NCBI RefSeq assembly: GCF_008806325.1
Contig: NZ_WACR01000006.1
Span: 1-64,000, forward strand
Reading direction: 5' to 3'
Length of the DNA: 64,000 nucleotides
Source: Salibacter halophilus
Lineage (GTDB): Bacteria > Bacteroidota > Bacteroidia > Flavobacteriales_G > Salibacteraceae
Both the position numbers and the translations under genes were made by a program. A model generated the notes under the pieces. It made no database searches. It saw nothing but the letters and a program-made list of their open reading frames with translations, and had not been told where the DNA came from. Positions within the stretch are counted from its first letter, which is position 1; each line of letters begins with the position of its first letter. Below, one piece after another: positions 1 through 64,000 of the stretch.

Positions 1-981
1 TGTCAATACATTTGGCGATACTGTATCGACTATTGTTACAACTGCTGTGGCAGCTGAAGTATTACCATTTCCATCATCAGCTGTAAGCGTAACTGTATTT
101 GTTCCTATGTCATTGCAATCAAAAGCTGTTTGATCTAAACTTAACGTAGGCGTTGTACAATTATCGGATGACCCATTTTCGACATCTGATGTAGAAATTG
201 TAGCCTGTCCATTGGAATCGAGTTGAATCGTTATATTTTGCGCCTGGACGGTAGGACTAATATTATCTGAAACTACAACGTTAAAAGATGATGTTGATGT
301 GTTATTAGTTGGAACACCTGTATTATCAGATGCTGTTACATCAACTGTTGTTGAGCCAACAGAAAATTGATAAGTAGAAGGGTTAATTGATTGATTGTTG
401 ATACTGTAAGAAACATTAGGATTTGAATCACAATTATCTGTTACAGTAACATTTGAAAACGACCCTGCTACATAAGAGCAATTCGTTGATGATGTACTTA
501 CATTTAAATCATTAGCAACAATAGTTGGCGCAGCATTATCATTAAAGTTTTTTGTTACAGAAAAACCGAAAAGTCCTCCACAAGCTGGTTCTGTTTCAAC
601 AGGTGGGCCATCTACAAATGTTATTGTTAAAGATTGGTTACACGCAGCTGGATAAAAATCGTAATAAACCCAGTTGTCATAAGTATTTGCTCCAGTACAG
701 GTTGATCGGTTTTGTACGGATCCTTGAACAGGTAAATTACTGAAAGAGGTGTTGTTCACTGATCCAGTAGCTGTGACATTTTGATTGCCTGATCCCTGAT
801 CTACAACTATATAGAAATTTGAAAGAGAACTTGGAGATGGTGTCCCATGCCAGTGTTCTAACCAAAATCGAATAGAACCATCATTCCTTTCTTCCCAAAA
901 GGTTTGAACAGAATGCGAAAAAGCATTAGTACTAACTACTATGAAAGTTAAAAATAAAAATAAATGTCTTAGTTTGTTCAT
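1..981 (-). CDS. Secreted HYR/cadherin-like repeat protein, N-terminal part (runs off left edge)
   Basis: The reading frame is open for 327 codons from an ATG at 979-981 to the window edge, so the C-terminus is not seen. The first ~22 residues (MNKLRHLFLFLTF...AFS) form a signal peptide. A unique region of ~110 residues follows, with several cysteines. After it come at least two repeats of ~85 residues with the HYR-type pattern: a start such as DN-AAPT or DNISPT, then a conserved Cys in DNC, then VT-x-TASDN or LTADDGNGN. HYR and cadherin-like repeats are adhesion or spacer modules of surface proteins. In this lineage such proteins usually end in a T9SS sorting domain, but that end lies outside the window. 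Function beyond secreted, surface-associated and repetitive cannot be stated. Confidence 0.8.
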   Translation of the reverse strand, partial: MNKLRHLFLFLTFIVVSTNAFSHSVQTFWEERNDGSIRFWLEHWHGTPSPSSLSNFYIVVDQGSGNQNVTATGSVNNTSFSNLPVQGSVQNRSTCTGANTYDNWVYYDFYPAACNQSLTITFVDGPPVETEPACGGLFGFSVTKNFNDNAAPTIVANDLNVSTSSTNCSYVAGSFSNVTVTDNCDSNPNVSYSINNQSINPSTYQFSVGSTTVDVTASDNTGVPTNNTSTSSFNVVVSDNISPTVQAQNITIQLDSNGQATISTSDVENGSSDNCTTPTLSLDQTAFDCNDIGTNTVTLTADDGNGNTSAATAVVTIVDTVSPNVLT

Positions 982-1209
982 GATAATGATTAAATTATTG
1001 AATAATTGAATTTTGAAAATAATTTGTGCAAATTTCACTAAATCATTATACCATTAAACAATTGGAAGAAATAGAAATTAAAAATGTGATATAAAGTGAT
1101 ATAACAGCATTTTTTTTTGTAATTATAATTACTTTTTTTCAACAATAACACTGATCATTTTTAAACCAAAAGTCCTAAGTCATAATCAAACTTTAAATAC
1201 ATTATTTTT
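982..1209. other. AT-rich intergenic spacer
   Basis: This AT-rich, homopolymer-rich DNA separates the HYR protein from the IS4 remnant. It must hold the promoter of the leftward HYR gene, but I could not pick a TTG-N19-TAnnTTTG match with confidence. Confidence 0.4.
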
Positions 1210-2130
1210 TTATGCTCTAAGAGGGTTTAGAAAAACCTGTGTTTAAAATTCCAGTCCATATTTCATATAGCTTTTGGCATTGCGGCCATGTGATTTTACA
1301 GGTATCTTTCGGAGTGTGTCATGCACTTAGGCACCTGTTATATGCCCATGTTTATGCAATCATAACCAGGGCAAACAGCCGTGCCACATGCTCTGGATAT
1401 GTTTTAAGTGCGTATGTTCCAGGTTTAACCCGCTGGACTTCATTCCCCTGAACATAGTCTCAATTTGCCAGCGGTTCTCATACTCTTTAATGGAACAGGT
1501 TTCCTGATCATAGGAAATGATAAGTTGGAGTTCTGGCTTGTTATTTCGACCATTGACCTTACAGGCTGTCAGGTAACATTTTACCTCACATACGACCAGC
1601 GACTTTTCCTTCCAGGTTTTTTCACCCACTATCAATTGACTAAACAGGTGTGAAGCTTTAACTTTGATACCATTAAAGTATTTGACCCATTTGTTTCCTA
1701 CAAATTCCCTGTAGGCCAACAATGACCATATGGCTTCGCGTCCAAAAGGGTGGATAAAGCGCTCGATAAGTGTACACGTTCATCTGTATTAGAGTTTCCA
1801 TTTTTAGGGAGGAGCATAGTAAAGAGTACAGGGAATACACAGCCTTTGTAGACAATACCCAAAGCCAGATTATTAATCCGGAACGTACCAAAGTCCCATT
1901 CGGTTAAGTCCATCAACAAATGGTAGGGATCTTCAAACGGGATCAACTTCATAATCATCTTTGCAATAAGATCGGTGTCCAATGCTTACTCAGCAATGAA
2001 CCGCTCAAGTCTACGCATCGAAGATTCTGCTGTGGTTTTACCTGCAGTTTCAAAGCCAGTGGAGAGTTTGCTTAAATTAACATTTTGAACTTTGCAAAGA
2101 GCCAAAACTACTGCGAGATGCGATTTAATG
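1210..2130 (-). pseudogene. Decayed IS4-family transposase
   Basis: Fragments in different minus-strand frames read in order as one IS4-family (DDE_Tnp_1) transposase. They are an N-terminal piece around 2040-2130 (ARIKSHLAVVLALCKVQNVN, then LERFIAE followed by a stop), a central piece at 1700-1982 (DLTEWDFG, LALGIVYKGCVFPVLFTML, GNSNTDERV), a piece at 1360-1722 (LAYREFVGNKW) that carries the YREK-type signature YENRWQIETMFRGMK, and a C-terminal piece at 1210-1300 (SHGRNAKSYMKYGLEF). At least three frameshifts or in-frame stops separate them, so the gene is dead. I did not find clear terminal inverted repeats or a target duplication. Confidence 0.85.
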
Positions 2131-2408
2131 CGGGCACGGTTTACTTTTCCTTAAAAGTGCAGGTGAATGGGATCAAAAATTTTCGTAAAATTGATTCAGC
2201 CCAGGAAGTCATAACTGGAGAAATGTTTAGTTTTATACCTATAATATATCGATTTCCAGGGTTTTTAAAAGTTATTTCGGACTTTTTATCCTATTTTTTA
2301 GCTGTAGAATTATCATCATGTAAGCAGTTCTTTTACATTAAACTATTTTTGATTGTCATTTTTTAAAAGAAAAAAACAATAAAATATAGTTCAAATATTT
2401 AAATAAAA

Positions 2409-2436
2409 AAACAACCTCATTAAAATGAGGTTGTTT
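2409..2436. terminator. Strong hairpin, possible bidirectional terminator
   Basis: A 12-bp perfect stem (AAACAACCTCAT / ATGAGGTTGTTT) has a 4-nt loop, with an A-run before it and T-rich sequence at its end. It has the form of an intrinsic terminator. No intact gene ends next to it on either strand, so it may be left over from a lost gene. Confidence 0.55.
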
Positions 2437-2534
2437 AACCTAACAATCTCGATTAAACATAACTAAACCTTAGAGTGAGTGTTCAATCTTGAAAGTAAAC
2501 ATTTATATCTTTAATGCCTTTAAACATTTGAAAT

Positions 2535-2564
2535 AAACCTTACAAGATTAATCTTGTAAGGTTT
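2535..2564. repeat. Perfect 30-bp palindrome, terminator-like
   Basis: The arms AAACCTTACAAGATT and AATCTTGTAAGGTTT are exact reverse complements with no spacer, and T-rich sequence follows. It could be a terminator or a protein-binding site. It lies ~100 bp from another strong hairpin with no gene between them. Confidence 0.55.
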
Positions 2565-2831
2565 TGATGTGTATGAGTACATCATGTTTTAGCTTGATAC
2601 GAATGTAAGTAAATTTAAGAGCTGTTACTTTTTTTACTTATTTTTGCAATCTTTTTGCCTTCTATTTTAAATTTTATTTTGGATTGCCCTTATTAAGTAA
2701 CCTGATCGTTATATTTTATTATGTCTACTGGTTATAAGGCTAACATTCTATTTAGTGACTTTCAAGAATTGATCATTTCTGGCTTCATCTGTTAAATCTA
2801 TAAAAATACTGGTTTAGCCCTTTTAGCGGTT

Positions 2832-3262
2832 TTAGTTTGAAGATCCGAGAGCATGTTTAATGTGATTGATATGTCTGTCGTCTTGATGGTTAATAAGCTG
2901 CAATGCTGTAATAGCAGTCATTTTGCATATCATTCTTGTTGCTAGCCCGCTGAATGTTTTTGCGTAGTTTCTTTTAATCATCATATGGTCGCACAATTGA
3001 GAAATGAGTGTTTCAATCCTTTTTCGCTACTTTTTGAACATAAAAGGAAAAGGTTCAAAATCCTTTTGATTGCTCCTCATGGGGTTTTAAGTTTGATCCG
3101 GTGATCAGTAAATAAATCGACTTTTTGCTTTGAACTCAGGTATCCTGCACCCCATATGAGCGTGCAGTTATTCATTACACTTAACTTTAATTCGCTCAAG
3201 TGATGAAACTTGTTGAAATTTAGCCTCAAGTCATGTATATCTGAGAATGTTGTAGTCGTCAT
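2832..3262 (-). pseudogene. Decayed IS982-family transposase (C-terminal half)
   Basis: Minus-strand fragments read in order as the second half of an IS982-family transposase: DIHDL...GAGYLSSKQKVDLFTDHRIKLKTP (3077-3262), then after a frameshift MRSNQKDFEPFPFMF, an in-frame stop, and RKRIETLISQLCDHMMIKRN followed by YAKTFSGLATRMICKMTA, ending at a TAA at 2832-2834. The order and the motifs RGYLSS-like, K.ETP-like and R.ETLISQL are typical of the family. Frameshift and stop make it non-functional. The N-terminal half is not recognisable upstream of 3262. Confidence 0.8.
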
Positions 3263-3607
3263 TCTATGATGCTGTTTATTAGCAATAATGCATGACTTTA
3301 TTTTTTATCTACAAAAAACAGCTTAGCAAGTTAAAGCTAATAGTATTTACTTCCCACAAGTAATCCATACTGGTAATTATGGGAAGCAATTATTTGATTG
3401 GCTATCTGGTTAAACAATACAATCATTCCCTGTAAAACATAAAAGGGCTTATATCAAAAGACGTTTTGAAGATCAAAAAGATACGTGATTGCACGATGTT
3501 AACCTTTATAAATCAGCTATCTAACTTTTTAACATCGGACCCCCCCATCATTTTTACGGTTTTGATACTACCCCTTTTGGTTCTGACCGAAAACAAAACC
3601 GCCTTTA
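3263..3607. other. Intergenic region without recognised gene
   Basis: No supported gene. It may contain further eroded IS982 sequence. It carries one exact copy of the iterated decamer at 3579-3588, just past the 3' end of the leftward gene at 3608. A C-run lies at about 3540-3546. Confidence 0.4.
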
Positions 3608-4561
3608 TTACAGTTCACTTTTTATTCCTCTCACAATATCTTTTTGAAAAGCTGAAAGAATAGCCTGTAATTCGCTAATGTACTTTTCATTATCAGCATT
3701 CATGACATAACCAGCCGATCTCGCCAGTCCAAGCCACTGTGCTGCCCCGTTGTTATCGTTTACTTTACTGAGATTCGTAGCCCAGTCTTTACCACCCCAA
3801 ACGGTTTTCTTGTAATAGACCTTATTAAAAGACCCGTTGGTTGTAATCAACTTGACATCTGCCTTGATTGCAAGTGCGGGTTCGGTCTCGAGCTTTACAT
3901 CTTTATACCCTCTACCACCATCAAAGTTGGCAAAGCTCACCATAAAGTTGATCGACAACAGATTTGTTTCAGACTTTGACGACACCTTCATATCAAAATT
4001 ACCTTCTTTGATAATATTTGTGGTGTAACATACATTCTTGTCTTGCGGCCTAAAGGTCAGATCCCTGATCACGGCAAAAGCTCCGTAGCCGGGTAGCGTT
4101 CCTTCTGTAACATTCTTTTTATCTGCTACCGGCTCTGAATTTCCCGTAGAGCCGATGACTTCATTATCCTTATCTTTAGAAACGCGTTTTTGCACATAAT
4201 CAGATCGCAAAACCCGATCGCCTTTATCAATCGTCAATCCTGCCGACTCGAGTTCTTTAATTAATTCAGAGTAAAGTTGATTGACCATCTGCTGGTAGCT
4301 CTCCTGTGTGAGTCCTTCAATTGAAACCTCAGAAAAAACTCCTTTCGTGGCACTTGTTTCGCTTCCTTTCATCAGCGTTGCCTGTGAAACGGCATAATCT
4401 GAAACGAAGAGTGGATATTTCTTCAACCTCTTGGCTGATCCTCCGCTTATTTTGAATTTACCTTTGTACTCATCAGTAAAATCTACAGAGCTCCAATCGG
4501 CCTGGCTATAAGAAAGACAACTACTAAAAATAAACATCAAGAAAATTCCGGCAAGTCTCAT
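3608..4561 (-). CDS. Exported protein of unknown function
   Basis: The preferred start is the ATG at 4559-4561 (MRLAGIFLMFIFSSC). The open frame extends 8 codons further, but this start puts a signal sequence at the N-terminus. That sequence can be read as a lipoprotein signal (FSSC) or as a type I signal cut after SYSQA. The mature part of ~300 residues is soluble, Lys/Ser-rich and has no repeats. It includes a stretch (GFSEVSIEGL-like to LIKELESAGL) resembling periplasmic proteins that handle paired arguments, but I do not recognise the family. It is divergent from ileS across a 171-bp spacer that contains a perfect inverted repeat. Function unknown. Confidence 0.8.
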   Translation of the reverse strand: MRLAGIFLMFIFSSCLSYSQADWSSVDFTDEYKGKFKISGGSAKRLKKYPLFVSDYAVSQATLMKGSETSATKGVFSEVSIEGLTQESYQQMVNQLYSELIKELESAGLTIDKGDRVLRSDYVQKRVSKDKDNEVIGSTGNSEPVADKKNVTEGTLPGYGAFAVIRDLTFRPQDKNVCYTTNIIKEGNFDMKVSSKSETNLLSINFMVSFANFDGGRGYKDVKLETEPALAIKADVKLITTNGSFNKVYYKKTVWGGKDWATNLSKVNDNNGAAQWLGLARSAGYVMNADNEKYISELQAILSAFQKDIVRGIKSEL

Positions 4562-4621
4562 GTTGATATGTTTTGGGGTTTTCACTAAAACAAAAGTGAC
4601 TTACCCGCTGAGCGAAATCAA

Positions 4622-4637
4622 TACGGTAAATACCGTA
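4622..4637. promoter_or_regulatory. Perfect inverted repeat in the ileS divergent spacer, possible operator
   Basis: TACGGTAAATACCGTA has two 7-bp arms around a 2-bp centre. It lies between the divergent starts of ileS (4733) and the leftward exported-protein gene (4561). Its size and symmetry fit a dimeric regulator site; the binder is unknown. Confidence 0.4.
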
Positions 4638-4696
4638 AATTCACAATTACATAAAGGACATTCTTTTTTCTCCCCCGCGCAATCCCGTCAAAATTT

Positions 4697-4704
4697 TACC
4701 TTTG
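4697..4704 (+). promoter_or_regulatory. Putative -7 element (TACCTTTG) of ileS
   Basis: It matches the Bacteroidota -7 consensus TAnnTTTG, 28 bp before the ileS ATG. No TTG is visible at the usual spacing upstream. Confidence 0.4.
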
Positions 4705-4732
4705 CTCGCATTTTTAGGACAAAGTCCAAATC

Positions 4733-7700
4733 ATGGCGAAATTCAACGAATACAAGCAGTTAAACCTCACAGAGGTTGCAGATGAAATAAACGAATTCTG
4801 GAAGAACAACCGCATCTTTGAAAAGTCGGTTGAAGAACGCTCCGGTTCTGACCCATTCGTGTTTTACGAAGGGCCTCCTTCTGCTAACGGAAAACCGGGC
4901 ATCCACCACGTGATGGCCCGCACCATCAAAGACCTTTTTTGCCGCTATCAAACGATGAAAGGCAAACAGGTAAAACGCAAGGCTGGCTGGGACACACATG
5001 GCCTCCCCGTTGAGCTGGGTGTTGAAAAAGAACTGGGCATCACCAAAGAAGACATCGGGGACAAAATCTCCATTGCTGATTACAACAAAGCCTGCCGCGA
5101 AGCGGTAATGCGCTATACTGATATCTGGAACAACCTCACAGAAAAAATGGGGTACTGGGTAGATATGGACGATCCGTATATCACCTACAAAACAAAATAC
5201 ATCGAAACAGTGTGGTGGTTGCTCAAGCAATTTCACGAAAAGAACTTGCTCTACAAGGGTTACACCATTCAGCCTTATTCGCCAAAAGCCGGAACCGGAC
5301 TCAGCTCGCACGAGCTCAACATGCCCGGCTGCTACCGCGATGTTAAGGACACAACAATCATAGCACAGTTTAAAGTTGCCGATTCAACTTTCAAGGTACC
5401 GGCTCTTAAAGCTGCTTATGAAGAAGGTAATCTCTATTTGCTGGCATGGACTACTACTCCCTGGACATTACCCTCAAACACGGCTCTGACCGTAGGTGAA
5501 AAAATCGATTATGTTCTGGTCAGAACCTTCAACCAATACACGCACGAGCCAATATTTATCGTGTTGGCTAAGGACCTTGTCAAAAACGTCCTCGGAAAGA
5601 AATTCCAACAGGTCGATACGCTTGAAGGCGTTGTAGCTTTCCAAAAAGGCGACAAAAAGATTCCGTTTTACATCGCAGAATCGTTCAAAGGTAAAGACCT
5701 CGTGGGCACGAACTACGAGCAACTACTTCCATACGCCAAACCGATGGAAAATCCGGATGATGCTTTTCGTGTAATTCCGGGCGACTTTGTCACTACCGAA
5801 GACGGTACCGGAATCGTTCACACCGCTCCAACATTTGGTGCCGATGATGCCCGCGTAGCAAAAGAAGCCGGTGTTCCACCAATGCTCGTGGAAGACAAAA
5901 ACGGCAACCCTGGTCCGCTCGTTGATTTACAGGGTAAGTTCCTGGAAACCGTAAAAGATGATGTTTTTGGAATTGGTGGCGAATACGTCAAAGAGGAGTA
6001 CCTCACCGATGAGGAAAAAGAGGAAGCTCTCAAAAAACAACAAACCTATTTAAAAGATGTCATCAAGAACATCGATAAATATTTGAGTGTTGACGAGCGC
6101 ATTTCCATCAAACTCAAGATGGAAGGGCTCGCCTTTAACGTTGAAAAGTACACGCACAGCTATCCGCATTGCTGGCGTACCGATAAGCCGGTTCTTTACT
6201 ATCCGCTCGATTCGTGGTTCATCCGCTCAACTGAGATGAAGGATCAAATGATCGGGCTCAACAAAACGATCAACTGGAAACCAAAAGCAACCGGTGAAGG
6301 CCGTTTCGGGAATTGGCTCGAAAACCTCAACGACTGGAATTTATCCCGCTCACGCTACTGGGGAATTCCGCTCCCTGTTTGGACAACTGAAGAAGGTGAC
6401 GAAGTAAAAGTCGTGGGATCAGTTGAAGAACTGAAAGACGAAATCGACAAAGCCGTTGAAGCCGGAGTGATGGACAACAATCCGCTCGCTGACTTCAAGC
6501 CCGGTAATATGGATGAATCGAATTACGATCAAATTGATCTTCATCGTCCTTATGTTGATGATCTAAAACTCGTGAGCAAATCGGGAGAAACGATGACGCG
6601 TGAAAAGGATCTGATTGACGTTTGGTTTGATTCCGGTTCAATGCCTTACGCACAACATCACTATCCATTTGAAAACAAAGAAGCTATCGATCAGAACCAG
6701 TCTTACCCGGCCGACTTCATCGCTGAAGGAGTTGATCAAACTCGTGGTTGGTTCTTCACGTTGCACGCCATCGGGTCGATGATTTTTGATAGCGTAGCTT
6801 ACAAGAATGTCGTTTCAAACGGTCTCGTTCTCGACAAGAACGGACAAAAGATGTCAAAACGTCTCGGCAATGCCGTTGAACCATTTGAAGCTATGAAAAA
6901 ATACGGCACAGATGCTATTCGCTGGTATATGATCACGAATGCTCAGCCGTGGGATAACCTCAAGTTTGATCTCGAAGGAGTTAATGAAGTGAAACGCAAG
7001 TTCTTCAGAGCTCTTCAAAACACATATGCTTTCTTCTCGCTCTACGCCAACGTTGATGGCTTTACTTACAGCGAGGATAAAATAGACATCAAAGACCGTC
7101 CTGAGATCGATCGCTGGGTAATCTCAAAACTCAACTCACTTATTAAAGAAGTTGACGCGGCATATGCTGATTACGAGCCCACAAAAGCAGGCCGATTGAT
7201 TCAGGAATTTGTCGTTGAAAACCTGTCGAACTGGCACGTACGTCTCAGTCGTAAACGTTTTTGGCGAGGCGATTACGGTCAGGATAAAATTGCAGCTTAT
7301 CAAACACTTTACGAATGCCTCACAGCAGTTGCAAAACTGGCTGCGCCAATCGCTCCGTTTTATGCAGAGCAATTGTACCGCGATCTGAATAACGTTACCG
7401 GAAAAGAAGATCAGGAAAGTGTTCATCTCGCCTTCATGCCTGAGGTTGTTGAAAGTGAAATTGACACCGATCTCGAAGAGCGCATGTCGATCGCACAGCA
7501 AGTATCTTCAATGATTCTCGCTCTTCGCAAGAAAGAGAGTATCAAGGTTCGCCAGCCATTACAAAAGATCATGGTTCCGGTTCTGAACGACACCTTTGAA
7601 CGCCAACTGAGCGATGTGGCTAACCTCATCAAAACGGAAACGAACATCAAGGAAATCGAATTCCTCAATGATACAAAAGGCGTTTTGGTGAAACAGATCA

Positions 7701-8218
7701 AGCCCGATTTCAAAGCGCTTGGTCCAAAATACGGCAAGCTGATGAAGGGTATTGCGGCTGCTGTCAATCAATTTGAGCAGGAAGATATCAACGAGTTAGA
7801 ACGCAATGGTCAGATCCAAATCCAAGTTCAGGGTGAAAATATCACTCTTACAACTGACGATGTTGAAATTTCGACAGACGACATTCCGGGTTGGCTCGTT
7901 ATGACAGAAAACGGAATTACCGTTGCGCTCGACATTCAGTTGAACGATGAATTGCGCTACGAGGGAATTGCACGTGAATTAGTAAACCGCATTCAAAACC
8001 TGCGTAAAGACAGTGGTTTGGACGTAACAGACCGCATTGTAATAACCGTGGAATCACAAGAATTGTTATCCGCTGCAGTAAATGATAATTTCGATTATAT
8101 TTGCGCGGAAACATTAGCAGATGAGCTAAATTTTGTCGACTCACTTTCAGGCAATAACGTTCATGAAAGCGAGTTAAATGAAGACCTCACCTGTAAATTT
8201 AGAATTGAGAAAACTTAA
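4733..8218 (+). CDS. ileS: Isoleucyl-tRNA synthetase, long (eukaryote-like) type
   Basis: Charges tRNA-Ile with isoleucine in the cytosol. This is a class I synthetase: the HIGH signature reads GIHH at residues 56-59 and KMSKR is at 706-710, with the WTTTPWTLPSN editing-domain entry near residue 240 and the conserved WNLSRSRYWGIPLP segment before the second half of the Rossmann fold. At 1161 residues it is longer than the ~930-residue classical bacterial enzyme. It matches the second, eukaryote-like IleRS type, which is common in Bacteroidota and in other organisms is linked with natural mupirocin resistance. The start is an ATG, 28 bp after a TAnnTTTG element. A DksA-like gene and lspA follow closely and probably form one operon. 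Three decamer copies lie in its first third and N-terminal quarter (4844, 5482, 5518) and one near 7808. Confidence 0.97.
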   Translation: MAKFNEYKQLNLTEVADEINEFWKNNRIFEKSVEERSGSDPFVFYEGPPSANGKPGIHHVMARTIKDLFCRYQTMKGKQVKRKAGWDTHGLPVELGVEKELGITKEDIGDKISIADYNKACREAVMRYTDIWNNLTEKMGYWVDMDDPYITYKTKYIETVWWLLKQFHEKNLLYKGYTIQPYSPKAGTGLSSHELNMPGCYRDVKDTTIIAQFKVADSTFKVPALKAAYEEGNLYLLAWTTTPWTLPSNTALTVGEKIDYVLVRTFNQYTHEPIFIVLAKDLVKNVLGKKFQQVDTLEGVVAFQKGDKKIPFYIAESFKGKDLVGTNYEQLLPYAKPMENPDDAFRVIPGDFVTTEDGTGIVHTAPTFGADDARVAKEAGVPPMLVEDKNGNPGPLVDLQGKFLETVKDDVFGIGGEYVKEEYLTDEEKEEALKKQQTYLKDVIKNIDKYLSVDERISIKLKMEGLAFNVEKYTHSYPHCWRTDKPVLYYPLDSWFIRSTEMKDQMIGLNKTINWKPKATGEGRFGNWLENLNDWNLSRSRYWGIPLPVWTTEEGDEVKVVGSVEELKDEIDKAVEAGVMDNNPLADFKPGNMDESNYDQIDLHRPYVDDLKLVSKSGETMTREKDLIDVWFDSGSMPYAQHHYPFENKEAIDQNQSYPADFIAEGVDQTRGWFFTLHAIGSMIFDSVAYKNVVSNGLVLDKNGQKMSKRLGNAVEPFEAMKKYGTDAIRWYMITNAQPWDNLKFDLEGVNEVKRKFFRALQNTYAFFSLYANVDGFTYSEDKIDIKDRPEIDRWVISKLNSLIKEVDAAYADYEPTKAGRLIQEFVVENLSNWHVRLSRKRFWRGDYGQDKIAAYQTLYECLTAVAKLAAPIAPFYAEQLYRDLNNVTGKEDQESVHLAFMPEVVESEIDTDLEERMSIAQQVSSMILALRKKESIKVRQPLQKIMVPVLNDTFERQLSDVANLIKTETNIKEIEFLNDTKGVLVKQIKPDFKALGPKYGKLMKGIAAAVNQFEQEDINELERNGQIQIQVQGENITLTTDDVEISTDDIPGWLVMTENGITVALDIQLNDELRYEGIARELVNRIQNLRKDSGLDVTDRIVITVESQELLSAAVNDNFDYICAETLADELNFVDSLSGNNVHESELNEDLTCKFRIEKT

Positions 8219-8243
8219 CAACCTATAAAAACATTTCCGCTGT

Positions 8244-8621
8244 ATGGAAACAAAAGAAAAAAGCAGATATAGCGATGCTGAACTCGCTGAGTTCAAAGAC
8301 ATAATTGAGAAAAAAATCGCTGAAGCCGAAAAAGATCTCGAACTACTCAACGCGAGTATTTCACACAACAACAATGGTACTGATGATACATCTCCCACTT
8401 TCAAAATGATGGAAGATGGATCTGACACACTTTCTCGTGAAGAAACTGCTCAGTTAGCTGCTCGCCAGGAAAAGTTCATCAAACACCTTAGAGCTGCATT
8501 GGTACGCATTGAAAACAAAAGCTATGGCATTTGCCGTAAGACAGGAAAACTCATTTCAAAAGATCGATTGAGAGTAGTTCCTCACGCAACGCTTAGCATT
8601 GAAGCTAAACGCATGCAATAA
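8244..8621 (+). CDS. TraR/DksA-family protein with incomplete zinc finger
   Basis: A 125-residue protein with an N-terminal helical, coiled-coil-like region (acidic and Lys-rich, residues 5-95) and a C-terminal DksA-type end (YGICRKTGKLISKDRLRVVP). DksA-type proteins bind RNA polymerase through the secondary channel and adjust initiation. Here only one Cys of the usual C4 zinc site is present. This Cys-poor form is the usual one in Bacteroidota, so it is not a sign of decay. It lies 25 bp after ileS and its stop codon touches the lspA start region. Family assignment is firm; its exact role in transcription is inferred. Confidence 0.9.
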   Translation: METKEKSRYSDAELAEFKDIIEKKIAEAEKDLELLNASISHNNNGTDDTSPTFKMMEDGSDTLSREETAQLAARQEKFIKHLRAALVRIENKSYGICRKTGKLISKDRLRVVPHATLSIEAKRMQ

Positions 8622-9311
8622 TTGTTGTCAACCGCAACATCAATCAGTTTGGCTAAAAATATAAAACGATTTCGACTCCCGGTACTAGTACTACTGGGAG
8701 TTTTACTTATCGACCAGATCTCAAAGTTCATGGTCAAGCTCAATATGTACCTGAACGAAGAGTTCTCGGTACTGGGCGACTGGTTTATTATTCACTTTAC
8801 TGAAAATCCCGGAATGGCTTTCGGGATGGAGTTTGGCGGTGATTACGGCAAATTATTTCTCACACTTTTCCGCATTGTAGCCGTTTTCTTTATCGCTCGC
8901 TACATTGTAAGGATTTCAAAAGAAGGTGCTCCAAAAGGTGCTATTATTGGCGTAACGCTTATTCTGGCCGGTGCGCTCGGAAATATCATCGATTCAGTAT
9001 TTTACGGAGTTATTTTCAGTGACAGCTATTACAGCATTGCCCAGTTATTTCCTGAAGGTGGCGGATACGGAACATGGATGCACGGAAAAGTTGTAGACAT
9101 GTTATATTTCCCGCTCATCAGCGGCTTTTTCCCCGATTGGGTTCCGGTTGTTGGTGGCGATCACTTCATCTTTTTCAGACCTATTTTCAACATTGCTGAT
9201 ACAGCTATTTCAGTTGGAGTTGGTATGATACTACTCTTTCACAGAAAGTTTTTCTCTGAGAGCCTCTCAAAACAAAACGAGACAACATCAGAAGAGAAAG
9301 CTCATTCGTAA
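8622..9311 (+). CDS. lspA: Lipoprotein signal peptidase
   Basis: Integral membrane aspartic peptidase (signal peptidase II) that cuts signal peptides from diacylated prolipoproteins. The protein is 229 residues with about four membrane segments. Catalytic aspartates lie in the conserved blocks GNIIDS (Asp124) and FNIADTAIS (Asp193), with FTENPGMAFG near residue 60. It is longer than the ~165-residue E. coli enzyme because of the inserted loop (residues 130-180) usual in Bacteroidota. No ATG precedes the conserved region. Candidate starts are TTG at 8622, 8625 or 8649, directly after the previous stop, so translational coupling is likely. The many lipoproteins in this window are its natural substrates. 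Confidence 0.95.
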   Translation: MLSTATSISLAKNIKRFRLPVLVLLGVLLIDQISKFMVKLNMYLNEEFSVLGDWFIIHFTENPGMAFGMEFGGDYGKLFLTLFRIVAVFFIARYIVRISKEGAPKGAIIGVTLILAGALGNIIDSVFYGVIFSDSYYSIAQLFPEGGGYGTWMHGKVVDMLYFPLISGFFPDWVPVVGGDHFIFFRPIFNIADTAISVGVGMILLFHRKFFSESLSKQNETTSEEKAHS

Positions 9312-9312
9312 T

Positions 9313-9356
9313 GGTCAGAGCCAAAAAAAGCCGGCTCTAAAAAGAACCAGCTTTTC
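9313..9356. terminator. Bidirectional terminator between lspA and glmS, containing a decamer copy
   Basis: The decamer copy GGTCAGAGCC starts 2 bp after the lspA stop. Its AGAGCC half (9317-9322) pairs with GGCTCT at 9333-9338. An overlapping alternative stem pairs AAAGCC-GG with CC-GCTTT further right. Both are A/T-flanked and suit convergent termination of lspA and glmS. Confidence 0.5.
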
Positions 9357-9381
9357 CTCTTTAACTTAAAAAAGCGAACGA

Positions 9382-11226
9382 TTACTCAACCGTTACTGAT
9401 TTCGCTAAGTTTCGCGGTTGATCTACATTGCAGCCTCTCATCACAGCAATGTGATAGGAGAGTAACTGAAGCGGTATAGTCGTTATCAAAGGCGTAAACG
9501 CCTCATCAGTATCTGGTATTTCAATAACATGATCGGCCATTTCTCTAATGGTTTCATCACCTTCATTCACAACAGCAATGATTTTTCCGTTACGAGCTTT
9601 TATCTCCTGGATATTGCTCACAACTTTTTCATACTGTCCGTTTTTAGTGGCAATAACAACCACAGGCATGTTTTCATCGATCAACGCGATGGGTCCGTGC
9701 TTCATTTCAGCAGCCGGATAACCTTCAGCGTGAATATACGAAATTTCTTTCAATTTCAAAGCACCTTCTAGAGCAACGGGAAAATTATACCCTCTTCCCA
9801 GGTAAAGAAAGTTCGATACGTCCTTGTACATTTCTGCAATGCTTACAGTCATATCTTCACTTTCGAGCATTTGCTCAACTTTCTTGGGAATTTGATCCAG
9901 CTCGCTGATCAGTGATCTGAATCTACTCTCGGTCAGAGCACCTTTTCTGCGCCCGATCTCCAACGCGATCAAAGCCAACACGGCAACCTGAGCGGTAAAT
10001 GCTTTTGTCGATGCTACACCAATCTCAGGTCCGGCATGCGTATAAGCTCCGGCATGTGAAGCGCGAGCAATTGAAGAGCCCACTACATTGCATATTCCAA
10101 AGATTGTAGCTCCTTTTTTCTTCGCCAACTCGATTGCGGCCAACGTATCAGCCGTTTCTCCTGATTGTGAAATCGCGATTACAACATCATCTTCAGTGAT
10201 AATCGGGTTGCGATAGCGAAACTCAGATGCGTACTCAACTTCAACGGGAATGCGAGCAAACTCTTCAAACATGTATTCTGCAACCAAACCTGCATGCCAG
10301 CTAGTACCACAAGCCACAAACAGAATTCTACTCGCGTTTTCAAATTTTGCACCGTATTCTTTTACACCCGACATTGAAATAATTCCTTCATCGGGAAGTA
10401 ATCTACCGCGAAGTGTATCGCGAATTGAGCGGGGTTGTTCAAAAATTTCTTTGAGCATGAAATGATCGTATCCACCTTTTTCGATTTCTTCGAGATGCAT
10501 TTGAAGCTCGTGGATGTAAGGGTCGATCGATTTATTATCTGTGATGCTCTTGATCTCGAGTTTTTTTCCACGCTCTATTACAGCCATTTCCTCATCTTCG
10601 AGGTAAACTGCATTTTTCGTGTATTCTACAAAGGGAGTTGCATCTGAAGCGATGAAAAACTCATCGTCTCCAATTCCAACAACGAGCGGACTACCTTTTT
10701 TAGCGAGTACAATCTTGTCTGTGTTTCCACGCTCAACAATTGCGATAGCATAAGCGCCCACAACCTGATTGAGGGCAACACGAACAGCATCTTCCAGTTT
10801 GAGGTCTTCAGCTTCTCTCACCATTTCGATGAAATTGATCAGAACCTCAGTATCTGTTTCACTTTCAAAACGGTATCCCTGGTTGACCAATTCTTTTTTG
10901 AGGGCATCGTAGTTTTCGATGATCCCGTTGTGAATGATCGCGAGATTTTTGCTTTGAGAGTAATGCGGATGCGAGTTGACATCATTTGGCGGTCCGTGAG
11001 TTGCCCAGCGGGTGTGACCAATGCCCAGCGTACCTTTTAGGTTCTGACCATTAGCTTTATTCTCCAAATCAGCAACTTTGCCTTTGCACTTGATGAGATT
11101 AATATCATCTTCATCTACAATGGCTACTCCGGCACTGTCGTAACCTCTGTATTCAAGTCTTTTTAATCCTTTTATTAAGATTGGGTATGCCTCCTGGCTA
11201 CCCACATAACCAACAATTCCACACAT
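9382..11226 (-). CDS. glmS: Glutamine--fructose-6-phosphate aminotransferase (isomerizing)
   Basis: Makes glucosamine-6-phosphate from fructose-6-phosphate and glutamine, the first step towards UDP-GlcNAc for peptidoglycan and LPS. It has 614 residues, the usual length. The N-terminal MCGIVGYVG places the nucleophile Cys2 for the glutaminase domain (residues 2-~220). Two SIS sugar-isomerase domains follow (around 290-420 and 460-600), with CGTSWHAG and SQSGETADT visible, and the C-terminus ends NLAKSVTVE as in the family. It starts 8 bp after the DUF4270 gene, so it is the last gene of a leftward operon. No glmS riboswitch is expected or seen. Confidence 0.97.
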   Translation of the reverse strand: MCGIVGYVGSQEAYPILIKGLKRLEYRGYDSAGVAIVDEDDINLIKCKGKVADLENKANGQNLKGTLGIGHTRWATHGPPNDVNSHPHYSQSKNLAIIHNGIIENYDALKKELVNQGYRFESETDTEVLINFIEMVREAEDLKLEDAVRVALNQVVGAYAIAIVERGNTDKIVLAKKGSPLVVGIGDDEFFIASDATPFVEYTKNAVYLEDEEMAVIERGKKLEIKSITDNKSIDPYIHELQMHLEEIEKGGYDHFMLKEIFEQPRSIRDTLRGRLLPDEGIISMSGVKEYGAKFENASRILFVACGTSWHAGLVAEYMFEEFARIPVEVEYASEFRYRNPIITEDDVVIAISQSGETADTLAAIELAKKKGATIFGICNVVGSSIARASHAGAYTHAGPEIGVASTKAFTAQVAVLALIALEIGRRKGALTESRFRSLISELDQIPKKVEQMLESEDMTVSIAEMYKDVSNFLYLGRGYNFPVALEGALKLKEISYIHAEGYPAAEMKHGPIALIDENMPVVVIATKNGQYEKVVSNIQEIKARNGKIIAVVNEGDETIREMADHVIEIPDTDEAFTPLITTIPLQLLSYHIAVMRGCNVDQPRNLAKSVTVE

Positions 11227-11234
11227 AAGGCAGA

Positions 11235-12629
11235 TTAATTTACAGGGGTGTAAATAATTTTCATTTTAGGTTTAGCGCCAGATGTAGGGTCATAGCCCGC
11301 TAACACCGAGCGTGTTGCGTTGACACCTTCCCCAGAAGCTAGCAACGCGACTTCAAATTTAGCATTTTCACCCGACTCGTAATTGAGAAACAGGTTTTGT
11401 ACATAACGCGTCACATTGAAGCGGTAACGTGTATTTGTGGTATCATAAAAACCATCGAGGTGTGATGTTCCTTCAACAGCATCTGGGATTGTGAACAAGG
11501 TGCGGGATGAATCAAACTGACCAATACTCAATTGAGCTATGCGATTGTATCCATCATTTTGCTCTACCGGCAGTAATAGCTCTGCGCGGTTGATGATTAC
11601 ACCTCCTTCAAAATCATCAAAGAAGTTCTCGATATGCGGTATTTCAAGTGTTACCCGTGTGCCTCCCATCGCCTGGAGGTAGAGTTTTTCTCGTCCACCT
11701 TCATAATCGTCAAGGTTCATTTGGAAGGGAGCCATGCTGTAATCGTGTTCGTAGAGGTTGAAATAAGAACTGGAATCGTTCAACACGAACTCGTATGTTT
11801 CTGCATTTTGACCCGCTCCGTCATCAATACGGTAATGCATTGTCATGCGATTAAATGATGACTCGGGATCGATAAACATGATTTGACCAGCATCCAGGAA
11901 ATAATTGTTGTCTTCTGGAACAATAACAAGTCCGTTGAGATACTGAATAAAAGCTAATTGATTATCGTAAACTCCTGCTCCTGCAGTTAATAGCTGCTGA
12001 CCAAAAGTTGAATCGAGCTTTATGCGCAATTGTGGCGGCTCAGTATTACTTCCAATTTCAAGAGTATCCTGGGCATTTGGAGTATAAATCGTTGCTTCAC
12101 CAACGGGATTATTCTCATCGTAAGTGAACTGCTTTACTCCACTAGTGCTTCTGATTGTACCGTTTGAATAAACTGAATCTGAAGCGAAAACATTCGTTGT
12201 AGCTCGATATATCTTAAATGAAACGCGATCCAAATTGTTTGCTCTCAAACTATTTCGACCGTAATATGAGGTTCCGACTGTGAAAGGGAGTGACATTACA
12301 AGCGAATCCAATGTGAGGTTGTTTGGATCACCAAAGTCAACCTGAACCTGTGATGGGCGATACTGCAAAAACAGACTCGCTTTGGTGGGACCAAAAACTG
12401 GGTCGTAATATTCACCGAGAAGTGATCTAAAACCTTCATCAGAACGAACTGAATCCACTTTTACAGTTTTTGCCCTGATCGAAAATGTATCCACAACATT
12501 ACCGGATACCTTGTCACTATCGGGTTGTAGCTCGCCTCCAACTTTGTTGTCTTTTTTGCAGGACGAGAGTGCTACGAGAATTAATAAAATGGAAAAGGGG
12601 TAAACGAATACCCCTTTTGCCTGTGACAT
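11235..12629 (-). CDS. DUF4270 family lipoprotein
   Basis: A Bacteroidota-specific outer lipoprotein of unknown function. The preferred start is ATG at 12627-12629, giving MSQAKGVFVYPFSILLILV and the lipobox ALSSC. The following CKKDNK resembles a surface lipoprotein export signal. The open frame extends to 12785, but that part overlaps the upstream gene and does not encode a signal peptide. The body (464 residues in all) is beta-rich with DUF4270 landmarks such as LLGEYYDPVFGPTKASLFLQ near the N-terminus and NRAELLLPV in the C-terminal half. It sits between the glycogen-synthase-like gene and glmS. That arrangement is common in this phylum and suggests a link to sugar or envelope metabolism, but no direct role is known. 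Confidence 0.88.
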   Translation of the reverse strand: MSQAKGVFVYPFSILLILVALSSCKKDNKVGGELQPDSDKVSGNVVDTFSIRAKTVKVDSVRSDEGFRSLLGEYYDPVFGPTKASLFLQYRPSQVQVDFGDPNNLTLDSLVMSLPFTVGTSYYGRNSLRANNLDRVSFKIYRATTNVFASDSVYSNGTIRSTSGVKQFTYDENNPVGEATIYTPNAQDTLEIGSNTEPPQLRIKLDSTFGQQLLTAGAGVYDNQLAFIQYLNGLVIVPEDNNYFLDAGQIMFIDPESSFNRMTMHYRIDDGAGQNAETYEFVLNDSSSYFNLYEHDYSMAPFQMNLDDYEGGREKLYLQAMGGTRVTLEIPHIENFFDDFEGGVIINRAELLLPVEQNDGYNRIAQLSIGQFDSSRTLFTIPDAVEGTSHLDGFYDTTNTRYRFNVTRYVQNLFLNYESGENAKFEVALLASGEGVNATRSVLAGYDPTSGAKPKMKIIYTPVN

Positions 12630-12645
12630 TATGGTAGTAATGCTC

Positions 12646-13473
12646 TTAATCGGCAAGAACCGATTTTTCATCGAGTATTTTGTCATAAAATTCTGAGTAT
12701 GCATCAATGTATGATTCTTCGTCTTGATAGTCGAGGAACGGTTTATCAGCTTCTTTAATTGCCTTCTCAACACCTTTATCCACATTTTCAGATCCTTTGA
12801 TTACTGCATCGGCATGTGAAACTGCTAATTTGTGAAGGTTGTTGTATTCAGCTTTTTCAATTACTGAAATTTCATCGTGCTCAATTCCGTCAAACTTCAC
12901 TTTGTTGATCATTTCATCATCGATCTTTTTCTCGGGATGTTGATCATAAACGCTGTAAACAACTTGTGTATCGTTGAACAGCGGATCGTTTTTGTAAACT
13001 GTTTTGAGGTAAGTTGGCAACAATGCAGTCATCCAACCGTGACAGTGAATAATATCAGGAGACCAACCTAGTTTTTTAACTGTTTCGAGCACTCCGCGAA
13101 CGAAAAAGATCGAGCGCTCATCATTGTCGTCAAAGAAGTTTCCTTCTTTATCCTGAAATGTTGCTTTGCGGTGAAAGAATTCTTCATTGTCAATGAAGTA
13201 AACCTGCATGCGTGCCGGCTGTATAGATGCCACCTTGATAATCAATGGATGATCAAAATCATTTACCACTAAGTTCATTCCCGATAGGCGAATTACTTCG
13301 TGGAGTTGGTGGCGTCTTTCGTTGATTACGCCAAATCTCGGCATAAACGTCCTAATCTCTTTTCCTCTTTCCTGTATTCCCTGTGGCAAATTTCGCCCTA
13401 CGCTTGACATTTGGTTTTCAGGAAGGTAGGGGGTTATTTCCTGCGACACAAACAAAATTCTTGGCTTACTCAT
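12646..13473 (-). CDS. Glycogen/starch synthase-like protein, catalytic N-domain only
   Basis: A 275-residue protein resembling the N-terminal Rossmann domain of GT5 glycogen synthases (MSKPRILFVSQEITPYLPE at the start; SPDIIHCHGWMTALLP in the middle). It lacks the C-terminal nucleotide-sugar-binding domain, and full-length GlgA is ~470-500 residues. Short GT5-like proteins of this kind are regularly found beside panC and DUF4270 genes in Bacteroidota, so it is a family feature and not a fresh truncation. It probably cannot transfer glucose by itself. It begins a leftward operon and is divergent from panC. Confidence 0.8.
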   Translation of the reverse strand: MSKPRILFVSQEITPYLPENQMSSVGRNLPQGIQERGKEIRTFMPRFGVINERRHQLHEVIRLSGMNLVVNDFDHPLIIKVASIQPARMQVYFIDNEEFFHRKATFQDKEGNFFDDNDERSIFFVRGVLETVKKLGWSPDIIHCHGWMTALLPTYLKTVYKNDPLFNDTQVVYSVYDQHPEKKIDDEMINKVKFDGIEHDEISVIEKAEYNNLHKLAVSHADAVIKGSENVDKGVEKAIKEADKPFLDYQDEESYIDAYSEFYDKILDEKSVLAD

Positions 13474-13502
13474 ATTATACCTTCTTTATCAAAAAATTCG
13501 CA

Positions 13503-13533
13503 CAAAATTAAGCATAAATGGCTTGTAAATCAA
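13503..13533 (-). promoter_or_regulatory. Promoter of the glycogen-synthase-like/DUF4270/glmS operon
   Basis: On the minus strand TTG (13531-13533), a 20-bp spacer and TAATTTTG (13503-13510) match the Bacteroidota sigma-A consensus. The ATG follows 30 bp downstream. Confidence 0.5.
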
Positions 13534-13550
13534 GTTTTCAATTAGTTTTG
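13523..13550 (+). promoter_or_regulatory. Putative panC promoter
   Basis: TTG (13523-13525), a 17-bp spacer and TAGTTTTG (13543-13550) are a near match to the consensus. It overlaps the divergent promoter, so the two may interfere. Confidence 0.35.
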
Positions 13551-13600
13551 CCCACTTTGCCCTGCGCTCTGTCAATACAATTGACTAAATTTAGTGAAGC

Positions 13601-14446
13601 GTGAAAGTTTGTAGAACAAAGAAAGAAATGCAATCGGTTGTGCAAAACGCACAGGCGAATAATCAATCGATCGGTTTTGTTGCCACTATGGGGGCTCTGC
13701 ACAGTGGCCACCTGGCTCTTGTTGAAAGATCAGCAAGTGACAATGACATCACAGTGGTTAGCGTTTACGTAAACCCCACTCAATTCAACAACCCTGAGGA
13801 TCTCGAAAAATATCCGCGAACACTGGATCGCGACATCAAATATTTGGAGTCTGCCGGATGCGATGTGGTTTTCACACCAACTGATGACGACATGTATCCC
13901 GAAGGCAAAAAGTCCAAATCTTACCCTTTTGGTTCTTTAGCAACGAAAATGGAGGGTGAGTTCAGACCCGGGCACTTCGATGGAGTTGGAACTGTCGTTA
14001 ATAAGCTCTTCGAGATCATAGAACCAAACAATGCTTATTTTGGCGAAAAGGATTACCAACAGGTTTTGGTCGTTCGCAAAATGGCTGAGCTTGAAGGATT
14101 GGATGTCAATGTTGTGGGCTGCCCTATTGAACGCGAAGCGAACGGACTTGCAAAAAGTTCCCGCAATGAGCGACTCACTGATGAACAAATGGAGAAAGGC
14201 TCAATTATTTACAAATCGCTTCTCATGGCCCGTGATCTGAAAGAAAAGGGAAAAACGGTTGAAGAAATCGAAAAAGCTGTCAAAGAGACTTTTGATCAAC
14301 AGGAGATGTTTGATCTGGAATATTTCAATATTGCCGACACCAAAACGATGGAATTATTGAGTGGCTCAATCGATGTTCCGGCTCGCGCATTCATAGCAGC
14401 TTTTGCCGGAAATGTGCGCCTGATTGATAACATCGACCTGAATTAA
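13601..14446 (+). CDS. panC: Pantothenate synthetase
   Basis: Joins pantoate and beta-alanine with ATP to make pantothenate, the coenzyme A precursor. It has 281 residues, normal length. The nucleotidyltransferase HxGH motif reads HSGH at residues 34-37 inside [32 protein letters not shown] binds pantoate, and KSSRNERL is the KMSKS-like loop. The start is GTG at 13601, fixed by alignment of the short N-terminus. panD, which makes its beta-alanine substrate, is 40 bp downstream. Confidence 0.97.
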
Positions 14447-14450
14447 TCGT

Positions 14451-14458
14451 TACTTTTG
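14451..14458 (+). promoter_or_regulatory. Putative -7 element (TACTTTTG) upstream of panD
   Basis: It matches TAnnTTTG right after the panC stop. No TTG sits at standard spacing, so panD may have its own weak promoter in addition to read-through from panC. Confidence 0.3.
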
Positions 14459-14486
14459 CGCACTTTATTTATCAGGGTATTTAGCT

Positions 14487-14840
14487 ATGCTTATTGAAGT
14501 TGTAAAATCTAAGATTCACCGCGTTAAGGTTACACAAGCCGATCTCAATTACATCGGCAGTATTACGATTGATGAGGATTTGATGAAAGCCTCAAACATT
14601 ATTGAAGGCGAAAAAGTGCAAATCGTAAACATCAATAATGGTGAACGTCTCGAAACCTATGTGATCAAGGGCGAGAGCGGAAGTGGTGAAATTTGCCTCA
14701 ACGGTCCGGCTGCGAGAAAAGTAGCTGTGAACGATATTATCATTATCATATCTTATGCTCAACTCGAGTTTGAAGAGGCAAAAAAATTCAAACCTTCTGT
14801 TATCTTTCCAGACGAAACAAACAACACACTGAAAACCTAA
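14487..14840 (+). CDS. panD: Aspartate 1-decarboxylase (pyruvoyl-dependent)
   Basis: Makes beta-alanine from aspartate for pantothenate synthesis. It has 117 residues. The self-cleavage site Gly24-Ser25 lies in NYIGSITID, at the same position as in E. coli, and gives the pyruvoyl-bearing chain. The active-site Lys of [10 protein letters not shown], Tyr22 and the NGPAAR segment are all present. It is in operon order with panC and the YbhN-like gene (12 bp after it). Confidence 0.97.
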
Positions 14841-14852
14841 CAACACTATTTT

Positions 14853-15869
14853 ATGAAAAAGTACCTCACCGGATTTTTGAAAATCGCCATACCGCTGGGT
14901 TTTGGTCTTTTTCTCGTGTGGTATTTTTACTCCACACTAACACCTAAAGACAAAACAGAAATAATGGACGCCTTTGAGCGCGCCAATTATAGCTGGGTTT
15001 GGCTCTCACTAGTAGCAGCTACCCTCAGTCACATGAGCCGCGCTTACCGATGGAAATTCACATTGGCTCCGCTCGGTTACAAGCCCAATTTCACCAACAG
15101 CTTTTTCGCTGTGATGATCGGTTACCTCATCAACCTGGCTGTTCCAAGGCTAGGTGAAATATCGCGTTGCGGAATTGCGCGCAAGTACGAAAACATCCCA
15201 TTTGAAAAACTGCTTGGAACGGTTATCGCTGAACGCGTTGCCGATGCACTCATTCTCATGACAACCATCCTCACCGTAATTTTTCTACAGTACGAAGTCA
15301 TACAAGATCTACTGAACGAAATACTGGCATCTGTCTTTGGTAAAATATCCGGTACAACGATCCTCGTATTGTTAGTTGTTTTACTGGTTGGCGGAATTGG
15401 ATCACTCGTTTTCATTTACCGCATCAAATCAGAAAACAAATTCATACAAACCATTCAAAAAACCCTCAAAGGAATTGTTGACGGAATGCTCAGTATTTAT
15501 ACCATGAAGAAGAAGTGGGCATTCATCGGGCACACACTTTTTATTTGGCTGATGTACCTCATGATGTTTTACCTGTGCTTCTTCGCTCTCCCTGAAACAT
15601 CAAACGTTCCAATTGCGGGTGTTCTCACAGGCTTTGCCCTGGGCGGAATCACTATCGCAGTGACAAATGGCGGAATTGGAGCTTACCCGCTCGCAGTACA
15701 GGCGATTTTAGTACTCTACGAAGTGGACAAAAACACAGCAGGAGCCTTTGGCTGGATTGTGTGGACAGCTCAAACGATTCTTATCCTCATTTTGGGTGCG
15801 CTGTCATTTGCTTTAATTTCACCGTTTAACCGATGGAAAAATGACAAACTCAAAGCAGCTCAGGCATAA
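14853..15869 (+). CDS. YbhN/LPG-synthase-TM family membrane protein (UPF0104)
   Basis: A 338-residue integral membrane protein with about eight hydrophobic segments and the family landmarks SHMSRAYRWKFTL, NLAVPRLGEISRC and the C-terminal GGIGAYPLAVQ. The family shares the flippase-like membrane domain of lysylphosphatidylglycerol synthase MprF but has no aminoacyl-transferase domain. The substrate is unknown. It is co-directional between panD and rfaE2, an order common in Bacteroidota. Confidence 0.85.
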   Translation: MKKYLTGFLKIAIPLGFGLFLVWYFYSTLTPKDKTEIMDAFERANYSWVWLSLVAATLSHMSRAYRWKFTLAPLGYKPNFTNSFFAVMIGYLINLAVPRLGEISRCGIARKYENIPFEKLLGTVIAERVADALILMTTILTVIFLQYEVIQDLLNEILASVFGKISGTTILVLLVVLLVGGIGSLVFIYRIKSENKFIQTIQKTLKGIVDGMLSIYTMKKKWAFIGHTLFIWLMYLMMFYLCFFALPETSNVPIAGVLTGFALGGITIAVTNGGIGAYPLAVQAILVLYEVDKNTAGAFGWIVWTAQTILILILGALSFALISPFNRWKNDKLKAAQA

Positions 15870-15873
15870 AATC

Positions 15874-16365
15874 ATGGATAAGTCGGTTGCGGTCAGAACC
15901 GTAGCCGAATGGAAGTCGCAGGGCGAGACAGTCGTGTTCACGAATGGCGTTTTTGACCTCTTGCACAAAGGCCACATCGACTACCTCTCAAAAGCTGCCG
16001 ATTTGGGTACAAAGCTGGTGATGGGACTCAACAGCGATGCATCGGTGAAAACGCTGAATAAAGGTCCGGCCAGGCCCATCAAAGATCAGGATCAGCGTGC
16101 AACCATTCTGGCGGCACTCTTTTTTGTGGATGCTGTCATCATTTTCGATGAAGAAACACCTTTTGATCTCATCAAAAAACTCACACCAAATGTTTTGGTA
16201 AAAGGTGGCGACTACGACCCCCAATGCTCTGACCAAAATGATAAACGCTATATCGTGGGATCTGACCATGTGAAAGAGAATGGCGGAAAAGTGGAGGCAA
16301 TCGCCTTTTTACCGGGCTACTCCACCACATCTTTAGAGCAAAAGATATTGGATTCAAACCAATAG
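15874..16365 (+). CDS. rfaE2: D-glycero-beta-D-manno-heptose 1-phosphate adenylyltransferase (RfaE domain II)
   Basis: Makes ADP-heptose for the LPS core. The preferred start is ATG at 15874, four bases after the upstream stop. An ATG at 15841 is in frame but would overlap the YbhN-like gene. The cytidylyltransferase-like fold is shown by FTNGVFDLLHKGHIDYL (HxGH motif) near the N-terminus, GLNSDASVK in the middle and a C-terminal GYSTTSL. Only the adenylyltransferase domain is present; the kinase domain (HldE N-half) must be encoded elsewhere. One decamer copy lies at its 5' end (15891). Confidence 0.93.
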   Translation: MDKSVAVRTVAEWKSQGETVVFTNGVFDLLHKGHIDYLSKAADLGTKLVMGLNSDASVKTLNKGPARPIKDQDQRATILAALFFVDAVIIFDEETPFDLIKKLTPNVLVKGGDYDPQCSDQNDKRYIVGSDHVKENGGKVEAIAFLPGYSTTSLEQKILDSNQ

Positions 16366-16380
16366 ATTTACCTTAGCGGC

Positions 16381-17754
16381 ATGGCCAAAACGAAATCCGT
16401 TTTCATCTGTCAAAACTGCGGTGCACAATCGCCAAAATGGGTTGGACGCTGCTCCAGCTGTGGCGAATGGAACTCTTTTGTAGAGGAAGTTATCACGAAA
16501 AAAGACAAAAAACGCGCTTCGGTCAGAACCGAATCGACTAACGACACCATTGCCAAACCGCTGTCTCTGACCGAAATTGAAACGGAAAACCTGCCGCGTA
16601 TTTCAACCAACAACAACGAGCTCGATCGCGTTTTGGGAGGAGGTATCGTCCCGGGTTCGCTCGTGCTTATAGGCGGTGAGCCCGGAATTGGGAAGTCAAC
16701 GTTGATGCTGCAAATAGCCGTTTCGCTACCGGGAAAAAAAGTGCTTTATATTTCAGGTGAAGAGAGTCCGCAGCAAATCAAAATGCGCGCCCAGCGAATG
16801 GGAAAAGAAACTGCCGATACTTTTTTACTGGCCGAAACGTCACTCGACACGATTTTCAAGCACATCAAGAATGTAGCGCCTGACATCCTGATTGTGGATT
16901 CTATTCAAACGCTACACACCTCACTGATAGAAAGTGCTCCGGGAAGCGTGAGCCAGGTGCGCGAGTGTACGGCTGAACTGTTGCGTTTTGCCAAAGAGAG
17001 CAACATTCCCGTTTTTCTCATCGGGCACATCAACAAGGAAGGACACATTGCCGGTCCAAAAATACTGGAGCACATGGTAGATAGTGTCTTGCAGTTTGAA
17101 GGCGATCGCAATCACATTTATCGCTTGCTCAGATCCGTAAAAAACCGCTTTGGATCGACCAACGAGTTGGGGATTTACGAAATGGAAGGAAGCGGCTTGC
17201 GGGAAGTGCGTAATCCGTCAGAGATATTCATCGGTAACCGCGATCAGTCGCTCAGCGGAACAGCTATTGCCGCAACAATGGAAGGCCTGCGCCCTATGAT
17301 GATTGAAACACAGGCTCTGGTGAGTACAGCCGCATACGGTACTCCGCAACGATCTGCTACGGGATTTGACCTCCGCAGACTCTCAATGCTTTTGGCTGTA
17401 CTGGAAAAACGCTGTGGGTTCAAGCTCGCTTCGAAGGATGTGTTTTTAAACATCGCGGGCGGAATAAAAGTGGATGATCCGGCCATTGACTTGGCCCTGG
17501 TTTGTTCCGTGTTATCCTCCAATGCCGACATGCCGATAAGTGCTAATTACTGCTTTGCTGCCGAGGTTGGACTGTCAGGAGAAATAAGACCCGTGACACG
17601 CTGCGATCAACGAATCAGCGAAGCTGAAAAACTCGGCTTTGAAAAGATCTACATCAGCTCGTACAACAAAAAAGGCATCGACCAAAAAGACTACGACATC
17701 AAGATCAAAATGGTGAAGCAAATCGGTGAAGTTTTCGCTGATCTTTTTGGGTAA
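16381..17754 (+). CDS. radA: DNA repair protein RadA
   Basis: A RecA-like, DnaB-type hexameric branch-migration helicase acting in recombination and, in transformable bacteria, in natural transformation. It has 457 residues. A C4 zinc finger is formed by Cys10, Cys13, Cys24 and Cys27, Walker A is GGEPGIGKST near residues 97-106, the RadA-specific KNRFG motif lies in the middle, and a Lon-protease-like C-terminal domain is inferred from length and the GGIKVDDPAIDLA segment. The ATG follows a TACCTTAG box that resembles a -7 element. Two decamer copies lie just upstream and at its 5' end (16258, 16521). Confidence 0.97.
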   Translation: MAKTKSVFICQNCGAQSPKWVGRCSSCGEWNSFVEEVITKKDKKRASVRTESTNDTIAKPLSLTEIETENLPRISTNNNELDRVLGGGIVPGSLVLIGGEPGIGKSTLMLQIAVSLPGKKVLYISGEESPQQIKMRAQRMGKETADTFLLAETSLDTIFKHIKNVAPDILIVDSIQTLHTSLIESAPGSVSQVRECTAELLRFAKESNIPVFLIGHINKEGHIAGPKILEHMVDSVLQFEGDRNHIYRLLRSVKNRFGSTNELGIYEMEGSGLREVRNPSEIFIGNRDQSLSGTAIAATMEGLRPMMIETQALVSTAAYGTPQRSATGFDLRRLSMLLAVLEKRCGFKLASKDVFLNIAGGIKVDDPAIDLALVCSVLSSNADMPISANYCFAAEVGLSGEIRPVTRCDQRISEAEKLGFEKIYISSYNKKGIDQKDYDIKIKMVKQIGEVFADLFG

Positions 17755-18093
17755 ATGAATTTGGTGGGTTTGGTGTTTGGAGGTTTGGAGGTTTGATTCA
17801 GGATCACGAAGCTCGCAAAGAAATCACAAAGCTCACGAAGATTAAAGAAGCACCTTGTGTCCTGGTGTCTTTGTAGCTATAAGTTAAACTCAAAAAACAC
17901 CCTGTGAAACACTGAGAATTACACTGTGATACTCAGTAGTATAATTAAATACAAAGTCAAAGCTGAGTCATTTCCCAGTCTCAGATTATGCATTTAGAAA
18001 TTACACACCCTCAATGACTCTTCATTTCTAAATGGTTTAAAAAACAATCATCAAGGAATTAAACCTCTTAAACACTAAACTTTAAACGATAAA
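17755..18093. other. Intergenic region with short imperfect repeats
   Basis: This convergent spacer between radA and gpsA has no gene. It starts with G/T-rich microrepeats (GGTTTGGAGGTTTG at about 17780-17793). It then has imperfect repeats of the type CACGAAGCTC and CACAAAGCTCACGAAG, followed by AT-rich DNA. Repeats of this kind are common intergenic debris in Bacteroidota. No clear terminator stem was found. Confidence 0.5.
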
Positions 18094-19119
18094 CTAACTG
18101 AGCTTATCCGCCAGAATATTCATTTCAATAACAGGAGAAATCTTTTCGTAGATCACGTGATAAACCGCCTGGCAAATAGGCAAATCCACATCAAATTTCT
18201 CGTTGATGGCCATAATGCTTTTTACAGCGTAATAACCCTCTGCGATCATGTCCATTTCGAGCTGAGCTGTTTTGACAGAGTACCCCTTCCCGATCATAAA
18301 TCCGAAAGTGCGGTTACGCGAAAATTTAGAATAAGCCGTCACGAGCAGGTCACCCAGATAAGCTGATGTCAACACATCGCGGTGAATCGGGTTTACAGCA
18401 TCGATGAATCGTTCCGCTTCCTGGATTCCATTAGAAACCAAAACCGCCTGGAAGTTATCTCCGTATCCGAGTCCGCTGTAAATACCGCTCGCTATAGCGT
18501 ACACATTTTTTAAAACTGCCGAGAGCTCGGTTCCGAACAAGTCATCAGAAATTGAAGTTTTGATGTAACGGCAATCCAGCATTTTGGCAAAATTAGCCGC
18601 TATGTCCTGATCAGGACAAGCAACAGTAATGTACGACAACCGTTCGAGCGCAACTTCCTCAGCGTGACAGGGCCCTGAGATCATCCCGATTTGCTCGTAA
18701 GGGATTCTGAACGTTTTGTGAAAATAACGGGCCGGGATAGCGTTAAACTCCGGAACGATTCCCTTAATAGCCGAAATGATGATCTTTTTATCCATCCCAT
18801 CGCGTGGGTAATCGTCAAACATATTGGCGATAAATGCCGATGGAGTGGCCATTACCAACACCTCTGAGCTGTCGATAATCTCCTTTAAATCTGTACTCAC
18901 ATGAATTTTGTCCATGTTGTACTCCACAGATTGTAAATACTTGGGATTGTGATGGTACTTTTTGAGGTGATCAACACTCTTTTCGTTTCGCATCCACCAA
19001 TTTACGCGATCGAGATTGTTGGTGAGCATCTTTACGATGGCCGATGCCCAGCTTCCTCCTCCAATAACAGCTACAGACGGATTGTTTTTCAAAACGCTTT
19101 CGTGTTTGGTGAACAGCAA
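18094..19119 (-). CDS. gpsA: Glycerol-3-phosphate dehydrogenase [NAD(P)+]
   Basis: Reduces dihydroxyacetone phosphate to glycerol-3-phosphate for phospholipid synthesis. The NAD(P)-binding glycine motif is GGGSWASA near the N-terminus, followed by the family blocks SAIKGI, GPCHAEEV, KNVYAIASGI and GLGYGDNF. No ATG begins the frame. The 341-residue version starts at TTG 19117-19119. A second TTG at 19090-19092 would give MKNNPSVAVIGG, closer to the family's usual N-terminus, and would follow an AACTTTGC box that could be the -7 element. The start is therefore uncertain by nine codons. Divergent from the EamA permease gene. Confidence 0.94.
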   Translation of the reverse strand: MLFTKHESVLKNNPSVAVIGGGSWASAIVKMLTNNLDRVNWWMRNEKSVDHLKKYHHNPKYLQSVEYNMDKIHVSTDLKEIIDSSEVLVMATPSAFIANMFDDYPRDGMDKKIIISAIKGIVPEFNAIPARYFHKTFRIPYEQIGMISGPCHAEEVALERLSYITVACPDQDIAANFAKMLDCRYIKTSISDDLFGTELSAVLKNVYAIASGIYSGLGYGDNFQAVLVSNGIQEAERFIDAVNPIHRDVLTSAYLGDLLVTAYSKFSRNRTFGFMIGKGYSVKTAQLEMDMIAEGYYAVKSIMAINEKFDVDLPICQAVYHVIYEKISPVIEMNILADKLS

Positions 19120-19190
19120 AGTTGTAATTTATCTCGAAATTACGCCTACTTCACTGCAAAATTCACAAAAAACCCCACCTTTGCACGCTC

Positions 19191-20039
19191 GTGAATAAAG
19201 GGGTTCAATATATGCTCATATCGGCTTTGTGCTTTAGCCTCATGCAGTTGTGCGTGAAGTTTTTGAGCCACTTGCCTTTTACTGAGCTCGTTTTTTTCAG
19301 ATCCATCGTATCGCTGGTGTTGAGCCTCATCATTTTGAAAAGAGCAGGCGTACATCCGCTCGGCAACAAGCGTAAGTATTTGGTATTGCGCGGAATCTTT
19401 GGCGTGATTGCCCTGTCCAGTTTCTTCTTCACTCTTCAGAACCTGCCCATTGCCACGGCTATCGTGATCCAGTACCTCAGCCCGATGTTCACAGCGTTAT
19501 TTGCCATCTGGATATTAAAAGAACCCATGAAACCTATTCAATGGCTCTTTTTTGCACTTTCTTTTGCGGGCATTATCGTCATCAAAGGATTCAACGATGA
19601 CATCGACCTTATATACATGATTGCCGGGGTGGTATCCGCTGTTTTTGCCGGACTCGCATACAACATGATCGGGAAGGTGAAAGGATCTGACCATCCCGTT
19701 GTGGTGGTGTTTTATTTTCCGCTCATCGCCACGCCCATCATGGGAGTTGTTTCACTTTTTTACTGGGAAACGCCTGTCGGATGGGACTGGCTCATCATCC
19801 TCGCTATGGGTATATTCACGCAACTCGCACAGGTAACCATGACAAAAGCCTGGCAAGCTGAGGAAGCCAATCAAATAGCCCCACTGAAATATGTGGGTAT
19901 CATCTTCGCGCTGTTTTGGGATTACTCGATTTTTGGCATCTCCCACAACTGGTCGATGTTCGTAGGTATCGGACTCGTAATCTCCGGTGTTGTCGCCAAT
20001 TTATTGATGAAAAAACGACTGAACAGGAATACTGCTTAG
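19191..20039 (+). CDS. EamA/DMT superfamily permease
   Basis: A 282-residue membrane protein with about ten hydrophobic helices arranged as two EamA repeats of five. The first ends around residue 130 (WILKEPMKPIQWLFFALSFA) and the second near the C-terminus. Such proteins export amino acids, purines or other metabolites; the substrate cannot be read from sequence. The start is GTG at 19191, the only start that keeps the first helix, with a CCTTTGC box just upstream. A decamer copy lies 7 bp after the stop. Confidence 0.88.
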   Translation: MNKGVQYMLISALCFSLMQLCVKFLSHLPFTELVFFRSIVSLVLSLIILKRAGVHPLGNKRKYLVLRGIFGVIALSSFFFTLQNLPIATAIVIQYLSPMFTALFAIWILKEPMKPIQWLFFALSFAGIIVIKGFNDDIDLIYMIAGVVSAVFAGLAYNMIGKVKGSDHPVVVVFYFPLIATPIMGVVSLFYWETPVGWDWLIILAMGIFTQLAQVTMTKAWQAEEANQIAPLKYVGIIFALFWDYSIFGISHNWSMFVGIGLVISGVVANLLMKKRLNRNTA

Positions 20040-20240
20040 GTTCCTGGTCAGAACCAATTGTGCTTTTCTCTTAACAACAGAGTTTAATTCATAGCTTTGA
20101 AACAACATTTATTGAATGTTGGTCGAAAAACAGCAAAATGGATCGTTTATTAAGGGTTGAATTCAGGGTCAAGGTCGAGACTAAAAAAACAAGCGATCCT
20201 TAATTAAACAATAAACCCAAATCTTAAATCGTAGGCTTCG

Positions 20241-20264
20241 TCTCATCAGTCAGTGATATATAGC
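20241..20264. repeat. Dispersed intergenic repeat, copy 1
   Basis: The 24-bp sequence starts TCTCATCAGTCAGTG and ends TATATAGC. It matches copy 2 at 20856-20879 at all but one base. Upstream of both copies lies a related block containing TCGTAGG. Confidence 0.7.
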
Positions 20265-20453
20265 GGATGTGCGTAGTCGCGTCTTTGAGTTTCTTGCCTA
20301 TAACCGAAGCGTTGAGGCTTAGAAAGTTATAGCCCCTCGCACTTGCTGCAGGGTTTCAAACTACGAAAAAGACAAAGCGCGAAGCACAAAATCCGACTAT
20401 GGTTTTCGGAACGAAGTGGAGAAAAATCACCTCTGATGAGACTTGACCTTTAC

Positions 20454-20477
20454 GTCCTTTGTGTCAAGACAAAGGAC
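20454..20477. repeat. Inverted repeat, 8-bp arms
   Basis: GTCCTTTG and CAAAGGAC flank an 8-nt loop. It is part of the repeat-rich intergenic region and is not next to a gene end. Confidence 0.6.
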
Positions 20478-20530
20478 AATGAAAACTACATCCCTTATCC
20501 TCGTTTCTCTCGGATATTCTTGTGCTTTTG

Positions 20531-20561
20531 CCTTGATGCAAAAACACCTAAAAGATCAAGG
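20531..20561. repeat. Inverted repeat CCTTGAT...ATCAAGG
   Basis: Arms of 7 bp enclose 17 nt. Similar CCTTGAT...ATCAAGG elements are, from memory, frequent in intergenic DNA of this phylum. Confidence 0.5.
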
Positions 20562-20855
20562 CTAACGGAAACTTTGCTCGAATTTCTAGCAGTCGATCAC
20601 TATTTTTACTGAACTCGCAAACGCCTTTTACGTATTTTTCTTCAAGAAAAACACGAAGGCTGAGCTCAAGCACAGCAAAAATGTACGCTCTCTCTGCTGA
20701 AATTCTACACGTCAGTTCCCGAGGCCGTTAAGCTCGTAGTTTTGTTTTCGTGTAAAAACTAAACTACCTCCTCGTCTCAGATGGTTTAAACCATAAAAAT
20801 CAAGCGGTCCATTATTTATTAAGTAATTAACCAGAATCTCAATTCGTAGGTCGCT

Positions 20856-20879
20856 TCTCATCAGTCAGTGGTATATAGC
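20856..20879. repeat. Dispersed intergenic repeat, copy 2
   Basis: Same orientation as copy 1 at 20241-20264, with one substitution (GTGGTATA for GTGATATA). Confidence 0.7.
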
Positions 20880-21049
20880 AGGTCTTTGAGATTCAAGGTC
20901 CAGGTTGAGAAAGCTCGTAAAACTATATTATGAATATATTGAATCCATTCTCGTCCAGCTTTTCGAATAAAAATGCGATACTTTATTCAACAATTAAGCT
21001 ATTCTGAAAACTTTTCTAAAGCTTGGAACTTTAGAAAAGTTGAATAATT

Positions 21050-21087
21050 TCAAAAAGAAGGGTTCTGACCATTAAACTGATCAGAAC
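21050..21087 (-). terminator. Terminator-like hairpin built from an inverted decamer pair
   Basis: An exact decamer copy at 21061-21070 faces an imperfect copy GATCAGAACA at 21079-21088. GTTCTGA and TCAGAAC form a 7-bp stem around 12 nt. On the minus strand the stem is followed by CCTTCTTTTTG, so it can end transcription of the S9 peptidase gene whose stop is ~20 bp before. Confidence 0.6.
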
Positions 21088-21105
21088 ACGGGACTATTTA
21101 ACTAT

Positions 21106-23151
21106 TTACTCTCCATCAATCGTATCCTCTAACCACGAGAAAAACTCACGCTGCCACAGCAAACCGTTTTGCGGTTTCAGAATCCAGTGGTTTTCATCAG
21201 GGAAATAGAGGAATTTACTTTTTAAGCCTTTCAACTGTGCGGCCTGGAAAGCTTCCATTCCCTGCGTATATGGAACACGAAAATCTTTTCCGCTGTGGAT
21301 GACCATCATTGGGCTGTCCCAGTTATCGACAAAGTTGTGAGGTGAGTATTTTTCATAACTCTCAGGTGGATTATTTCCCCAATAAGGTCCGCCAATATCA
21401 AAGTTGGCAAAGAAGAGTTCCTCTGTAGAACCGTACCAGCTCTCCAGGTTGAACAATCCGCAGTGTGAGATAAACGTGTTGAAACGATCTTCGTGGTTAC
21501 CGGCAAGGAAATAAACCGAGTAACCTCCGTAACTCGCTCCCACAGCTCCAGTGCGTTCATTGTCGCAATACGGCTCTTCAATCACGGCATCAAATGCAGC
21601 TTTATAATCGTCAATTGCCTGTCCGCCCCAGTTTTTACTGATCTCTTCATTCCATTCCTGCCCGAAAGTTGGCAAACCTCTGCGGTTTGGTGCTACAACA
21701 ATGTACCCTTTAGCCGCCATGAGCTGGAAATTCCAGCGGAAAGAATAAAACTGCGAAACAGCACTCTGTGGTCCGCCCTGGCAATAAAGGAGTGTAGGAT
21801 ATTTTTTCTTTGGATCAAAATCTGGCGGATAAATCACCCAGGTCAGCATTTTTTCACCATCTGTGGTCTCTATAAAACGTTTTTCAATTTTGCTCTCCTT
21901 GATCTTTGAATAGGCTTTGTCATTGACTTTTGTCAATTGTTTTTCCTCACCAGATTCAATGTTATAACTGTACAACTCATTTGCCCGGTTCATGGTGGAC
22001 TTGTGAGCCACTACTCGTGTTGGCCCCACACCAACAATACCTGTAATATTGTGATCTCCTGAAGTTATGGCTTTGCGTGTTTCATCGAGATCTTTCACCT
22101 TTTTATCAATAGCAGCCGACATGCTGTAAAGCTGGTAAGTAGCCTCGTCACCTGCATTGATGATCACCTCATTGTTCCCGTGAAAAGCAAATCCAAAAAG
22201 CTGGCGATCCCAGTTTTGAGTGATGTTTACAGGATTTTCGATATCATCTGTATTAGCAATTTTCAATTCGTTTTGATCAGACTCATAACCATCTCTCTCC
22301 ATGCTCAACCAAGCGAAAAGGGTTCCGTTTTCATTGAATTGCGGATCAGTGTCGTAACCTTTATTTGCTTCGGTTACATTTTCGGTTTTTCCTGATTTCA
22401 CATCATAGAAATAGATGTCAGTGTTTGTGCTCTCAGCATATTCTTTTCCGGTGAGTTTCTTGCAAACGTAAGCCAGCGTTTTCCCATCCGGACTCCAGGT
22501 GAAGTCCTCAGCTCCGTGAAAAGGCTTAACCGGAACATCGTAAGGCTCATCAGGCATAATGTCTTTGATGTTGGAAATAACTCCTTCCCTGTAATCGGCA
22601 ATGTGCAGGTGGCTGTAAGAGCCATCTTCCCAGGTGTCCCAATGACGATACATCAAATCAGTATAAATTTTAGCATTAGCTCGCCCAAGATCAGGGTATT
22701 TAGCAACTAACGGATCTTTTACTTTCACTTCAGTTGTGAAAGCAATTTTATCTCCTGATGGTGAATACTTGAAATGAGAAACAGCTACATCCTGGTTTTC
22801 CATTGTGTGAACATTCATTCCGCTCAAATCAACTTCAAATAGCTTTCCACTATTGATAAAACCGATGCTTTTCCCATTGGGATGGAGCTGAACACCATAT
22901 TCAGATCCTTCCATATCGGTAATTTGATTCACCTGACCTGTGCGGTTGTTGAGCACATACAAGTCAGAACCGCCCGAGTTTTTAGCAACATCGTACTTCG
23001 TGACGCTATAAACAACTAAATCGTATTGTGAGACAAACACCTCACCGCTAACACGACCCAATTCCCATAATTTCTCGGGAGTCATTCGGTTCTGACCGAA
23101 ACTCAAAAGACTAAAAAATACTGCTATACCTGCTATTGCGAATTTTTTCAT
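21106..23151 (-). CDS. S9 family prolyl-oligopeptidase-type peptidase, exported
   Basis: A 681-residue exported serine peptidase. A signal peptide (MKKFAIAGIAVFFSLLSFG, then Q) is followed by a WD40-like beta-propeller (to about residue 420) and a C-terminal alpha/beta-hydrolase domain. The nucleophile Ser lies in GASYGGYS, the Asp in SGKDFRVPYTQG and the His in DENHWI, in the order typical of S9C (acylaminoacyl-peptidase and dipeptidyl-peptidase-like) enzymes. It probably degrades short peptides in the periplasm; exact specificity is unknown. It is divergent from rseP, and an inverted decamer pair forms its terminator. Confidence 0.93.
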   Translation of the reverse strand: MKKFAIAGIAVFFSLLSFGQNRMTPEKLWELGRVSGEVFVSQYDLVVYSVTKYDVAKNSGGSDLYVLNNRTGQVNQITDMEGSEYGVQLHPNGKSIGFINSGKLFEVDLSGMNVHTMENQDVAVSHFKYSPSGDKIAFTTEVKVKDPLVAKYPDLGRANAKIYTDLMYRHWDTWEDGSYSHLHIADYREGVISNIKDIMPDEPYDVPVKPFHGAEDFTWSPDGKTLAYVCKKLTGKEYAESTNTDIYFYDVKSGKTENVTEANKGYDTDPQFNENGTLFAWLSMERDGYESDQNELKIANTDDIENPVNITQNWDRQLFGFAFHGNNEVIINAGDEATYQLYSMSAAIDKKVKDLDETRKAITSGDHNITGIVGVGPTRVVAHKSTMNRANELYSYNIESGEEKQLTKVNDKAYSKIKESKIEKRFIETTDGEKMLTWVIYPPDFDPKKKYPTLLYCQGGPQSAVSQFYSFRWNFQLMAAKGYIVVAPNRRGLPTFGQEWNEEISKNWGGQAIDDYKAAFDAVIEEPYCDNERTGAVGASYGGYSVYFLAGNHEDRFNTFISHCGLFNLESWYGSTEELFFANFDIGGPYWGNNPPESYEKYSPHNFVDNWDSPMMVIHSGKDFRVPYTQGMEAFQAAQLKGLKSKFLYFPDENHWILKPQNGLLWQREFFSWLEDTIDGE

Positions 23152-23241
23152 TGTAACTTTTCTTTACCTGTTTTGCGTTAAGTTTATAGATTTTTAACCC
23201 ATAGCGGGCATAAAAATAATAGTTTACTGATTTGTGGTTCC

Positions 23242-23249
23242 TACATTTG
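23242..23249 (+). promoter_or_regulatory. Putative -7 element (TACATTTG) of rseP
   Basis: It matches TAnnTTTG 26 bp before the rseP ATG. No TTG sits at standard spacing. Confidence 0.35.
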
Positions 23250-23274
23250 CCACTTAATAACGTGATTTTTTAAA

Positions 23275-24606
23275 ATGGACGATATTTTGATCAAAGCCGC
23301 TCAACTGCTGTTGAGTTTATCCATATTGGTGATTTTGCACGAGTTTGGCCACTTCCTGCCCGCCAAGCTATTTGGAGTTAAAGTTGAAAAATTTTACCTG
23401 TTTTTTGATCCGTGGTTTTCGCTTTTTAAAACCAAAAAAGGCGATACAGAATACGGTGTTGGCTGGCTGCCGCTGGGTGGTTACGTCAAGCTCTCGGGCA
23501 TGATTGACGAGAGCATGGACAAGGAACAGATGAAAGAACCGGCTAAGGACTACGAGTTCAGAGCCAAACCGGCCTGGCAGCGGCTTATTGTAATGCTGGG
23601 CGGTGTAACGGTAAATGTTATCCTGGGCATTTTCATTTACTCCATGATCATGATGACCTGGGGAAAAACTTACCTCAGCGCTGAAGATGCGAAGTACGGT
23701 GTTCATGTGAGCGAGACGGCTAAACAAGCCGGCTTCAAAGACGGTGACCGTGTAATTGAAATTGACGGTGAGCCGCTACCAAATGATTACACATATGCGA
23801 CAATCACGCAGGAGCTCCTATTAAACGAGGAAATTAACGAGGTAACGGTTGAAAATAATGGTCAGACCCGCACAGTGCGCGTACCGCATGAGTTTGCTCA
23901 AAAGATGTTGGCCTCTGGAGAAAAATCGCTTTTCACAGAGAGAATTCCGTTCATTGCCGATACCGTGCTTCCCAGTTCACCCGCTGAAAGTGCAGGAATC
24001 CAAAAGGGCGACAAGTTTCTAGCCGTCAACGGGAAAGACACAGAATACTTCATCGATTTTGCTAAAACCGTTCAGGATTTGAAAGGTGAAGAAGTCGAGA
24101 TCACGGTGGAGCGCAATGGTGAACCGGTAACACTATCTGCAATGGTTGGCGAAGATGGCAAGGTTGGCGTTGGAAATCAGCCCATCACAAATTTCTTTGA
24201 ACTCACACAAAAAGATTATTCCTTTTTTGAAGCCTTCCCGGCCGGGTACAATTTAGCACTTGACAAAATGGGCGGCTACATCGATCAGTTCAGCCTTATT
24301 TTCAGTAAAGAAGGTGTTAGTCAGCTCGGTGGTTTTGGTACTATCGGGAACCTTTTCCCAAGTGCCTGGGACTGGCGAACTTTCTGGAACCTTACAGCTT
24401 TTCTATCTCTCATATTAGCAATTATGAATATCTTGCCTATTCCGGCTCTTGATGGCGGACACGTCATGTTCCTGCTCTACGAAATTGTGAGCGGAAGAAA
24501 GCCGGGCGAAAAATTCATGGAATACGCTCAATTGGCAGGAATGCTGCTGTTGCTCACTTTGCTCCTATGGGCAAATGGCAACGATGTTTTGAGAATGTTA
24601 GATTAG
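23275..24606 (+). CDS. rseP: RIP metalloprotease RseP (site-2 protease)
   Basis: Inner-membrane zinc protease that cuts within membrane spans, for example of anti-sigma factors and remnant signal peptides. It has 443 residues. The zinc motif HEFGH is at residues 22-26 in the first helix and the third zinc ligand lies in LDGGH (Asp393). Two PDZ-like periplasmic stretches lie between (around 140-220 and 225-300). The start ATG is 26 bp after a TACATTTG box. An unknown secreted protein follows 10 bp after the stop, probably in the same operon. Confidence 0.95.
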   Translation: MDDILIKAAQLLLSLSILVILHEFGHFLPAKLFGVKVEKFYLFFDPWFSLFKTKKGDTEYGVGWLPLGGYVKLSGMIDESMDKEQMKEPAKDYEFRAKPAWQRLIVMLGGVTVNVILGIFIYSMIMMTWGKTYLSAEDAKYGVHVSETAKQAGFKDGDRVIEIDGEPLPNDYTYATITQELLLNEEINEVTVENNGQTRTVRVPHEFAQKMLASGEKSLFTERIPFIADTVLPSSPAESAGIQKGDKFLAVNGKDTEYFIDFAKTVQDLKGEEVEITVERNGEPVTLSAMVGEDGKVGVGNQPITNFFELTQKDYSFFEAFPAGYNLALDKMGGYIDQFSLIFSKEGVSQLGGFGTIGNLFPSAWDWRTFWNLTAFLSLILAIMNILPIPALDGGHVMFLLYEIVSGRKPGEKFMEYAQLAGMLLLLTLLLWANGNDVLRMLD

Positions 24607-24616
24607 AGGAAACAAC

Positions 24617-25441
24617 ATGAGAAAATTACTTCTTTCATTGATCTTTTTCACTGCGCTCAACAGCTTTGCGCAAGACGAAACTTACCGTGTGAATGCCGGT
24701 GAGTCTGACAGTAAAACCGCAACTTCCAACGAACTGGGCGACTTATACGTTGTGCCGTTTAAAGATGCGCTTTTCAAATGTCATTTTTCGCAGGAGCTGA
24801 TGAACGTGAACGGACTCAAGTTTGAAGAGCTCAGCGACACGTTGAAATTCGGACTGGTAAAGGCTGTTTCCAAAACGTTTGGTGACAGCGTTTCTTCGAT
24901 TCACTTTCAGAACCCACGCAAAGCGGTGTTGGTGAAAAACAACGAACTTGCTTTTAACTCGATGAAATACGAGTATGTTGGTGTTCCAAAAGTCGAAGAG
25001 GAAAAATCGAAGCTCGATAAATTCAAGTCGAAATTTAAAAAGAAAGAAGAGCCAAAACGCGAGGGAACTTACATCGAAAATGGTCAGTTACGTACGAATC
25101 GATCTAAAGGTGACAAATACATGAATGCTGTTTTTCAGCGTGATGATTTCCTTTTCCTATTGCGTGAAAAACACCAAACGGACTATTTGGTTTCAATCAA
25201 CCAGCTCGACTTCGTTATCCCGATGGATGCGAGTCAGCTCGATATTCAGCACAACCGCTACGATAGAAATTTACAGGCTCATTACTCGGTTTACAAAACG
25301 GACGGAACCTGGCTACACGGTGGAAAGGCCGCTATTAAAATTCCGGCCAGCGACAATTCGGTTCTGACCATTAACGAGACTTACATGCCGGAATTAGCAA
25401 AAGTTATTTATTCGCAATTTCACGCGGCTACTGAACAATAG
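24617..25441 (+). CDS. Exported protein of unknown function
   Basis: A 274-residue protein with a clear signal peptide (MRKLLLSLIFFTALNSFAQ). A strongly charged Lys/Glu stretch around residues 126-155 looks like an exposed linker between two folded parts. I do not recognise the family. It is co-transcribed with rseP by position, so a link to envelope quality control is possible but only inferred. It carries a decamer copy at 25360 near its 3' end. Confidence 0.8.
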   Translation: MRKLLLSLIFFTALNSFAQDETYRVNAGESDSKTATSNELGDLYVVPFKDALFKCHFSQELMNVNGLKFEELSDTLKFGLVKAVSKTFGDSVSSIHFQNPRKAVLVKNNELAFNSMKYEYVGVPKVEEEKSKLDKFKSKFKKKEEPKREGTYIENGQLRTNRSKGDKYMNAVFQRDDFLFLLREKHQTDYLVSINQLDFVIPMDASQLDIQHNRYDRNLQAHYSVYKTDGTWLHGGKAAIKIPASDNSVLTINETYMPELAKVIYSQFHAATEQ

Positions 25442-25489
25442 TTTATTTCGACTCTTATCTTTACAGCTCATTTGATCAAAAATTGACTT

Positions 25490-26761
25490 ATGCCAAACAT
25501 CGGTTCACCATATATTTTTCTTATTGGAGTTAGTGTTATCGTTGTATTGAGTTATTTCTACAATCTCATCAGCAAGCGCACCAATATTCCTACTGTTTTG
25601 ATGCTTATCACAACCGGAATCATCCTCAACCAGTTGATGAATTATTTTGAAATGGGCGAGATCAATATGATGCCTATTTTGGAGCTGCTGGGAATTGTGG
25701 GGCTGATTATGATCGTACTGGAAGCTGCGCTAGACCTCAAGCTCACAAAAGACAAAGCGCCCATAATCATCAAATCCATGTCTGTTGCACTGCTGGAGTT
25801 ACTGGCTACAACAGCCGTGCTCACTTACATCGTGCAGTTTTTTACCGGTGCTTCCATCCAGCAGAGTATTTTCTACGCCATGCCGATGAGTATTTTGAGT
25901 AGCGCCATTGTGATTCCGTCAGTTGGTTCTTTGGATGAACACAAGAAAGAGTTTTTGATTTACAACAGTACTTTTTCCGACATCTTCGGGATTATGTTTT
26001 TCTACTTTTATGCCGGTGCTGTTGATGCCGAAAGTAGCTCAGCCATGCTCGCCAATTTTGGGACGAATACGCTCATCACGATCCTGCTCTCATTTGTATT
26101 GAGTTATATTTTGGTTTGGGTATTCCAAAAAATCGAATCGGAAGTAAAATTGTTTTTACTGATTGCGGTTTTGGTTCTGCTCTACGCGATGGGTAAAATG
26201 CTACACCTTTCGTCACTGCTCATCATTCTCACGTTTGGACTCATCCTCAACAACCGAAAAGTGTTTTTCCAGGGTCGCCTGAGCCGATGGATCAAGCCTG
26301 TAGCCATGCGCAGGGTATTGGTCGATTTTAGGCTTATCACGATCGAAACTGCATTTGTGGTGCGCACATTCTTCTTCGTGGTATTTGGAATGACGATCGT
26401 GCTTTCTTCGCTCGTATCGGTAAAAGTATTTTTGGTGAGTGTGATCATTTTGGCAGCAGCTTATTTGATCCGCTTCATTTTTCTCTACATCATTGAGCGA
26501 AAAGCTGCCAAAACGGAGCTTTGGATTGCGCCAAGAGGTTTGATTACAATTTTGCTCTACTTTGCCATTCCAAGCGAGTACCAAATTGAAGCTTTTGAGT
26601 CAGGCATCCTGCTATATGTCATTCTGGGTACGAGCATCATCATGACATGGAGCTTGATATCGAGCAAAAAGACCGATATTTACGATGAGCTCTACGATGA
26701 TGAAATTGCTCAACAAGAACAGGAAGCAATTGATCAACACACAAAAGATCAGTCATCGTAA
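25490..26761 (+). CDS. Cation:proton antiporter, CPA family
   Basis: A 423-residue membrane protein with about twelve helices and no C-terminal RCK/TrkA domain. It fits the Na+/H+ exchanger family (PF00999). The region YNSTFSDIFG occupies the place of the ion-binding ND/DD motif and retains one Asp. Another conserved block is SILSSAIVIPSV. It likely exchanges Na+ or K+ for protons across the inner membrane. The last bases overlap the 3' end of the convergent cupin gene by 13 bp. Confidence 0.88.
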   Translation: MPNIGSPYIFLIGVSVIVVLSYFYNLISKRTNIPTVLMLITTGIILNQLMNYFEMGEINMMPILELLGIVGLIMIVLEAALDLKLTKDKAPIIIKSMSVALLELLATTAVLTYIVQFFTGASIQQSIFYAMPMSILSSAIVIPSVGSLDEHKKEFLIYNSTFSDIFGIMFFYFYAGAVDAESSSAMLANFGTNTLITILLSFVLSYILVWVFQKIESEVKLFLLIAVLVLLYAMGKMLHLSSLLIILTFGLILNNRKVFFQGRLSRWIKPVAMRRVLVDFRLITIETAFVVRTFFFVVFGMTIVLSSLVSVKVFLVSVIILAAAYLIRFIFLYIIERKAAKTELWIAPRGLITILLYFAIPSEYQIEAFESGILLYVILGTSIIMTWSLISSKKTDIYDELYDDEIAQQEQEAIDQHTKDQSS

Positions 26762-27123
26762 AAAGTATCTGCTTTGTGCTCATCCAGCGAGTTGAATTCG
26801 ATGAATGAAATATCAGTGAGTGCTTCAACCGTGTGAATTACATTCGGGTAAATATTCAACTCAACCGGAGCTTCAACCTCGTGATGAAAAGTTTCTCCTG
26901 TTTTTCGGTCAGATCCATAAACTTTAGCTGACCCACTGGTCAAAATCAGGATTTCAGGGTTTTTCGTGGCTGAATTCCCTTTATGATAATGGCCTCCGCT
27001 CTTCGATCCTTTTTTGCGCTGAGCGACAATAAATCCTTCAGCAGGTCGAGTAGCCAAACCAAATGTTGATCCGTTTTCATTTTGGCCAATTTCACTGAGC
27101 TTTTTCACAACAATCCCATTCAT
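26749..27123 (-). CDS. Cupin-domain protein
   Basis: A small single-domain cupin of ~124 residues. The first cupin motif is marked by SGGHYHKGN (metal-ligand histidines) and the second by PNVIHTVEAL. The preferred start is ATG at 27121-27123; a GTG two codons earlier is also possible. Such proteins include sugar isomerases and epimerases and small sensor proteins. It lies beside a sugar nucleotidyltransferase gene, so a role in nucleotide-sugar chemistry is plausible but unproven. Confidence 0.82.
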   Translation of the reverse strand: MNGIVVKKLSEIGQNENGSTFGLATRPAEGFIVAQRKKGSKSGGHYHKGNSATKNPEILILTSGSAKVYGSDRKTGETFHHEVEAPVELNIYPNVIHTVEALTDISFIEFNSLDEHKADTFYDD

Positions 27124-27177
27124 AAACACTAAATTTTGTGGTTCTGGTAGTCTTTAGGTCAAAAATGCATTAAATAC

Positions 27178-27185
27178 TACCTTTG
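27178..27185 (+). promoter_or_regulatory. Putative -7 element (TACCTTTG)
   Basis: It lies 27 bp before the nucleotidyltransferase ATG and matches TAnnTTTG. Confidence 0.4.
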
Positions 27186-27211
27186 GCGAAAATAAAACGA
27201 CTTCTCCACGC

Positions 27212-28210
27212 ATGAAAATAATTGTTCCAATGGCGGGTATGGGAAAACGAATGCGCCCGCATACGCTCACTGTTCCAAAACCACTTTTACCTATTGCCGG
27301 TAAACCAATTGTACAGCGATTAGTTGAAGACATCGCGAGTGTTGCCGATGAAAAGATCACTGATATAGCATTTGTTACAGGTAGGTTTGGATCTGAAACA
27401 GAAGAAAGACTTTTAAAAGTAGCTGATAATCTGGGAGCAAAAGGTCACATCTGTTACCAGGATGAAGCGCTTGGAACGGCTCACGCGATTTTGTGCGCAA
27501 AAGAGCTTCTAGATGGCAATGTGATTGTCGCGTTTGCCGATACGCTTTTCAAAGCCGACTTCAAATTCAACGCTGAAAAAGACGGTGTCCTTTGGGTTCA
27601 GAAAATTGAAGATCCCAGCCAGTTTGGCGTTGTAAAAATCAATGATAATGGTGTTATCACCGATTATGTTGAAAAGCCAAAAGAGTATGTCTCTGACCTG
27701 GCGATGATCGGGATTTACTATTTCAAAGATGGCGCAACACTTCGCAAAGAGCTCGAATACCTCATCGAAAACGACATTATTAAAGGTGGTGAATATCAAC
27801 TTCCTGATGCGTTGCGCAACATGACCGAAAAAGGAATGGAATTCGTACCGGGAGAAGTTGAAGAATGGCTCGATTGTGGCAACAAAAACGCAACAGTACA
27901 CACCAATTCGCGCATTTTAGCTTTCAACAGTGACAAGGATCAAAAAGATTCATCAGCTAAGATCAAAAACAGCATTATCAACGAACCGTGTTATCTCGGG
28001 GAGAATGTTGTCATTGAAAATAGCGTTGTGGGTCCGCACGTTAGTATTCATGAAAACACAACGGTTAAAGACAGCGTGATCAAAAACAGCATTGTGTACA
28101 CCAACACAGTTATTGAAGGATTGAACGCTGATAACTCAATGATCGGGAATCACGTTACCTTTAAGTCAGAACCTAAAGATTTAAGTATTGGAGATTATTC
28201 AAAACAGTAA
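27212..28210 (+). CDS. Sugar-phosphate nucleotidyltransferase with C-terminal beta-helix
   Basis: A 332-residue NTP_transferase. The N-terminal signature GMGKRMRPHTLTVPKPLLPI is that of enzymes activating glucose-1-phosphate or mannose-1-phosphate. The GEYQLPDAL and WLDCGNKNAT segments follow. The C-terminal 100 residues hold hexapeptide-like repeats (NSVVGPHVSIHENTTVKDSV) that form a left-handed beta-helix. The sugar cannot be told from sequence; UDP- or dTDP-glucose or GDP-mannose pathways are possible. Its 3' end overlaps the TPR-protein start by 23 bp, implying translational coupling. Confidence 0.9.
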   Translation: MKIIVPMAGMGKRMRPHTLTVPKPLLPIAGKPIVQRLVEDIASVADEKITDIAFVTGRFGSETEERLLKVADNLGAKGHICYQDEALGTAHAILCAKELLDGNVIVAFADTLFKADFKFNAEKDGVLWVQKIEDPSQFGVVKINDNGVITDYVEKPKEYVSDLAMIGIYYFKDGATLRKELEYLIENDIIKGGEYQLPDALRNMTEKGMEFVPGEVEEWLDCGNKNATVHTNSRILAFNSDKDQKDSSAKIKNSIINEPCYLGENVVIENSVVGPHVSIHENTTVKDSVIKNSIVYTNTVIEGLNADNSMIGNHVTFKSEPKDLSIGDYSKQ

Positions 28211-29942
28211 AATAGCCGGTGTTTTTCTCTCGATTTTATTGTTGAGTTCCTGCTCTGTTTTTAACAAAACAACGAAGAAGGATAAAACAACTCAAAATAA
28301 AACGGAGTACACACCCAATGACAAGCTGAACTCAAACTCGTTTAAGTCGGCATACTTTGACGGACTCAAACACAAGTCGCTCGAGAACTGGGATAAGGCA
28401 CTCTCATCATTTGACAGATGCCTTGAAATGGTGCCGGGTCATCCCGCTACTTTGTACCAAAAATCGCTGGTTCTGACCGAAAAAAACGACTACGAAAAAG
28501 CTGTCACTTCCATTCAAAAGGCAATAGCCGTTGAGGATACCAACCGCTGGTACCTCGATCATTACGCTGATCTTCTCAAGCGAACGAACGATTACAAGAA
28601 AGCCGGTGAAACATTCAAAAAACTCACCGAGTTGAATCCCGGTCAGATCCGCTACTATTACGAGCTGGCCAATATGTACCTCTACGAAAATAAGGTTGAT
28701 GAAGCACTCGTTGTGTACGATGAAATTGAGGAAAAAATAGGCTTCAATGCTGATATCATCAAGCAAAAGTACAAGCTGCACTCGAAGCAGGGCAACAACA
28801 AAAAGGCTGAGGAAGAAGTCAAAAAACTGATCGAAAACGATCCCACAAATGCCAACTATCGCGGGATGTTAGCTTCGTTGTACCGCAGCCGGGGAGAATA
28901 CGAAAAAGCGATTGAAACTTTCAAGAAGCTGCGTGATCTCGACCCTGACAACCCGCTCATCGCGCTTTCACTTGCTGATTATTACGAAGAAGCCGGAAAA
29001 GATGCAGAAGCTTTTGAAGAGCGCAAAAAGGCGTTTGCAAATCCTGAACTCGACATCGACAGCAAAGTCAAAATTTTACTGAATTACTACCGCGTTTCAG
29101 ATCCGGGTGATCAATTAGCGCAAAAAAGTCTCGAATTACTCTCAATCCTCGAAGAGTCACACCCTGATGAAGCCAAAACATTTGCCATTTACGGTGACTT
29201 TCTCATCAGGGAAGGAAATGCTGAAAAGGCACGTGAGAAATACATCAAGAGTATCGCCCTGGACAGCAGTCGTTTCCTCGTTTGGAATCAATTGCTCATC
29301 ATTGAAAGTGAGCTCAACGAAACGAAATCTCTCGAGGAACACAGCGCTGCTGCAATGGAGTTGTTTCCTAGTCAGCCCATTTCATTCCTCATGAACGGAC
29401 TCAGCAACCTACAACTCGAAAACTACGACAGAGCAGCTTTTGCATTGGAGCAGGGAAAAAATCTGGTAGTTGACAACCAGTCTCTTCAAACGCAGTTCTA
29501 CAGTAGCCTGGGTGATGCATACTACAATCTCGAAAAATACGAGAAAGCATGGCTCAACTATGAAAATGCGCTCAAGCTCAATCCCAAAAACGATTACGTG
29601 CTCAACAACTACGCGTACTTTTTGAGCTTGCGCAAGGAGAACCTTGACAGAGCAAAAGAGATGGCTTCTCAAACAGTTAAAAGGCATCCTACAAACCCGA
29701 CCTATTTAGATACTTACGCCTGGGTGCTCTACCAAAACGGAGAATACCAAAAAGCAAAAACACACCTTGAAACTGCTCTTGAAAATGGCGGAATGAGCCA
29801 GGGTGAAATATTGGAGCATTACGGTGATGTACTCAACAAATTAGGTCAAAAGGAAGAAGCCCGTAAGTACTGGAAAAAAGCGAAAGATACCGGAGCAGCT
29901 TCAGATCAAATTGACGAAAAACTAACTCAATCTGCACAGTAA
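28188..29942 (+). CDS. Tetratricopeptide-repeat lipoprotein
   Basis: A 584-residue protein with a lipoprotein signal (IAGVFLSILLLSSC). At least nine TPR units follow from residue ~40 to the end, each recognised by the W/A-x-x-Y/F...A...P pattern (for example ALSSFDRCLEMVPGHPATLY, EKAWLNYENALKLNPKNDYV). The start is TTG at 28188, since no ATG precedes the signal peptide. It probably serves as a scaffold in the periplasm or at the outer membrane. The next genes (DUF4292, EnvC-like) are tightly packed and co-directional, so an envelope or cell-wall role is likely. Confidence 0.9.
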   Translation: MEIIQNSKIAGVFLSILLLSSCSVFNKTTKKDKTTQNKTEYTPNDKLNSNSFKSAYFDGLKHKSLENWDKALSSFDRCLEMVPGHPATLYQKSLVLTEKNDYEKAVTSIQKAIAVEDTNRWYLDHYADLLKRTNDYKKAGETFKKLTELNPGQIRYYYELANMYLYENKVDEALVVYDEIEEKIGFNADIIKQKYKLHSKQGNNKKAEEEVKKLIENDPTNANYRGMLASLYRSRGEYEKAIETFKKLRDLDPDNPLIALSLADYYEEAGKDAEAFEERKKAFANPELDIDSKVKILLNYYRVSDPGDQLAQKSLELLSILEESHPDEAKTFAIYGDFLIREGNAEKAREKYIKSIALDSSRFLVWNQLLIIESELNETKSLEEHSAAAMELFPSQPISFLMNGLSNLQLENYDRAAFALEQGKNLVVDNQSLQTQFYSSLGDAYYNLEKYEKAWLNYENALKLNPKNDYVLNNYAYFLSLRKENLDRAKEMASQTVKRHPTNPTYLDTYAWVLYQNGEYQKAKTHLETALENGGMSQGEILEHYGDVLNKLGQKEEARKYWKKAKDTGAASDQIDEKLTQSAQ

Positions 29943-29946
29943 GCTT

Positions 29947-30753
29947 ATGATGCGAAAAGTTTTATTCCTATTCATCATTCCGTTAGTGCTGTACAGTTGT
30001 AAAGCCACCCAAAAAGCTGGTGAAGGCGCTAAAGCTGACCTGAACAAACGCACAGAGCAACTCATCGATAGCATCAACAAACACGAGATGAGTCCAAAAA
30101 CTATTTCGTTTAAATCTGCTGTCGACATAAAATCGAAAGACAAGAAAAACAGTGTCAAAATGAATTGCCGCATGCAGGTAGATTCAGTGATTTGGATTTC
30201 ATTTACAGCTTACGGTTACGAAGTTGCTCGCGCATTAGCTCGGCCAGATAGTTTATTCTTCGTCAACAAAACGAAAAAAGAATACTTCAGCGGGGAATAC
30301 TCTTTCCTCGAACAAAAATTAGATCTCGATATCGACTTCAACCAACTACAATCAATACTGCTGGGAAATGCAATCGACATCGATGACCCCAATATCAAGC
30401 GGAGCAATGATAACGACCTCTATTTGCTGAGTACGCTCAAAAAACGAAAACTGAAAAAAGCGAGAGAAAAAAGCCACAGGATCGATGACGATATCGTTGT
30501 CAGCAACTGGATCAATCCGGCAAATTACCGATTATCAAAATTGCAAATACTCGATTTACGCAATAAAAGAAGTGCACTCATCAAATATCAGGATTTCAAA
30601 GAAATCGACAACTTTGTCCTCGCAACTGAGTCCACCATAACCATCAAGTCAAAGCAAAAGCTTACTATTGAAAACCAATATTCGCGAATAAACATTAACG
30701 ATGAGGAACGCTTTCCTTTCAAAATATACGACAGCTATACGCCCATTCGCTAA
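29947..30753 (+). CDS. DUF4292 family lipoprotein
   Basis: A 268-residue lipoprotein (FIIPLVLYSC lipobox). DUF4292 proteins are restricted to Bacteroidota and have a beta-rich fold resembling LolB/LolA-type lipid-binding proteins. Visible blocks include DSVIWISFTAYGYEVARAL and DSLFFVNKTKKEYF. The role is unknown; a role in lipoprotein or LPS transport is inferred from fold resemblance only. Its 3' end overlaps the EnvC-like gene by 53 bp. Confidence 0.85.
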   Translation: MMRKVLFLFIIPLVLYSCKATQKAGEGAKADLNKRTEQLIDSINKHEMSPKTISFKSAVDIKSKDKKNSVKMNCRMQVDSVIWISFTAYGYEVARALARPDSLFFVNKTKKEYFSGEYSFLEQKLDLDIDFNQLQSILLGNAIDIDDPNIKRSNDNDLYLLSTLKKRKLKKAREKSHRIDDDIVVSNWINPANYRLSKLQILDLRNKRSALIKYQDFKEIDNFVLATESTITIKSKQKLTIENQYSRININDEERFPFKIYDSYTPIR

Positions 30754-31960
30754 AACAGCATTGCTGGCATTTGTTCTTCTACTTAGCTGCTCGGTTGTTT
30801 TTGGTCAGAGCCAAAAGCGCAAAGAGCTGGAAAAGCAAAAGTCTAACCTCGTCAAGGATATTGAGTACAAAAACAAGCTGCTAGAACAAACCAAAAAGCA
30901 AAAGCAAAGTACGCTCAACGATTTGGTTCTGATCAACAAAAAGATCAACGAGCGCCAGCAACTCATCACCACAATCAGAACCGAGATCAACCTCCTCTCT
31001 GACGAAATTGAAGAAAATCAGGCCCTTTTGGAGTCGATGCACAACGACCTCAAAAAGCTCAAAGAAGAATACGCTGAGTTGATCCGTTTTGCAGAGCGCA
31101 ATCAAAACAGCTACGACAAACTCATGTTCGTCTTTGCAGCAAAAGACTTCAACCAGGCGTACAAACGAATCAAATACTTGCGTGAATACACCGAGTATCG
31201 CAAAAGGCAAGCCGCTGCAATCAAAAGACTTGAGAAAAAACTACAGGAAGAAACCGATCAGCTCAAAAAGGATAGAAAGCAAAAAGAACAACTCCTCACT
31301 GATTTGAGTTCTGAAAAGCAAAAACTTGCCGGAGAGCAGGAGGAGCAAGAATCGCTCGCCAACAACCTCAAGCAAAAAGAGCGTGAACTGAAAAAAGAAA
31401 TCGACAAGAAACAGGAAGAACAGCTCGCTATTCAAAAAGCAATACAGCGCGTTATTGCCGAGGAATTACGCAAATCCCGCGAGGCCAATCCTAAATCAAA
31501 AGAGAGCGAATGGTCGCTCACACCAGAAGCTAAAGCACTGGCAGATGACTTTACGAGCAACAAAGGGCAACTTCCCTGGCCAACAGAAAAAGGAGTTATC
31601 ACGCAGAGCTACGGAATCAAAGCTCACCCGGTGCTAAGTCACCTCAAAGTGAAAAATGACGGTGTTGCCATCAGTACTGAAGAAGGATCAACAGCACGAG
31701 CGGTGTTTGATGGTGAAGTGAGTAAAGTGTTGATTATTCCGGGTGCTGGAAAAGTTGTCGTGATCCGTCATGGTGATTACCTCACCGCTTACGGAAAACT
31801 CGATGACGTATTCGTCACAACCGGTGAAAAAGTAACCAGTAAACAAGCTATCGGCACGATTAGAACCAGCCAGGGCAAGACAGAAATGGAATTCCAAATA
31901 CGAAAAGGACAAAAAGCTGAAACCCTTGACCCTGCATATTGGCTTTATAAAGCAAGATAG
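30701..31960 (+). CDS. EnvC/NlpD-like murein hydrolase activator with degenerate M23 domain
   Basis: A 419-residue exported protein. A signal peptide (ends about residue 36, VVFGQ) is followed by a long coiled coil (residues 38-255, very rich in Lys, Glu and Gln) and a C-terminal LytM/M23 domain (about 290-419). The zinc ligands usual for active M23 enzymes are replaced: the HxxGxDxxA block reads KVKNDGVAIS and the final HxH position reads MEFQIRKG. That pattern is typical of EnvC, which activates cell-wall amidases during division instead of cutting peptidoglycan itself. One decamer copy lies at the signal-peptide end (30803). Confidence 0.87.
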   Translation: MRNAFLSKYTTAIRPFAKTALLAFVLLLSCSVVFGQSQKRKELEKQKSNLVKDIEYKNKLLEQTKKQKQSTLNDLVLINKKINERQQLITTIRTEINLLSDEIEENQALLESMHNDLKKLKEEYAELIRFAERNQNSYDKLMFVFAAKDFNQAYKRIKYLREYTEYRKRQAAAIKRLEKKLQEETDQLKKDRKQKEQLLTDLSSEKQKLAGEQEEQESLANNLKQKERELKKEIDKKQEEQLAIQKAIQRVIAEELRKSREANPKSKESEWSLTPEAKALADDFTSNKGQLPWPTEKGVITQSYGIKAHPVLSHLKVKNDGVAISTEEGSTARAVFDGEVSKVLIIPGAGKVVVIRHGDYLTAYGKLDDVFVTTGEKVTSKQAIGTIRTSQGKTEMEFQIRKGQKAETLDPAYWLYKAR

Positions 31961-31984
31961 TCTCAATTTTGCCGTTCATTTTCG

Positions 31985-31992
31985 TACCTTTG
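31985..31992 (+). promoter_or_regulatory. Putative -7 element (TACCTTTG) of tatA
   Basis: It matches TAnnTTTG 48 bp before the tatA ATG. The upstream element is not clear. Confidence 0.35.
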
Positions 31993-32027
31993 CCCATCAA
32001 TTTAGCGTTGAATAAACGAGAACTATA

Positions 32028-32035
32028 TAGGAGGA
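32028..32035 (+). promoter_or_regulatory. Strong Shine-Dalgarno of tatA
   Basis: TATAGGAGG ends about 5 bp before the ATG at 32040. A full AGGAGG is unusual here, since most genes in this window lack one. Confidence 0.6.
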
Positions 32036-32039
32036 AATT

Positions 32040-32225
32040 ATGAATATTGGTCCATGGCAAATCGTCCTCATTCTTTTGCTCGCTCTTTTACTGTTTGGCG
32101 GTAAAAAACTTCCCGAGCTTATGAAAGGACTTGGAAAAGGCATCAGAGAATTTAAAGACGCTTCTAACGAAGACGATGATGCAAACTCCAAAAAGAACAA
32201 AGTAGAAGACAAGAAAGAAAGCTAA
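32040..32225 (+). CDS. tatA: Sec-independent protein translocase TatA
   Basis: A 61-residue protein with one N-terminal membrane helix (residues 5-19), then the amphipathic helix LFGGKKLPELMKGLGKGIRE that defines TatA/TatE, and a short acidic/Lys tail. It forms the pore of the twin-arginine pathway with TatC, which must be encoded elsewhere. A strong AGGAGG ribosome-binding site fixes the start. Confidence 0.93.
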   Translation: MNIGPWQIVLILLLALLLFGGKKLPELMKGLGKGIREFKDASNEDDDANSKKNKVEDKKES

Positions 32226-32247
32226 CACGTTCTCAAAACTCAATCAC

Positions 32248-33657
32248 GTGTACACATCTTTTGAACAGGTAAAGCGCGAAATCGAAAACGGCAAAACCGT
32301 TGAAGACATAACGCGCAACTACCTTGAAACCATCAAAGAAAAAGAGTCGCTCAATGCCTTTCTAGAGGTTTTTGATCAGGACGCTATCGAGCAAGCCAAA
32401 AAGGTTGACGAAAAGCTGAAAAACAACACTGCCGGTAAATTGGCAGGAATGGTAATCGGCTTAAAAGACAACATTTGCTACAAAGGTCATGCGGTTAGCG
32501 CTTCCTCAAAAATCCTCGAAAACTTTGAGTCGCTTTACAGCGCAACGGTAGTAGAGAGACTTCTCGAAGAAGACGCAGTGATCATTGGCCGCCTGAATTG
32601 CGATGAATTTGCAATGGGTAGCTCTAATGAGCACTCGGCTTATGGCGCAGTGAAAAACCCTCACGATCAGAACCGTGTGCCCGGTGGATCATCCGGTGGT
32701 TCTGCGGCTGCAGTAGCTGCGGGATTATGTCTCGCAACACTGGGATCTGACACAGGTGGATCTATTCGTCAACCCGCTTCATTTTGTGGAGTTGTTGGCC
32801 TCAAACCCACTTATGGCCGAGTTTCGCGTTGGGGCCTCATCGCTTACGGATCATCGCTCGATCAAATTGGTCCGCTCACGAACACGGTTGAAGATTCAGC
32901 ACTTATCCTGGAGGTTATTGCCGGATCTGACCAAAAAGACAGCACTGCCTCAACGAAAAAGACGGATGCTTATTCAACAGCTTCAAAGTTTGAAGGCAAA
33001 GTAAAAATTGCGGTCATCAAAGAAACTTTTGAGACTGACGGACTCGATCCTGAAATAAAAAAGAATCTCGAAGAAAGAATAGAGTCGCTTAAAGAACAAG
33101 GCCACACGGTTGATTATGTGAGCCTTGATATTTTAGATAAACTCGTTCCAACTTATTACGTGCTTTCAAATGCTGAGGCATCGAGTAACCTGTCGCGCTA
33201 TGACGGAATGCGTTACGGTTACCGAAGCGAACGGGCAGAGGATCTCGAATCAACTTATGTGAAATCGAGAACTGAAGGCTTTGGCACTGAAGTAAAACGC
33301 AGAATTATGCTGGGTACTTTTGTTTTGAGTGCCGGCTATTACGATGCTTATTACTCTAAAGCACAAAAAGTTAGAAGAATTATTCGCGAAAAAACTGATG
33401 AAATGCTCAGGGATTATGATTTCATCCTGTCTCCAACAACTCCAAAGACAGCTTTTGAGTTTGGAGCCAATGATAATGATCCCGTTTCGATGTATCTGGA
33501 AGATATTTTCACGGTCCACTCCAACTTGGCCGGGACACCAGCAATATCGATTCCGGCTGGATTTCACAGCAACGGAATGCCTTATGGACTGCAAATCATG
33601 GCCGGTTCATTCGAAGAAAAGAAGTTGCTCGGCTTTGCTCGCACACTAACTGAGTAA
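32248..33657 (+). CDS. gatA: Glutamyl-tRNA(Gln)/aspartyl-tRNA(Asn) amidotransferase subunit A
   Basis: Amidase subunit of GatCAB, which makes Gln-tRNA or Asn-tRNA from mischarged precursors. It has 469 residues. The amidase-signature triad is Lys73, cis-Ser148 and Ser172, matching the spacing of known GatA proteins. The GGSSGGSAAAVAAG and GSDTGGSIRQPA blocks are intact. The start is GTG at 32248. gatB and gatC are not adjacent. A clear terminator lies 34 bp downstream. Confidence 0.96.
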   Translation: MYTSFEQVKREIENGKTVEDITRNYLETIKEKESLNAFLEVFDQDAIEQAKKVDEKLKNNTAGKLAGMVIGLKDNICYKGHAVSASSKILENFESLYSATVVERLLEEDAVIIGRLNCDEFAMGSSNEHSAYGAVKNPHDQNRVPGGSSGGSAAAVAAGLCLATLGSDTGGSIRQPASFCGVVGLKPTYGRVSRWGLIAYGSSLDQIGPLTNTVEDSALILEVIAGSDQKDSTASTKKTDAYSTASKFEGKVKIAVIKETFETDGLDPEIKKNLEERIESLKEQGHTVDYVSLDILDKLVPTYYVLSNAEASSNLSRYDGMRYGYRSERAEDLESTYVKSRTEGFGTEVKRRIMLGTFVLSAGYYDAYYSKAQKVRRIIREKTDEMLRDYDFILSPTTPKTAFEFGANDNDPVSMYLEDIFTVHSNLAGTPAISIPAGFHSNGMPYGLQIMAGSFEEKKLLGFARTLTE

Positions 33658-33691
33658 CTATTTCGTTAAAATTCCGTTGTGTAAAAGTAAC

Positions 33692-33726
33692 GAAACCATT
33701 GGTTCACAACAGCCAATGGTTTTTTC
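33692..33726 (+). terminator. Rho-independent terminator after gatA
   Basis: AAACCATTGG pairs with CCAATGGTTT (10 bp) around a 10-nt loop and is followed by a T-run. Confidence 0.85.
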
Positions 33727-33751
33727 ATATTAGCTGCATAAATTCTAACAC

Positions 33752-35233
33752 ATGAAGTGGATTTCATTAACAGGTATTTTATTTTTCTCTTTAAGCGCAC
33801 TGGCAACAAAGCCAGATAGCTCACAATCAGAACCGATCGACACAAACGTGGTTGAGGAAACCTCATCAGTAGTAGCTGCAATGGACAGCATGATGCATGC
33901 TCCGTTCTTTGAACTGGCCGAATCGGCAAAGCTCACATTCGATACAGGGTATGTGGAAATACCTAAAAACGAAATTCCAACTTACAGCGATTCCATTGTG
34001 AAGAACCGCCTGGATTCTCTCAATCTGCGCACTCCTTTCAATGTAGTTCACAACGATCGCGTTGAAGCTTTTATTAATCTCTATGCAGTTAAGAGAAGAG
34101 AGCAGGTTTCCCGAATGCTAGGCTTGAGTGAATACTACTTCCCGATGTTTGAAGAAGTCCTCGATCAGCACGATGTTCCGTTAGAATTGAAATATTTGGC
34201 AGTTGTGGAAAGTGCTCTAAATCCAAGGGCTCGCTCTCATGCAGGCGCTGTTGGAATGTGGCAGTTCATGTATTCTACAGGTAAAATGTATGATCTTGAA
34301 CAAAACTCTTACATGGATGAACGCATGGATCCGGTTAAATCGACTCATGCTGCCGCTCAATACCTCAAGTATTTGTACAGAATGTACGGAAAATGGGATT
34401 TGGCTTTGGCAGCATACAACTGCGGCCCCGGAAATGTGAACCGCGCAATGAGGAGATCTGGCTCAAGAGAAGGAAATTACTGGGATCTCTACCCGTTTCT
34501 ACCACGTGAAACAAGAGGTTACGTGCCGGCTTTCATCGCTGCGTATTACGTTTTTGAACATGCTGATGAATACAAGATTAACCGTGTTGCACCTCTAAAA
34601 ACTTTCTTCGAGACAGATACTGTTCACGTCAAAGGGCCTATTTTCTACTCGGAATTGAGCTCAAAACTGGATCTGACCGAAAGAGAATTGAGTTTCTTAA
34701 ACCCGGCTTACAAACGCGACCTCGTACCGGCTTACAGCGATAAAACAAATATTTTGAGACTCCCTCGCGAAAAGGTTTTTGAGTTTTACGAACAACAGGA
34801 TACGCTCGTAGCATCGACTTACGAAACGATGGGAGAAGAAAATGACGGCAACCTCAAAGAGTTTGAAGAAGATCGCGTTTACTATCGCGTTAGAAGCGGA
34901 GATGTACTAGGACGCATCGCTCAGCGTTATGGTGTTAGATCCAGTGAAATTATGCGTTGGAATAACCTTAGGTCATCTCGTATTAACATCGGTCAGCGAC
35001 TCGTAATTTACCCAAAAGGCGGTAATCATTACGCTCAAAAAAGTGAGCCAAAAAAGATTGAAGTTGAGAAAGATGGAGATAAGGTTTACTACCAAATACA
35101 GAGCGGTGATACGCTGTGGGACATCGCAAAAGCCCGTGGAATAAGCGTTTCTCAGCTAAAAGAACTGAATAAAAACGTCAACTATTCCCGACTAAAACCG
35201 GGAATGAAAATAGTGGTTGGTACAAATGGTTAA
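33752..35233 (+). CDS. Membrane-bound lytic transglycosylase with two LysM domains (MltD-like)
   Basis: A 493-residue exported protein (signal peptide at the N-terminus) that cleaves peptidoglycan glycan strands by transglycosylation. The SLT domain spans about residues 130-270, with catalytic Glu153 in LAVVESALNP and the motifs AGAVGMWQFM and AAYNCGPGNV. Two LysM peptidoglycan-binding domains end the protein (YYRVRSGDVLGRIAQRYGV, then YYQIQSGDTLWDIAKARGI). It shares an 8-bp overlap with the DUF4837 gene. The gene order is fairly common in Bacteroidota. Confidence 0.93.
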   Translation: MKWISLTGILFFSLSALATKPDSSQSEPIDTNVVEETSSVVAAMDSMMHAPFFELAESAKLTFDTGYVEIPKNEIPTYSDSIVKNRLDSLNLRTPFNVVHNDRVEAFINLYAVKRREQVSRMLGLSEYYFPMFEEVLDQHDVPLELKYLAVVESALNPRARSHAGAVGMWQFMYSTGKMYDLEQNSYMDERMDPVKSTHAAAQYLKYLYRMYGKWDLALAAYNCGPGNVNRAMRRSGSREGNYWDLYPFLPRETRGYVPAFIAAYYVFEHADEYKINRVAPLKTFFETDTVHVKGPIFYSELSSKLDLTERELSFLNPAYKRDLVPAYSDKTNILRLPREKVFEFYEQQDTLVASTYETMGEENDGNLKEFEEDRVYYRVRSGDVLGRIAQRYGVRSSEIMRWNNLRSSRINIGQRLVIYPKGGNHYAQKSEPKKIEVEKDGDKVYYQIQSGDTLWDIAKARGISVSQLKELNKNVNYSRLKPGMKIVVGTNG

Positions 35234-36266
35234 ATATTTCGCACTTTTCCTTTCTGTCCTCTTTTTCATCGGCTGCTCGAGCGATGAAGATAATCAACGC
35301 TTTTTGCCTATGGCCAGCGGTGAAGGAGGTGACTTGATCGTTTGGGTAAAACAGGATATGTGGAAAGGAAAACTTGGTGATACGATTCGTGAGAAGTTGA
35401 GAAAAACGCAATACGGCCTTCCACAGTCAGAACCAATTTTCAACGTACAGCACACTACAGACAAGAGTTTTAGCAAGGTTTACAAGTCGTTTGGGAATAT
35501 CCTCATTTTTGAGATAGATCCTACGCGGGTAACCGGTCCAAAAATGAATATCCAGAAAAACGTGTGGGCGCGTCATCAATTGATCGTTCGTATCAAGGCA
35601 AAAAACGAAGAAGGGCTCATCAAAAAGTTCAACGAGGAATCACAAAACCTCATCGATTACTTTGAAGCAAAATCTCTCGACAGGCTCTACCACAAAAATA
35701 AAAGTGCCGGAAGTGAAGAACTCAATAAGCGTATTGATAGCTTATTGAATATCGAGATCACGACCATGAAAGGGATGTATTTTGCCAAGTCAAACAAAGA
35801 CTTTGTTTGGTTGAGACTCGAACGTGAACGAGAAAGAGGAGGCTTTAAGCATCAGATCAGTCAGGGAGTTTTGGTTTTTAAATATCCCTATACTTCACCT
35901 GATCAACTCCAGCCAACCAACATCATCAACAAAGCCGATAGCGCTTTAAAAGCTACGATTCCAGGTCCGGTTGAGAATTCTTACATGGACATTGACATGC
36001 GGTTTGTTAGTCCGCGAGCTGAAGAAATTAACTTCAGAGAACACTTCGCAACAGAAATACGCGGTCTTTGGCGAACAGAGGGCTACCTGATGGGAGGTCC
36101 GTTTGTCATGCTCACAATCCTGAATGAGAAAAAAGATGAGATTGTAACAGCTTACGGCTATGCTTATGCTCCGGAGTTCGATAAACGCGAGTACCTGAGA
36201 GAAGTAGAAGCTGTTATCAAGTCAATCCGCTTCAAAGAGAAAAAGAAGAAAAAGGAAGAGAGTTAA
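35226..36266 (+). CDS. DUF4837 family lipoprotein
   Basis: The start is taken as ATG at 35226 (MVKYFALFLSVLFFIGC); an upstream TTG at 35217 is possible. A lipobox (FIGC) is followed at once by SSDEDN, which resembles the acidic surface-export signal of flavobacterial lipoproteins. It has ~346 residues and the DUF4837 pattern of two similar halves (each with a GNILIFEIDP- or LVFKYPYT-like strand). Function unknown. It overlaps the transglycosylase gene by 8 bp and the convergent protease gene by 4 bp. Confidence 0.87.
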   Translation: MVKYFALFLSVLFFIGCSSDEDNQRFLPMASGEGGDLIVWVKQDMWKGKLGDTIREKLRKTQYGLPQSEPIFNVQHTTDKSFSKVYKSFGNILIFEIDPTRVTGPKMNIQKNVWARHQLIVRIKAKNEEGLIKKFNEESQNLIDYFEAKSLDRLYHKNKSAGSEELNKRIDSLLNIEITTMKGMYFAKSNKDFVWLRLERERERGGFKHQISQGVLVFKYPYTSPDQLQPTNIINKADSALKATIPGPVENSYMDIDMRFVSPRAEEINFREHFATEIRGLWRTEGYLMGGPFVMLTILNEKKDEIVTAYGYAYAPEFDKREYLREVEAVIKSIRFKEKKKKKEES

Positions 36267-37891
36267 TCCTCTTCTTCCTCTGTTTTTTCAATTTCTTCAT
36301 CTTCTTCTGAGGCTTCCTTTTCCGATTCAACTTCATCGAGCTCAACAACTTTTTCTTCTCCATTGAGGAAGCTGTTGATCATGTTATTCCTAATCGCAAA
36401 ACCTAAGCCCTGAACGCTGTAATCGTAAACCTTGTTACTCACAACACCCAGGAGGTCTCCGTTATCTCTGAGTAAAGGTCCGCCAGTACTCCCTTTGTTG
36501 ACACTAACATCGGTTTGAATAAAATCTACACCCTCTACTTTCCTCTCACCAGAAACAATTCCGTTACTCAAGGTTTGTGAAAGCTGTTTGTTTTGTGGGG
36601 TTCCGATCGAATAAATGTTTTCACCCACTGTCAACCCGTTGACATTGCTAAGCCTAAAGGTTTTATCAAATGGCTTGTCAATTTTTATTAAACACAGGTC
36701 ATATCCTTCATTAAACTGAACCACACGTGCGGGCAATTTCTCACCTTCATGATCAATGACAGTTAGGTTATGCAGATCGAATTCTGCAACATGATAGTTT
36801 GTGAGGATGTACCCTTCTTCCCCTACGACAAATCCACTTGCGTGGTAGTCATCACCAGCGAGGATCGTAACAGTGCTTTGAATCGCATCATCTAGCGAAT
36901 TGATTTGTTTCCTGGTGTGATTGATCTTCTCTTTAGCAATCAGATTGTTAGTAGTATCCTGTATTTTAAGTTGGTTCTGAACCTCATCGCTATCAAAGAA
37001 CTTGTAAAAGTTATAAGTAATGGCATCTTCGATGGCAATAGCGTAAGGTTTTTGAGGCTCTCCATCAATATGAACTAAATTGTTATGGCTAAACTCGCCT
37101 CCCCAGTTCTCTACAAGCTTATTAACCAGTGTATCTCCATCGAGATTGATAAGCGACCACTCTATTCCCACCTTTACTTTAGTTGAATAAGCGCTAAAGT
37201 GCTTGATAAAGTGCGTCACTTTTGTCTCTTTTGAAACAAATGAAGCAGTCAAAACCAATGAGTTCCCGTTGTGTTTTACGAAGTTCTTTTGATTGGTATC
37301 GTAATACTGCCTTTCCATCAGGTTATCATTGACAAGTCTAAAAAAGGCTGCATCATTTATATCTACGGGATCATAATTTGTTGTGACTGTTTCGGGCGGC
37401 TTCCCTCTCATTTCCCTGCGCTTTTTTACTTCAACGTAGCGGGAGTTGCCTCTTTCAATTTTAATATCAGACCGCTGAAAAAATACAAACCGCTCATTGC
37501 TTTGTCTCTTATCAATCCTTGGCCCCGGTTTAAAAACAGGCGGATTTCTATCGTAAATCCACCAGGTAGGATAAACTTTTGCCGTAGACCATGAGAAAAA
37601 CGGGAAAAACGCATAGTAAAGTGCTGGTCTTTTGTGCTGAGCCATTACATAGTACCGATCGATATGACCTTTTTTCTCAACTTTTACCTGCTGGGCATTT
37701 CCATACAAGGTAGATAACCTGACTTTAGTTTCGCTGCCAAAGCTTATTCGCTTTTCGTTGATAAAAACAGGGTCATCAGCGTTTTCTCTTTTGACATTCA
37801 CACTTTGGTGTGTCCCCATTAAGATCAACCCGCAGGAAGAAGACAGGGTAGCCAGACTTAAAAATATCGCAATTAGTTTAAAAATCTTCAT
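36263..37891 (-). CDS. HtrA-like trypsin-fold lipoprotein with Thr at the nucleophile position
   Basis: A 542-residue protein with a lipoprotein signal (LATLSSSC), a long N-terminal region of ~320 residues and a C-terminal S1C (DegP/HtrA-type) domain (about 340-520). His367 (TNYHV) and Asp398 (GYDLCLIKI) of the triad are present. The nucleophile block reads NKGSTGGPLL, where the family has NPGNSGGPL, so the catalytic Ser is Thr469, with Ser468 one place earlier. No PDZ domain is present. The C-terminal ~26 residues are almost all Glu, Asp and Lys. It is a diverged tandem paralogue of the next gene and lies 19 bp after it in one operon. It may be a pseudoprotease; activity is open. Confidence 0.87.
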   Translation of the reverse strand: MKIFKLIAIFLSLATLSSSCGLILMGTHQSVNVKRENADDPVFINEKRISFGSETKVRLSTLYGNAQQVKVEKKGHIDRYYVMAQHKRPALYYAFFPFFSWSTAKVYPTWWIYDRNPPVFKPGPRIDKRQSNERFVFFQRSDIKIERGNSRYVEVKKRREMRGKPPETVTTNYDPVDINDAAFFRLVNDNLMERQYYDTNQKNFVKHNGNSLVLTASFVSKETKVTHFIKHFSAYSTKVKVGIEWSLINLDGDTLVNKLVENWGGEFSHNNLVHIDGEPQKPYAIAIEDAITYNFYKFFDSDEVQNQLKIQDTTNNLIAKEKINHTRKQINSLDDAIQSTVTILAGDDYHASGFVVGEEGYILTNYHVAEFDLHNLTVIDHEGEKLPARVVQFNEGYDLCLIKIDKPFDKTFRLSNVNGLTVGENIYSIGTPQNKQLSQTLSNGIVSGERKVEGVDFIQTDVSVNKGSTGGPLLRDNGDLLGVVSNKVYDYSVQGLGFAIRNNMINSFLNGEEKVVELDEVESEKEASEEDEEIEKTEEEED

Positions 37892-37910
37892 ACAATAGAG
37901 GTTTAGGTGA

Positions 37911-39443
37911 TTAATTCTTTACGTTGATAAACTGTCTGATTTGATCAGCTGGTACAACAAAACTAATTCCCTCTATACCAACACCAAGTAGTTTACTACG
38001 CACCACTCCAATCAAATTACCATCTCTATCCACTAGCGGACCTCCGCTATTTCCCGGGTTTACACTAACATCTGTTTGTAAAAGCCTTATTCCTTCATTT
38101 TCTCGAACTGCCGAAACAATTCCCCTCGTGATCGTTTGCCCTAATTGAACATTTCTTGGAGTTCCTATTGCAAAAACTTCCTGTCCTAATTTGAAGTTTT
38201 CTGTTTTTGGAATACTAAAAGGATTGTCAAATTCTTTATCAACCTTGAGTAGAGCGAGATCTACCTCATCGCTGTAGCGAATAACTTCAGCTTTTATTTC
38301 ATTTGTGTCATCCTTAATTCTTAGGTCGTCCATATCCTGAGCAATAACGTGATAGTTCGTTACGATGTAACCATCTTTACTCACAGCAAAACCACTTCCA
38401 TGACCATTATCTCCTGAGAGAATAGTAACAGCACTTTTTGAACTTATCCCGAGATTTGTAGGGTTAACACCTCCGCTTACAGTAAGCTCTTCAAACTCTT
38501 CAGGGTTGAACTCTTCACGCTCCATTACCTTTTTAACCTCAAAGTTTTTAATCAACTTGAGAAAGCTATTCGTAATAGCGTCATTCACAGCCATTGAAAT
38601 CACATTGGGATTGTTGCTGCTTCCATAGAAATCAGTACTGAACTGACCACTTGTAGCTTTTATTTTTTTATCGAGCTGAGAAACACCATACACATCCAGT
38701 ATAGACCACTTGATTTCCAATTCAACCTCAACAAAATTCGTTGTATGCCCTTTGTTCATAGTAACCTCCTTAATATCAAGGTCACTAACTTCTCCATCGA
38801 GCAAAAGTGAGTTGGTCTTTCTTTTAATGATCACATTTGTAGTATCAGCATAGTTATGCTCATATAAGAATGAATTGACCGCGCTTGAAAAAACAGAGTT
38901 GTCAATCTCTAAACTTTCGCTATTTCCCTCTACCCAGTTAGGAGCAGCATCTCTTAAATAGTTTTTATAGTTGTAATAGCTATATGTAGCATCACCAGTA
39001 TTTACATTGAAATTTGTGTTTTGAGCGTATAAATATTTTTGATCCTTTGAACGCTCAGGAATTACAGGGCCGGCTTCATATTTTGGTGTAATTTTATCGT
39101 AATTCCATCCTGTTGAACTGTAGGTGTCAACATAAGGACCCGCTAAAGGCAAAAAAGGAATATATGAGAAAAAGTGTGTAAAAGGTCTTTTATATTGGCC
39201 ATGGATATAATAAGCTGTTTTGTGTCCTTCCTTTTTGACCTTTATTTGTTTTGCTTCAACATCACGATCCAGTTTTTCGGCAACCTGAGGGCCGTTACCA
39301 ATCATAACACCATCCACAAAAATTTCAGTACTGTCACTTTCAGTTCTTATTACAACCTCTTGTTGCTTCCCGTTAAATACTGAGGCACAAGAAGAAAAAA
39401 GTACAATTTGAGCAATTAATAAGTACGCTACTGGCTTTAACAT
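37911..39443 (-). CDS. HtrA-like serine protease lipoprotein
   Basis: A 510-residue lipoprotein (IAQIVLFSSC) with an N-terminal PEGA-like stretch (EIFVDGVMIGNGP) and a C-terminal S1C protease domain. The triad is complete: His365 (TNYHV), Asp395 (DEVDLALLKVD) and Ser466 in NPGNSGGP. No PDZ domain follows; the protein ends right after the protease fold (FVVPADQI). It is the first gene of a leftward two-gene operon with a diverged copy of itself. A matching promoter lies 27 bp upstream. The N-terminal ~320 residues are conserved in layout between the copies (GxYKRP, TxWxYD, SVLDVxG-type blocks) but I do not recognise the domain. Confidence 0.9.
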   Translation of the reverse strand: MLKPVAYLLIAQIVLFSSCASVFNGKQQEVVIRTESDSTEIFVDGVMIGNGPQVAEKLDRDVEAKQIKVKKEGHKTAYYIHGQYKRPFTHFFSYIPFLPLAGPYVDTYSSTGWNYDKITPKYEAGPVIPERSKDQKYLYAQNTNFNVNTGDATYSYYNYKNYLRDAAPNWVEGNSESLEIDNSVFSSAVNSFLYEHNYADTTNVIIKRKTNSLLLDGEVSDLDIKEVTMNKGHTTNFVEVELEIKWSILDVYGVSQLDKKIKATSGQFSTDFYGSSNNPNVISMAVNDAITNSFLKLIKNFEVKKVMEREEFNPEEFEELTVSGGVNPTNLGISSKSAVTILSGDNGHGSGFAVSKDGYIVTNYHVIAQDMDDLRIKDDTNEIKAEVIRYSDEVDLALLKVDKEFDNPFSIPKTENFKLGQEVFAIGTPRNVQLGQTITRGIVSAVRENEGIRLLQTDVSVNPGNSGGPLVDRDGNLIGVVRSKLLGVGIEGISFVVPADQIRQFINVKN

Positions 39444-39469
39444 AGTTTAACTTTTGGTTTGAAAAGCCT

Positions 39470-39498
39470 CAAATATAACCGTTTTTTATACTTATCAA
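39470..39498 (-). promoter_or_regulatory. Promoter of the HtrA-like operon
   Basis: On the minus strand TTG (39496-39498), an 18-bp spacer and TATATTTG (39470-39477) match the Bacteroidota consensus. The ATG is at 39443. Confidence 0.65.
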
Positions 39499-39547
39499 AA
39501 AGTGCAATCAAGTTGAACATTTTACTTTTATTTGAATTTACATCATT

Positions 39548-41992
39548 GTGGCAGCGGGTTCATCATTAATTAAAAAGTGGTTTTCTGATAAAGGTTGGGA
39601 TGCTTTTGCATTCCAAAAAGAAGCCTGGTCTGCATACAGATCTGGTAAAAACGGGCTTATCAATGCACCAACCGGTTCAGGAAAAACATATGCCATGCTC
39701 GGTGGTATTCTCTCTGAATACCTGAGTTTCCAAAAAGGAGATTACAAACAGCCTCGCGGACTTCAGGTCATCTGGATAACACCAATTAGGGCGCTGAGTA
39801 AAGAAATCCATCTCTCGAGCAAAAGAATGATTGATGGGCTAAATATTCCCTGGGAGGTTTCGGTCAGAACCGGGGACACATCAAGCAAAGAACGAGCCCG
39901 CCAATCTCGAAAAATGCCGCAAATATTGATCACTACTCCTGAGAGTTTGCACTTACTCCTGGCACAAAAAAATGCCGCAAAGCGGTTCAAAAACCTCAAA
40001 GCCGTGGTTTGTGATGAATGGCACGAGTTGATGGGTTCCAAAAGAGGAGTGATGATGGAGCTGGCTCTGAGCAGACTGAAATTCACATCCAAAAAGCTGC
40101 GCGTTTGGGGCATTTCAGCTACTATCGGGAACATGGAGGAATCGATGGAGGTTCTTCTCGGATCTGACCATGACCCTCAAAAAACGGCATTCATTAAAGC
40201 GGATATCAAAAAAGAGCTCGAGATCATCTCTGTCTTGCCCGATGAAGTTGAAAAATTTCCCTGGAGCGGACACCTGGGAATAAAACTACTCGCCAAAGTT
40301 GTCCCCATTATCAAGGAAAGTAAAACAACTCTGATTTTCACCAATACGCGTTCTCAATGTGAAATTTGGTATCAACGAATTCTGGATGAAGATCCTGAAT
40401 TAGCCGGACAAATAGCCATGCATCACGGCTCTATTTCACGAGAACTGCGCGACTGGGTTGAAGATGCTCTGCATGATGAACGCCTAAAAGCTGTTGTTTG
40501 CACATCGAGCCTTGATTTAGGTGTTGATTTTAGGCCTGTTGAAACGATCATTCAAATTGGCGGACCAAAAGGTGTCGCTCGATTCGCTCAACGAGCTGGG
40601 CGAAGTGGACACCGCCCGGGAGAGAAAAGTAAGATCTACTTCGTGCCAACTCATTCGCTCGAGCTAATTGAAGCGGCTGCACTGAGAAAAGCAATTGATC
40701 AAAATTACATGGAGGAACGAACTCCTTATATCCGTTCGTTTGATGTATTAGTTCAGTTCCTCACGACACTCGCAGTTGGAGACGGGTTCTACCCTGATGA
40801 AACACTGGAGCAGATAAAATCCACATTCAGTTTTAACAGTATCAATGACGATGAATGGCTCTGGTGTTTGGATTTCATCACAACCGGAGGTGACAGCCTA
40901 CACAGCTACAACGAATACCACAAAGTTGATGTACTGGAAGACAATCTCCACAAAGTTACAAGCAGAAAAGTAGCCATGAGACACCGTTTGCAAATTGGAG
41001 CAATCGTCTCTGATGCAATGCTCACAGTTAAATTTGTTTCAGGAGGAAGAATTGGCTCAATCGAAGAGTCCTTTATCTCTAAACTAAAGCCTGGCGATGT
41101 CTTTTGGTTTGCAGGAAGAAGTCTTGAACTTGTGAGAATCAAAGACATGGTGGTTCAGGTGAAGAGGAGTAAAAGCAAAACCGGTAAAGTTCCCAGTTGG
41201 CAGGGAGGAAGAATGCCTTTGAGCAGCAACCTTTCAGAAATGCTCCGCGAAAAAATGCAGGAAGCCATTTTAAACACCGGATCTGATGTTGAACTCAAGA
41301 CTATTCAGCCACTCCTAAATTTTCAAAAAGAGCGAAGCCACGTTCCGTTGGAAGACGAGTTTCTCATAGAAGTTTTTGAAAGTAGAGATGGCTATCATTG
41401 CTGCATGTATCCTTTTGACGGGCGATTTGTACATGAGGGAATCGCGAGCTTAATCGCTTATCGCATGAGTTTGCTCAAGCCCATTTCATTTTCCATTGCA
41501 GTCAACGATTACGGATTTGAGTTGCTGAGCGACCAGCCTGTTCCCATTCAGGATGCTATCGACAACAACCTATTTACAACTGATCATTTGATGGATGATA
41601 TTCAAAATAGCATCAATGCATCAGAAATGGCTCGAAGAAGATTTAGGGATATTGCCGGAATCAGCGGACTCGTGTTCAAAGGCTATCCCGGAAAATCGAA
41701 ATCTGACAGGCACCTGCAATCTTCCTCACAGTTGTTTTTTGTTGTATTCCGCGATTACGAACCGCGTAACCTACTTTACAAAGAAGCTTTTGAAGAGGCT
41801 CTGGAATTTCAACTCGAGTTTAACAGGTTGTTTAAAGCCCTGGCACGCATCAACAGCCAAAAATTTATTCTGTCAGAACCGGAAAAGCCAACTCCATTTG
41901 CTTTTCCTGTGATGGTGGATCGATTGAGAGAGAAGTTCATTGCCGAAACACTCGAAAACCGCATTCAAAAAATGCAATTGTCATTCGAATAG
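39548..41992 (+). CDS. Ligase-associated DExH-box helicase (Lhr-like)
   Basis: An 814-residue superfamily 2 DNA helicase of the Lhr-like, ligase-associated group. Motif I (Walker A) is APTGSGKTYA near the N-terminus, motif II reads DEWH, motif III is GISATIG and motif VI is QRAGRSGHRPG; a Lhr-type C-terminal region follows. In many bacteria this family is encoded with an ATP-dependent DNA ligase, a nuclease and a phosphoesterase for DNA repair. None of those is in view here. The start is GTG at 39548. It is divergent from the HtrA-like operon. Confidence 0.92.
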   Translation: MAAGSSLIKKWFSDKGWDAFAFQKEAWSAYRSGKNGLINAPTGSGKTYAMLGGILSEYLSFQKGDYKQPRGLQVIWITPIRALSKEIHLSSKRMIDGLNIPWEVSVRTGDTSSKERARQSRKMPQILITTPESLHLLLAQKNAAKRFKNLKAVVCDEWHELMGSKRGVMMELALSRLKFTSKKLRVWGISATIGNMEESMEVLLGSDHDPQKTAFIKADIKKELEIISVLPDEVEKFPWSGHLGIKLLAKVVPIIKESKTTLIFTNTRSQCEIWYQRILDEDPELAGQIAMHHGSISRELRDWVEDALHDERLKAVVCTSSLDLGVDFRPVETIIQIGGPKGVARFAQRAGRSGHRPGEKSKIYFVPTHSLELIEAAALRKAIDQNYMEERTPYIRSFDVLVQFLTTLAVGDGFYPDETLEQIKSTFSFNSINDDEWLWCLDFITTGGDSLHSYNEYHKVDVLEDNLHKVTSRKVAMRHRLQIGAIVSDAMLTVKFVSGGRIGSIEESFISKLKPGDVFWFAGRSLELVRIKDMVVQVKRSKSKTGKVPSWQGGRMPLSSNLSEMLREKMQEAILNTGSDVELKTIQPLLNFQKERSHVPLEDEFLIEVFESRDGYHCCMYPFDGRFVHEGIASLIAYRMSLLKPISFSIAVNDYGFELLSDQPVPIQDAIDNNLFTTDHLMDDIQNSINASEMARRRFRDIAGISGLVFKGYPGKSKSDRHLQSSSQLFFVVFRDYEPRNLLYKEAFEEALEFQLEFNRLFKALARINSQKFILSEPEKPTPFAFPVMVDRLREKFIAETLENRIQKMQLSFE

Positions 41993-42038
41993 TCGAACAA
42001 CCCACCCATTCACGTGTTGCATACTAAAAGAGATAATT

Positions 42039-42203
42039 ATGTTTGGACTATTCAATTCTGATCCCAAAAAGAAACTTCAAAAGAAATATAAAAAATTGAT
42101 GGAGGAGTCTCACGCTCTTTCACACAAGGATAGAAAAGCCGCTGATCAAAAAATGCAAGAAGCTGAAGATGTTTTAAAAGAGATCGATAAACTGGACAGT
42201 TGA
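42039..42203 (+). CDS. Small DUF6435-type protein
   Basis: A 54-residue highly charged protein (MFGLFNSDPKKKLQKKYKKL start) of mostly Lys/Glu-rich helix. It resembles the small Bacteroidota family DUF6435 (MFGLFKSDP start). The start is ATG at 42039; the open frame upstream belongs to the helicase region. Function unknown. It lies 46 bp after the helicase gene. Confidence 0.75.
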   Translation: MFGLFNSDPKKKLQKKYKKLMEESHALSHKDRKAADQKMQEAEDVLKEIDKLDS

Positions 42204-42265
42204 TCTAGCCCTCATTTTAAAGCTTTCACGGAAACATAAATATGTTGACCTTTGGTTCATAGATC

Positions 42266-43900
42266 ATGAACCTCAAGAAAGTAGTTATATGGATCGTTAG
42301 TATCCTGGTTATTGCCATAGCTGGCTATTTTGGATTGGAAAAATGGGTTGAATACAAGCTCAAAAAACTATTACAATCTAATGAAACTTATCTATACAGC
42401 CTGTACTTTGAAGGCGTTGATGTGAAATTATTTGATGGTTCAGCTTCACTGACAAAGTTCAAAGTTTCTCCAAACAGATCAATTGTTGACCAACTAATAG
42501 AAAATAAGACCAACCCCGAAATTATTTTTCAATTAAAGGTCAAAAGTGTCAATCTCAATAAGCTGAGCTATTTTCAATTACTGAATTCAGAACTCCAAAT
42601 CGGTGAATTGACTATTTCAAAGCCTGAGGTTACTTTAGAACTTCTCCCAAAACCTGATGAAAAACCGCCTGAGGACGGAAATAAAAAGGATTATTCATCC
42701 CTCTTTTCTTTTAAAAGTCTTCTTATCAAAAACTTTGCAATTGAAGAAGCATCTGCAAGCTTGCATCATTACCAAACGAAGTCGAGTAAATCGAGACAAA
42801 TAGGGTCTATGGACTCATTCAATATGATTGCTGGTCAGATCCAGTACAACCCTGAAGGTTCCATTCAAAACAGGTTGAGTACAGAAGGCATAATAATCGA
42901 AGCATCAGAGGTTGTTTTCCCAAACTATGAGGAAAAACAAATTCGTTTATCAAGGCTGAAATTTGATTTTAACGAACGTAAAATTCAACTCAAATCAGGT
43001 TCTGTTCAACACCTCGAAAGTATTGAAGCCTTTCAAAGGCAAACACAATTTCGCAAAATGTGGTTCCGGTTTCAGTTTAGTGATCTCACCATTGACGAAA
43101 TCGATTACGAAAGTGCCCTCTACCAAAACTGGTTAGCGGAAAAACTTTCTGTTGATTCGCTGAATATTCAATTATTCAACAACCCTAGACTCCCTTTTCC
43201 ACCTGACAGAAAGTTTCCGTTTTTTCAATCTGCCTTAAAGTCAATCCAAAACCCGATTAAAATTGATTCAGTGCTGATTAACAACAGCGCACTTACTTAT
43301 CAAATTCCGGGGCTCAAAGGCGAACCGAGGTCACAACTCGAATTTGAACAAATCAACGGATACCTGAAAAATGTCACAAATTCATTGCCTACAAGCGGAA
43401 AAACAATTTTTGAAGTCAGCTGCCTGCCCAATAATACCGGCTGGCTTCACTCAACATGGACCTTTGACCTTTCGAGTACTGAAGATGATTTTTTTATTGC
43501 TGCAAATGCCACTGATCTCGACCTTTCAAAATTCAACCAGTTAATTGAACCACAAACCCGCGTTCACATCAACTCGGGAAACATCCCGTATTTGAAATTG
43601 CGGATGGATGGTAACAAATACCAAAACCATGTCAAAATGAACTACGAGTTCAGAGATGCTGATATTGAGGTGTTTAAATATGATCAGGAAACCGGTCAAA
43701 AGAAAAAGAGAAAAATCGCATCGTTTTTGGCAAACCTCGTCATCGATAATCCATTGAAAGACGAGTATAAGTTTGAAACAAAATCGACAGTAAACAGACC
43801 TTCAGAAACTACTTTTTTTAAGTTTATTTGGCTCGGAATTTTAGATGGCTTTAAAGAAGGTGCCTTCAATAACCGATATGAGAAAAAAGAAAAACCTTAG
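42266..43900 (+). CDS. AsmA-like membrane-anchored protein
   Basis: A 544-residue protein with one N-terminal transmembrane segment (VVIWIVSILVIAIAGYFGL). A long periplasmic beta-rich region follows, with an AsmA/DUF748-like pattern (short hydrophobic stretches such as IGELTISKPEVTLELLP and LLIKNFAIEEASASLHHYQ). AsmA-like proteins bridge the periplasm and carry phospholipids to the outer membrane. Assignment to the superfamily is by pattern only. The gene ends one base before the queA start. Confidence 0.7.
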   Translation: MNLKKVVIWIVSILVIAIAGYFGLEKWVEYKLKKLLQSNETYLYSLYFEGVDVKLFDGSASLTKFKVSPNRSIVDQLIENKTNPEIIFQLKVKSVNLNKLSYFQLLNSELQIGELTISKPEVTLELLPKPDEKPPEDGNKKDYSSLFSFKSLLIKNFAIEEASASLHHYQTKSSKSRQIGSMDSFNMIAGQIQYNPEGSIQNRLSTEGIIIEASEVVFPNYEEKQIRLSRLKFDFNERKIQLKSGSVQHLESIEAFQRQTQFRKMWFRFQFSDLTIDEIDYESALYQNWLAEKLSVDSLNIQLFNNPRLPFPPDRKFPFFQSALKSIQNPIKIDSVLINNSALTYQIPGLKGEPRSQLEFEQINGYLKNVTNSLPTSGKTIFEVSCLPNNTGWLHSTWTFDLSSTEDDFFIAANATDLDLSKFNQLIEPQTRVHINSGNIPYLKLRMDGNKYQNHVKMNYEFRDADIEVFKYDQETGQKKKRKIASFLANLVIDNPLKDEYKFETKSTVNRPSETTFFKFIWLGILDGFKEGAFNNRYEKKEKP

Positions 43901-43901
43901 T

Positions 43902-45113
43902 ATGTCTCACCCAAAAGAAATTTCAATCGCGAGTTACCAGTATGATTTGCCCGATGAAAAAATCGCTCAATACCCTGTTGAGCCTCGTGATAGCTCAAAA
44001 CTTCTCACTTACAGGAAGGGAGAAACAGGTCACTCAACTTTCAATAAGCTACCAAATGAGCTTCCATCAAATACACACCTGATTTTCAACAATACGAAAG
44101 TCGTTCCCGCCCGGCTGTTTTTCCGCAACCGAAACGGACGTGTTATTGAAGTGTTTTGCCTGGAGCCACAATCAGAACCGAGCGCTGAGCTGGCTCTTTC
44201 ACAAACCGAAAGCACACGCTGGTGGTGCATGGTTGGCGGAGCAAAAAAATGGAAAGAAGAAACACTCACACTTCAAACCGGGAGAGGCGATCTGTTGAAC
44301 GTCAAAAAAATCGACAGGGAAGATGCGCGCTTTTTAATCGAGTTTAGCTGGGAGCCTAAAGACCTCACCTTTTCTCAACTTCTAGAAGAAGCCGGAAAAG
44401 TTCCGCTACCTCCTTACATGACACGAGAAGCTGAGGAGGAAGACAAGTCGCGCTATCAAACGGTTTTTGCCAAAGTTGAAGGGTCAGTAGCCGCTCCCAC
44501 CGCGGGTTTGCACTTTACGCCTTCGGTTCTGACCGATATTGAAAAAGAAAAAATCAACTCTTCTCAGGTTACACTACACGTGAGTGCAGGCACTTTCAGA
44601 CCCGTACAAACAGATAAAATTGGCGATCACGCTATGCACGGTGAGTTTTTTGAAGTGAGTAAAAACACTGTTGAAGAACTCCTCAAAACGGATGACAAAA
44701 CACTCATAACCGTTGGAACAACTGCTATGCGTACGATGGAAAGCCTTTATTGGGTTGGCGCACAAATTGCTAAGCACGGTTTCAAAATGGAAATGCCGTT
44801 TCGCATCGGGCAGTGGGAACCGTACGATGAGCCGTGGGATGCTTCGAGAGGTGAGTCGCTCCAAATGATTTTGGAATACATGAAACACCACAAAATTGAC
44901 AAGTTGAGCGGACAAACGGAGATTATCATCGCACCGGGATACGAGTTTAAGTTTTGTAACGGACTCATCACAAATTTTCATCAGCCCGGGAGTACGCTTT
45001 TGCTACTGGTTGCTGCACTCATAGGATCTGACTGGAAAAAAGTGTACGATTATGCGCTCAACAATGACTTTAGGTTTTTGAGTTACGGGGATAGCTCTTT
45101 ACTAATTCCTTAG
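43902..45113 (+). CDS. queA: S-adenosylmethionine:tRNA ribosyltransferase-isomerase
   Basis: Makes epoxyqueuosine in tRNA by moving the ribosyl part of SAM onto preQ1. The preferred start is ATG at 43902 (MSHPKEISIAS), right after the upstream stop; an in-frame ATG at 43845 lies inside the upstream gene. It has 403 residues, longer than the ~350 of E. coli and matching the longer QueA type of Bacteroidota. Conserved blocks are SSKLLTY, NNTKVVPARLF, SVAAPTAGLHFT, HVSAGTFRPV and NFHQPGSTLLLLV. One decamer copy at 44525. Confidence 0.93.
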   Translation: MSHPKEISIASYQYDLPDEKIAQYPVEPRDSSKLLTYRKGETGHSTFNKLPNELPSNTHLIFNNTKVVPARLFFRNRNGRVIEVFCLEPQSEPSAELALSQTESTRWWCMVGGAKKWKEETLTLQTGRGDLLNVKKIDREDARFLIEFSWEPKDLTFSQLLEEAGKVPLPPYMTREAEEEDKSRYQTVFAKVEGSVAAPTAGLHFTPSVLTDIEKEKINSSQVTLHVSAGTFRPVQTDKIGDHAMHGEFFEVSKNTVEELLKTDDKTLITVGTTAMRTMESLYWVGAQIAKHGFKMEMPFRIGQWEPYDEPWDASRGESLQMILEYMKHHKIDKLSGQTEIIIAPGYEFKFCNGLITNFHQPGSTLLLLVAALIGSDWKKVYDYALNNDFRFLSYGDSSLLIP

Positions 45114-45211
45114 GTTGTCAAAAGACATCTGTTCATAAAATAGCGCAATATCCATTGTTTTGAGCGCGTTTGACATCAACCTTTGTATATTGGAAAAAAT
45201 GTATCTGTATC

Positions 45212-46240
45212 ATGCGTAAACTCATAGCTTTTAGTTTGTTCATCGCCCTGTTTGCTTCGTGCGTACCTGTAAAACGCGTTGAAGAACTCAAAACAAAATA
45301 CGATAAATGCGAGGGAGAACGCGAATATCTCGCAGGAGAAAAAGATCGTCTCGAAACTGAAAATGCCGAGCTCAAAGCTGAGGTAAAAAAGCTCAAGCAG
45401 GCTGTGAGATCAATGATTGATGATACGGCTTCCACAGCAAAACAGTACCGTCAATTGCGTCACGAAACTGATCGCCTCAAAAAAATCAACACACAACTTC
45501 GTGAAAAAGCTGATGCTCTCGAAAGCGGCTCAAATGCGGAAAACCGCAAACTAATGAGCGAAGTAATGGCGCTCCAGGATGATCTTCAAATCAAGGAGGA
45601 TAAGCTCAAGCTGCTCGACAAACAACTGGATGACAAAGAGAAGCGACTCAATAAACTTCAGGAAGAACTCGAGGCTCGCGAAAAACGCGTACAGGAACTC
45701 GAAAACATAATCGCTCAAAAAGATGCTGCTGTTAAAGCACTTCGCGATAAAGTAAAAGATGCATTAACCGGTTTTGCCGACAAGGGTATTACAGTTGAAC
45801 AGCGCAACGGACGCGTTTATGTTTCTATGGAGGCCAAGTTGCTATTTGCAAGTGGTTCAACAAGTGTCGGCTCTGAAGGTACTAAAGCTGTCGTTCAGCT
45901 GGCTAAAGCACTTGAAAACCAAAACGAACTCACCATTTTAGTTGAAGGTCACACCGATACAGACCCAATCAGCTCTTCATGTATCAAAGACAACTGGGAT
46001 CTTTCTGTGATGCGAGCAACATCAGTTGTGAGAATTATGATGAACAACAGCTCCATTGATCCGCAAACACTCACTGCTGCCGGCAGAGGAGAACACTTTC
46101 CAATAGCATCAAACGACACTCCTGAAGGCAAAGCAAAAAACCGCAGAATTGAAGTGATCCTCACACCAAACCTCGATCAGCTGTTCAAAATTCTAGACGA
46201 AAGCGCTCAGCAAATCACAAATGACGAGGGCACTGAATAA
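45212..46240 (+). CDS. OmpA-family lipoprotein with coiled coil
   Basis: The start is taken as ATG at 45212 (MRKLIAFSLFIALFASC, a lipobox); the frame is open to 45170. A coiled coil of ~160 residues (rich in Lys, Glu, Asp and Leu, around 25-190) follows, then an OmpA C-terminal peptidoglycan-binding domain. That domain has the usual blocks LLFASGSTSVGSEG, LVEGHTDTDP and LTAAGRGEHFPIA. Such proteins tether the outer membrane to the cell wall. It lies upstream of the sensor kinase gene in the same direction. Confidence 0.9.
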   Translation: MRKLIAFSLFIALFASCVPVKRVEELKTKYDKCEGEREYLAGEKDRLETENAELKAEVKKLKQAVRSMIDDTASTAKQYRQLRHETDRLKKINTQLREKADALESGSNAENRKLMSEVMALQDDLQIKEDKLKLLDKQLDDKEKRLNKLQEELEAREKRVQELENIIAQKDAAVKALRDKVKDALTGFADKGITVEQRNGRVYVSMEAKLLFASGSTSVGSEGTKAVVQLAKALENQNELTILVEGHTDTDPISSSCIKDNWDLSVMRATSVVRIMMNNSSIDPQTLTAAGRGEHFPIASNDTPEGKAKNRRIEVILTPNLDQLFKILDESAQQITNDEGTE

Positions 46241-46256
46241 CTTTAGCCCGGTTTTT

Positions 46257-46279
46257 GCTTATCTAGGAAAAAGATAAGC
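46257..46279 (+). promoter_or_regulatory. Hairpin directly before the sensor-kinase start codon
   Basis: GCTTATCT (46257-46264) and AGATAAGC (46272-46279) are perfect 8-bp arms around the loop AGGAAAA. The ATG is at 46281, one base after the stem. The loop holds the only purine-rich ribosome-binding-like sequence. It could gate translation, or be an operator site. Confidence 0.45.
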
Positions 46280-46280
46280 C

Positions 46281-47732
46281 ATGACAAAGAGCAAAAAATC
46301 ATTAAAACTGGGGTTGGGTACGCGCATCTACCTTTCAATGATGGCGTTGATACTCATTTCGCTCATTGTCATTGGTATATCGACCTATGCTTTCTTTCAG
46401 AACCGCAACGAACAGTTTCATCAAAACAGACTACAGCAGCAGGAAAACACCATTATGCTCTCGCTGCAGTATTTTATCATTGAAAACGGAATAAGAGACG
46501 TCAATGCAAAGCTGGAAAACAAGATTCATGAATTGGCTGAAATCCATGACGTTGATCTAAACGTGTACACTACTGATGGAGAGTTGCTGGGTTCAACTCA
46601 GGTTGAGCTTTTTGAAAAAGGCGTTTTCTCCAAAACACTTCCCGACTCACTTCTGCATAAACTCAAACCCAACGAATCCATTGTCAAAAAAGAACGGCTC
46701 GATGGTGAAGAATACCTCTCCGCTTATTTCATTTTAGAAAACGGCAACAAGAAAATAGCCATCATCAATTTGCCGTATCGCAAGGACTCACAAACCATGC
46801 AGAATGAAGTTTCTTCGTTTCTCCTAACTCTTGCCCAGGTTTATGTGTTGTTGTTTTTATTCGCCTCGATTGTCGCTTTCTTACTGAGTAATTACATCAC
46901 CAACACCCTCAAAAAAATCAGTGCGAAACTCAAAGAAGTGCGTATTAACAAGAAAAATGAACCCATTGAGTGGAACAGCAAAGATGAAATCGGGGAGCTC
47001 ATCAACGACTACAACCGGATGCTGGAAGAGCTCGAAAAAAGTGCTCAGCTACTCGCCAAAAGCGAGCGTGAATCTGCATGGAAAGAGATGGCAAGGCAGG
47101 TTGCTCACGAAATTAAAAATCCGCTCACGCCAATGCGTCTCAACATTCAGCACCTTCAACGTACGGCAAAGCAAAACCCCGAGGAGCTGGAAGAGCGCAT
47201 TCAATCTATCGGTCAGAACCTAATCGAGCAAATCGACACACTTTCGAGCATCGCGAGTGAATTCTCCAATTTCGCCAAAATGCCAAAAGCCCAAAACGAA
47301 AAAGTAGACGTGAAATCTGTACTCAATTCGGCTATTGAGTTGCATCGCAACAACGGAGCAATCGATCTTGAGGTAAAAGGATCTGACCATTATGTTTTTG
47401 CCGATAAACAACACCTGTTGCGCGCTTTCACGAATCTTATCAAAAACGGATTACAGGCCGTGCCCGATGAAAGAGAACCCGAAATCAAAATCTTTTTGGA
47501 AAAAACAAACTCAAATGTTGTCGTGAAAATTAGCGATAACGGAAGCGGAATTCCCGATGAATTGAAAGAGAAAATCTTTAGCCCTAATTTCACCACAAAA
47601 TCGAGCGGAATGGGACTCGGACTGGCAATGGTGAAAAACATCGTAAATGCTGCCGGAGGCGAAATCAACTTCCAAACAAAAGTGAATGAAGGCACCACTT
47701 TCACAATTTTGCTCCCATTGAGCTCTGAATAA
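46281..47732 (+). CDS. Sensor histidine kinase (NtrY-like)
   Basis: A 483-residue membrane kinase. It has two transmembrane helices (about residues 15-38 and 175-200) bounding a periplasmic sensor region and a HAMP segment (residues ~200-255). The dimerisation domain carries the phospho-acceptor His276 in RQVAHEIKNPLTPM, and a HATPase_c domain follows (NLIKNGLQAVP, ISDNGSGIPDEL, GMGLGLAMVKNIV). The HxxKNPLTP form is typical of NtrY-like kinases. No response-regulator gene is next to it, so its partner is encoded elsewhere. Two decamer copies (47211, 47379). Confidence 0.94.
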   Translation: MTKSKKSLKLGLGTRIYLSMMALILISLIVIGISTYAFFQNRNEQFHQNRLQQQENTIMLSLQYFIIENGIRDVNAKLENKIHELAEIHDVDLNVYTTDGELLGSTQVELFEKGVFSKTLPDSLLHKLKPNESIVKKERLDGEEYLSAYFILENGNKKIAIINLPYRKDSQTMQNEVSSFLLTLAQVYVLLFLFASIVAFLLSNYITNTLKKISAKLKEVRINKKNEPIEWNSKDEIGELINDYNRMLEELEKSAQLLAKSERESAWKEMARQVAHEIKNPLTPMRLNIQHLQRTAKQNPEELEERIQSIGQNLIEQIDTLSSIASEFSNFAKMPKAQNEKVDVKSVLNSAIELHRNNGAIDLEVKGSDHYVFADKQHLLRAFTNLIKNGLQAVPDEREPEIKIFLEKTNSNVVVKISDNGSGIPDELKEKIFSPNFTTKSSGMGLGLAMVKNIVNAAGGEINFQTKVNEGTTFTILLPLSSE

Positions 47733-47767
47733 ATATATAATTTTGAGCAGAGAAAAATTCAATCAAA

Positions 47768-48550
47768 ATGGCATATAACAACATACAAACCGAGTCAAAA
47801 GACAATATTTTATACATCACGATAAACCGACCCAAGCAACTCAATGCTCTCAACCGCGAAACCATTGGCGAGCTTTCTCAGGCTTTCAAAGATGGTGAGG
47901 CAAACAGCGATATTCAGGTGATCATTTTAACCGGAACTGGCGAAAAAGCTTTTGTTGCGGGTGCTGATATCAAGGAGTTTGCAAATTACAGTGTTGAGGA
48001 AGGAAAATCACTGAGTGCTGACGGACACAAAAACTTATTCGATTTGGTGGAATCACTCGGAACACCTGTAATTGCAGCTGTAAACGGTTTTGCTTTAGGT
48101 GGCGGACTCGAATTGGCCATGAGTTGCCACATTCGCGTTGCATCAGAAAACGCCAAAATGGGATTACCTGAAGTTTCTCTAGGTGTTATTCCGGGTTACG
48201 GAGGAACTCAACGTCTCGCTCAGCTCGTTGGAAAAGGAAAGGCAATTGAAATGGTTGCTACAGCAGGTATGATCAATGCTGAAGATGCTCATCACTGGGG
48301 CCTCGTAAACCATGTTACTTTCCAGAGTGAGCTTCTCGAAAAATGCCAGGAAATCGCTAATGCCATCAAAAAGAATTCTCCAAAAGCCATTTCAAATGCA
48401 ATCAAAGCGATTAATGCAGGCTTTGAAGAAGGGAAAAACGGATTTGAGGAAGAGATCAACCAGTTTGGAAATTCTTTTGGAACAGCAGATTTCAAAGAAG
48501 GAACTTCAGCTTTCCTCGAAAAACGCAAGCCCAACTTTAAAGGCGAATAA
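47768..48550 (+). CDS. Enoyl-CoA hydratase/isomerase (crotonase family)
   Basis: A 260-residue enzyme that hydrates trans-2-enoyl-CoA in beta-oxidation or related pathways. The crotonase oxyanion-hole blocks are present (AGADIKEF; NGFALGGGLELAMSCH), as is the second catalytic Glu in LPEVSLGVIPGYGGTQRL. Both conserved Glu residues (GGLELA and LPEVSL) are kept, favouring true hydratase activity. Gene context does not show which pathway. A strong terminator follows. Confidence 0.92.
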   Translation: MAYNNIQTESKDNILYITINRPKQLNALNRETIGELSQAFKDGEANSDIQVIILTGTGEKAFVAGADIKEFANYSVEEGKSLSADGHKNLFDLVESLGTPVIAAVNGFALGGGLELAMSCHIRVASENAKMGLPEVSLGVIPGYGGTQRLAQLVGKGKAIEMVATAGMINAEDAHHWGLVNHVTFQSELLEKCQEIANAIKKNSPKAISNAIKAINAGFEEGKNGFEEEINQFGNSFGTADFKEGTSAFLEKRKPNFKGE

Positions 48551-48571
48551 ATCAAAATATACTTTTCACAT

Positions 48572-48597
48572 AAAAGCCGCAGCATGCGGCTTTTTTT
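48572..48597 (+). terminator. Rho-independent terminator after the crotonase gene
   Basis: AAAAGCCGCA and TGCGGCTTTT form a 10-bp stem with a 3-nt loop and a T-run of seven. Confidence 0.9.
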
Positions 48598-48637
48598 GTT
48601 ACGAACCTCCTTCTCCCCACAACCCGATTTTAAATTT

Positions 48638-48645
48638 TACTTTTG
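48638..48645 (+). promoter_or_regulatory. Putative -7 element (TACTTTTG) of the flippase/dut operon
   Basis: It matches TAnnTTTG 17 bp before the flippase ATG. No TTG is at standard spacing. Confidence 0.4.
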
Positions 48646-48661
48646 ACCCACAAATCAATTC

Positions 48662-50143
48662 ATGGCAGCACTAAAAAAACTGGCAGGTCAAACCGCTATT
48701 TACGGCTTATCGAGCATGCTGGGTCGGTTTCTCAACTACCTATTGGTGCCGCTGCACACCACTCAGTTCATCACAGCAGATTACGGTGTCATCACTGAAA
48801 TTTATGCGCTATCAGCTTTTTTTGCTGTCTTACTCACGTGGGGACTTGAAACCGCCTATTTCCGCTACATCAACGAACAAAACACTGATAGCAATAAAGT
48901 AATTGGCAATGTGCTGGGCTTTTTGTCTTACAGCACCGTCATCTTTTTCATCATAATTATTTTCGGTCAGAACCTCCTGGCCGACTGGATTGGTTATGAG
49001 CAAAACCCCGAGTACATCGTGTGGATGGGACTGGCTCTCGGTTTTGATGCACTCTCAGCAATTCCGCTAGCCAAGCTCAGGAAAGATGAAAAGTCAGTGA
49101 AGTTTGCTGTCATTAACTTTCTGAATATTGGTGTCAACATCGGGCTCAACTTGTTTTTTATCGGATACCTCATTCCGGAAGCTCGTGAAGGAACATCAAA
49201 CTGGCTCATCGATACATTTTACAATCCGGCTATTGGTGTGGGATATGTTTTTATCGCCAACCTTATAGCGAGCGGAATCAAGTTTATCGCGCTATCACCA
49301 ACCTTCAGGCTCGTTCACTTCAAGCTCGATTCACAGCAGATCAAAACACTTTTGATCTATGCACTGCCCATTATGGTAGCAGGTTTTGCCGGAATCATCA
49401 ACGAAACACTTGACAGGAGACTGATTCGCGTAATACTGGAACCTGAAATTGGTGAAACAGCAGCTAAGTCTCAGGTTGGAATCTATGGAGGTGTTTACAA
49501 ACTCTCTATCGTGATCACGCTTTTCATTCAGGCATTTCGCTATGCCGTGGAACCGTTCTTCTTTTCAAGAGCAAAGCAACAGGGTGCAGCTCACGCCTAT
49601 GCTGATGTCATGAACTGGTTTACCATCATCGTATCAGGTATGTTTTTATTCGTACTCATGTATCTCGATTTGTTCAAGCATTTTTTGGGAAGAGAGGAGT
49701 ACTGGAAAGGATTACATATTGTTCCAATTTTACTTTTAGCCAACATTTTCCTCGGTTGGACCTACAACCTGAGTGTTTGGTACAAAATCAAAAACCTGAC
49801 GATTTACGGAGCTTATCTCGCTGTAGTTGGAGCTATCATTACTGTAGTACTAAACTACATGCTCATTCCAGAAATGGGCTACGAAGGAGCTGCATGGGCT
49901 ACTTTTGCAGCCTACGCTAGTATGTGTTATTTATCGTACTTCTTTGGCCAAAAACACAACCCAATTCCATACGACCTAAAAAGAGTTTTGGGTTATCTGG
50001 CTTATGCTGTAGCTCTCTACGGACTAAGCACAATTCCAGATCTCGAAGGCTGGATAAAATACACGTTGAACACAGGAATACTTCTCGTCTTCCTGTTTAC
50101 GGTTCTGACCATTGAACGCAAACGCATTAAACAGTTATTATGA
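48662..50143 (+). CDS. Polysaccharide/oligosaccharide flippase (Wzx/MOP superfamily)
   Basis: A 493-residue membrane protein with about fourteen helices and the N-terminal [20 protein letters not shown] typical of Wzx-like MOP-superfamily transporters. It moves lipid-linked saccharide across the inner membrane. The substrate is unknown. No glycosyltransferases are near, so a housekeeping or general role is likely. It overlaps dut by four bases (ATGA). Confidence 0.9.
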
Positions 50144-50574
50144 ACGTAAAGATTGTCAACAAAGGCAAACACAAGCTACCACATTACGCTACTGAGCAGA
50201 GTGCCGGAATGGACCTGCGCGCTAATTTAGGCGCTCCTGTAACGCTAAAGCCACTTGAACGAACATTGATCAAGACAGGGCTTTTTATGGAATTACAGGC
50301 GGGCTATGAGGCTCAGATTAGGCCACGATCAGGACTCGCATTTAAACAGGGCATTACTGTTTTGAATGCTCCCGGCACAATCGATGCTGATTATCGCGGA
50401 GAAATTGGTGTATTGCTCGTGAACTTATCCAATGAAGATGTAACGATTGAAGATGGAGAGCGTGTGGCGCAAATGGTTATCGCAAAACACGAGCAGGTTG
50501 AATGGAAAGAAGTTAACTCACTTGAAGATAGTAATCGTGGAGAAGGCGGATTCGGCTCGACAGGGAAAAAGTAA
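50140..50574 (+). CDS. dut: dUTP diphosphatase
   Basis: Hydrolyses dUTP to dUMP, keeping uracil out of DNA and feeding thymidylate synthesis. It has 144 residues and all five trimeric dUTPase motifs: [45 protein letters not shown] and the C-terminal [10 protein letters not shown]. The start overlaps the stop of the flippase gene (ATGA), a mark of translational coupling. Confidence 0.97.
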
Positions 50575-50623
50575 CCAATTCATTCTACAAGTCGTTTAGA
50601 ACCTGAGTAAACAGAAAAAAACA

Positions 50624-51361
50624 ATGAGACAAATACAATCTTCAAACCCGGCTTTTAATTCGAAAGCTTTTAAGAGTGCTACTCAATCTGCAGCCGCTGA
50701 AGGAAGCATGACAATTGCCGGTACTGTCAATAAGACGATACTTTTAACTCTGCTCGTTTTAGCCAGTGCTTCGTACACATGGCTCAATCCTAGTACAACA
50801 CTAATGTGGGTTGGTATTATTGGCGGATTAATCGCGGCATTAGTTACTTCATTTAAGCCAAATCTATCACCAATATCAGCGCCAGTTTACGCTTTGCTTG
50901 AAGGAATGGCCCTGGGAGGAATATCGCTGTTCATCAGTCAGAGCTTTGGCGGAGGATCAATTGTTTTCCAGGCAGTAGCTTCTACAATAGGGGTTCTTTT
51001 TGCGATGCTCTTTCTTTACAGAACCGGAATTATCAAGGTCAACAAGAAGTTGCGGTCTGGAATAATGGCAGCAACTGGCGGAATTGCACTTATGTACATT
51101 ATCAACATGGTGATGGGCTTTTTTGGCGGTTCTTTCCTGAGTTTGCAAAATACATCCTGGATCATGATTGGAATCAACCTTGTAATTGTAGGAGTAGCAG
51201 CATTTAACTTATTGCTCGATTTTGATTTTATTGAGCGAGGAGCAAAATCTGGAGCTCCAAAATACATGGAGTGGTTTGGCGCTTTTGGGTTGATGGTTAC
51301 GCTAGTGTGGCTCTACTTAGAGCTCCTTAAGTTATTTGCCCGCTTACAGTCAAGAGATTAA
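50624..51361 (+). CDS. Bax inhibitor-1/YccA family membrane protein
   Basis: A 245-residue protein with about seven transmembrane segments and the BI-1 (UPF0005) pattern, for example PVYALLEGMALGGISLFIS and DFDFIERGAKSGAPKYMEWF. BI-1 proteins affect calcium flux or FtsH-linked membrane quality control in bacteria. It belongs to the YccA-like group with a soluble N-terminal tail (~40 residues). Confidence 0.92.
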   Translation: MRQIQSSNPAFNSKAFKSATQSAAAEGSMTIAGTVNKTILLTLLVLASASYTWLNPSTTLMWVGIIGGLIAALVTSFKPNLSPISAPVYALLEGMALGGISLFISQSFGGGSIVFQAVASTIGVLFAMLFLYRTGIIKVNKKLRSGIMAATGGIALMYIINMVMGFFGGSFLSLQNTSWIMIGINLVIVGVAAFNLLLDFDFIERGAKSGAPKYMEWFGAFGLMVTLVWLYLELLKLFARLQSRD

Positions 51362-51380
51362 ACTCAACTTTATTGCATAA

Positions 51381-51408
51381 AAAAAGAGGCTCAGCTGAGC
51401 CTCTTTTT
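51381..51408. terminator. Bidirectional terminator between the BI-1 and T9SS genes
   Basis: AAAAAGAGGCTCAG and CTGAGCCTCTTTTT are exact complements with no loop bases between them. A- and T-runs on the two sides serve the convergent genes. Confidence 0.9.
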
Positions 51409-51427
51409 GTTTTAGTGAATGTCCTAA

Positions 51428-54031
51428 TTACTGCTTGATCAATTTCATCTGACCTAATGATTCACCATCGATTCGTGCATCGATGAAGTAAACGCCACTT
51501 TCAAGGTTTGAGAGCGGTAAGTTTATTTGGTTCTGACCAGCAGATAATCCTTTTTGAATACGATCTACAACAGCTCCAGTAGTTGACATCACAGTCAGAT
51601 CCACCTGAGCTTCATGATTGAGGTTGATCTGAATAGTCGTTCTGGTTTTAGCCGGGTTTGGATAAACCTTCCAGCTATCTACCTGAGCTAGTTTTTCTTC
51701 ATTGCTCATGATAACGTCAATGAAGATTTCATCTCGGCCAACACAACCATTCTCGTCAGTTACTTCAACCCAAACAGTGTTGCTGGATGCAATCCCGTAT
51801 TCAGTTGTTTGTGTGCTATCGCCATTACTCCAAATGTAAGACTCATAGCCACTACCTGCATCAAATGTATAAATGCCCGGTCCGTCATTGATATCACCTC
51901 CGAGATCAATATTTGGCGGGTCAAGTACTGTAACAGTTTTATCGTCAACGTTTTCGCATCCAAATTGATTTGTAACAGTGACCACATAAGTTCCTGATTG
52001 TTCAACATTTATTTGATCAGTTGTTGAGTTAGTTGACCAATTGTAAGAACTAAACCCAGTTCCGGCTGTAATAAGTAACTCTTCTCCTTCACAAATTACT
52101 GTATCACTTCCCAGGTTAACTGATGGGTCAGGATATCCAGCTAGTTGAACAGTATCAGAGAAATTACACCCAAATGGATCAACTACTGTTACACTGTATT
52201 GACCAGGGTTATTGATATTAATTTGTTGCTGAGAGCCACCTGTTGACCAATTGTAAGCATTGTTGAACGTAGTATCAGCAAGGTTTGTGATTACTTCTAT
52301 TTGCATTTGTTCTCCCTGACAAAGACCAGTATCAGGAGTGTTTATCATAGGCCTGGGGTAATGAGCTAATACAATTGTATCTACTAATCCAAAACCGGCA
52401 ATATTTTCGTAATCCAGTTCAGCTTGAGTAATGAAAAATTCATCTTCTCCTATAAAGCTATAAACCGAATCGGATTGTATTACAGATGCTCCCTGACTGT
52501 TTTCAGAAAGCCACTCATAAGTACCTTCACCTAATTGAGGGTTGTAGTTACCATCCTGACAAACAAAAACAGTATCGTTCACATTTAATTCTGGGTACGG
52601 AGAAATAGCAAAGTTATCAACTCCTACACCTTCATAGTTCAAGACTATATCTGATTTAAAGTTGAATCTAAATTGAACAGATGGTTCTCCCATTAAAGAA
52701 TCTAGCTCGTGCTCTACTTCGACCCAGCCATTGTTATCACCATCCCATAAAAAGTCGGGTGAAAAAGTTCCGCCAAAAGTGTTGGAATTATTGTACCAAT
52801 TCATACCTGTAGTATCTGAACCAACAGGAATCCATGTATTACCTGTATCCAGGCTTACCTGGAGCTGCATTCCGTCATAACCACTTTCTGAAGCTCTCCA
52901 AAGGTCAAACCTTACATTTGGTTCAACTGTTAAATTAGAAAAATCAAAACACGGAGAGTACAAATAGCTGTCCTCACTAGAGTTGTATGATCCAGTCAGG
53001 TTCGTAACCCATGCATTGGGTGAGCTCGCTGCAGAATTGATTGTCGTGTTATTTGGTATGCCTCTGGCCCATGAAGGTGATGCTCCTTCAACATTCCATT
53101 CAGAATAAGCATCATCAAAGTCATCGAGGTAAGGTAAACTAGAATATGTGGTAATATGATAAAAGGCCATCGGCTGTGAAAGAGTATCATTAGAAGCCAC
53201 ACTATCATTAGGAACATCAATCCAGGATTCAACTGTATACAAACCTTCATTTGAAGCATCGATCAAGTCATCAAATGCATACGTATAAGTTGAGCCGGGA
53301 GTAATTGTTGTATAAACACTATCAACAACAGTATCTGTACCATTCACTACGTAATAGGAGTAGATTGTATCAATATCGACAGTACCATTATTAAAAATAT
53401 CAATTCTAACAGAATCTGATAGAGCCAAATCACAACTACTACCTAGTTGGTTAATACCGGATATTCCAGCATCTTTGACTTGAGGAGCTTGAAGAATATC
53501 AGCTGTGAAATCCATAAGAGACCCCCATGAAAATGACGAACATGAGTTAGCTGGAAGAGAGCCCCCTTCTTCCTGTAATACTCTCATCCTTGTACTACCA
53601 GCCGAAGCAAAATAAGGTACAGTAAAATTAAAAGTGACAGGACCAGACCAGTTTCCACTTCCCGGAGTTCCAGAAGAGGAGCCAATTAGCTCATTTGAAT
53701 CAAATACTTGATTCTGGTTATAGTCAATCCAAACAGCTCCAACTCCTGGATAATCCAAACCACAGGTTCCAAAAGTAATATCCATACTGTAAGAGTTCCC
53801 GGGCATTAGTTCTACACTTTGTGCTGTTAAAGTATCAACACCTATTACGCCCGGACAGCCTGTGTGAGATATTGATGTAGCGTTTTCTCCGGTAATATCA
53901 ACCTGCTCAACATTTGAGTCAGAAGTTGACGAAGGCCCCCCTGTACAATACTGAGCGAGCACTTTATCGGTTTTAAAACTTAGAAACGCCAATGCAGCAA
54001 AGGCAATGGCTCCTTGTAATTTGTGTTTCAT
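51428..54031 (-). CDS. T9SS-secreted protein with GEVED and PKD-like domains
   Basis: An 867-residue exported protein. A signal peptide (MKHKLQGAIAFAALAFLSF..., cut near residue 26) is followed by a GEVED-type domain (GVGAVWIDYNQNQVFDSNELIG), a CARDB-like strand region and a MAM/concanavalin-like section (PYLDDFDDAYSEWNV). At least three PKD-like modules come next (YNWSTGGSQQQININNPGQY type). The protein ends in a T9SS type A sorting domain (KVYPNPAKTRTTIQINL to GQMKLIKQ). Such proteins are secreted through the T9SS and fixed to the surface. Ligand or function unknown. Convergent with the BI-1 gene. Confidence 0.93.
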   Translation of the reverse strand: MKHKLQGAIAFAALAFLSFKTDKVLAQYCTGGPSSTSDSNVEQVDITGENATSISHTGCPGVIGVDTLTAQSVELMPGNSYSMDITFGTCGLDYPGVGAVWIDYNQNQVFDSNELIGSSSGTPGSGNWSGPVTFNFTVPYFASAGSTRMRVLQEEGGSLPANSCSSFSWGSLMDFTADILQAPQVKDAGISGINQLGSSCDLALSDSVRIDIFNNGTVDIDTIYSYYVVNGTDTVVDSVYTTITPGSTYTYAFDDLIDASNEGLYTVESWIDVPNDSVASNDTLSQPMAFYHITTYSSLPYLDDFDDAYSEWNVEGASPSWARGIPNNTTINSAASSPNAWVTNLTGSYNSSEDSYLYSPCFDFSNLTVEPNVRFDLWRASESGYDGMQLQVSLDTGNTWIPVGSDTTGMNWYNNSNTFGGTFSPDFLWDGDNNGWVEVEHELDSLMGEPSVQFRFNFKSDIVLNYEGVGVDNFAISPYPELNVNDTVFVCQDGNYNPQLGEGTYEWLSENSQGASVIQSDSVYSFIGEDEFFITQAELDYENIAGFGLVDTIVLAHYPRPMINTPDTGLCQGEQMQIEVITNLADTTFNNAYNWSTGGSQQQININNPGQYSVTVVDPFGCNFSDTVQLAGYPDPSVNLGSDTVICEGEELLITAGTGFSSYNWSTNSTTDQINVEQSGTYVVTVTNQFGCENVDDKTVTVLDPPNIDLGGDINDGPGIYTFDAGSGYESYIWSNGDSTQTTEYGIASSNTVWVEVTDENGCVGRDEIFIDVIMSNEEKLAQVDSWKVYPNPAKTRTTIQINLNHEAQVDLTVMSTTGAVVDRIQKGLSAGQNQINLPLSNLESGVYFIDARIDGESLGQMKLIKQ

Positions 54032-54110
54032 AACGATTAGATTTTAAAATTTAGGCTAATAATAGCCATGGGTTAATTAGTTGTAAACCTAAATATTTTT
54101 TACTTATAAA

Positions 54111-54146
54111 AAAAGGGGTGTCAGCTAAAAAGCCAACACCCCTTTT
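54111..54146 (-). terminator. Rho-independent terminator of the giant T9SS gene
   Basis: AAAAGGGGTGT pairs with ACACCCCTTTT around a short loop containing a smaller GCT/AGC pairing. The minus-strand T-run follows the stem. Confidence 0.85.
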
Positions 54147-54167
54147 ATTATGATTATCTAGTTTGTA

Positions 54168-57100
54168 CTACATCTTAGTAACATTGAATTGAGAGATACT
54201 CTCGTCATTCAACTTAACATTGATGATATACATACCATTTTCGTAATTACTCATATCAACCGGTACGATTTGTTGACCTGCTGAAGCTCCGTATTGTACC
54301 TGATCAAGTAACTGACCAGAAATACTGTAAACTTCAATCATCATTTCGCCACCTTCAGTGAGTGTCATATCCAACTTAGCGTTTCCTCGCGTTGGGTTAG
54401 GATACAACTTGATTGATCCCTGTACGAGATCTCTAACTCCTGTGTTGGCATCGATGAAAATCGTGTCAGTTGATACACACCCTTCAGCTGAAGTAACTTC
54501 TACTGAGAAATCTGATGGCACGTCACCATACTCAACGTCAATTTTTTGAGTTGATTCACCAGTATTCCAGTTATAAGTGTCACCGTCAGATCCGGCATCC
54601 AATGTAATCGTATAGCCTGGAGACATTGTTGTGTCATTTCCAAGATCTACAACAGGAAGCGGATTAACTGTAACTACTGCTGATGCAGAAGCTTCACAAC
54701 CTGCTGCATTTGTTACTGTAACTTCATACGTATCATCAGTTGAAACTGTGATCGTTTGAGTTGTTTCACCATTACTCCAGTCATAGCTAGCAAAGCCAGC
54801 ACCTGCATCTAGAGTAGTAGTTTCATCAGCACAAATTTCAGCATCATTGAGCGATACAGTTGGAACTGCATTTTCTGTTACTTCTAATGTGTCTGTAGAA
54901 AGGCAGCCATTTGCATTTGTAACCTCAACCCAGTATGTACCTGCTGTATTAACAGTTAGGGTCTGACCAGTTGAGTTATCACTCCAATTGTATGTAGCAC
55001 CAGCATTTCCTGCATCCAATGTAATGCTAAACGCATCTCCTGCACAGTAAGCTGTGTCATTTCCAAGGTCTACCATTGGAAGTGCGTTTTCTGTTACTTC
55101 AAGAGTATCAGTGCTCACACAACCATTAGCATTTGTAACCTCAACCCAGTATGTACCGGCAGTATCAGCTACAAGTGTTTGGTTCATTGAGCTATCGCTC
55201 CAGATGTATGAAGCACCTGCGTTTCCTGCATCCAATGTGATACTAAATGCATCACCTGTACAGTAAGCTGTGTCATTTCCTAATGCAACCATTGGAAGTG
55301 CATTTTCTGTTACTTCAAGAGTATCTGTATCTACACATCCACCAGCGTTTGTAACCTCAACCCAGTACGTACCAGCAGTATCTACTGCGAGTGTCTGGTT
55401 AGTTGAGTTATCACTCCAGTTGTATGTAGCGCCAGCATTTCCTGCATCCAATGTGATACTAAATGCATCACCTGCGCAATAAACTGTATCGTTTCCTAAT
55501 GCTACTGTTGGTAGTGGGTTAGATTCAAATGTAACCCTAGCTGGAGCGCTTTCGCAACCTTGTCCTGTAATTTTCCAGTCATAGAAGAAATAATAGAAGC
55601 CTGATAATGTTCCATCAGTTATTGTTACACTACCACTCTGGCTAACATATGGGAATGATGCACCGCCACTATTTCTATATAGATCTGAAACAGTAGAACC
55701 AGTTGCATTCATCTCATATCCAGTTCCTGCCGGAACGGTAATACCAACTGGAATCGTAATTTCTTCATCACTTGTTGTTGGATTCACTGAAACTACAGTT
55801 GAACCTATAGGATTTCCAGAATTATCTTCAATGTTAACATGAACATCACCTGCTCCTGTAACAAATACTGTTACAGAATCAATAACAGATTGTTGTGTTA
55901 CATCAAAAACGAGTCCTGGAGTGAAAGATGAGTAAGCACCACCTGCTCCAAGTGCTGAATAATTGGTTGGCCCAACGCTATCTGGCACAAGGGGGGTAAC
56001 AGTTGCATAAGCTGTATCAGCCTGATTGATAGTAAATGAAGCTGAGTCACCACTTGTTAAAAGATTCATTCCAGCATCATACCAGTTAACAACTTCTGTT
56101 GAAGTTGAGCTCACAACTAAAGTAGTATCAGTTCCATTACATGCCGTTACCATTGAAGGTAAGGTCGGTGTTGCCGGTAGAGGCGTAAATGTCACGGTTG
56201 GGACTATTGCTGTGTCATTTGACACTACTGCATCACCTGAAAGCATCGTGTAAGCTTCAAGACTAAAAGTACCACCTACAACTGTATTCAAAGTATCAAT
56301 ATTTACAGTATCAGTAGTACCAGCAACAAGAGTTCCGTTATAAGTTATGCTAGACGACCCTGTTGTTGAGCCTGTCCAGTCTACGGTGACATCGAAACCA
56401 CTTTGATCAGCCAAACCAAAGTTCTCAATAATGACTGAAATAGTTGTGTTGCTGTCTCCACATAGAACAGTGTCTCCAATAAAGCCAACTACACCGATGT
56501 CATCATTTGGTTTGTCAAATACTTCTACATCATCTATTGACCAGTCTGCTTCAAAGTCATCTTTAATGTGCCAGAAGCGGAGCTTAACATTGCCACTATA
56601 AGATGAAAGATCGAGCTCTTTATTGAGATATGGATCAGATTCAGCAGTTTGTGTTTCTCCAACAATTGAATCTATCGTGGTCCATGAAGAACCATCCCAT
56701 ATATCGATGTATCCAGTGAGGTAGTCAGCACCAAACCTGTGATACCAGAACGATAGATAAGGATTGTTGAGCGATGAAATATCAACAAACGGAGACTCTA
56801 AAATTGCGGTGTCTCCTGCCGAACCATTAGAGGCTTCACTGTAAACGTAAATTCCGCTACCGGTTGTATGATCACCATCAGGACCTGTACTACCTGAAGT
56901 GGTAGTTCCCGTATTTGTGTGCCAATCGAAATCAGTAGATGAAACATCTACCCATCCGTTTCCAAATGCCCCTCCTTCAATACCGCTTGACAAACCTTCA
57001 AAGTCTTCAAAGTAAGGAGCAATGAAATAAGTAGTCGCTGTTGTTGGGCCTTCTACGAAGCTAGTGTCACCTACACCACAAACTGCAGATACATACACTT

Positions 57101-59384
57101 CATAAGAAGTTCCACTCATTAAGCCTGTAATCGTATCAGCATTCATGTTTTGTGTGATAAGGCTATCACCCATACCAGGTGTAAACCCAGCAGGACCGTA
57201 CTCAATCACAAAATCAGTTGCTGTCGTTTGAGTTGAAGGCGTCCAGTTTACTTCTATTTCAGAAGTTGAAATAGCTGAAGCAAGGATATTATTAACACTA
57301 AAGCAAGTTGGAATAGCCTCATAATTGAAATCATCCAAATCTATCTCATCAAAGGATGTACTTGCACCTGCAGCAATAGCAATATGCTTGCTGTTTCCAA
57401 TAAGTGCAGAATCATCTAAGTTGACAGTATACTGTGTATATACATCATCTAAATTCGTAGTTATCGTGTCTAAAACTACGAATGAACTACTGTTATTCGG
57501 ATTTGACATAACACCAACATACAGTACATTACTGTTTTGGTCACCATCCTCGAAAGCAGCATAAAACTGAACTCTATTGTCATAGTCAGTTAAATCTGAG
57601 AACTCAGGGGATACTAGAATTGCCGTATCACCTGCGGCCATATCTACATCGCCAAACTCGACTTTATTTGGACCGGAGTAAGTAGTGAAGTCTTCAAGTT
57701 CAATCTCTGAAGCTTCATTTCCAGCTATATTCCAGCATGTAAAACTGAACGGATCAGCTGAAGGTTCCCCGTCAAAGTCCTCGAAATAAGGCGCAGTATA
57801 TTGAGGACAAAGAGTCATAAATGTTACAGGCCCAGCCCAAACTGAAGTGTCATTATTACCACAAACCTCTCTTACATAAAAGTCATAATCTGTAGCTGGT
57901 GTTAACCCATTTAGCACAACAGAATCAGCATTTACTATAGTTCCAGTAGGTGCTGGAGTGCTACCTGCTGAAACAACCTGGTAGTCAAAGTCTGTTCCGG
58001 AGCCGTTAGGAGTCCAGTTCACTGTAGCACCAGCAGTACTGATGTTTGATGCTGTAACGCCACTTGGCGGAACACAAGATGGCCCTGAGTAAACTTCTAC
58101 ATTATCAATATCCCAATCATCATAGTTTGACCCTGTACCTATTGACGTAAAACGTACATTAAACTGGTTCGTCAAACCCGATGAGATCAAAAAACTATCT
58201 GTTTGCCATGTAGAAATACTGGCATCGTAAACCACTACTGTTTGGTATTGAGTACCGTCAAAATACTCTACAGTAAGAAAATCAGCTGGTGGCTCAGGGT
58301 CGTTGTTAGCACCCTCAGATATATCAAACTTCACCCAAACACTTGGTTGGCCGCTCACATCAATGGTTTGTGATGTCGCTATCCCTCCTGGTGTAGCCAA
58401 GCCATTAAGTCGTAAAAAACTCGTTGAGTTGGTTTGAAAGTTGTTATCAATCACAACCTCCGTGGTATCATTTCTTGACCAACATGAAGGAAAGCCCGAC
58501 TCGAAATCTTCAATATATGGCAATGATGCTGAAAGACATTGAGTGGAATAATTGAAAGGTCCAACCCAGTTTGAAGTATCATTAGAACCACACACTTCTC
58601 TCACGTAAAAATCATAAGAAGTATTTGGTGTAAGTGATGATAGTACAACACTATCGTTAGATGTTAGTGTTCCAGCACCAGATGGTGTATTTCCCTGCGG
58701 AATATTAAGGTAAGTAAAATCTGACCCAGAACCTGAATAATTCCAGGATAGTGTTGCACCAGTTGCACTAACATTGTTCAATGCAATATTGGTTGGGTCT
58801 GGACAACTTTGATTCTCAACTTTTACATTATCAAGAATCCAATCATAACCCCAAGAACCATAAAACCTAAAAGCTACTTGTGCATTTGCAACTCCTTGAA
58901 CAGAAGAGGTAATGTCTATAAGTTCGCTTTGTGGGTTGTTTGTTTCAGCTGTACCACTTAAAACCGTGTCCCATGAAGTTCCATTGTAAGCTAGAACCTC
59001 ATAACCTGTCCCAGACCAATCATCGAAATAATGGTCAAAAGTCAAAATCACATTTGATGCAGAACTCGCGTCAAATACAGGTGATTGTAGAATTGCATCT
59101 TGTGAGTTACCTGACCCGTACCATCCACTGGGTAAGACTGCAGCTGGATCAGATATAGGAGAATTTAAAGTTGCCGAACTTGGATTATCAAATCTCCACA
59201 CCTGTCCATTCTGAGCACTTGAGCTGTCAATATTCGACCACCCACTTGGTGGTGTGATTGAATCAACTGCTGTTGAAAAATCTTCATCGAAATACACCTG
59301 TGCATTTAGCGTGCTCACATTCATAGCGAACATGACGGCTAAAGAACACAAGACGACAAAGACTCTTTGTACATTGTTCTTCAT
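54168..59384 (-). CDS. Giant T9SS-secreted protein with fibronectin III and tandem PKD-like repeats
   Basis: A 1738-residue exported protein. The signal peptide is at residues 1-~29 (LAVMFAMNVSTLNAQ). MAM-like modules (SPxFDASSASNVILTFDHYF) alternate with at least three fibronectin type III domains that share the phrase DFYVREVCG-NDTS-WAGP. A concanavalin/CARDB-like middle region and a propeptide-like C-terminal part follow, with a 216-bp tandem repeat encoding three near-identical 72-residue PKD-like modules (see repeat entry) and two more diverged ones. The end is a T9SS type A sorting domain (KLYPNPTRGNAKLDMTL to SQFNVTKM). It probably binds surfaces or polymers; no enzyme domain is seen. 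It lacks decamer copies over most of its length; the one at 54959 lies in the repeats. Confidence 0.95.
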   Translation of the reverse strand: MKNNVQRVFVVLCSLAVMFAMNVSTLNAQVYFDEDFSTAVDSITPPSGWSNIDSSSAQNGQVWRFDNPSSATLNSPISDPAAVLPSGWYGSGNSQDAILQSPVFDASSASNVILTFDHYFDDWSGTGYEVLAYNGTSWDTVLSGTAETNNPQSELIDITSSVQGVANAQVAFRFYGSWGYDWILDNVKVENQSCPDPTNIALNNVSATGATLSWNYSGSGSDFTYLNIPQGNTPSGAGTLTSNDSVVLSSLTPNTSYDFYVREVCGSNDTSNWVGPFNYSTQCLSASLPYIEDFESGFPSCWSRNDTTEVVIDNNFQTNSTSFLRLNGLATPGGIATSQTIDVSGQPSVWVKFDISEGANNDPEPPADFLTVEYFDGTQYQTVVVYDASISTWQTDSFLISSGLTNQFNVRFTSIGTGSNYDDWDIDNVEVYSGPSCVPPSGVTASNISTAGATVNWTPNGSGTDFDYQVVSAGSTPAPTGTIVNADSVVLNGLTPATDYDFYVREVCGNNDTSVWAGPVTFMTLCPQYTAPYFEDFDGEPSADPFSFTCWNIAGNEASEIELEDFTTYSGPNKVEFGDVDMAAGDTAILVSPEFSDLTDYDNRVQFYAAFEDGDQNSNVLYVGVMSNPNNSSSFVVLDTITTNLDDVYTQYTVNLDDSALIGNSKHIAIAAGASTSFDEIDLDDFNYEAIPTCFSVNNILASAISTSEIEVNWTPSTQTTATDFVIEYGPAGFTPGMGDSLITQNMNADTITGLMSGTSYEVYVSAVCGVGDTSFVEGPTTATTYFIAPYFEDFEGLSSGIEGGAFGNGWVDVSSTDFDWHTNTGTTTSGSTGPDGDHTTGSGIYVYSEASNGSAGDTAILESPFVDISSLNNPYLSFWYHRFGADYLTGYIDIWDGSSWTTIDSIVGETQTAESDPYLNKELDLSSYSGNVKLRFWHIKDDFEADWSIDDVEVFDKPNDDIGVVGFIGDTVLCGDSNTTISVIIENFGLADQSGFDVTVDWTGSTTGSSSITYNGTLVAGTTDTVNIDTLNTVVGGTFSLEAYTMLSGDAVVSNDTAIVPTVTFTPLPATPTLPSMVTACNGTDTTLVVSSTSTEVVNWYDAGMNLLTSGDSASFTINQADTAYATVTPLVPDSVGPTNYSALGAGGAYSSFTPGLVFDVTQQSVIDSVTVFVTGAGDVHVNIEDNSGNPIGSTVVSVNPTTSDEEITIPVGITVPAGTGYEMNATGSTVSDLYRNSGGASFPYVSQSGSVTITDGTLSGFYYFFYDWKITGQGCESAPARVTFESNPLPTVALGNDTVYCAGDAFSITLDAGNAGATYNWSDNSTNQTLAVDTAGTYWVEVTNAGGCVDTDTLEVTENALPMVALGNDTAYCTGDAFSITLDAGNAGASYIWSDSSMNQTLVADTAGTYWVEVTNANGCVSTDTLEVTENALPMVDLGNDTAYCAGDAFSITLDAGNAGATYNWSDNSTGQTLTVNTAGTYWVEVTNANGCLSTDTLEVTENAVPTVSLNDAEICADETTTLDAGAGFASYDWSNGETTQTITVSTDDTYEVTVTNAAGCEASASAVVTVNPLPVVDLGNDTTMSPGYTITLDAGSDGDTYNWNTGESTQKIDVEYGDVPSDFSVEVTSAEGCVSTDTIFIDANTGVRDLVQGSIKLYPNPTRGNAKLDMTLTEGGEMMIEVYSISGQLLDQVQYGASAGQQIVPVDMSNYENGMYIINVKLNDESISQFNVTKM
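54873..55520 (-). repeat. Three tandem 216-bp repeats inside the giant T9SS gene
   Basis: Three consecutive copies, each 216 bp (72 codons), encode VALGNDTVYCAGDAFSITLD-type units (second copy with VALGNDTAYCTG and third with VDLGNDTAYCAG). Differences between copies are few and mostly at synonymous or conservative positions, so the array is young or kept alike by recombination. A fourth and fifth related but diverged unit lie C-terminal to it. Confidence 0.85.
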
Positions 59385-59488
59385 AGTTATCTATCGATTA
59401 GTTAAACATTAATTAATTACAACATCATAAGCCCATCGCTTTGCAATGAGCTGTATTCTTTTAATTCTACTGGAAGAAATTTGTGACT

Positions 59489-59520
59489 TACGAGAAGTTT
59501 TGATTGGGGTGCTTCTCGTA
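59489..59520 (-). promoter_or_regulatory. Leader hairpin of the giant T9SS gene
   Basis: Perfect 9-bp arms TACGAGAAG and CTTCTCGTA flank 14 nt. It lies in the 5' leader ~105 nt before the start codon. There is no adjacent long T-run, so it is more likely an mRNA-stability or regulatory structure than a terminator. Confidence 0.45.
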
Positions 59521-59563
59521 TTTGAAATTGAAATTTCGTTCCAGCTCTTCAATTAGTTGGCTT

Positions 59564-59594
59564 CAAATCTATGGTATAATTGGGGGTTTGTCAA
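59564..59594 (-). promoter_or_regulatory. Promoter of the giant T9SS gene
   Basis: On the minus strand TTG (59592-59594), a 20-bp spacer and TAGATTTG (59564-59571) match the Bacteroidota consensus. This implies an untranslated leader of ~170 nt. Confidence 0.6.
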
Positions 59595-59709
59595 TATTTT
59601 AACAATTAATGTTATAGAGTAATTTTATTTTTCACGCTCTATCATAGGGATAGCAAGCTTTAACGGTTGGGTCATTTTTTTTAATTTCTAATCATATAAT
59701 GATCATTTT

Positions 59710-61746
59710 TTACCTGTTTCTATTTTCTAGCATCAATAAAAAGGCATAATCTAATGCGGTTTCTCTCAATCTTTTGAATCTTCCAGATGATCCCCCGTGA
59801 CCTGCATCCAAATTTACTTTCATCAACAGTAAATTTTGGTCTGTCTTTTTCTCACGCAGCTTTGCTACCCATTTTGCCGGTTCCCAGTACTGTACCTGTG
59901 AGTCGTGGAAACCGGTTGTCACCAATAGATTTGGATAATCTTTAGGCTCAACATTATCGTAAGGAGAGTATCGCAACATATAGCGATAGTATGTTTCGTC
60001 ATTCGGGTTTCCCCATTCATCGTATTCTCCTGTAGTGAGCGGAATCGATTCATCGAGCATGGTGGTAACAACATCCACAAATGGCACGGCTGCTACTACT
60101 CCATTCCACAAATCGGGGCGCATATTGATGATGGCTCCCATGAGCATTCCGCCTGCGCTACCTCCTAATGCATAGAGCTGGCTCTGACCAGTATAGTTTT
60201 TCTCAATGAGGTGCTCAGCACAATCGATAAAGTCTGTGAAAGTGTTCATCTTGTTGAGCCACTTACCATCGAGGTACCAATCCCTGCCCAGGTCTTCACC
60301 GCCACGGATGTGTGCTATGGCAAAAATAAATCCGCGGTCGAGCAGACTCAATCTAATGGAGCTAAATGATGGATCGGTACTGATTCCGTAAGATCCGTAG
60401 CCGTAGAGTAAGAGTGGTTGGCTCTGACCATCACGGTGCATGTCTTTTTTGTAAACTAAAGAAATTGGAACTTGCTTTCCGTCACGTGCGGTTGCGTACA
60501 GTCGTTCGCTCTTGTATTCATCCTGGTTATATCCGCCAACAACTTCGTGCTGTTTGAGCAACTCCTGCTCGCGAGTTTTCATATTGTAGAGGTAAACGCT
60601 TGGCGGAGTGGTCAACGAGGTGTAACCATAACGAAGATTATCGGTATTGAAATCGGGGTTTATGCCGATGTAGGCCACGTAAGCGGGATCTGAAAATTTG
60701 ATTTCATGCATATCGCCTTCCCACGGCCTGATGCATAAATTCACCAATCCGTTTTCGCGTTCTTCCGTCACCATGAAGTTTTGAAAAAGCTCCATATTCT
60801 CGATCATCACATCATCACGATGCTCAATGACAGATTCCCAGTTTTCCTGAGTTGTTTTGTACTCAGGAGTCTTCATAACCTTGAAGTTGCGGGCATCTTT
60901 ATTGGTGAGAATGTAAAAGTGATCGTTGTAATGGGCAATTGAGTATTCGTGATCGCGCTCGCGTTTATCAAATAGCTGAAACTCTCCGTTTGGCTCATCA
61001 GCCGGCAAATAGCGATACTCGTTACTCACTGAGCTGGCCGATCCTATCATGATGTATTTCTCAGATTTTGATTTAAACGCGTAGCATAAAAAAGTGGCGT
61101 CTTTTTCTTCGTAGATCAGCTCGTCATCTTTTTGGTCAGATCCCAGGACGTGACGATAGATTTTACTGGGCCTCAACGTTTCGTCCTGCATGGCATAAAA
61201 AACCGTTTTGTTGTCATTGGCCCACGCTACTGATCCGGTAGTGTTATCCAATACGTCATCTAAAAATTCACCGTTTTCTAAATTTTTAAAACGCACCTTA
61301 TATATACGCCTGCTCAAAGTGTCTTCTCCAAATGCGAGCAATTTGTTGTTCACACTCAAGCTCATACCACCTAATGAATGAAACTCTTTTCCTTCGGCTA
61401 GCTGGTTCTGATCGAGAATTACTTTCTCCTCTTTTTCCTCAACTTTTCTTCTCAGGAAAACCGGATATTCATTCCCTTTCTCAAACTTTGTGCGATACTC
61501 ATAGCCACGTAGTGTGTAGGGAACAGACTCATCATCTTCTTTGATTCTGCCTTTCATCTCGGCAAAGAGCTTTTCCTGTAGCTCTTCAGTGTCCTTCATT
61601 TTTTCCTCAGTGAAAGCATTCTCATTCCTGAGGTGCTGAAGAACCTCATCACTCTCCCTGTCGCGCATCCAGTAAAAAGGGTCTATTCGAGTTTCGCCAT
61701 GTGCAGCGAGTGAAAAATCTATGTGTTTTGCTTTTGGTGCATCCAT
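59710..61746 (-). CDS. ptrB: Oligopeptidase B (S9A prolyl-oligopeptidase family)
   Basis: A 678-residue cytosolic-type peptidase without a signal peptide. The N-terminal HIDFSLAAHGETRIDPFYWM and YYWMRD-like opening (DPFYWMRDRESDEVLQHL) is typical of PtrB. A beta-propeller (about 80-400) precedes the alpha/beta-hydrolase domain. The catalytic Ser is in GGSAGG, the Asp near the FHDSQVQYWEPAKW block and the His in DAGHGG. It cleaves short peptides after Lys or Arg. Three decamer copies (60180, 60420, 61134). Confidence 0.94.
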   Translation of the reverse strand: MDAPKAKHIDFSLAAHGETRIDPFYWMRDRESDEVLQHLRNENAFTEEKMKDTEELQEKLFAEMKGRIKEDDESVPYTLRGYEYRTKFEKGNEYPVFLRRKVEEKEEKVILDQNQLAEGKEFHSLGGMSLSVNNKLLAFGEDTLSRRIYKVRFKNLENGEFLDDVLDNTTGSVAWANDNKTVFYAMQDETLRPSKIYRHVLGSDQKDDELIYEEKDATFLCYAFKSKSEKYIMIGSASSVSNEYRYLPADEPNGEFQLFDKRERDHEYSIAHYNDHFYILTNKDARNFKVMKTPEYKTTQENWESVIEHRDDVMIENMELFQNFMVTEERENGLVNLCIRPWEGDMHEIKFSDPAYVAYIGINPDFNTDNLRYGYTSLTTPPSVYLYNMKTREQELLKQHEVVGGYNQDEYKSERLYATARDGKQVPISLVYKKDMHRDGQSQPLLLYGYGSYGISTDPSFSSIRLSLLDRGFIFAIAHIRGGEDLGRDWYLDGKWLNKMNTFTDFIDCAEHLIEKNYTGQSQLYALGGSAGGMLMGAIINMRPDLWNGVVAAVPFVDVVTTMLDESIPLTTGEYDEWGNPNDETYYRYMLRYSPYDNVEPKDYPNLLVTTGFHDSQVQYWEPAKWVAKLREKKTDQNLLLMKVNLDAGHGGSSGRFKRLRETALDYAFLLMLENRNR

Positions 61747-61762
61747 TTGAAAGTATTTTTGC

Positions 61763-61770
61763 CAAATGTA
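61763..61770 (-). promoter_or_regulatory. Putative -7 element (TACATTTG) of ptrB
   Basis: On the minus strand TAnnTTTG ends 16 bp before the ptrB ATG. No TTG is at standard spacing. Confidence 0.35.
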
Positions 61771-61875
61771 GGATGTGTTTTTTGAATCGTTTAATTTTTT
61801 TCATGGTCTCAACCGATCACAAAATAATTGTTCGTTCATTTGCAATTATCACTCTACCCGACAACAAAAATTAAG

Positions 61876-61905
61876 TTGTTTTTGTAAAAAGGAACGTTAT
61901 ATTTG
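61876..61905 (+). promoter_or_regulatory. Promoter of the TonB-dependent receptor
   Basis: TTG (61876-61878), exactly 19 bp, then TATATTTG (61898-61905): a full match to the Bacteroidota consensus. The ATG is 40 bp downstream. Confidence 0.8.
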
Positions 61906-61945
61906 TATGCACGCATAACAAATTGGTTATGCATCAAACCAACCC

Positions 61946-64000
61946 ATGGGAAAACTTTCATCATATCAGCTTCGCCCAATACTGGCGCTAATCTTTTGGG
62001 CACTTGCAGGATTTGCTTTTGGCCAAAACGTGATTGAAGGACAAATTATCGACAAAACAACTGGTGAAACGCTCATTGGCGCAACAGTTGTCATTAAAGG
62101 AACATCAACAGGTAGTACAACAGATTTTGACGGCAATTTTTCTGTAAAAACAGACAAAGAGCCGCCTCTCACACTTGTTATTTCCTTCATGGGTTACAAA
62201 AAGCAGGAGATTGAAGTCACTGATTTTTCTGATAAAATAAAAGTGAAACTCGAAAGCGATAACGTCCTTCTCGATGCTGTTGAAATTGTCGATACACGAA
62301 TCACAGACCGCCAAAAACAAGCGCCTCTTACGGTTGAAACCATGGACGTCATCGCGATTAAAGAAGCGCCTTCGGGCAATTTTTACGAAAGCCTGGGAAC
62401 ATTGAAGGGTGTCGACATGACAAGTGCTTCGCTCGGTTTCAAAGTGATCAACACCCGCGGATTTAACAGTACATCTCCGGTCAGATCCTTACAGCTCATC
62501 GATGGAGTGGATAACCAGTCTCCCGGATTGAATTTTTCGCTGGGTAACTTCCTGGGAGCAAGCGACCTCGATGTAAAAAGCGTTGACATCGTTGCCGGAG
62601 CGAGTTCTGCCTATTACGGACCCGGAGCATTCAACGGGGTCATCAACATGACGACTAAAGACCCGTTTGTTTTTCAGGGTTTGAGCGGATCAGTAAAAGT
62701 AGGAGAAAGAAACATGCTTGAAGGCGCAATACGCTGGGCACAGGCAATTAAAAATAAAGACGGAGAAGAAAAGTTTGCTTATAAAATCAACGCTTTCTAT
62801 CTACAGGCCAATGACTGGGAAGCAGAAAACTACTCGCCCGTTTACGATAGCGAGTCTGCTCGATCAAACCCCGGTGGCTACGATGCGGTTAACATCTACG
62901 GTGACGAGCGAGTAGAGTCAAACGCTGATGAATCTTCAGCTTTTGGAGCTATCGACTATCCCGGACTCAACACTTTTCACAGAACGGGCTACAAGGAAGT
63001 GAATTTAGCAGATTACAACACTCAAAACGCAAAGTTGGGAGTAGCTTTTCACTATAAATTCAGGGAAGACCTCCGCGCAATTGTAGCTTCAAACTACAGC
63101 ACCGGAACTACCGTTTACCAGGGCGATAACCGATACAGCTTAAAAGACATTCAGTTTTTTCAGAACCGATTTGAAATCCGCCAGGATGACAAGTGGTTTT
63201 TCAGAGCTTACGCCACTCACGAAAACTCAGGTAATTCTTATGACATCGTCACAACAGCCATTCGCTTGCAAGAAGCCTCGATGGGTGATGTAGAATGGAA
63301 TGAAGCTTACAAACAAACGTGGGGATCAGTTTTAGGTCCGCAGGTCACAACACTACCCGGCTATCCCAATCGCTTCAATTACGACAACGCGCAACAATGG
63401 CAAGAGATTGGGCTCAACCCATTCCTCAGTCAATACAGAGACTCTATTGTTCGCTTTCATCAATTGAACAGGCAGTATATTGACTCACAACTAGTGAGTA
63501 AAGATCAGGCTCGTTATTACCCTGGAACCGCTCGATTCGACAGCGCTTTCAACAACATCACCTCTAAAAAATTCACCGATGGTGGCTCACTTTTTTACGA
63601 TCGCTCAGCTCTTTACCACGTTCAGGGTGAATACAAATTTGAGCCTTCGTGGGCTACAATTCGGGTTGGTGGATCAGCAAGACTTTACACTCCTGATACG
63701 CGCGGAACCATTTTCAATGATACATTGGAGTACACCCGTCAACAAACAGATACCGGAACGATTATAACAGATTCAGCTTACAAAGAGATCACCAACTTCC
63801 AATACGGTGTTTATGCCGGTTTAGAACGGTATTTTTTCAAAGAGCAACTCAAAGCCAGTGCGACACTCCGCATGGATAAAAACGAAAACTTCGACTATAT
63901 CTACAGCCCGGCTCTGACCATGGTTTACACACCAAATGAAAAGCACACATTCAGAACCACTTTCAGCTCGGCTGTGCGGAACCCCACAATGGCAGATCAA
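61946..64000 (+). CDS. TonB-dependent receptor with carboxypeptidase-like N-domain (runs off right edge)
   Basis: 685 codons are in view from the ATG at 61946; the C-terminal part of the barrel is outside. A signal peptide (PILALIFWALAGFAFGQ) is followed by a CarboxypepD_reg-like domain (VIEGQIIDKTTGETLIGATV, residues ~27-110), a plug domain (about 120-230, with LQLIDGVDNQSPG and PGAFNGVINM) and outer-membrane beta-barrel strands. This is the SusC/FecA-like layout used for import of large nutrients through the outer membrane. The ligand is unknown and no SusD-like gene is in view. Two decamer copies (62479, 63910). Confidence 0.95.
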   Translation, partial: MGKLSSYQLRPILALIFWALAGFAFGQNVIEGQIIDKTTGETLIGATVVIKGTSTGSTTDFDGNFSVKTDKEPPLTLVISFMGYKKQEIEVTDFSDKIKVKLESDNVLLDAVEIVDTRITDRQKQAPLTVETMDVIAIKEAPSGNFYESLGTLKGVDMTSASLGFKVINTRGFNSTSPVRSLQLIDGVDNQSPGLNFSLGNFLGASDLDVKSVDIVAGASSAYYGPGAFNGVINMTTKDPFVFQGLSGSVKVGERNMLEGAIRWAQAIKNKDGEEKFAYKINAFYLQANDWEAENYSPVYDSESARSNPGGYDAVNIYGDERVESNADESSAFGAIDYPGLNTFHRTGYKEVNLADYNTQNAKLGVAFHYKFREDLRAIVASNYSTGTTVYQGDNRYSLKDIQFFQNRFEIRQDDKWFFRAYATHENSGNSYDIVTTAIRLQEASMGDVEWNEAYKQTWGSVLGPQVTTLPGYPNRFNYDNAQQWQEIGLNPFLSQYRDSIVRFHQLNRQYIDSQLVSKDQARYYPGTARFDSAFNNITSKKFTDGGSLFYDRSALYHVQGEYKFEPSWATIRVGGSARLYTPDTRGTIFNDTLEYTRQQTDTGTIITDSAYKEITNFQYGVYAGLERYFFKEQLKASATLRMDKNENFDYIYSPALTMVYTPNEKHTFRTTFSSAVRNPTMADQ

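Follow-up and report, generated by a model that had tools for sequence, protein, structure and literature searches.

Behind the stop codon of a gene for an S9-family peptidase in Salibacter halophilus, an exact copy of the decamer GGTTCTGACC faces an imperfect inverted copy of itself. This arrangement raises the question whether the pair serves as a transcription terminator of the peptidase gene or is one occurrence of a sequence dispersed over the genome for another reason. The window, i.e., the whole stretch of DNA analysed here, comprises 64,000 nucleotides of the 3.12-Mb genome of this species (G000), which was compared with the two sister species of the genus (G001 and G002). Base-level analyses cover 864 kb of G000, 914 kb of G002 and 122 kb of G001. 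The following features surround the pair:

21106..23151, minus strand: gene for an S9-family dipeptidyl-peptidase (Dpp5-like, by homology), whose stop precedes the hairpin
21079..21088, minus strand: imperfect inverted copy with 2 mismatches, GATCAGAACA on the plus and TGTTCTGATC on the minus strand (sequence)
21062..21087, minus strand: hairpin in the 3' UTR of the S9 mRNA with a 10-bp stem, a 6-nt loop and -13.7 kcal/mol, a weak intrinsic terminator candidate (folding and terminator prediction)
21061..21070, plus strand: exact copy of the motif, GGTTCTGACC, which forms the left arm of the hairpin (sequence)
21052..21061, minus strand: T-rich tail CCTTCTTTTT directly 3' of the stem (sequence and fold)
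21009..21042, minus strand: second, stronger AT-rich palindromic hairpin AACTTTTCTAAAG..CTTTAGAAAAGTT with about -16 to -17 kcal/mol, an alternative or second terminator (fold)

On the plus strand, the order at 21061-21088 is GGTTCTGACC ATTAAACT GATCAGAACA, with a spacing of 8 bp between the two copies. Since the S9 gene is encoded on the minus strand with its stop at 21106, the inverted pair starts 17 nt past the stop, and the exact motif copy is located 36-45 nt past it. The mRNA is predicted to fold as GUUCUGAUCA-GUUUAA-UGGUCAGAAC, followed by CCTTCTTTTT. A preliminary description of this DNA had placed the pair just past the peptidase stop and a T-rich run after the stem on that strand, both of which were confirmed. 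It had also given the stem a length of 7 bp; the pair is real and folds, but the stem consists of 10 pairs, one of them a G-U pair. At the level of sequence, the hairpin thus has the properties of an intrinsic terminator: a stem-loop, an immediate U-run and a position shortly behind the stop. The nearest model for the S9 gene product is the dipeptidyl-peptidase Dpp5, with a score below the cut-off of that model. Relatives with about 50% identity are found across Bacteroidota, the gene already contains a motif copy at 23088, and a homology search detected no counterpart in either sister species at E ≤ 1e-50. The S9 gene may have been acquired.

The AT-rich palindrome at 21009-21042 forms 13 or more pairs and is located 20 nt beyond the motif hairpin. 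A near-identical copy (92%) of 21009-21047 is present at G000:C2 86526-86563, likewise between convergent genes, and the palindrome is perhaps a member of a small family of palindromic intergenic repeats. The entire interval 20040-21105, which separates two convergent genes and has no called gene over approximately 1 kb, is built of dispersed repeats. Parts of it match G000:C1 445106-445394 (85-86%) and C1 215143-215450 (71-76%), and one 85-bp piece is present twice within it. At the start of the contig (1-3607) there is no convincing gene, and a perfect 30-bp palindrome is located at 2535-2564. An Rfam search of the window revealed no family at its threshold. A T9SS sorting domain and the nearest homologues are indicative of Bacteroidota.

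A second site, between lspA and glmS, had been described as a partial case in which a motif copy forms half of a stem. Two features are relevant there:

9327..9354, minus strand: predicted terminator stem of glmS, separate from the motif copy at 9313 (terminator predictor and fold)
9313..9322, minus strand: motif copy GGCTCTGACC immediately past lspA and not part of the glmS terminator (motif scan)

The glmS hairpin is formed by different arms (9327-9354), with the motif copy located beyond its T-run, so this part of the description had to be abandoned. A simpler consensus scan listed no terminator in the lspA-glmS stretch.

In the window as a whole, 17 exact decamers were found, compared to 0.09 expected, and 49 copies with at most one mismatch, compared to 2.5 expected. 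Besides the sites given above, the motif scan located the following copies:

3579..3588, plus strand: motif copy GGTTCTGACC
4055..4064, minus strand: motif copy GGATCTGACC
4844..4853, plus strand: motif copy GGTTCTGACC
5482..5491, plus strand: motif copy GGCTCTGACC, forming an inverted pair with the copy at 5518, within a gene
5518..5527, minus strand: motif copy GGTTCTGACC
7808..7817, minus strand: motif copy GGATCTGACC
11040..11049, plus strand: motif copy GGTTCTGACC
15891..15900, minus strand: motif copy GGTTCTGACC
16258..16267, plus strand: motif copy GGATCTGACC
16521..16530, minus strand: motif copy GGTTCTGACC
19683..19692, plus strand: motif copy GGATCTGACC
20046..20055, minus strand: motif copy GGTTCTGACC, past the stop codon of the gene that ends at 20039
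23088..23097, plus strand: motif copy GGTTCTGACC, within the S9 gene
25360..25369, plus strand: motif copy GGTTCTGACC
26907..26916, minus strand: motif copy GGATCTGACC
28469..28478, plus strand: motif copy GGTTCTGACC
28641..28650, minus strand: motif copy GGATCTGACC
30803..30812, minus strand: motif copy GGCTCTGACC
32923..32932, plus strand: motif copy GGATCTGACC
34669..34678, plus strand: motif copy GGATCTGACC
39862..39871, minus strand: motif copy GGTTCTGACC
40160..40169, plus strand: motif copy GGATCTGACC
42833..42842, minus strand: motif copy GGATCTGACC
44525..44534, plus strand: motif copy GGTTCTGACC
47211..47220, minus strand: motif copy GGTTCTGACC
47379..47388, plus strand: motif copy GGATCTGACC
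48965..48974, minus strand: motif copy GGTTCTGACC
50101..50110, plus strand: motif copy GGTTCTGACC
51529..51538, plus strand: motif copy GGTTCTGACC
60180..60189, plus strand: motif copy GGCTCTGACC
60420..60429, plus strand: motif copy GGCTCTGACC
61134..61143, minus strand: motif copy GGATCTGACC
62479..62488, minus strand: motif copy GGATCTGACC
63910..63919, plus strand: motif copy GGCTCTGACC

The complete 3.12-Mb genome contains 457 copies of GGTTCTGACC and a single copy of the reversed-sequence control. For GGHTCTGACCRWNA, 871, 429, and 689 copies were counted in the three species of the genus against 0-1 for the controls, the 871 copies and a control count of 1 belonging to S. halophilus. 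The consensus derived from the copies is GGHTCTGACCRWWA with G excluded at position 3 and has a length of 10-14 bases; one written-out form is GGTTCTGACCGAAA. In the 864 kb of G000, position 3 of the decamer was occupied by A in 150, C in 135, T in 134, and G in 9 copies. The spectrum of single substitutions in the same sequence showed that only this position is free; positions 6, 9, and 10 are partially tolerant, and nearly all other substitutions occurred at about background frequency. On its 3' side the decamer is followed by R (95%), W (87%), a weakly W-rich position and A (71%), and then by A-rich sequence. At the observed density of 0.485 per kb, the form GGHTCTGACC should be present about 1,500 times genome-wide. 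Uptake sequences are characterized by copy numbers in the hundreds to thousands, well beyond chance, and by an invariant core with a weaker AT-rich flank. The motif shares both properties, the second of which is evident from the substitution spectrum and the position table.

The distribution of the motif is restricted to the genus. The sister species have 389 and 649 copies of GGTTCTGACC, and in 32 genomes from 13 further genera of the family 0-15 copies were counted, similar to the control. The degenerate form was found 0-48 times in 42 further, mostly Bacteroidota, genomes. The sister species use a dialect, GGYTCTGACCAAAAA (GGY..AAAAA), in which the flank reads AAAAA instead of RWWA and in which position 3 is occupied by T in 212, C in 50, and A in 7 copies in G002. 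Occurrence in three of three species of the genus and in none of 13 other genera, together with dialects, is again a pattern known from uptake sequences. G000 and G002 have diverged to a median identity of 57% in protein and 60% in nucleotide sequence (185 orthologues). In aligned genes, 10 of 35 G002 motif sites coincided with G000 sites; 1.8% of ordinary 10-mers were unchanged. Samples of 80 kb from five other genomes of the family contained no comparable over-represented motif. The only outlier among these five, in G014, was a set of overlapping GGTGGCGGT words that look like a repeat.

Within genes of G000, the motif overrides codon and amino-acid choice. Tetrapeptides of the type GSD[LPHQR] were encoded as the motif in 89 of 101 cases, compared to 4.5 expected from codon usage, and for x[DAV]LT the corresponding numbers were 125 of 265 and 0.9. 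Motif sites occur at poorly conserved protein positions (4.4 identical bases of 10 vs. an average of 5.8). In G000, 92% of the copies are located within genes, most of them without a partner, and non-coding DNA is not enriched in copies (34 of 419, or 8.1%, vs. 9.7%). In G002, 40% of the copies are non-coding, although non-coding DNA represents 11.7% of the sequence. The placement thus differs between G000 (8% non-coding) and G002 (40% non-coding, post-stop) despite a nearly equal motif. Antisense copies in G000 lean to the 5' ends of genes and sense copies to the 3' ends (p = 2e-5), and in genes with one copy of each sense 43 of 56 pairs point outward (p = 7e-5); the 5'/3' lean was not significant in G002. 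With respect to replication, no strand bias was observed: both strands carry equal numbers of copies per contig and per 92-kb block, and there is no link to GC skew. Uptake sequences, too, have no orientation bias along the chromosome. In summary, the motif is a genus-specific, drive-like, oriented sequence.

The preliminary description had further proposed that inverted pairs of the decamer double as terminators, as in Haemophilus and Neisseria, and that an excess of such pairs should be found behind stop codons. In the 864 kb of G000, 317 gene ends have at least 40 free bases. A terminator was predicted at 91 of them (29%), compared to 5% of in-gene control sites, and only one of the 91, the S9 hairpin, overlaps the motif, with 1.6 expected if the two were independent. 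Exact inverted pairs with a gap of at most 40 bp numbered 8, against 5.1 expected by density, and six of them are located within genes and two in non-coding DNA, one of these two behind a stop. Inverted neighbours with two mismatches were found within 40 bp of exact copies 25 times, with about 26 expected by chance. Copies within 60 bp past stops were not enriched in G000 (14 vs. 9.7 expected, p = 0.19). The many inverted pairs concentrated behind stops that mark terminators of the USS and DUS type were thus not found in this genome, and the proposed dual use is unsupported there. In G002, 47 copies lie within 60 bp past stops, compared to 7.0 expected, and 2 of 104 predicted terminators contain the motif. 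One clean example in G002 is GGTTCTGACC..GGTCAGAACC followed by TTTTT. Post-stop copies were more often partnered than coding copies in both species. With at most 2 mismatches in the inverted partner, this applied to 6 of 18 copies within 100 bp past a stop and to 43 of 385 coding copies in G000 (p = 0.014); with at most 1 mismatch, to 9 of 63 post-stop and 1 of 158 coding copies in G002 (p = 6e-5). The presumed excess of inverted pairs behind stops is therefore mostly contradicted by G000 and mildly favoured by G002.

The relationship between adjacent copies revealed a further property of the motif. Neighbouring copies lie on opposite strands in 67% of the cases in G000 (p = 2e-12) and in 68% in G002 (p = 4e-8), whereas 60 random control 8-mers had opposite-strand neighbours in 46% of the cases on average and in 53% at maximum. 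When copy positions were kept fixed and strands were shuffled, 87 ± 6 same-strand pairs within 1 kb were obtained for G000 and 21.5 ± 3.4 for G002, compared to 35 and 4 observed. Direct pairs in G000 amounted to 0.10 of expectation below 200 bp and reached about 0.95 by 2-3 kb, whereas inverted pairs were near or above expectation at all distances. Exclusion thus acts between copies on the same strand over about 2 kb, not between opposite strands, and it is seen in two species that are 57% identical in protein. A single copy on each strand within about 2 kb thus seems to suffice, which would be expected if the motif sets a direction for import or for the imported strand. Orientation-free uptake would make opposite copies exclude each other, too, which they do not. 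Uptake by H. influenzae is reported to be independent of the orientation of the motif (PMC1939737), so that the known systems give no reason to expect strand exclusion. The exclusion is the new and testable part of these findings.

Taken together, the genome-wide and genus-wide statistics strongly support the preliminary reading of the decamer as an uptake sequence. We consider it probable that GGHTCTGACCRWWA, with the decamer as its core, is an uptake-signal-type sequence belonging to a single genus of Bacteroidota. It is apparently the first sequence of this type seen in Bacteroidota: a search of the open-licence literature revealed none from this phylum, and among the titles and abstracts listed there for the decamer none interprets it in this way. 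A receptor on the surface or in the periplasm would bind the motif in one orientation during natural transformation. Neisseria has a dedicated uptake-sequence receptor, ComP. Binding would favour import of the DNA via ComEC, followed by DprA/RecA, and new copies would become fixed because motif-bearing fragments would enter the cell and recombine more frequently; another copy close by on the same strand would bring little further benefit. More tentative is the proposal that the motif might be a strand-directional signal for DNA import (or recombination), with each copy serving one strand for about 2 kb, opposite copies forming pairs and many genes carrying one of each pointing outward; we regard this as possible rather than probable. 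The S9 hairpin would be one such copy, which landed behind the stop and happens to pair with a neighbouring sequence that matches it in part and adjoins a T-rich run, and it may act as a weak terminator together with the following AT-rich hairpin.

Homologues of ComEC and DprA are present in S. halophilus and in nearly all relatives lacking the motif, and they therefore permit competence but do not prove it. A GspE/PilB-like (pilus/T2SS-type) ATPase with a pilin-like protein encoded upstream (G000:C13 6609-7718, L143) is also found in several other genera of the family. Several points weigh against an uptake function, among them the orientation-independent uptake of H. influenzae mentioned above. 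Within the genus, the ATPase and the pilin were detected in this species only, the assemblies of the two sisters being incomplete, and ComEC was not found in the 83% complete assembly of G001. Moreover, known uptake sequences favour intergenic DNA, which is true for G002 but not for G000.

Among known systems, the USS of Haemophilus and other Pasteurellaceae (AAGTGCGGT plus AT-rich flanks) shares with the motif hundreds to more than 1,000 copies, a rigid core with an AT-rich flank, equal numbers on both strands and many genic copies. The lean of sense copies to 3' ends and of antisense copies to 5' ends in G000 matches that reported by van Passel for most Pasteurellaceae (PMC2346458). Oppositely oriented USS pairs can act as terminators, and H. 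influenzae 86-028NP has 109 overlapping inverted USS pairs (PMC7811141), whereas motif terminators are nearly absent from G000. Sequence and phylum also differ, and for the strong same-strand exclusion we found no published parallel for USS or DUS in the limited literature searched. The DUS of Neisseria (ATGCCGTCTGAA) and its dialects likewise combine high copy number with one-base differences between related species (PMC3630211). The DUS sequence is unrelated, and G000, with genic copies and no non-coding excess, is less similar to Neisseria than G002, in which 40% of the copies are non-coding and crowded behind stops. Within Bacteroidota, natural transformation of Riemerella anatipestifer involves ComEC and DprA, of which G000 also has homologues, as well as ComF and outer-membrane and helix-hairpin-helix proteins, and includes proteins that differ from the classical machinery; the term 'uptake sequence' is absent from that paper (PMC8459023).

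Could transcription termination via inverted-pair hairpins behind genes be the main role of the motif instead? The folding of the S9 pair next to a T-rich run, the clean G002 example and the partner rates of post-stop copies in both species would fit, but most copies are genic and unpaired, and the motif is contained in only 1 of 91 predicted terminators in G000, no more than expected by chance, and in 2 of 104 in G002. Furthermore, the A-rich flank is located 3' of the motif, so that neither arrangement of a pair would supply its own U-run from the consensus. We therefore consider this role highly improbable; neither the motif nor its distribution is accounted for by termination. Termination as a genuine but subordinate function of some post-stop copies, the S9 hairpin among them, is a use known from Haemophilus and Neisseria; it is compatible with DNA uptake and has a chance only slightly short of even. 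The different partner rates of post-stop and coding copies argue for it, and because G002 copies crowd behind stops, terminator use may be a minor sideline; on the other hand, the single predicted G000 terminator with a motif is not above chance and ranks 69th of 91. The S9 hairpin is real but isolated, a one-off weak terminator candidate rather than an example of a general use of the motif.

Other explanations concern the handling of DNA inside the cell. A recombination hotspot or chromosome-handling signal of the Chi or KOPS type, read one way by an intracellular enzyme, would account for the directional behaviour and for an exclusion that spares the opposite strand, and Chi and KOPS octamers are likewise short, oriented, genome-wide and lineage-specific. 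However, the motif has no polarity with respect to replication within contigs, it has an AT-rich flank and, with 14 bp in its extended form, is longer than known Chi sequences, and it is restricted to one genus with species dialects, which makes this explanation unlikely. A connection to a restriction-modification or other DNA-modification system of the genus would be consistent with a non-palindromic, genus-restricted motif with one degenerate position. The motif with its flanks is unusually long for such a site, and sites of modification do not usually reach numbers hundreds-fold above chance at the expense of the encoded proteins, so that we give this possibility very little weight. Finally, same-strand exclusion might merely reflect the loss of direct repeats via slippage or recombination, since direct pairs are the missing class. 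It extends over 2-3 kb, though, for a repeat of 10-14 bp, and it is no stronger between identical than between different variants: the direct pairs in G000 comprise 14 with the same and 21 with different letters. The fact that pairs of identical variants are not depleted further is evidence against deletion between the copies, and such a loss hardly comes into consideration.

Uptake of DNA by means of a sequence tag is known from two proteobacterial families. If true, a third and independent occurrence, in Bacteroidota, would show that this trait evolves repeatedly, and it would provide a handle on competence in a phylum with poorly known machinery, as well as a drive model that can be tested. 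The directional logic, if true, is undescribed for USS or DUS, and same-strand exclusion offers a quantitative clue to directional import, for which the genomes of Haemophilus and Neisseria provide an immediate check.
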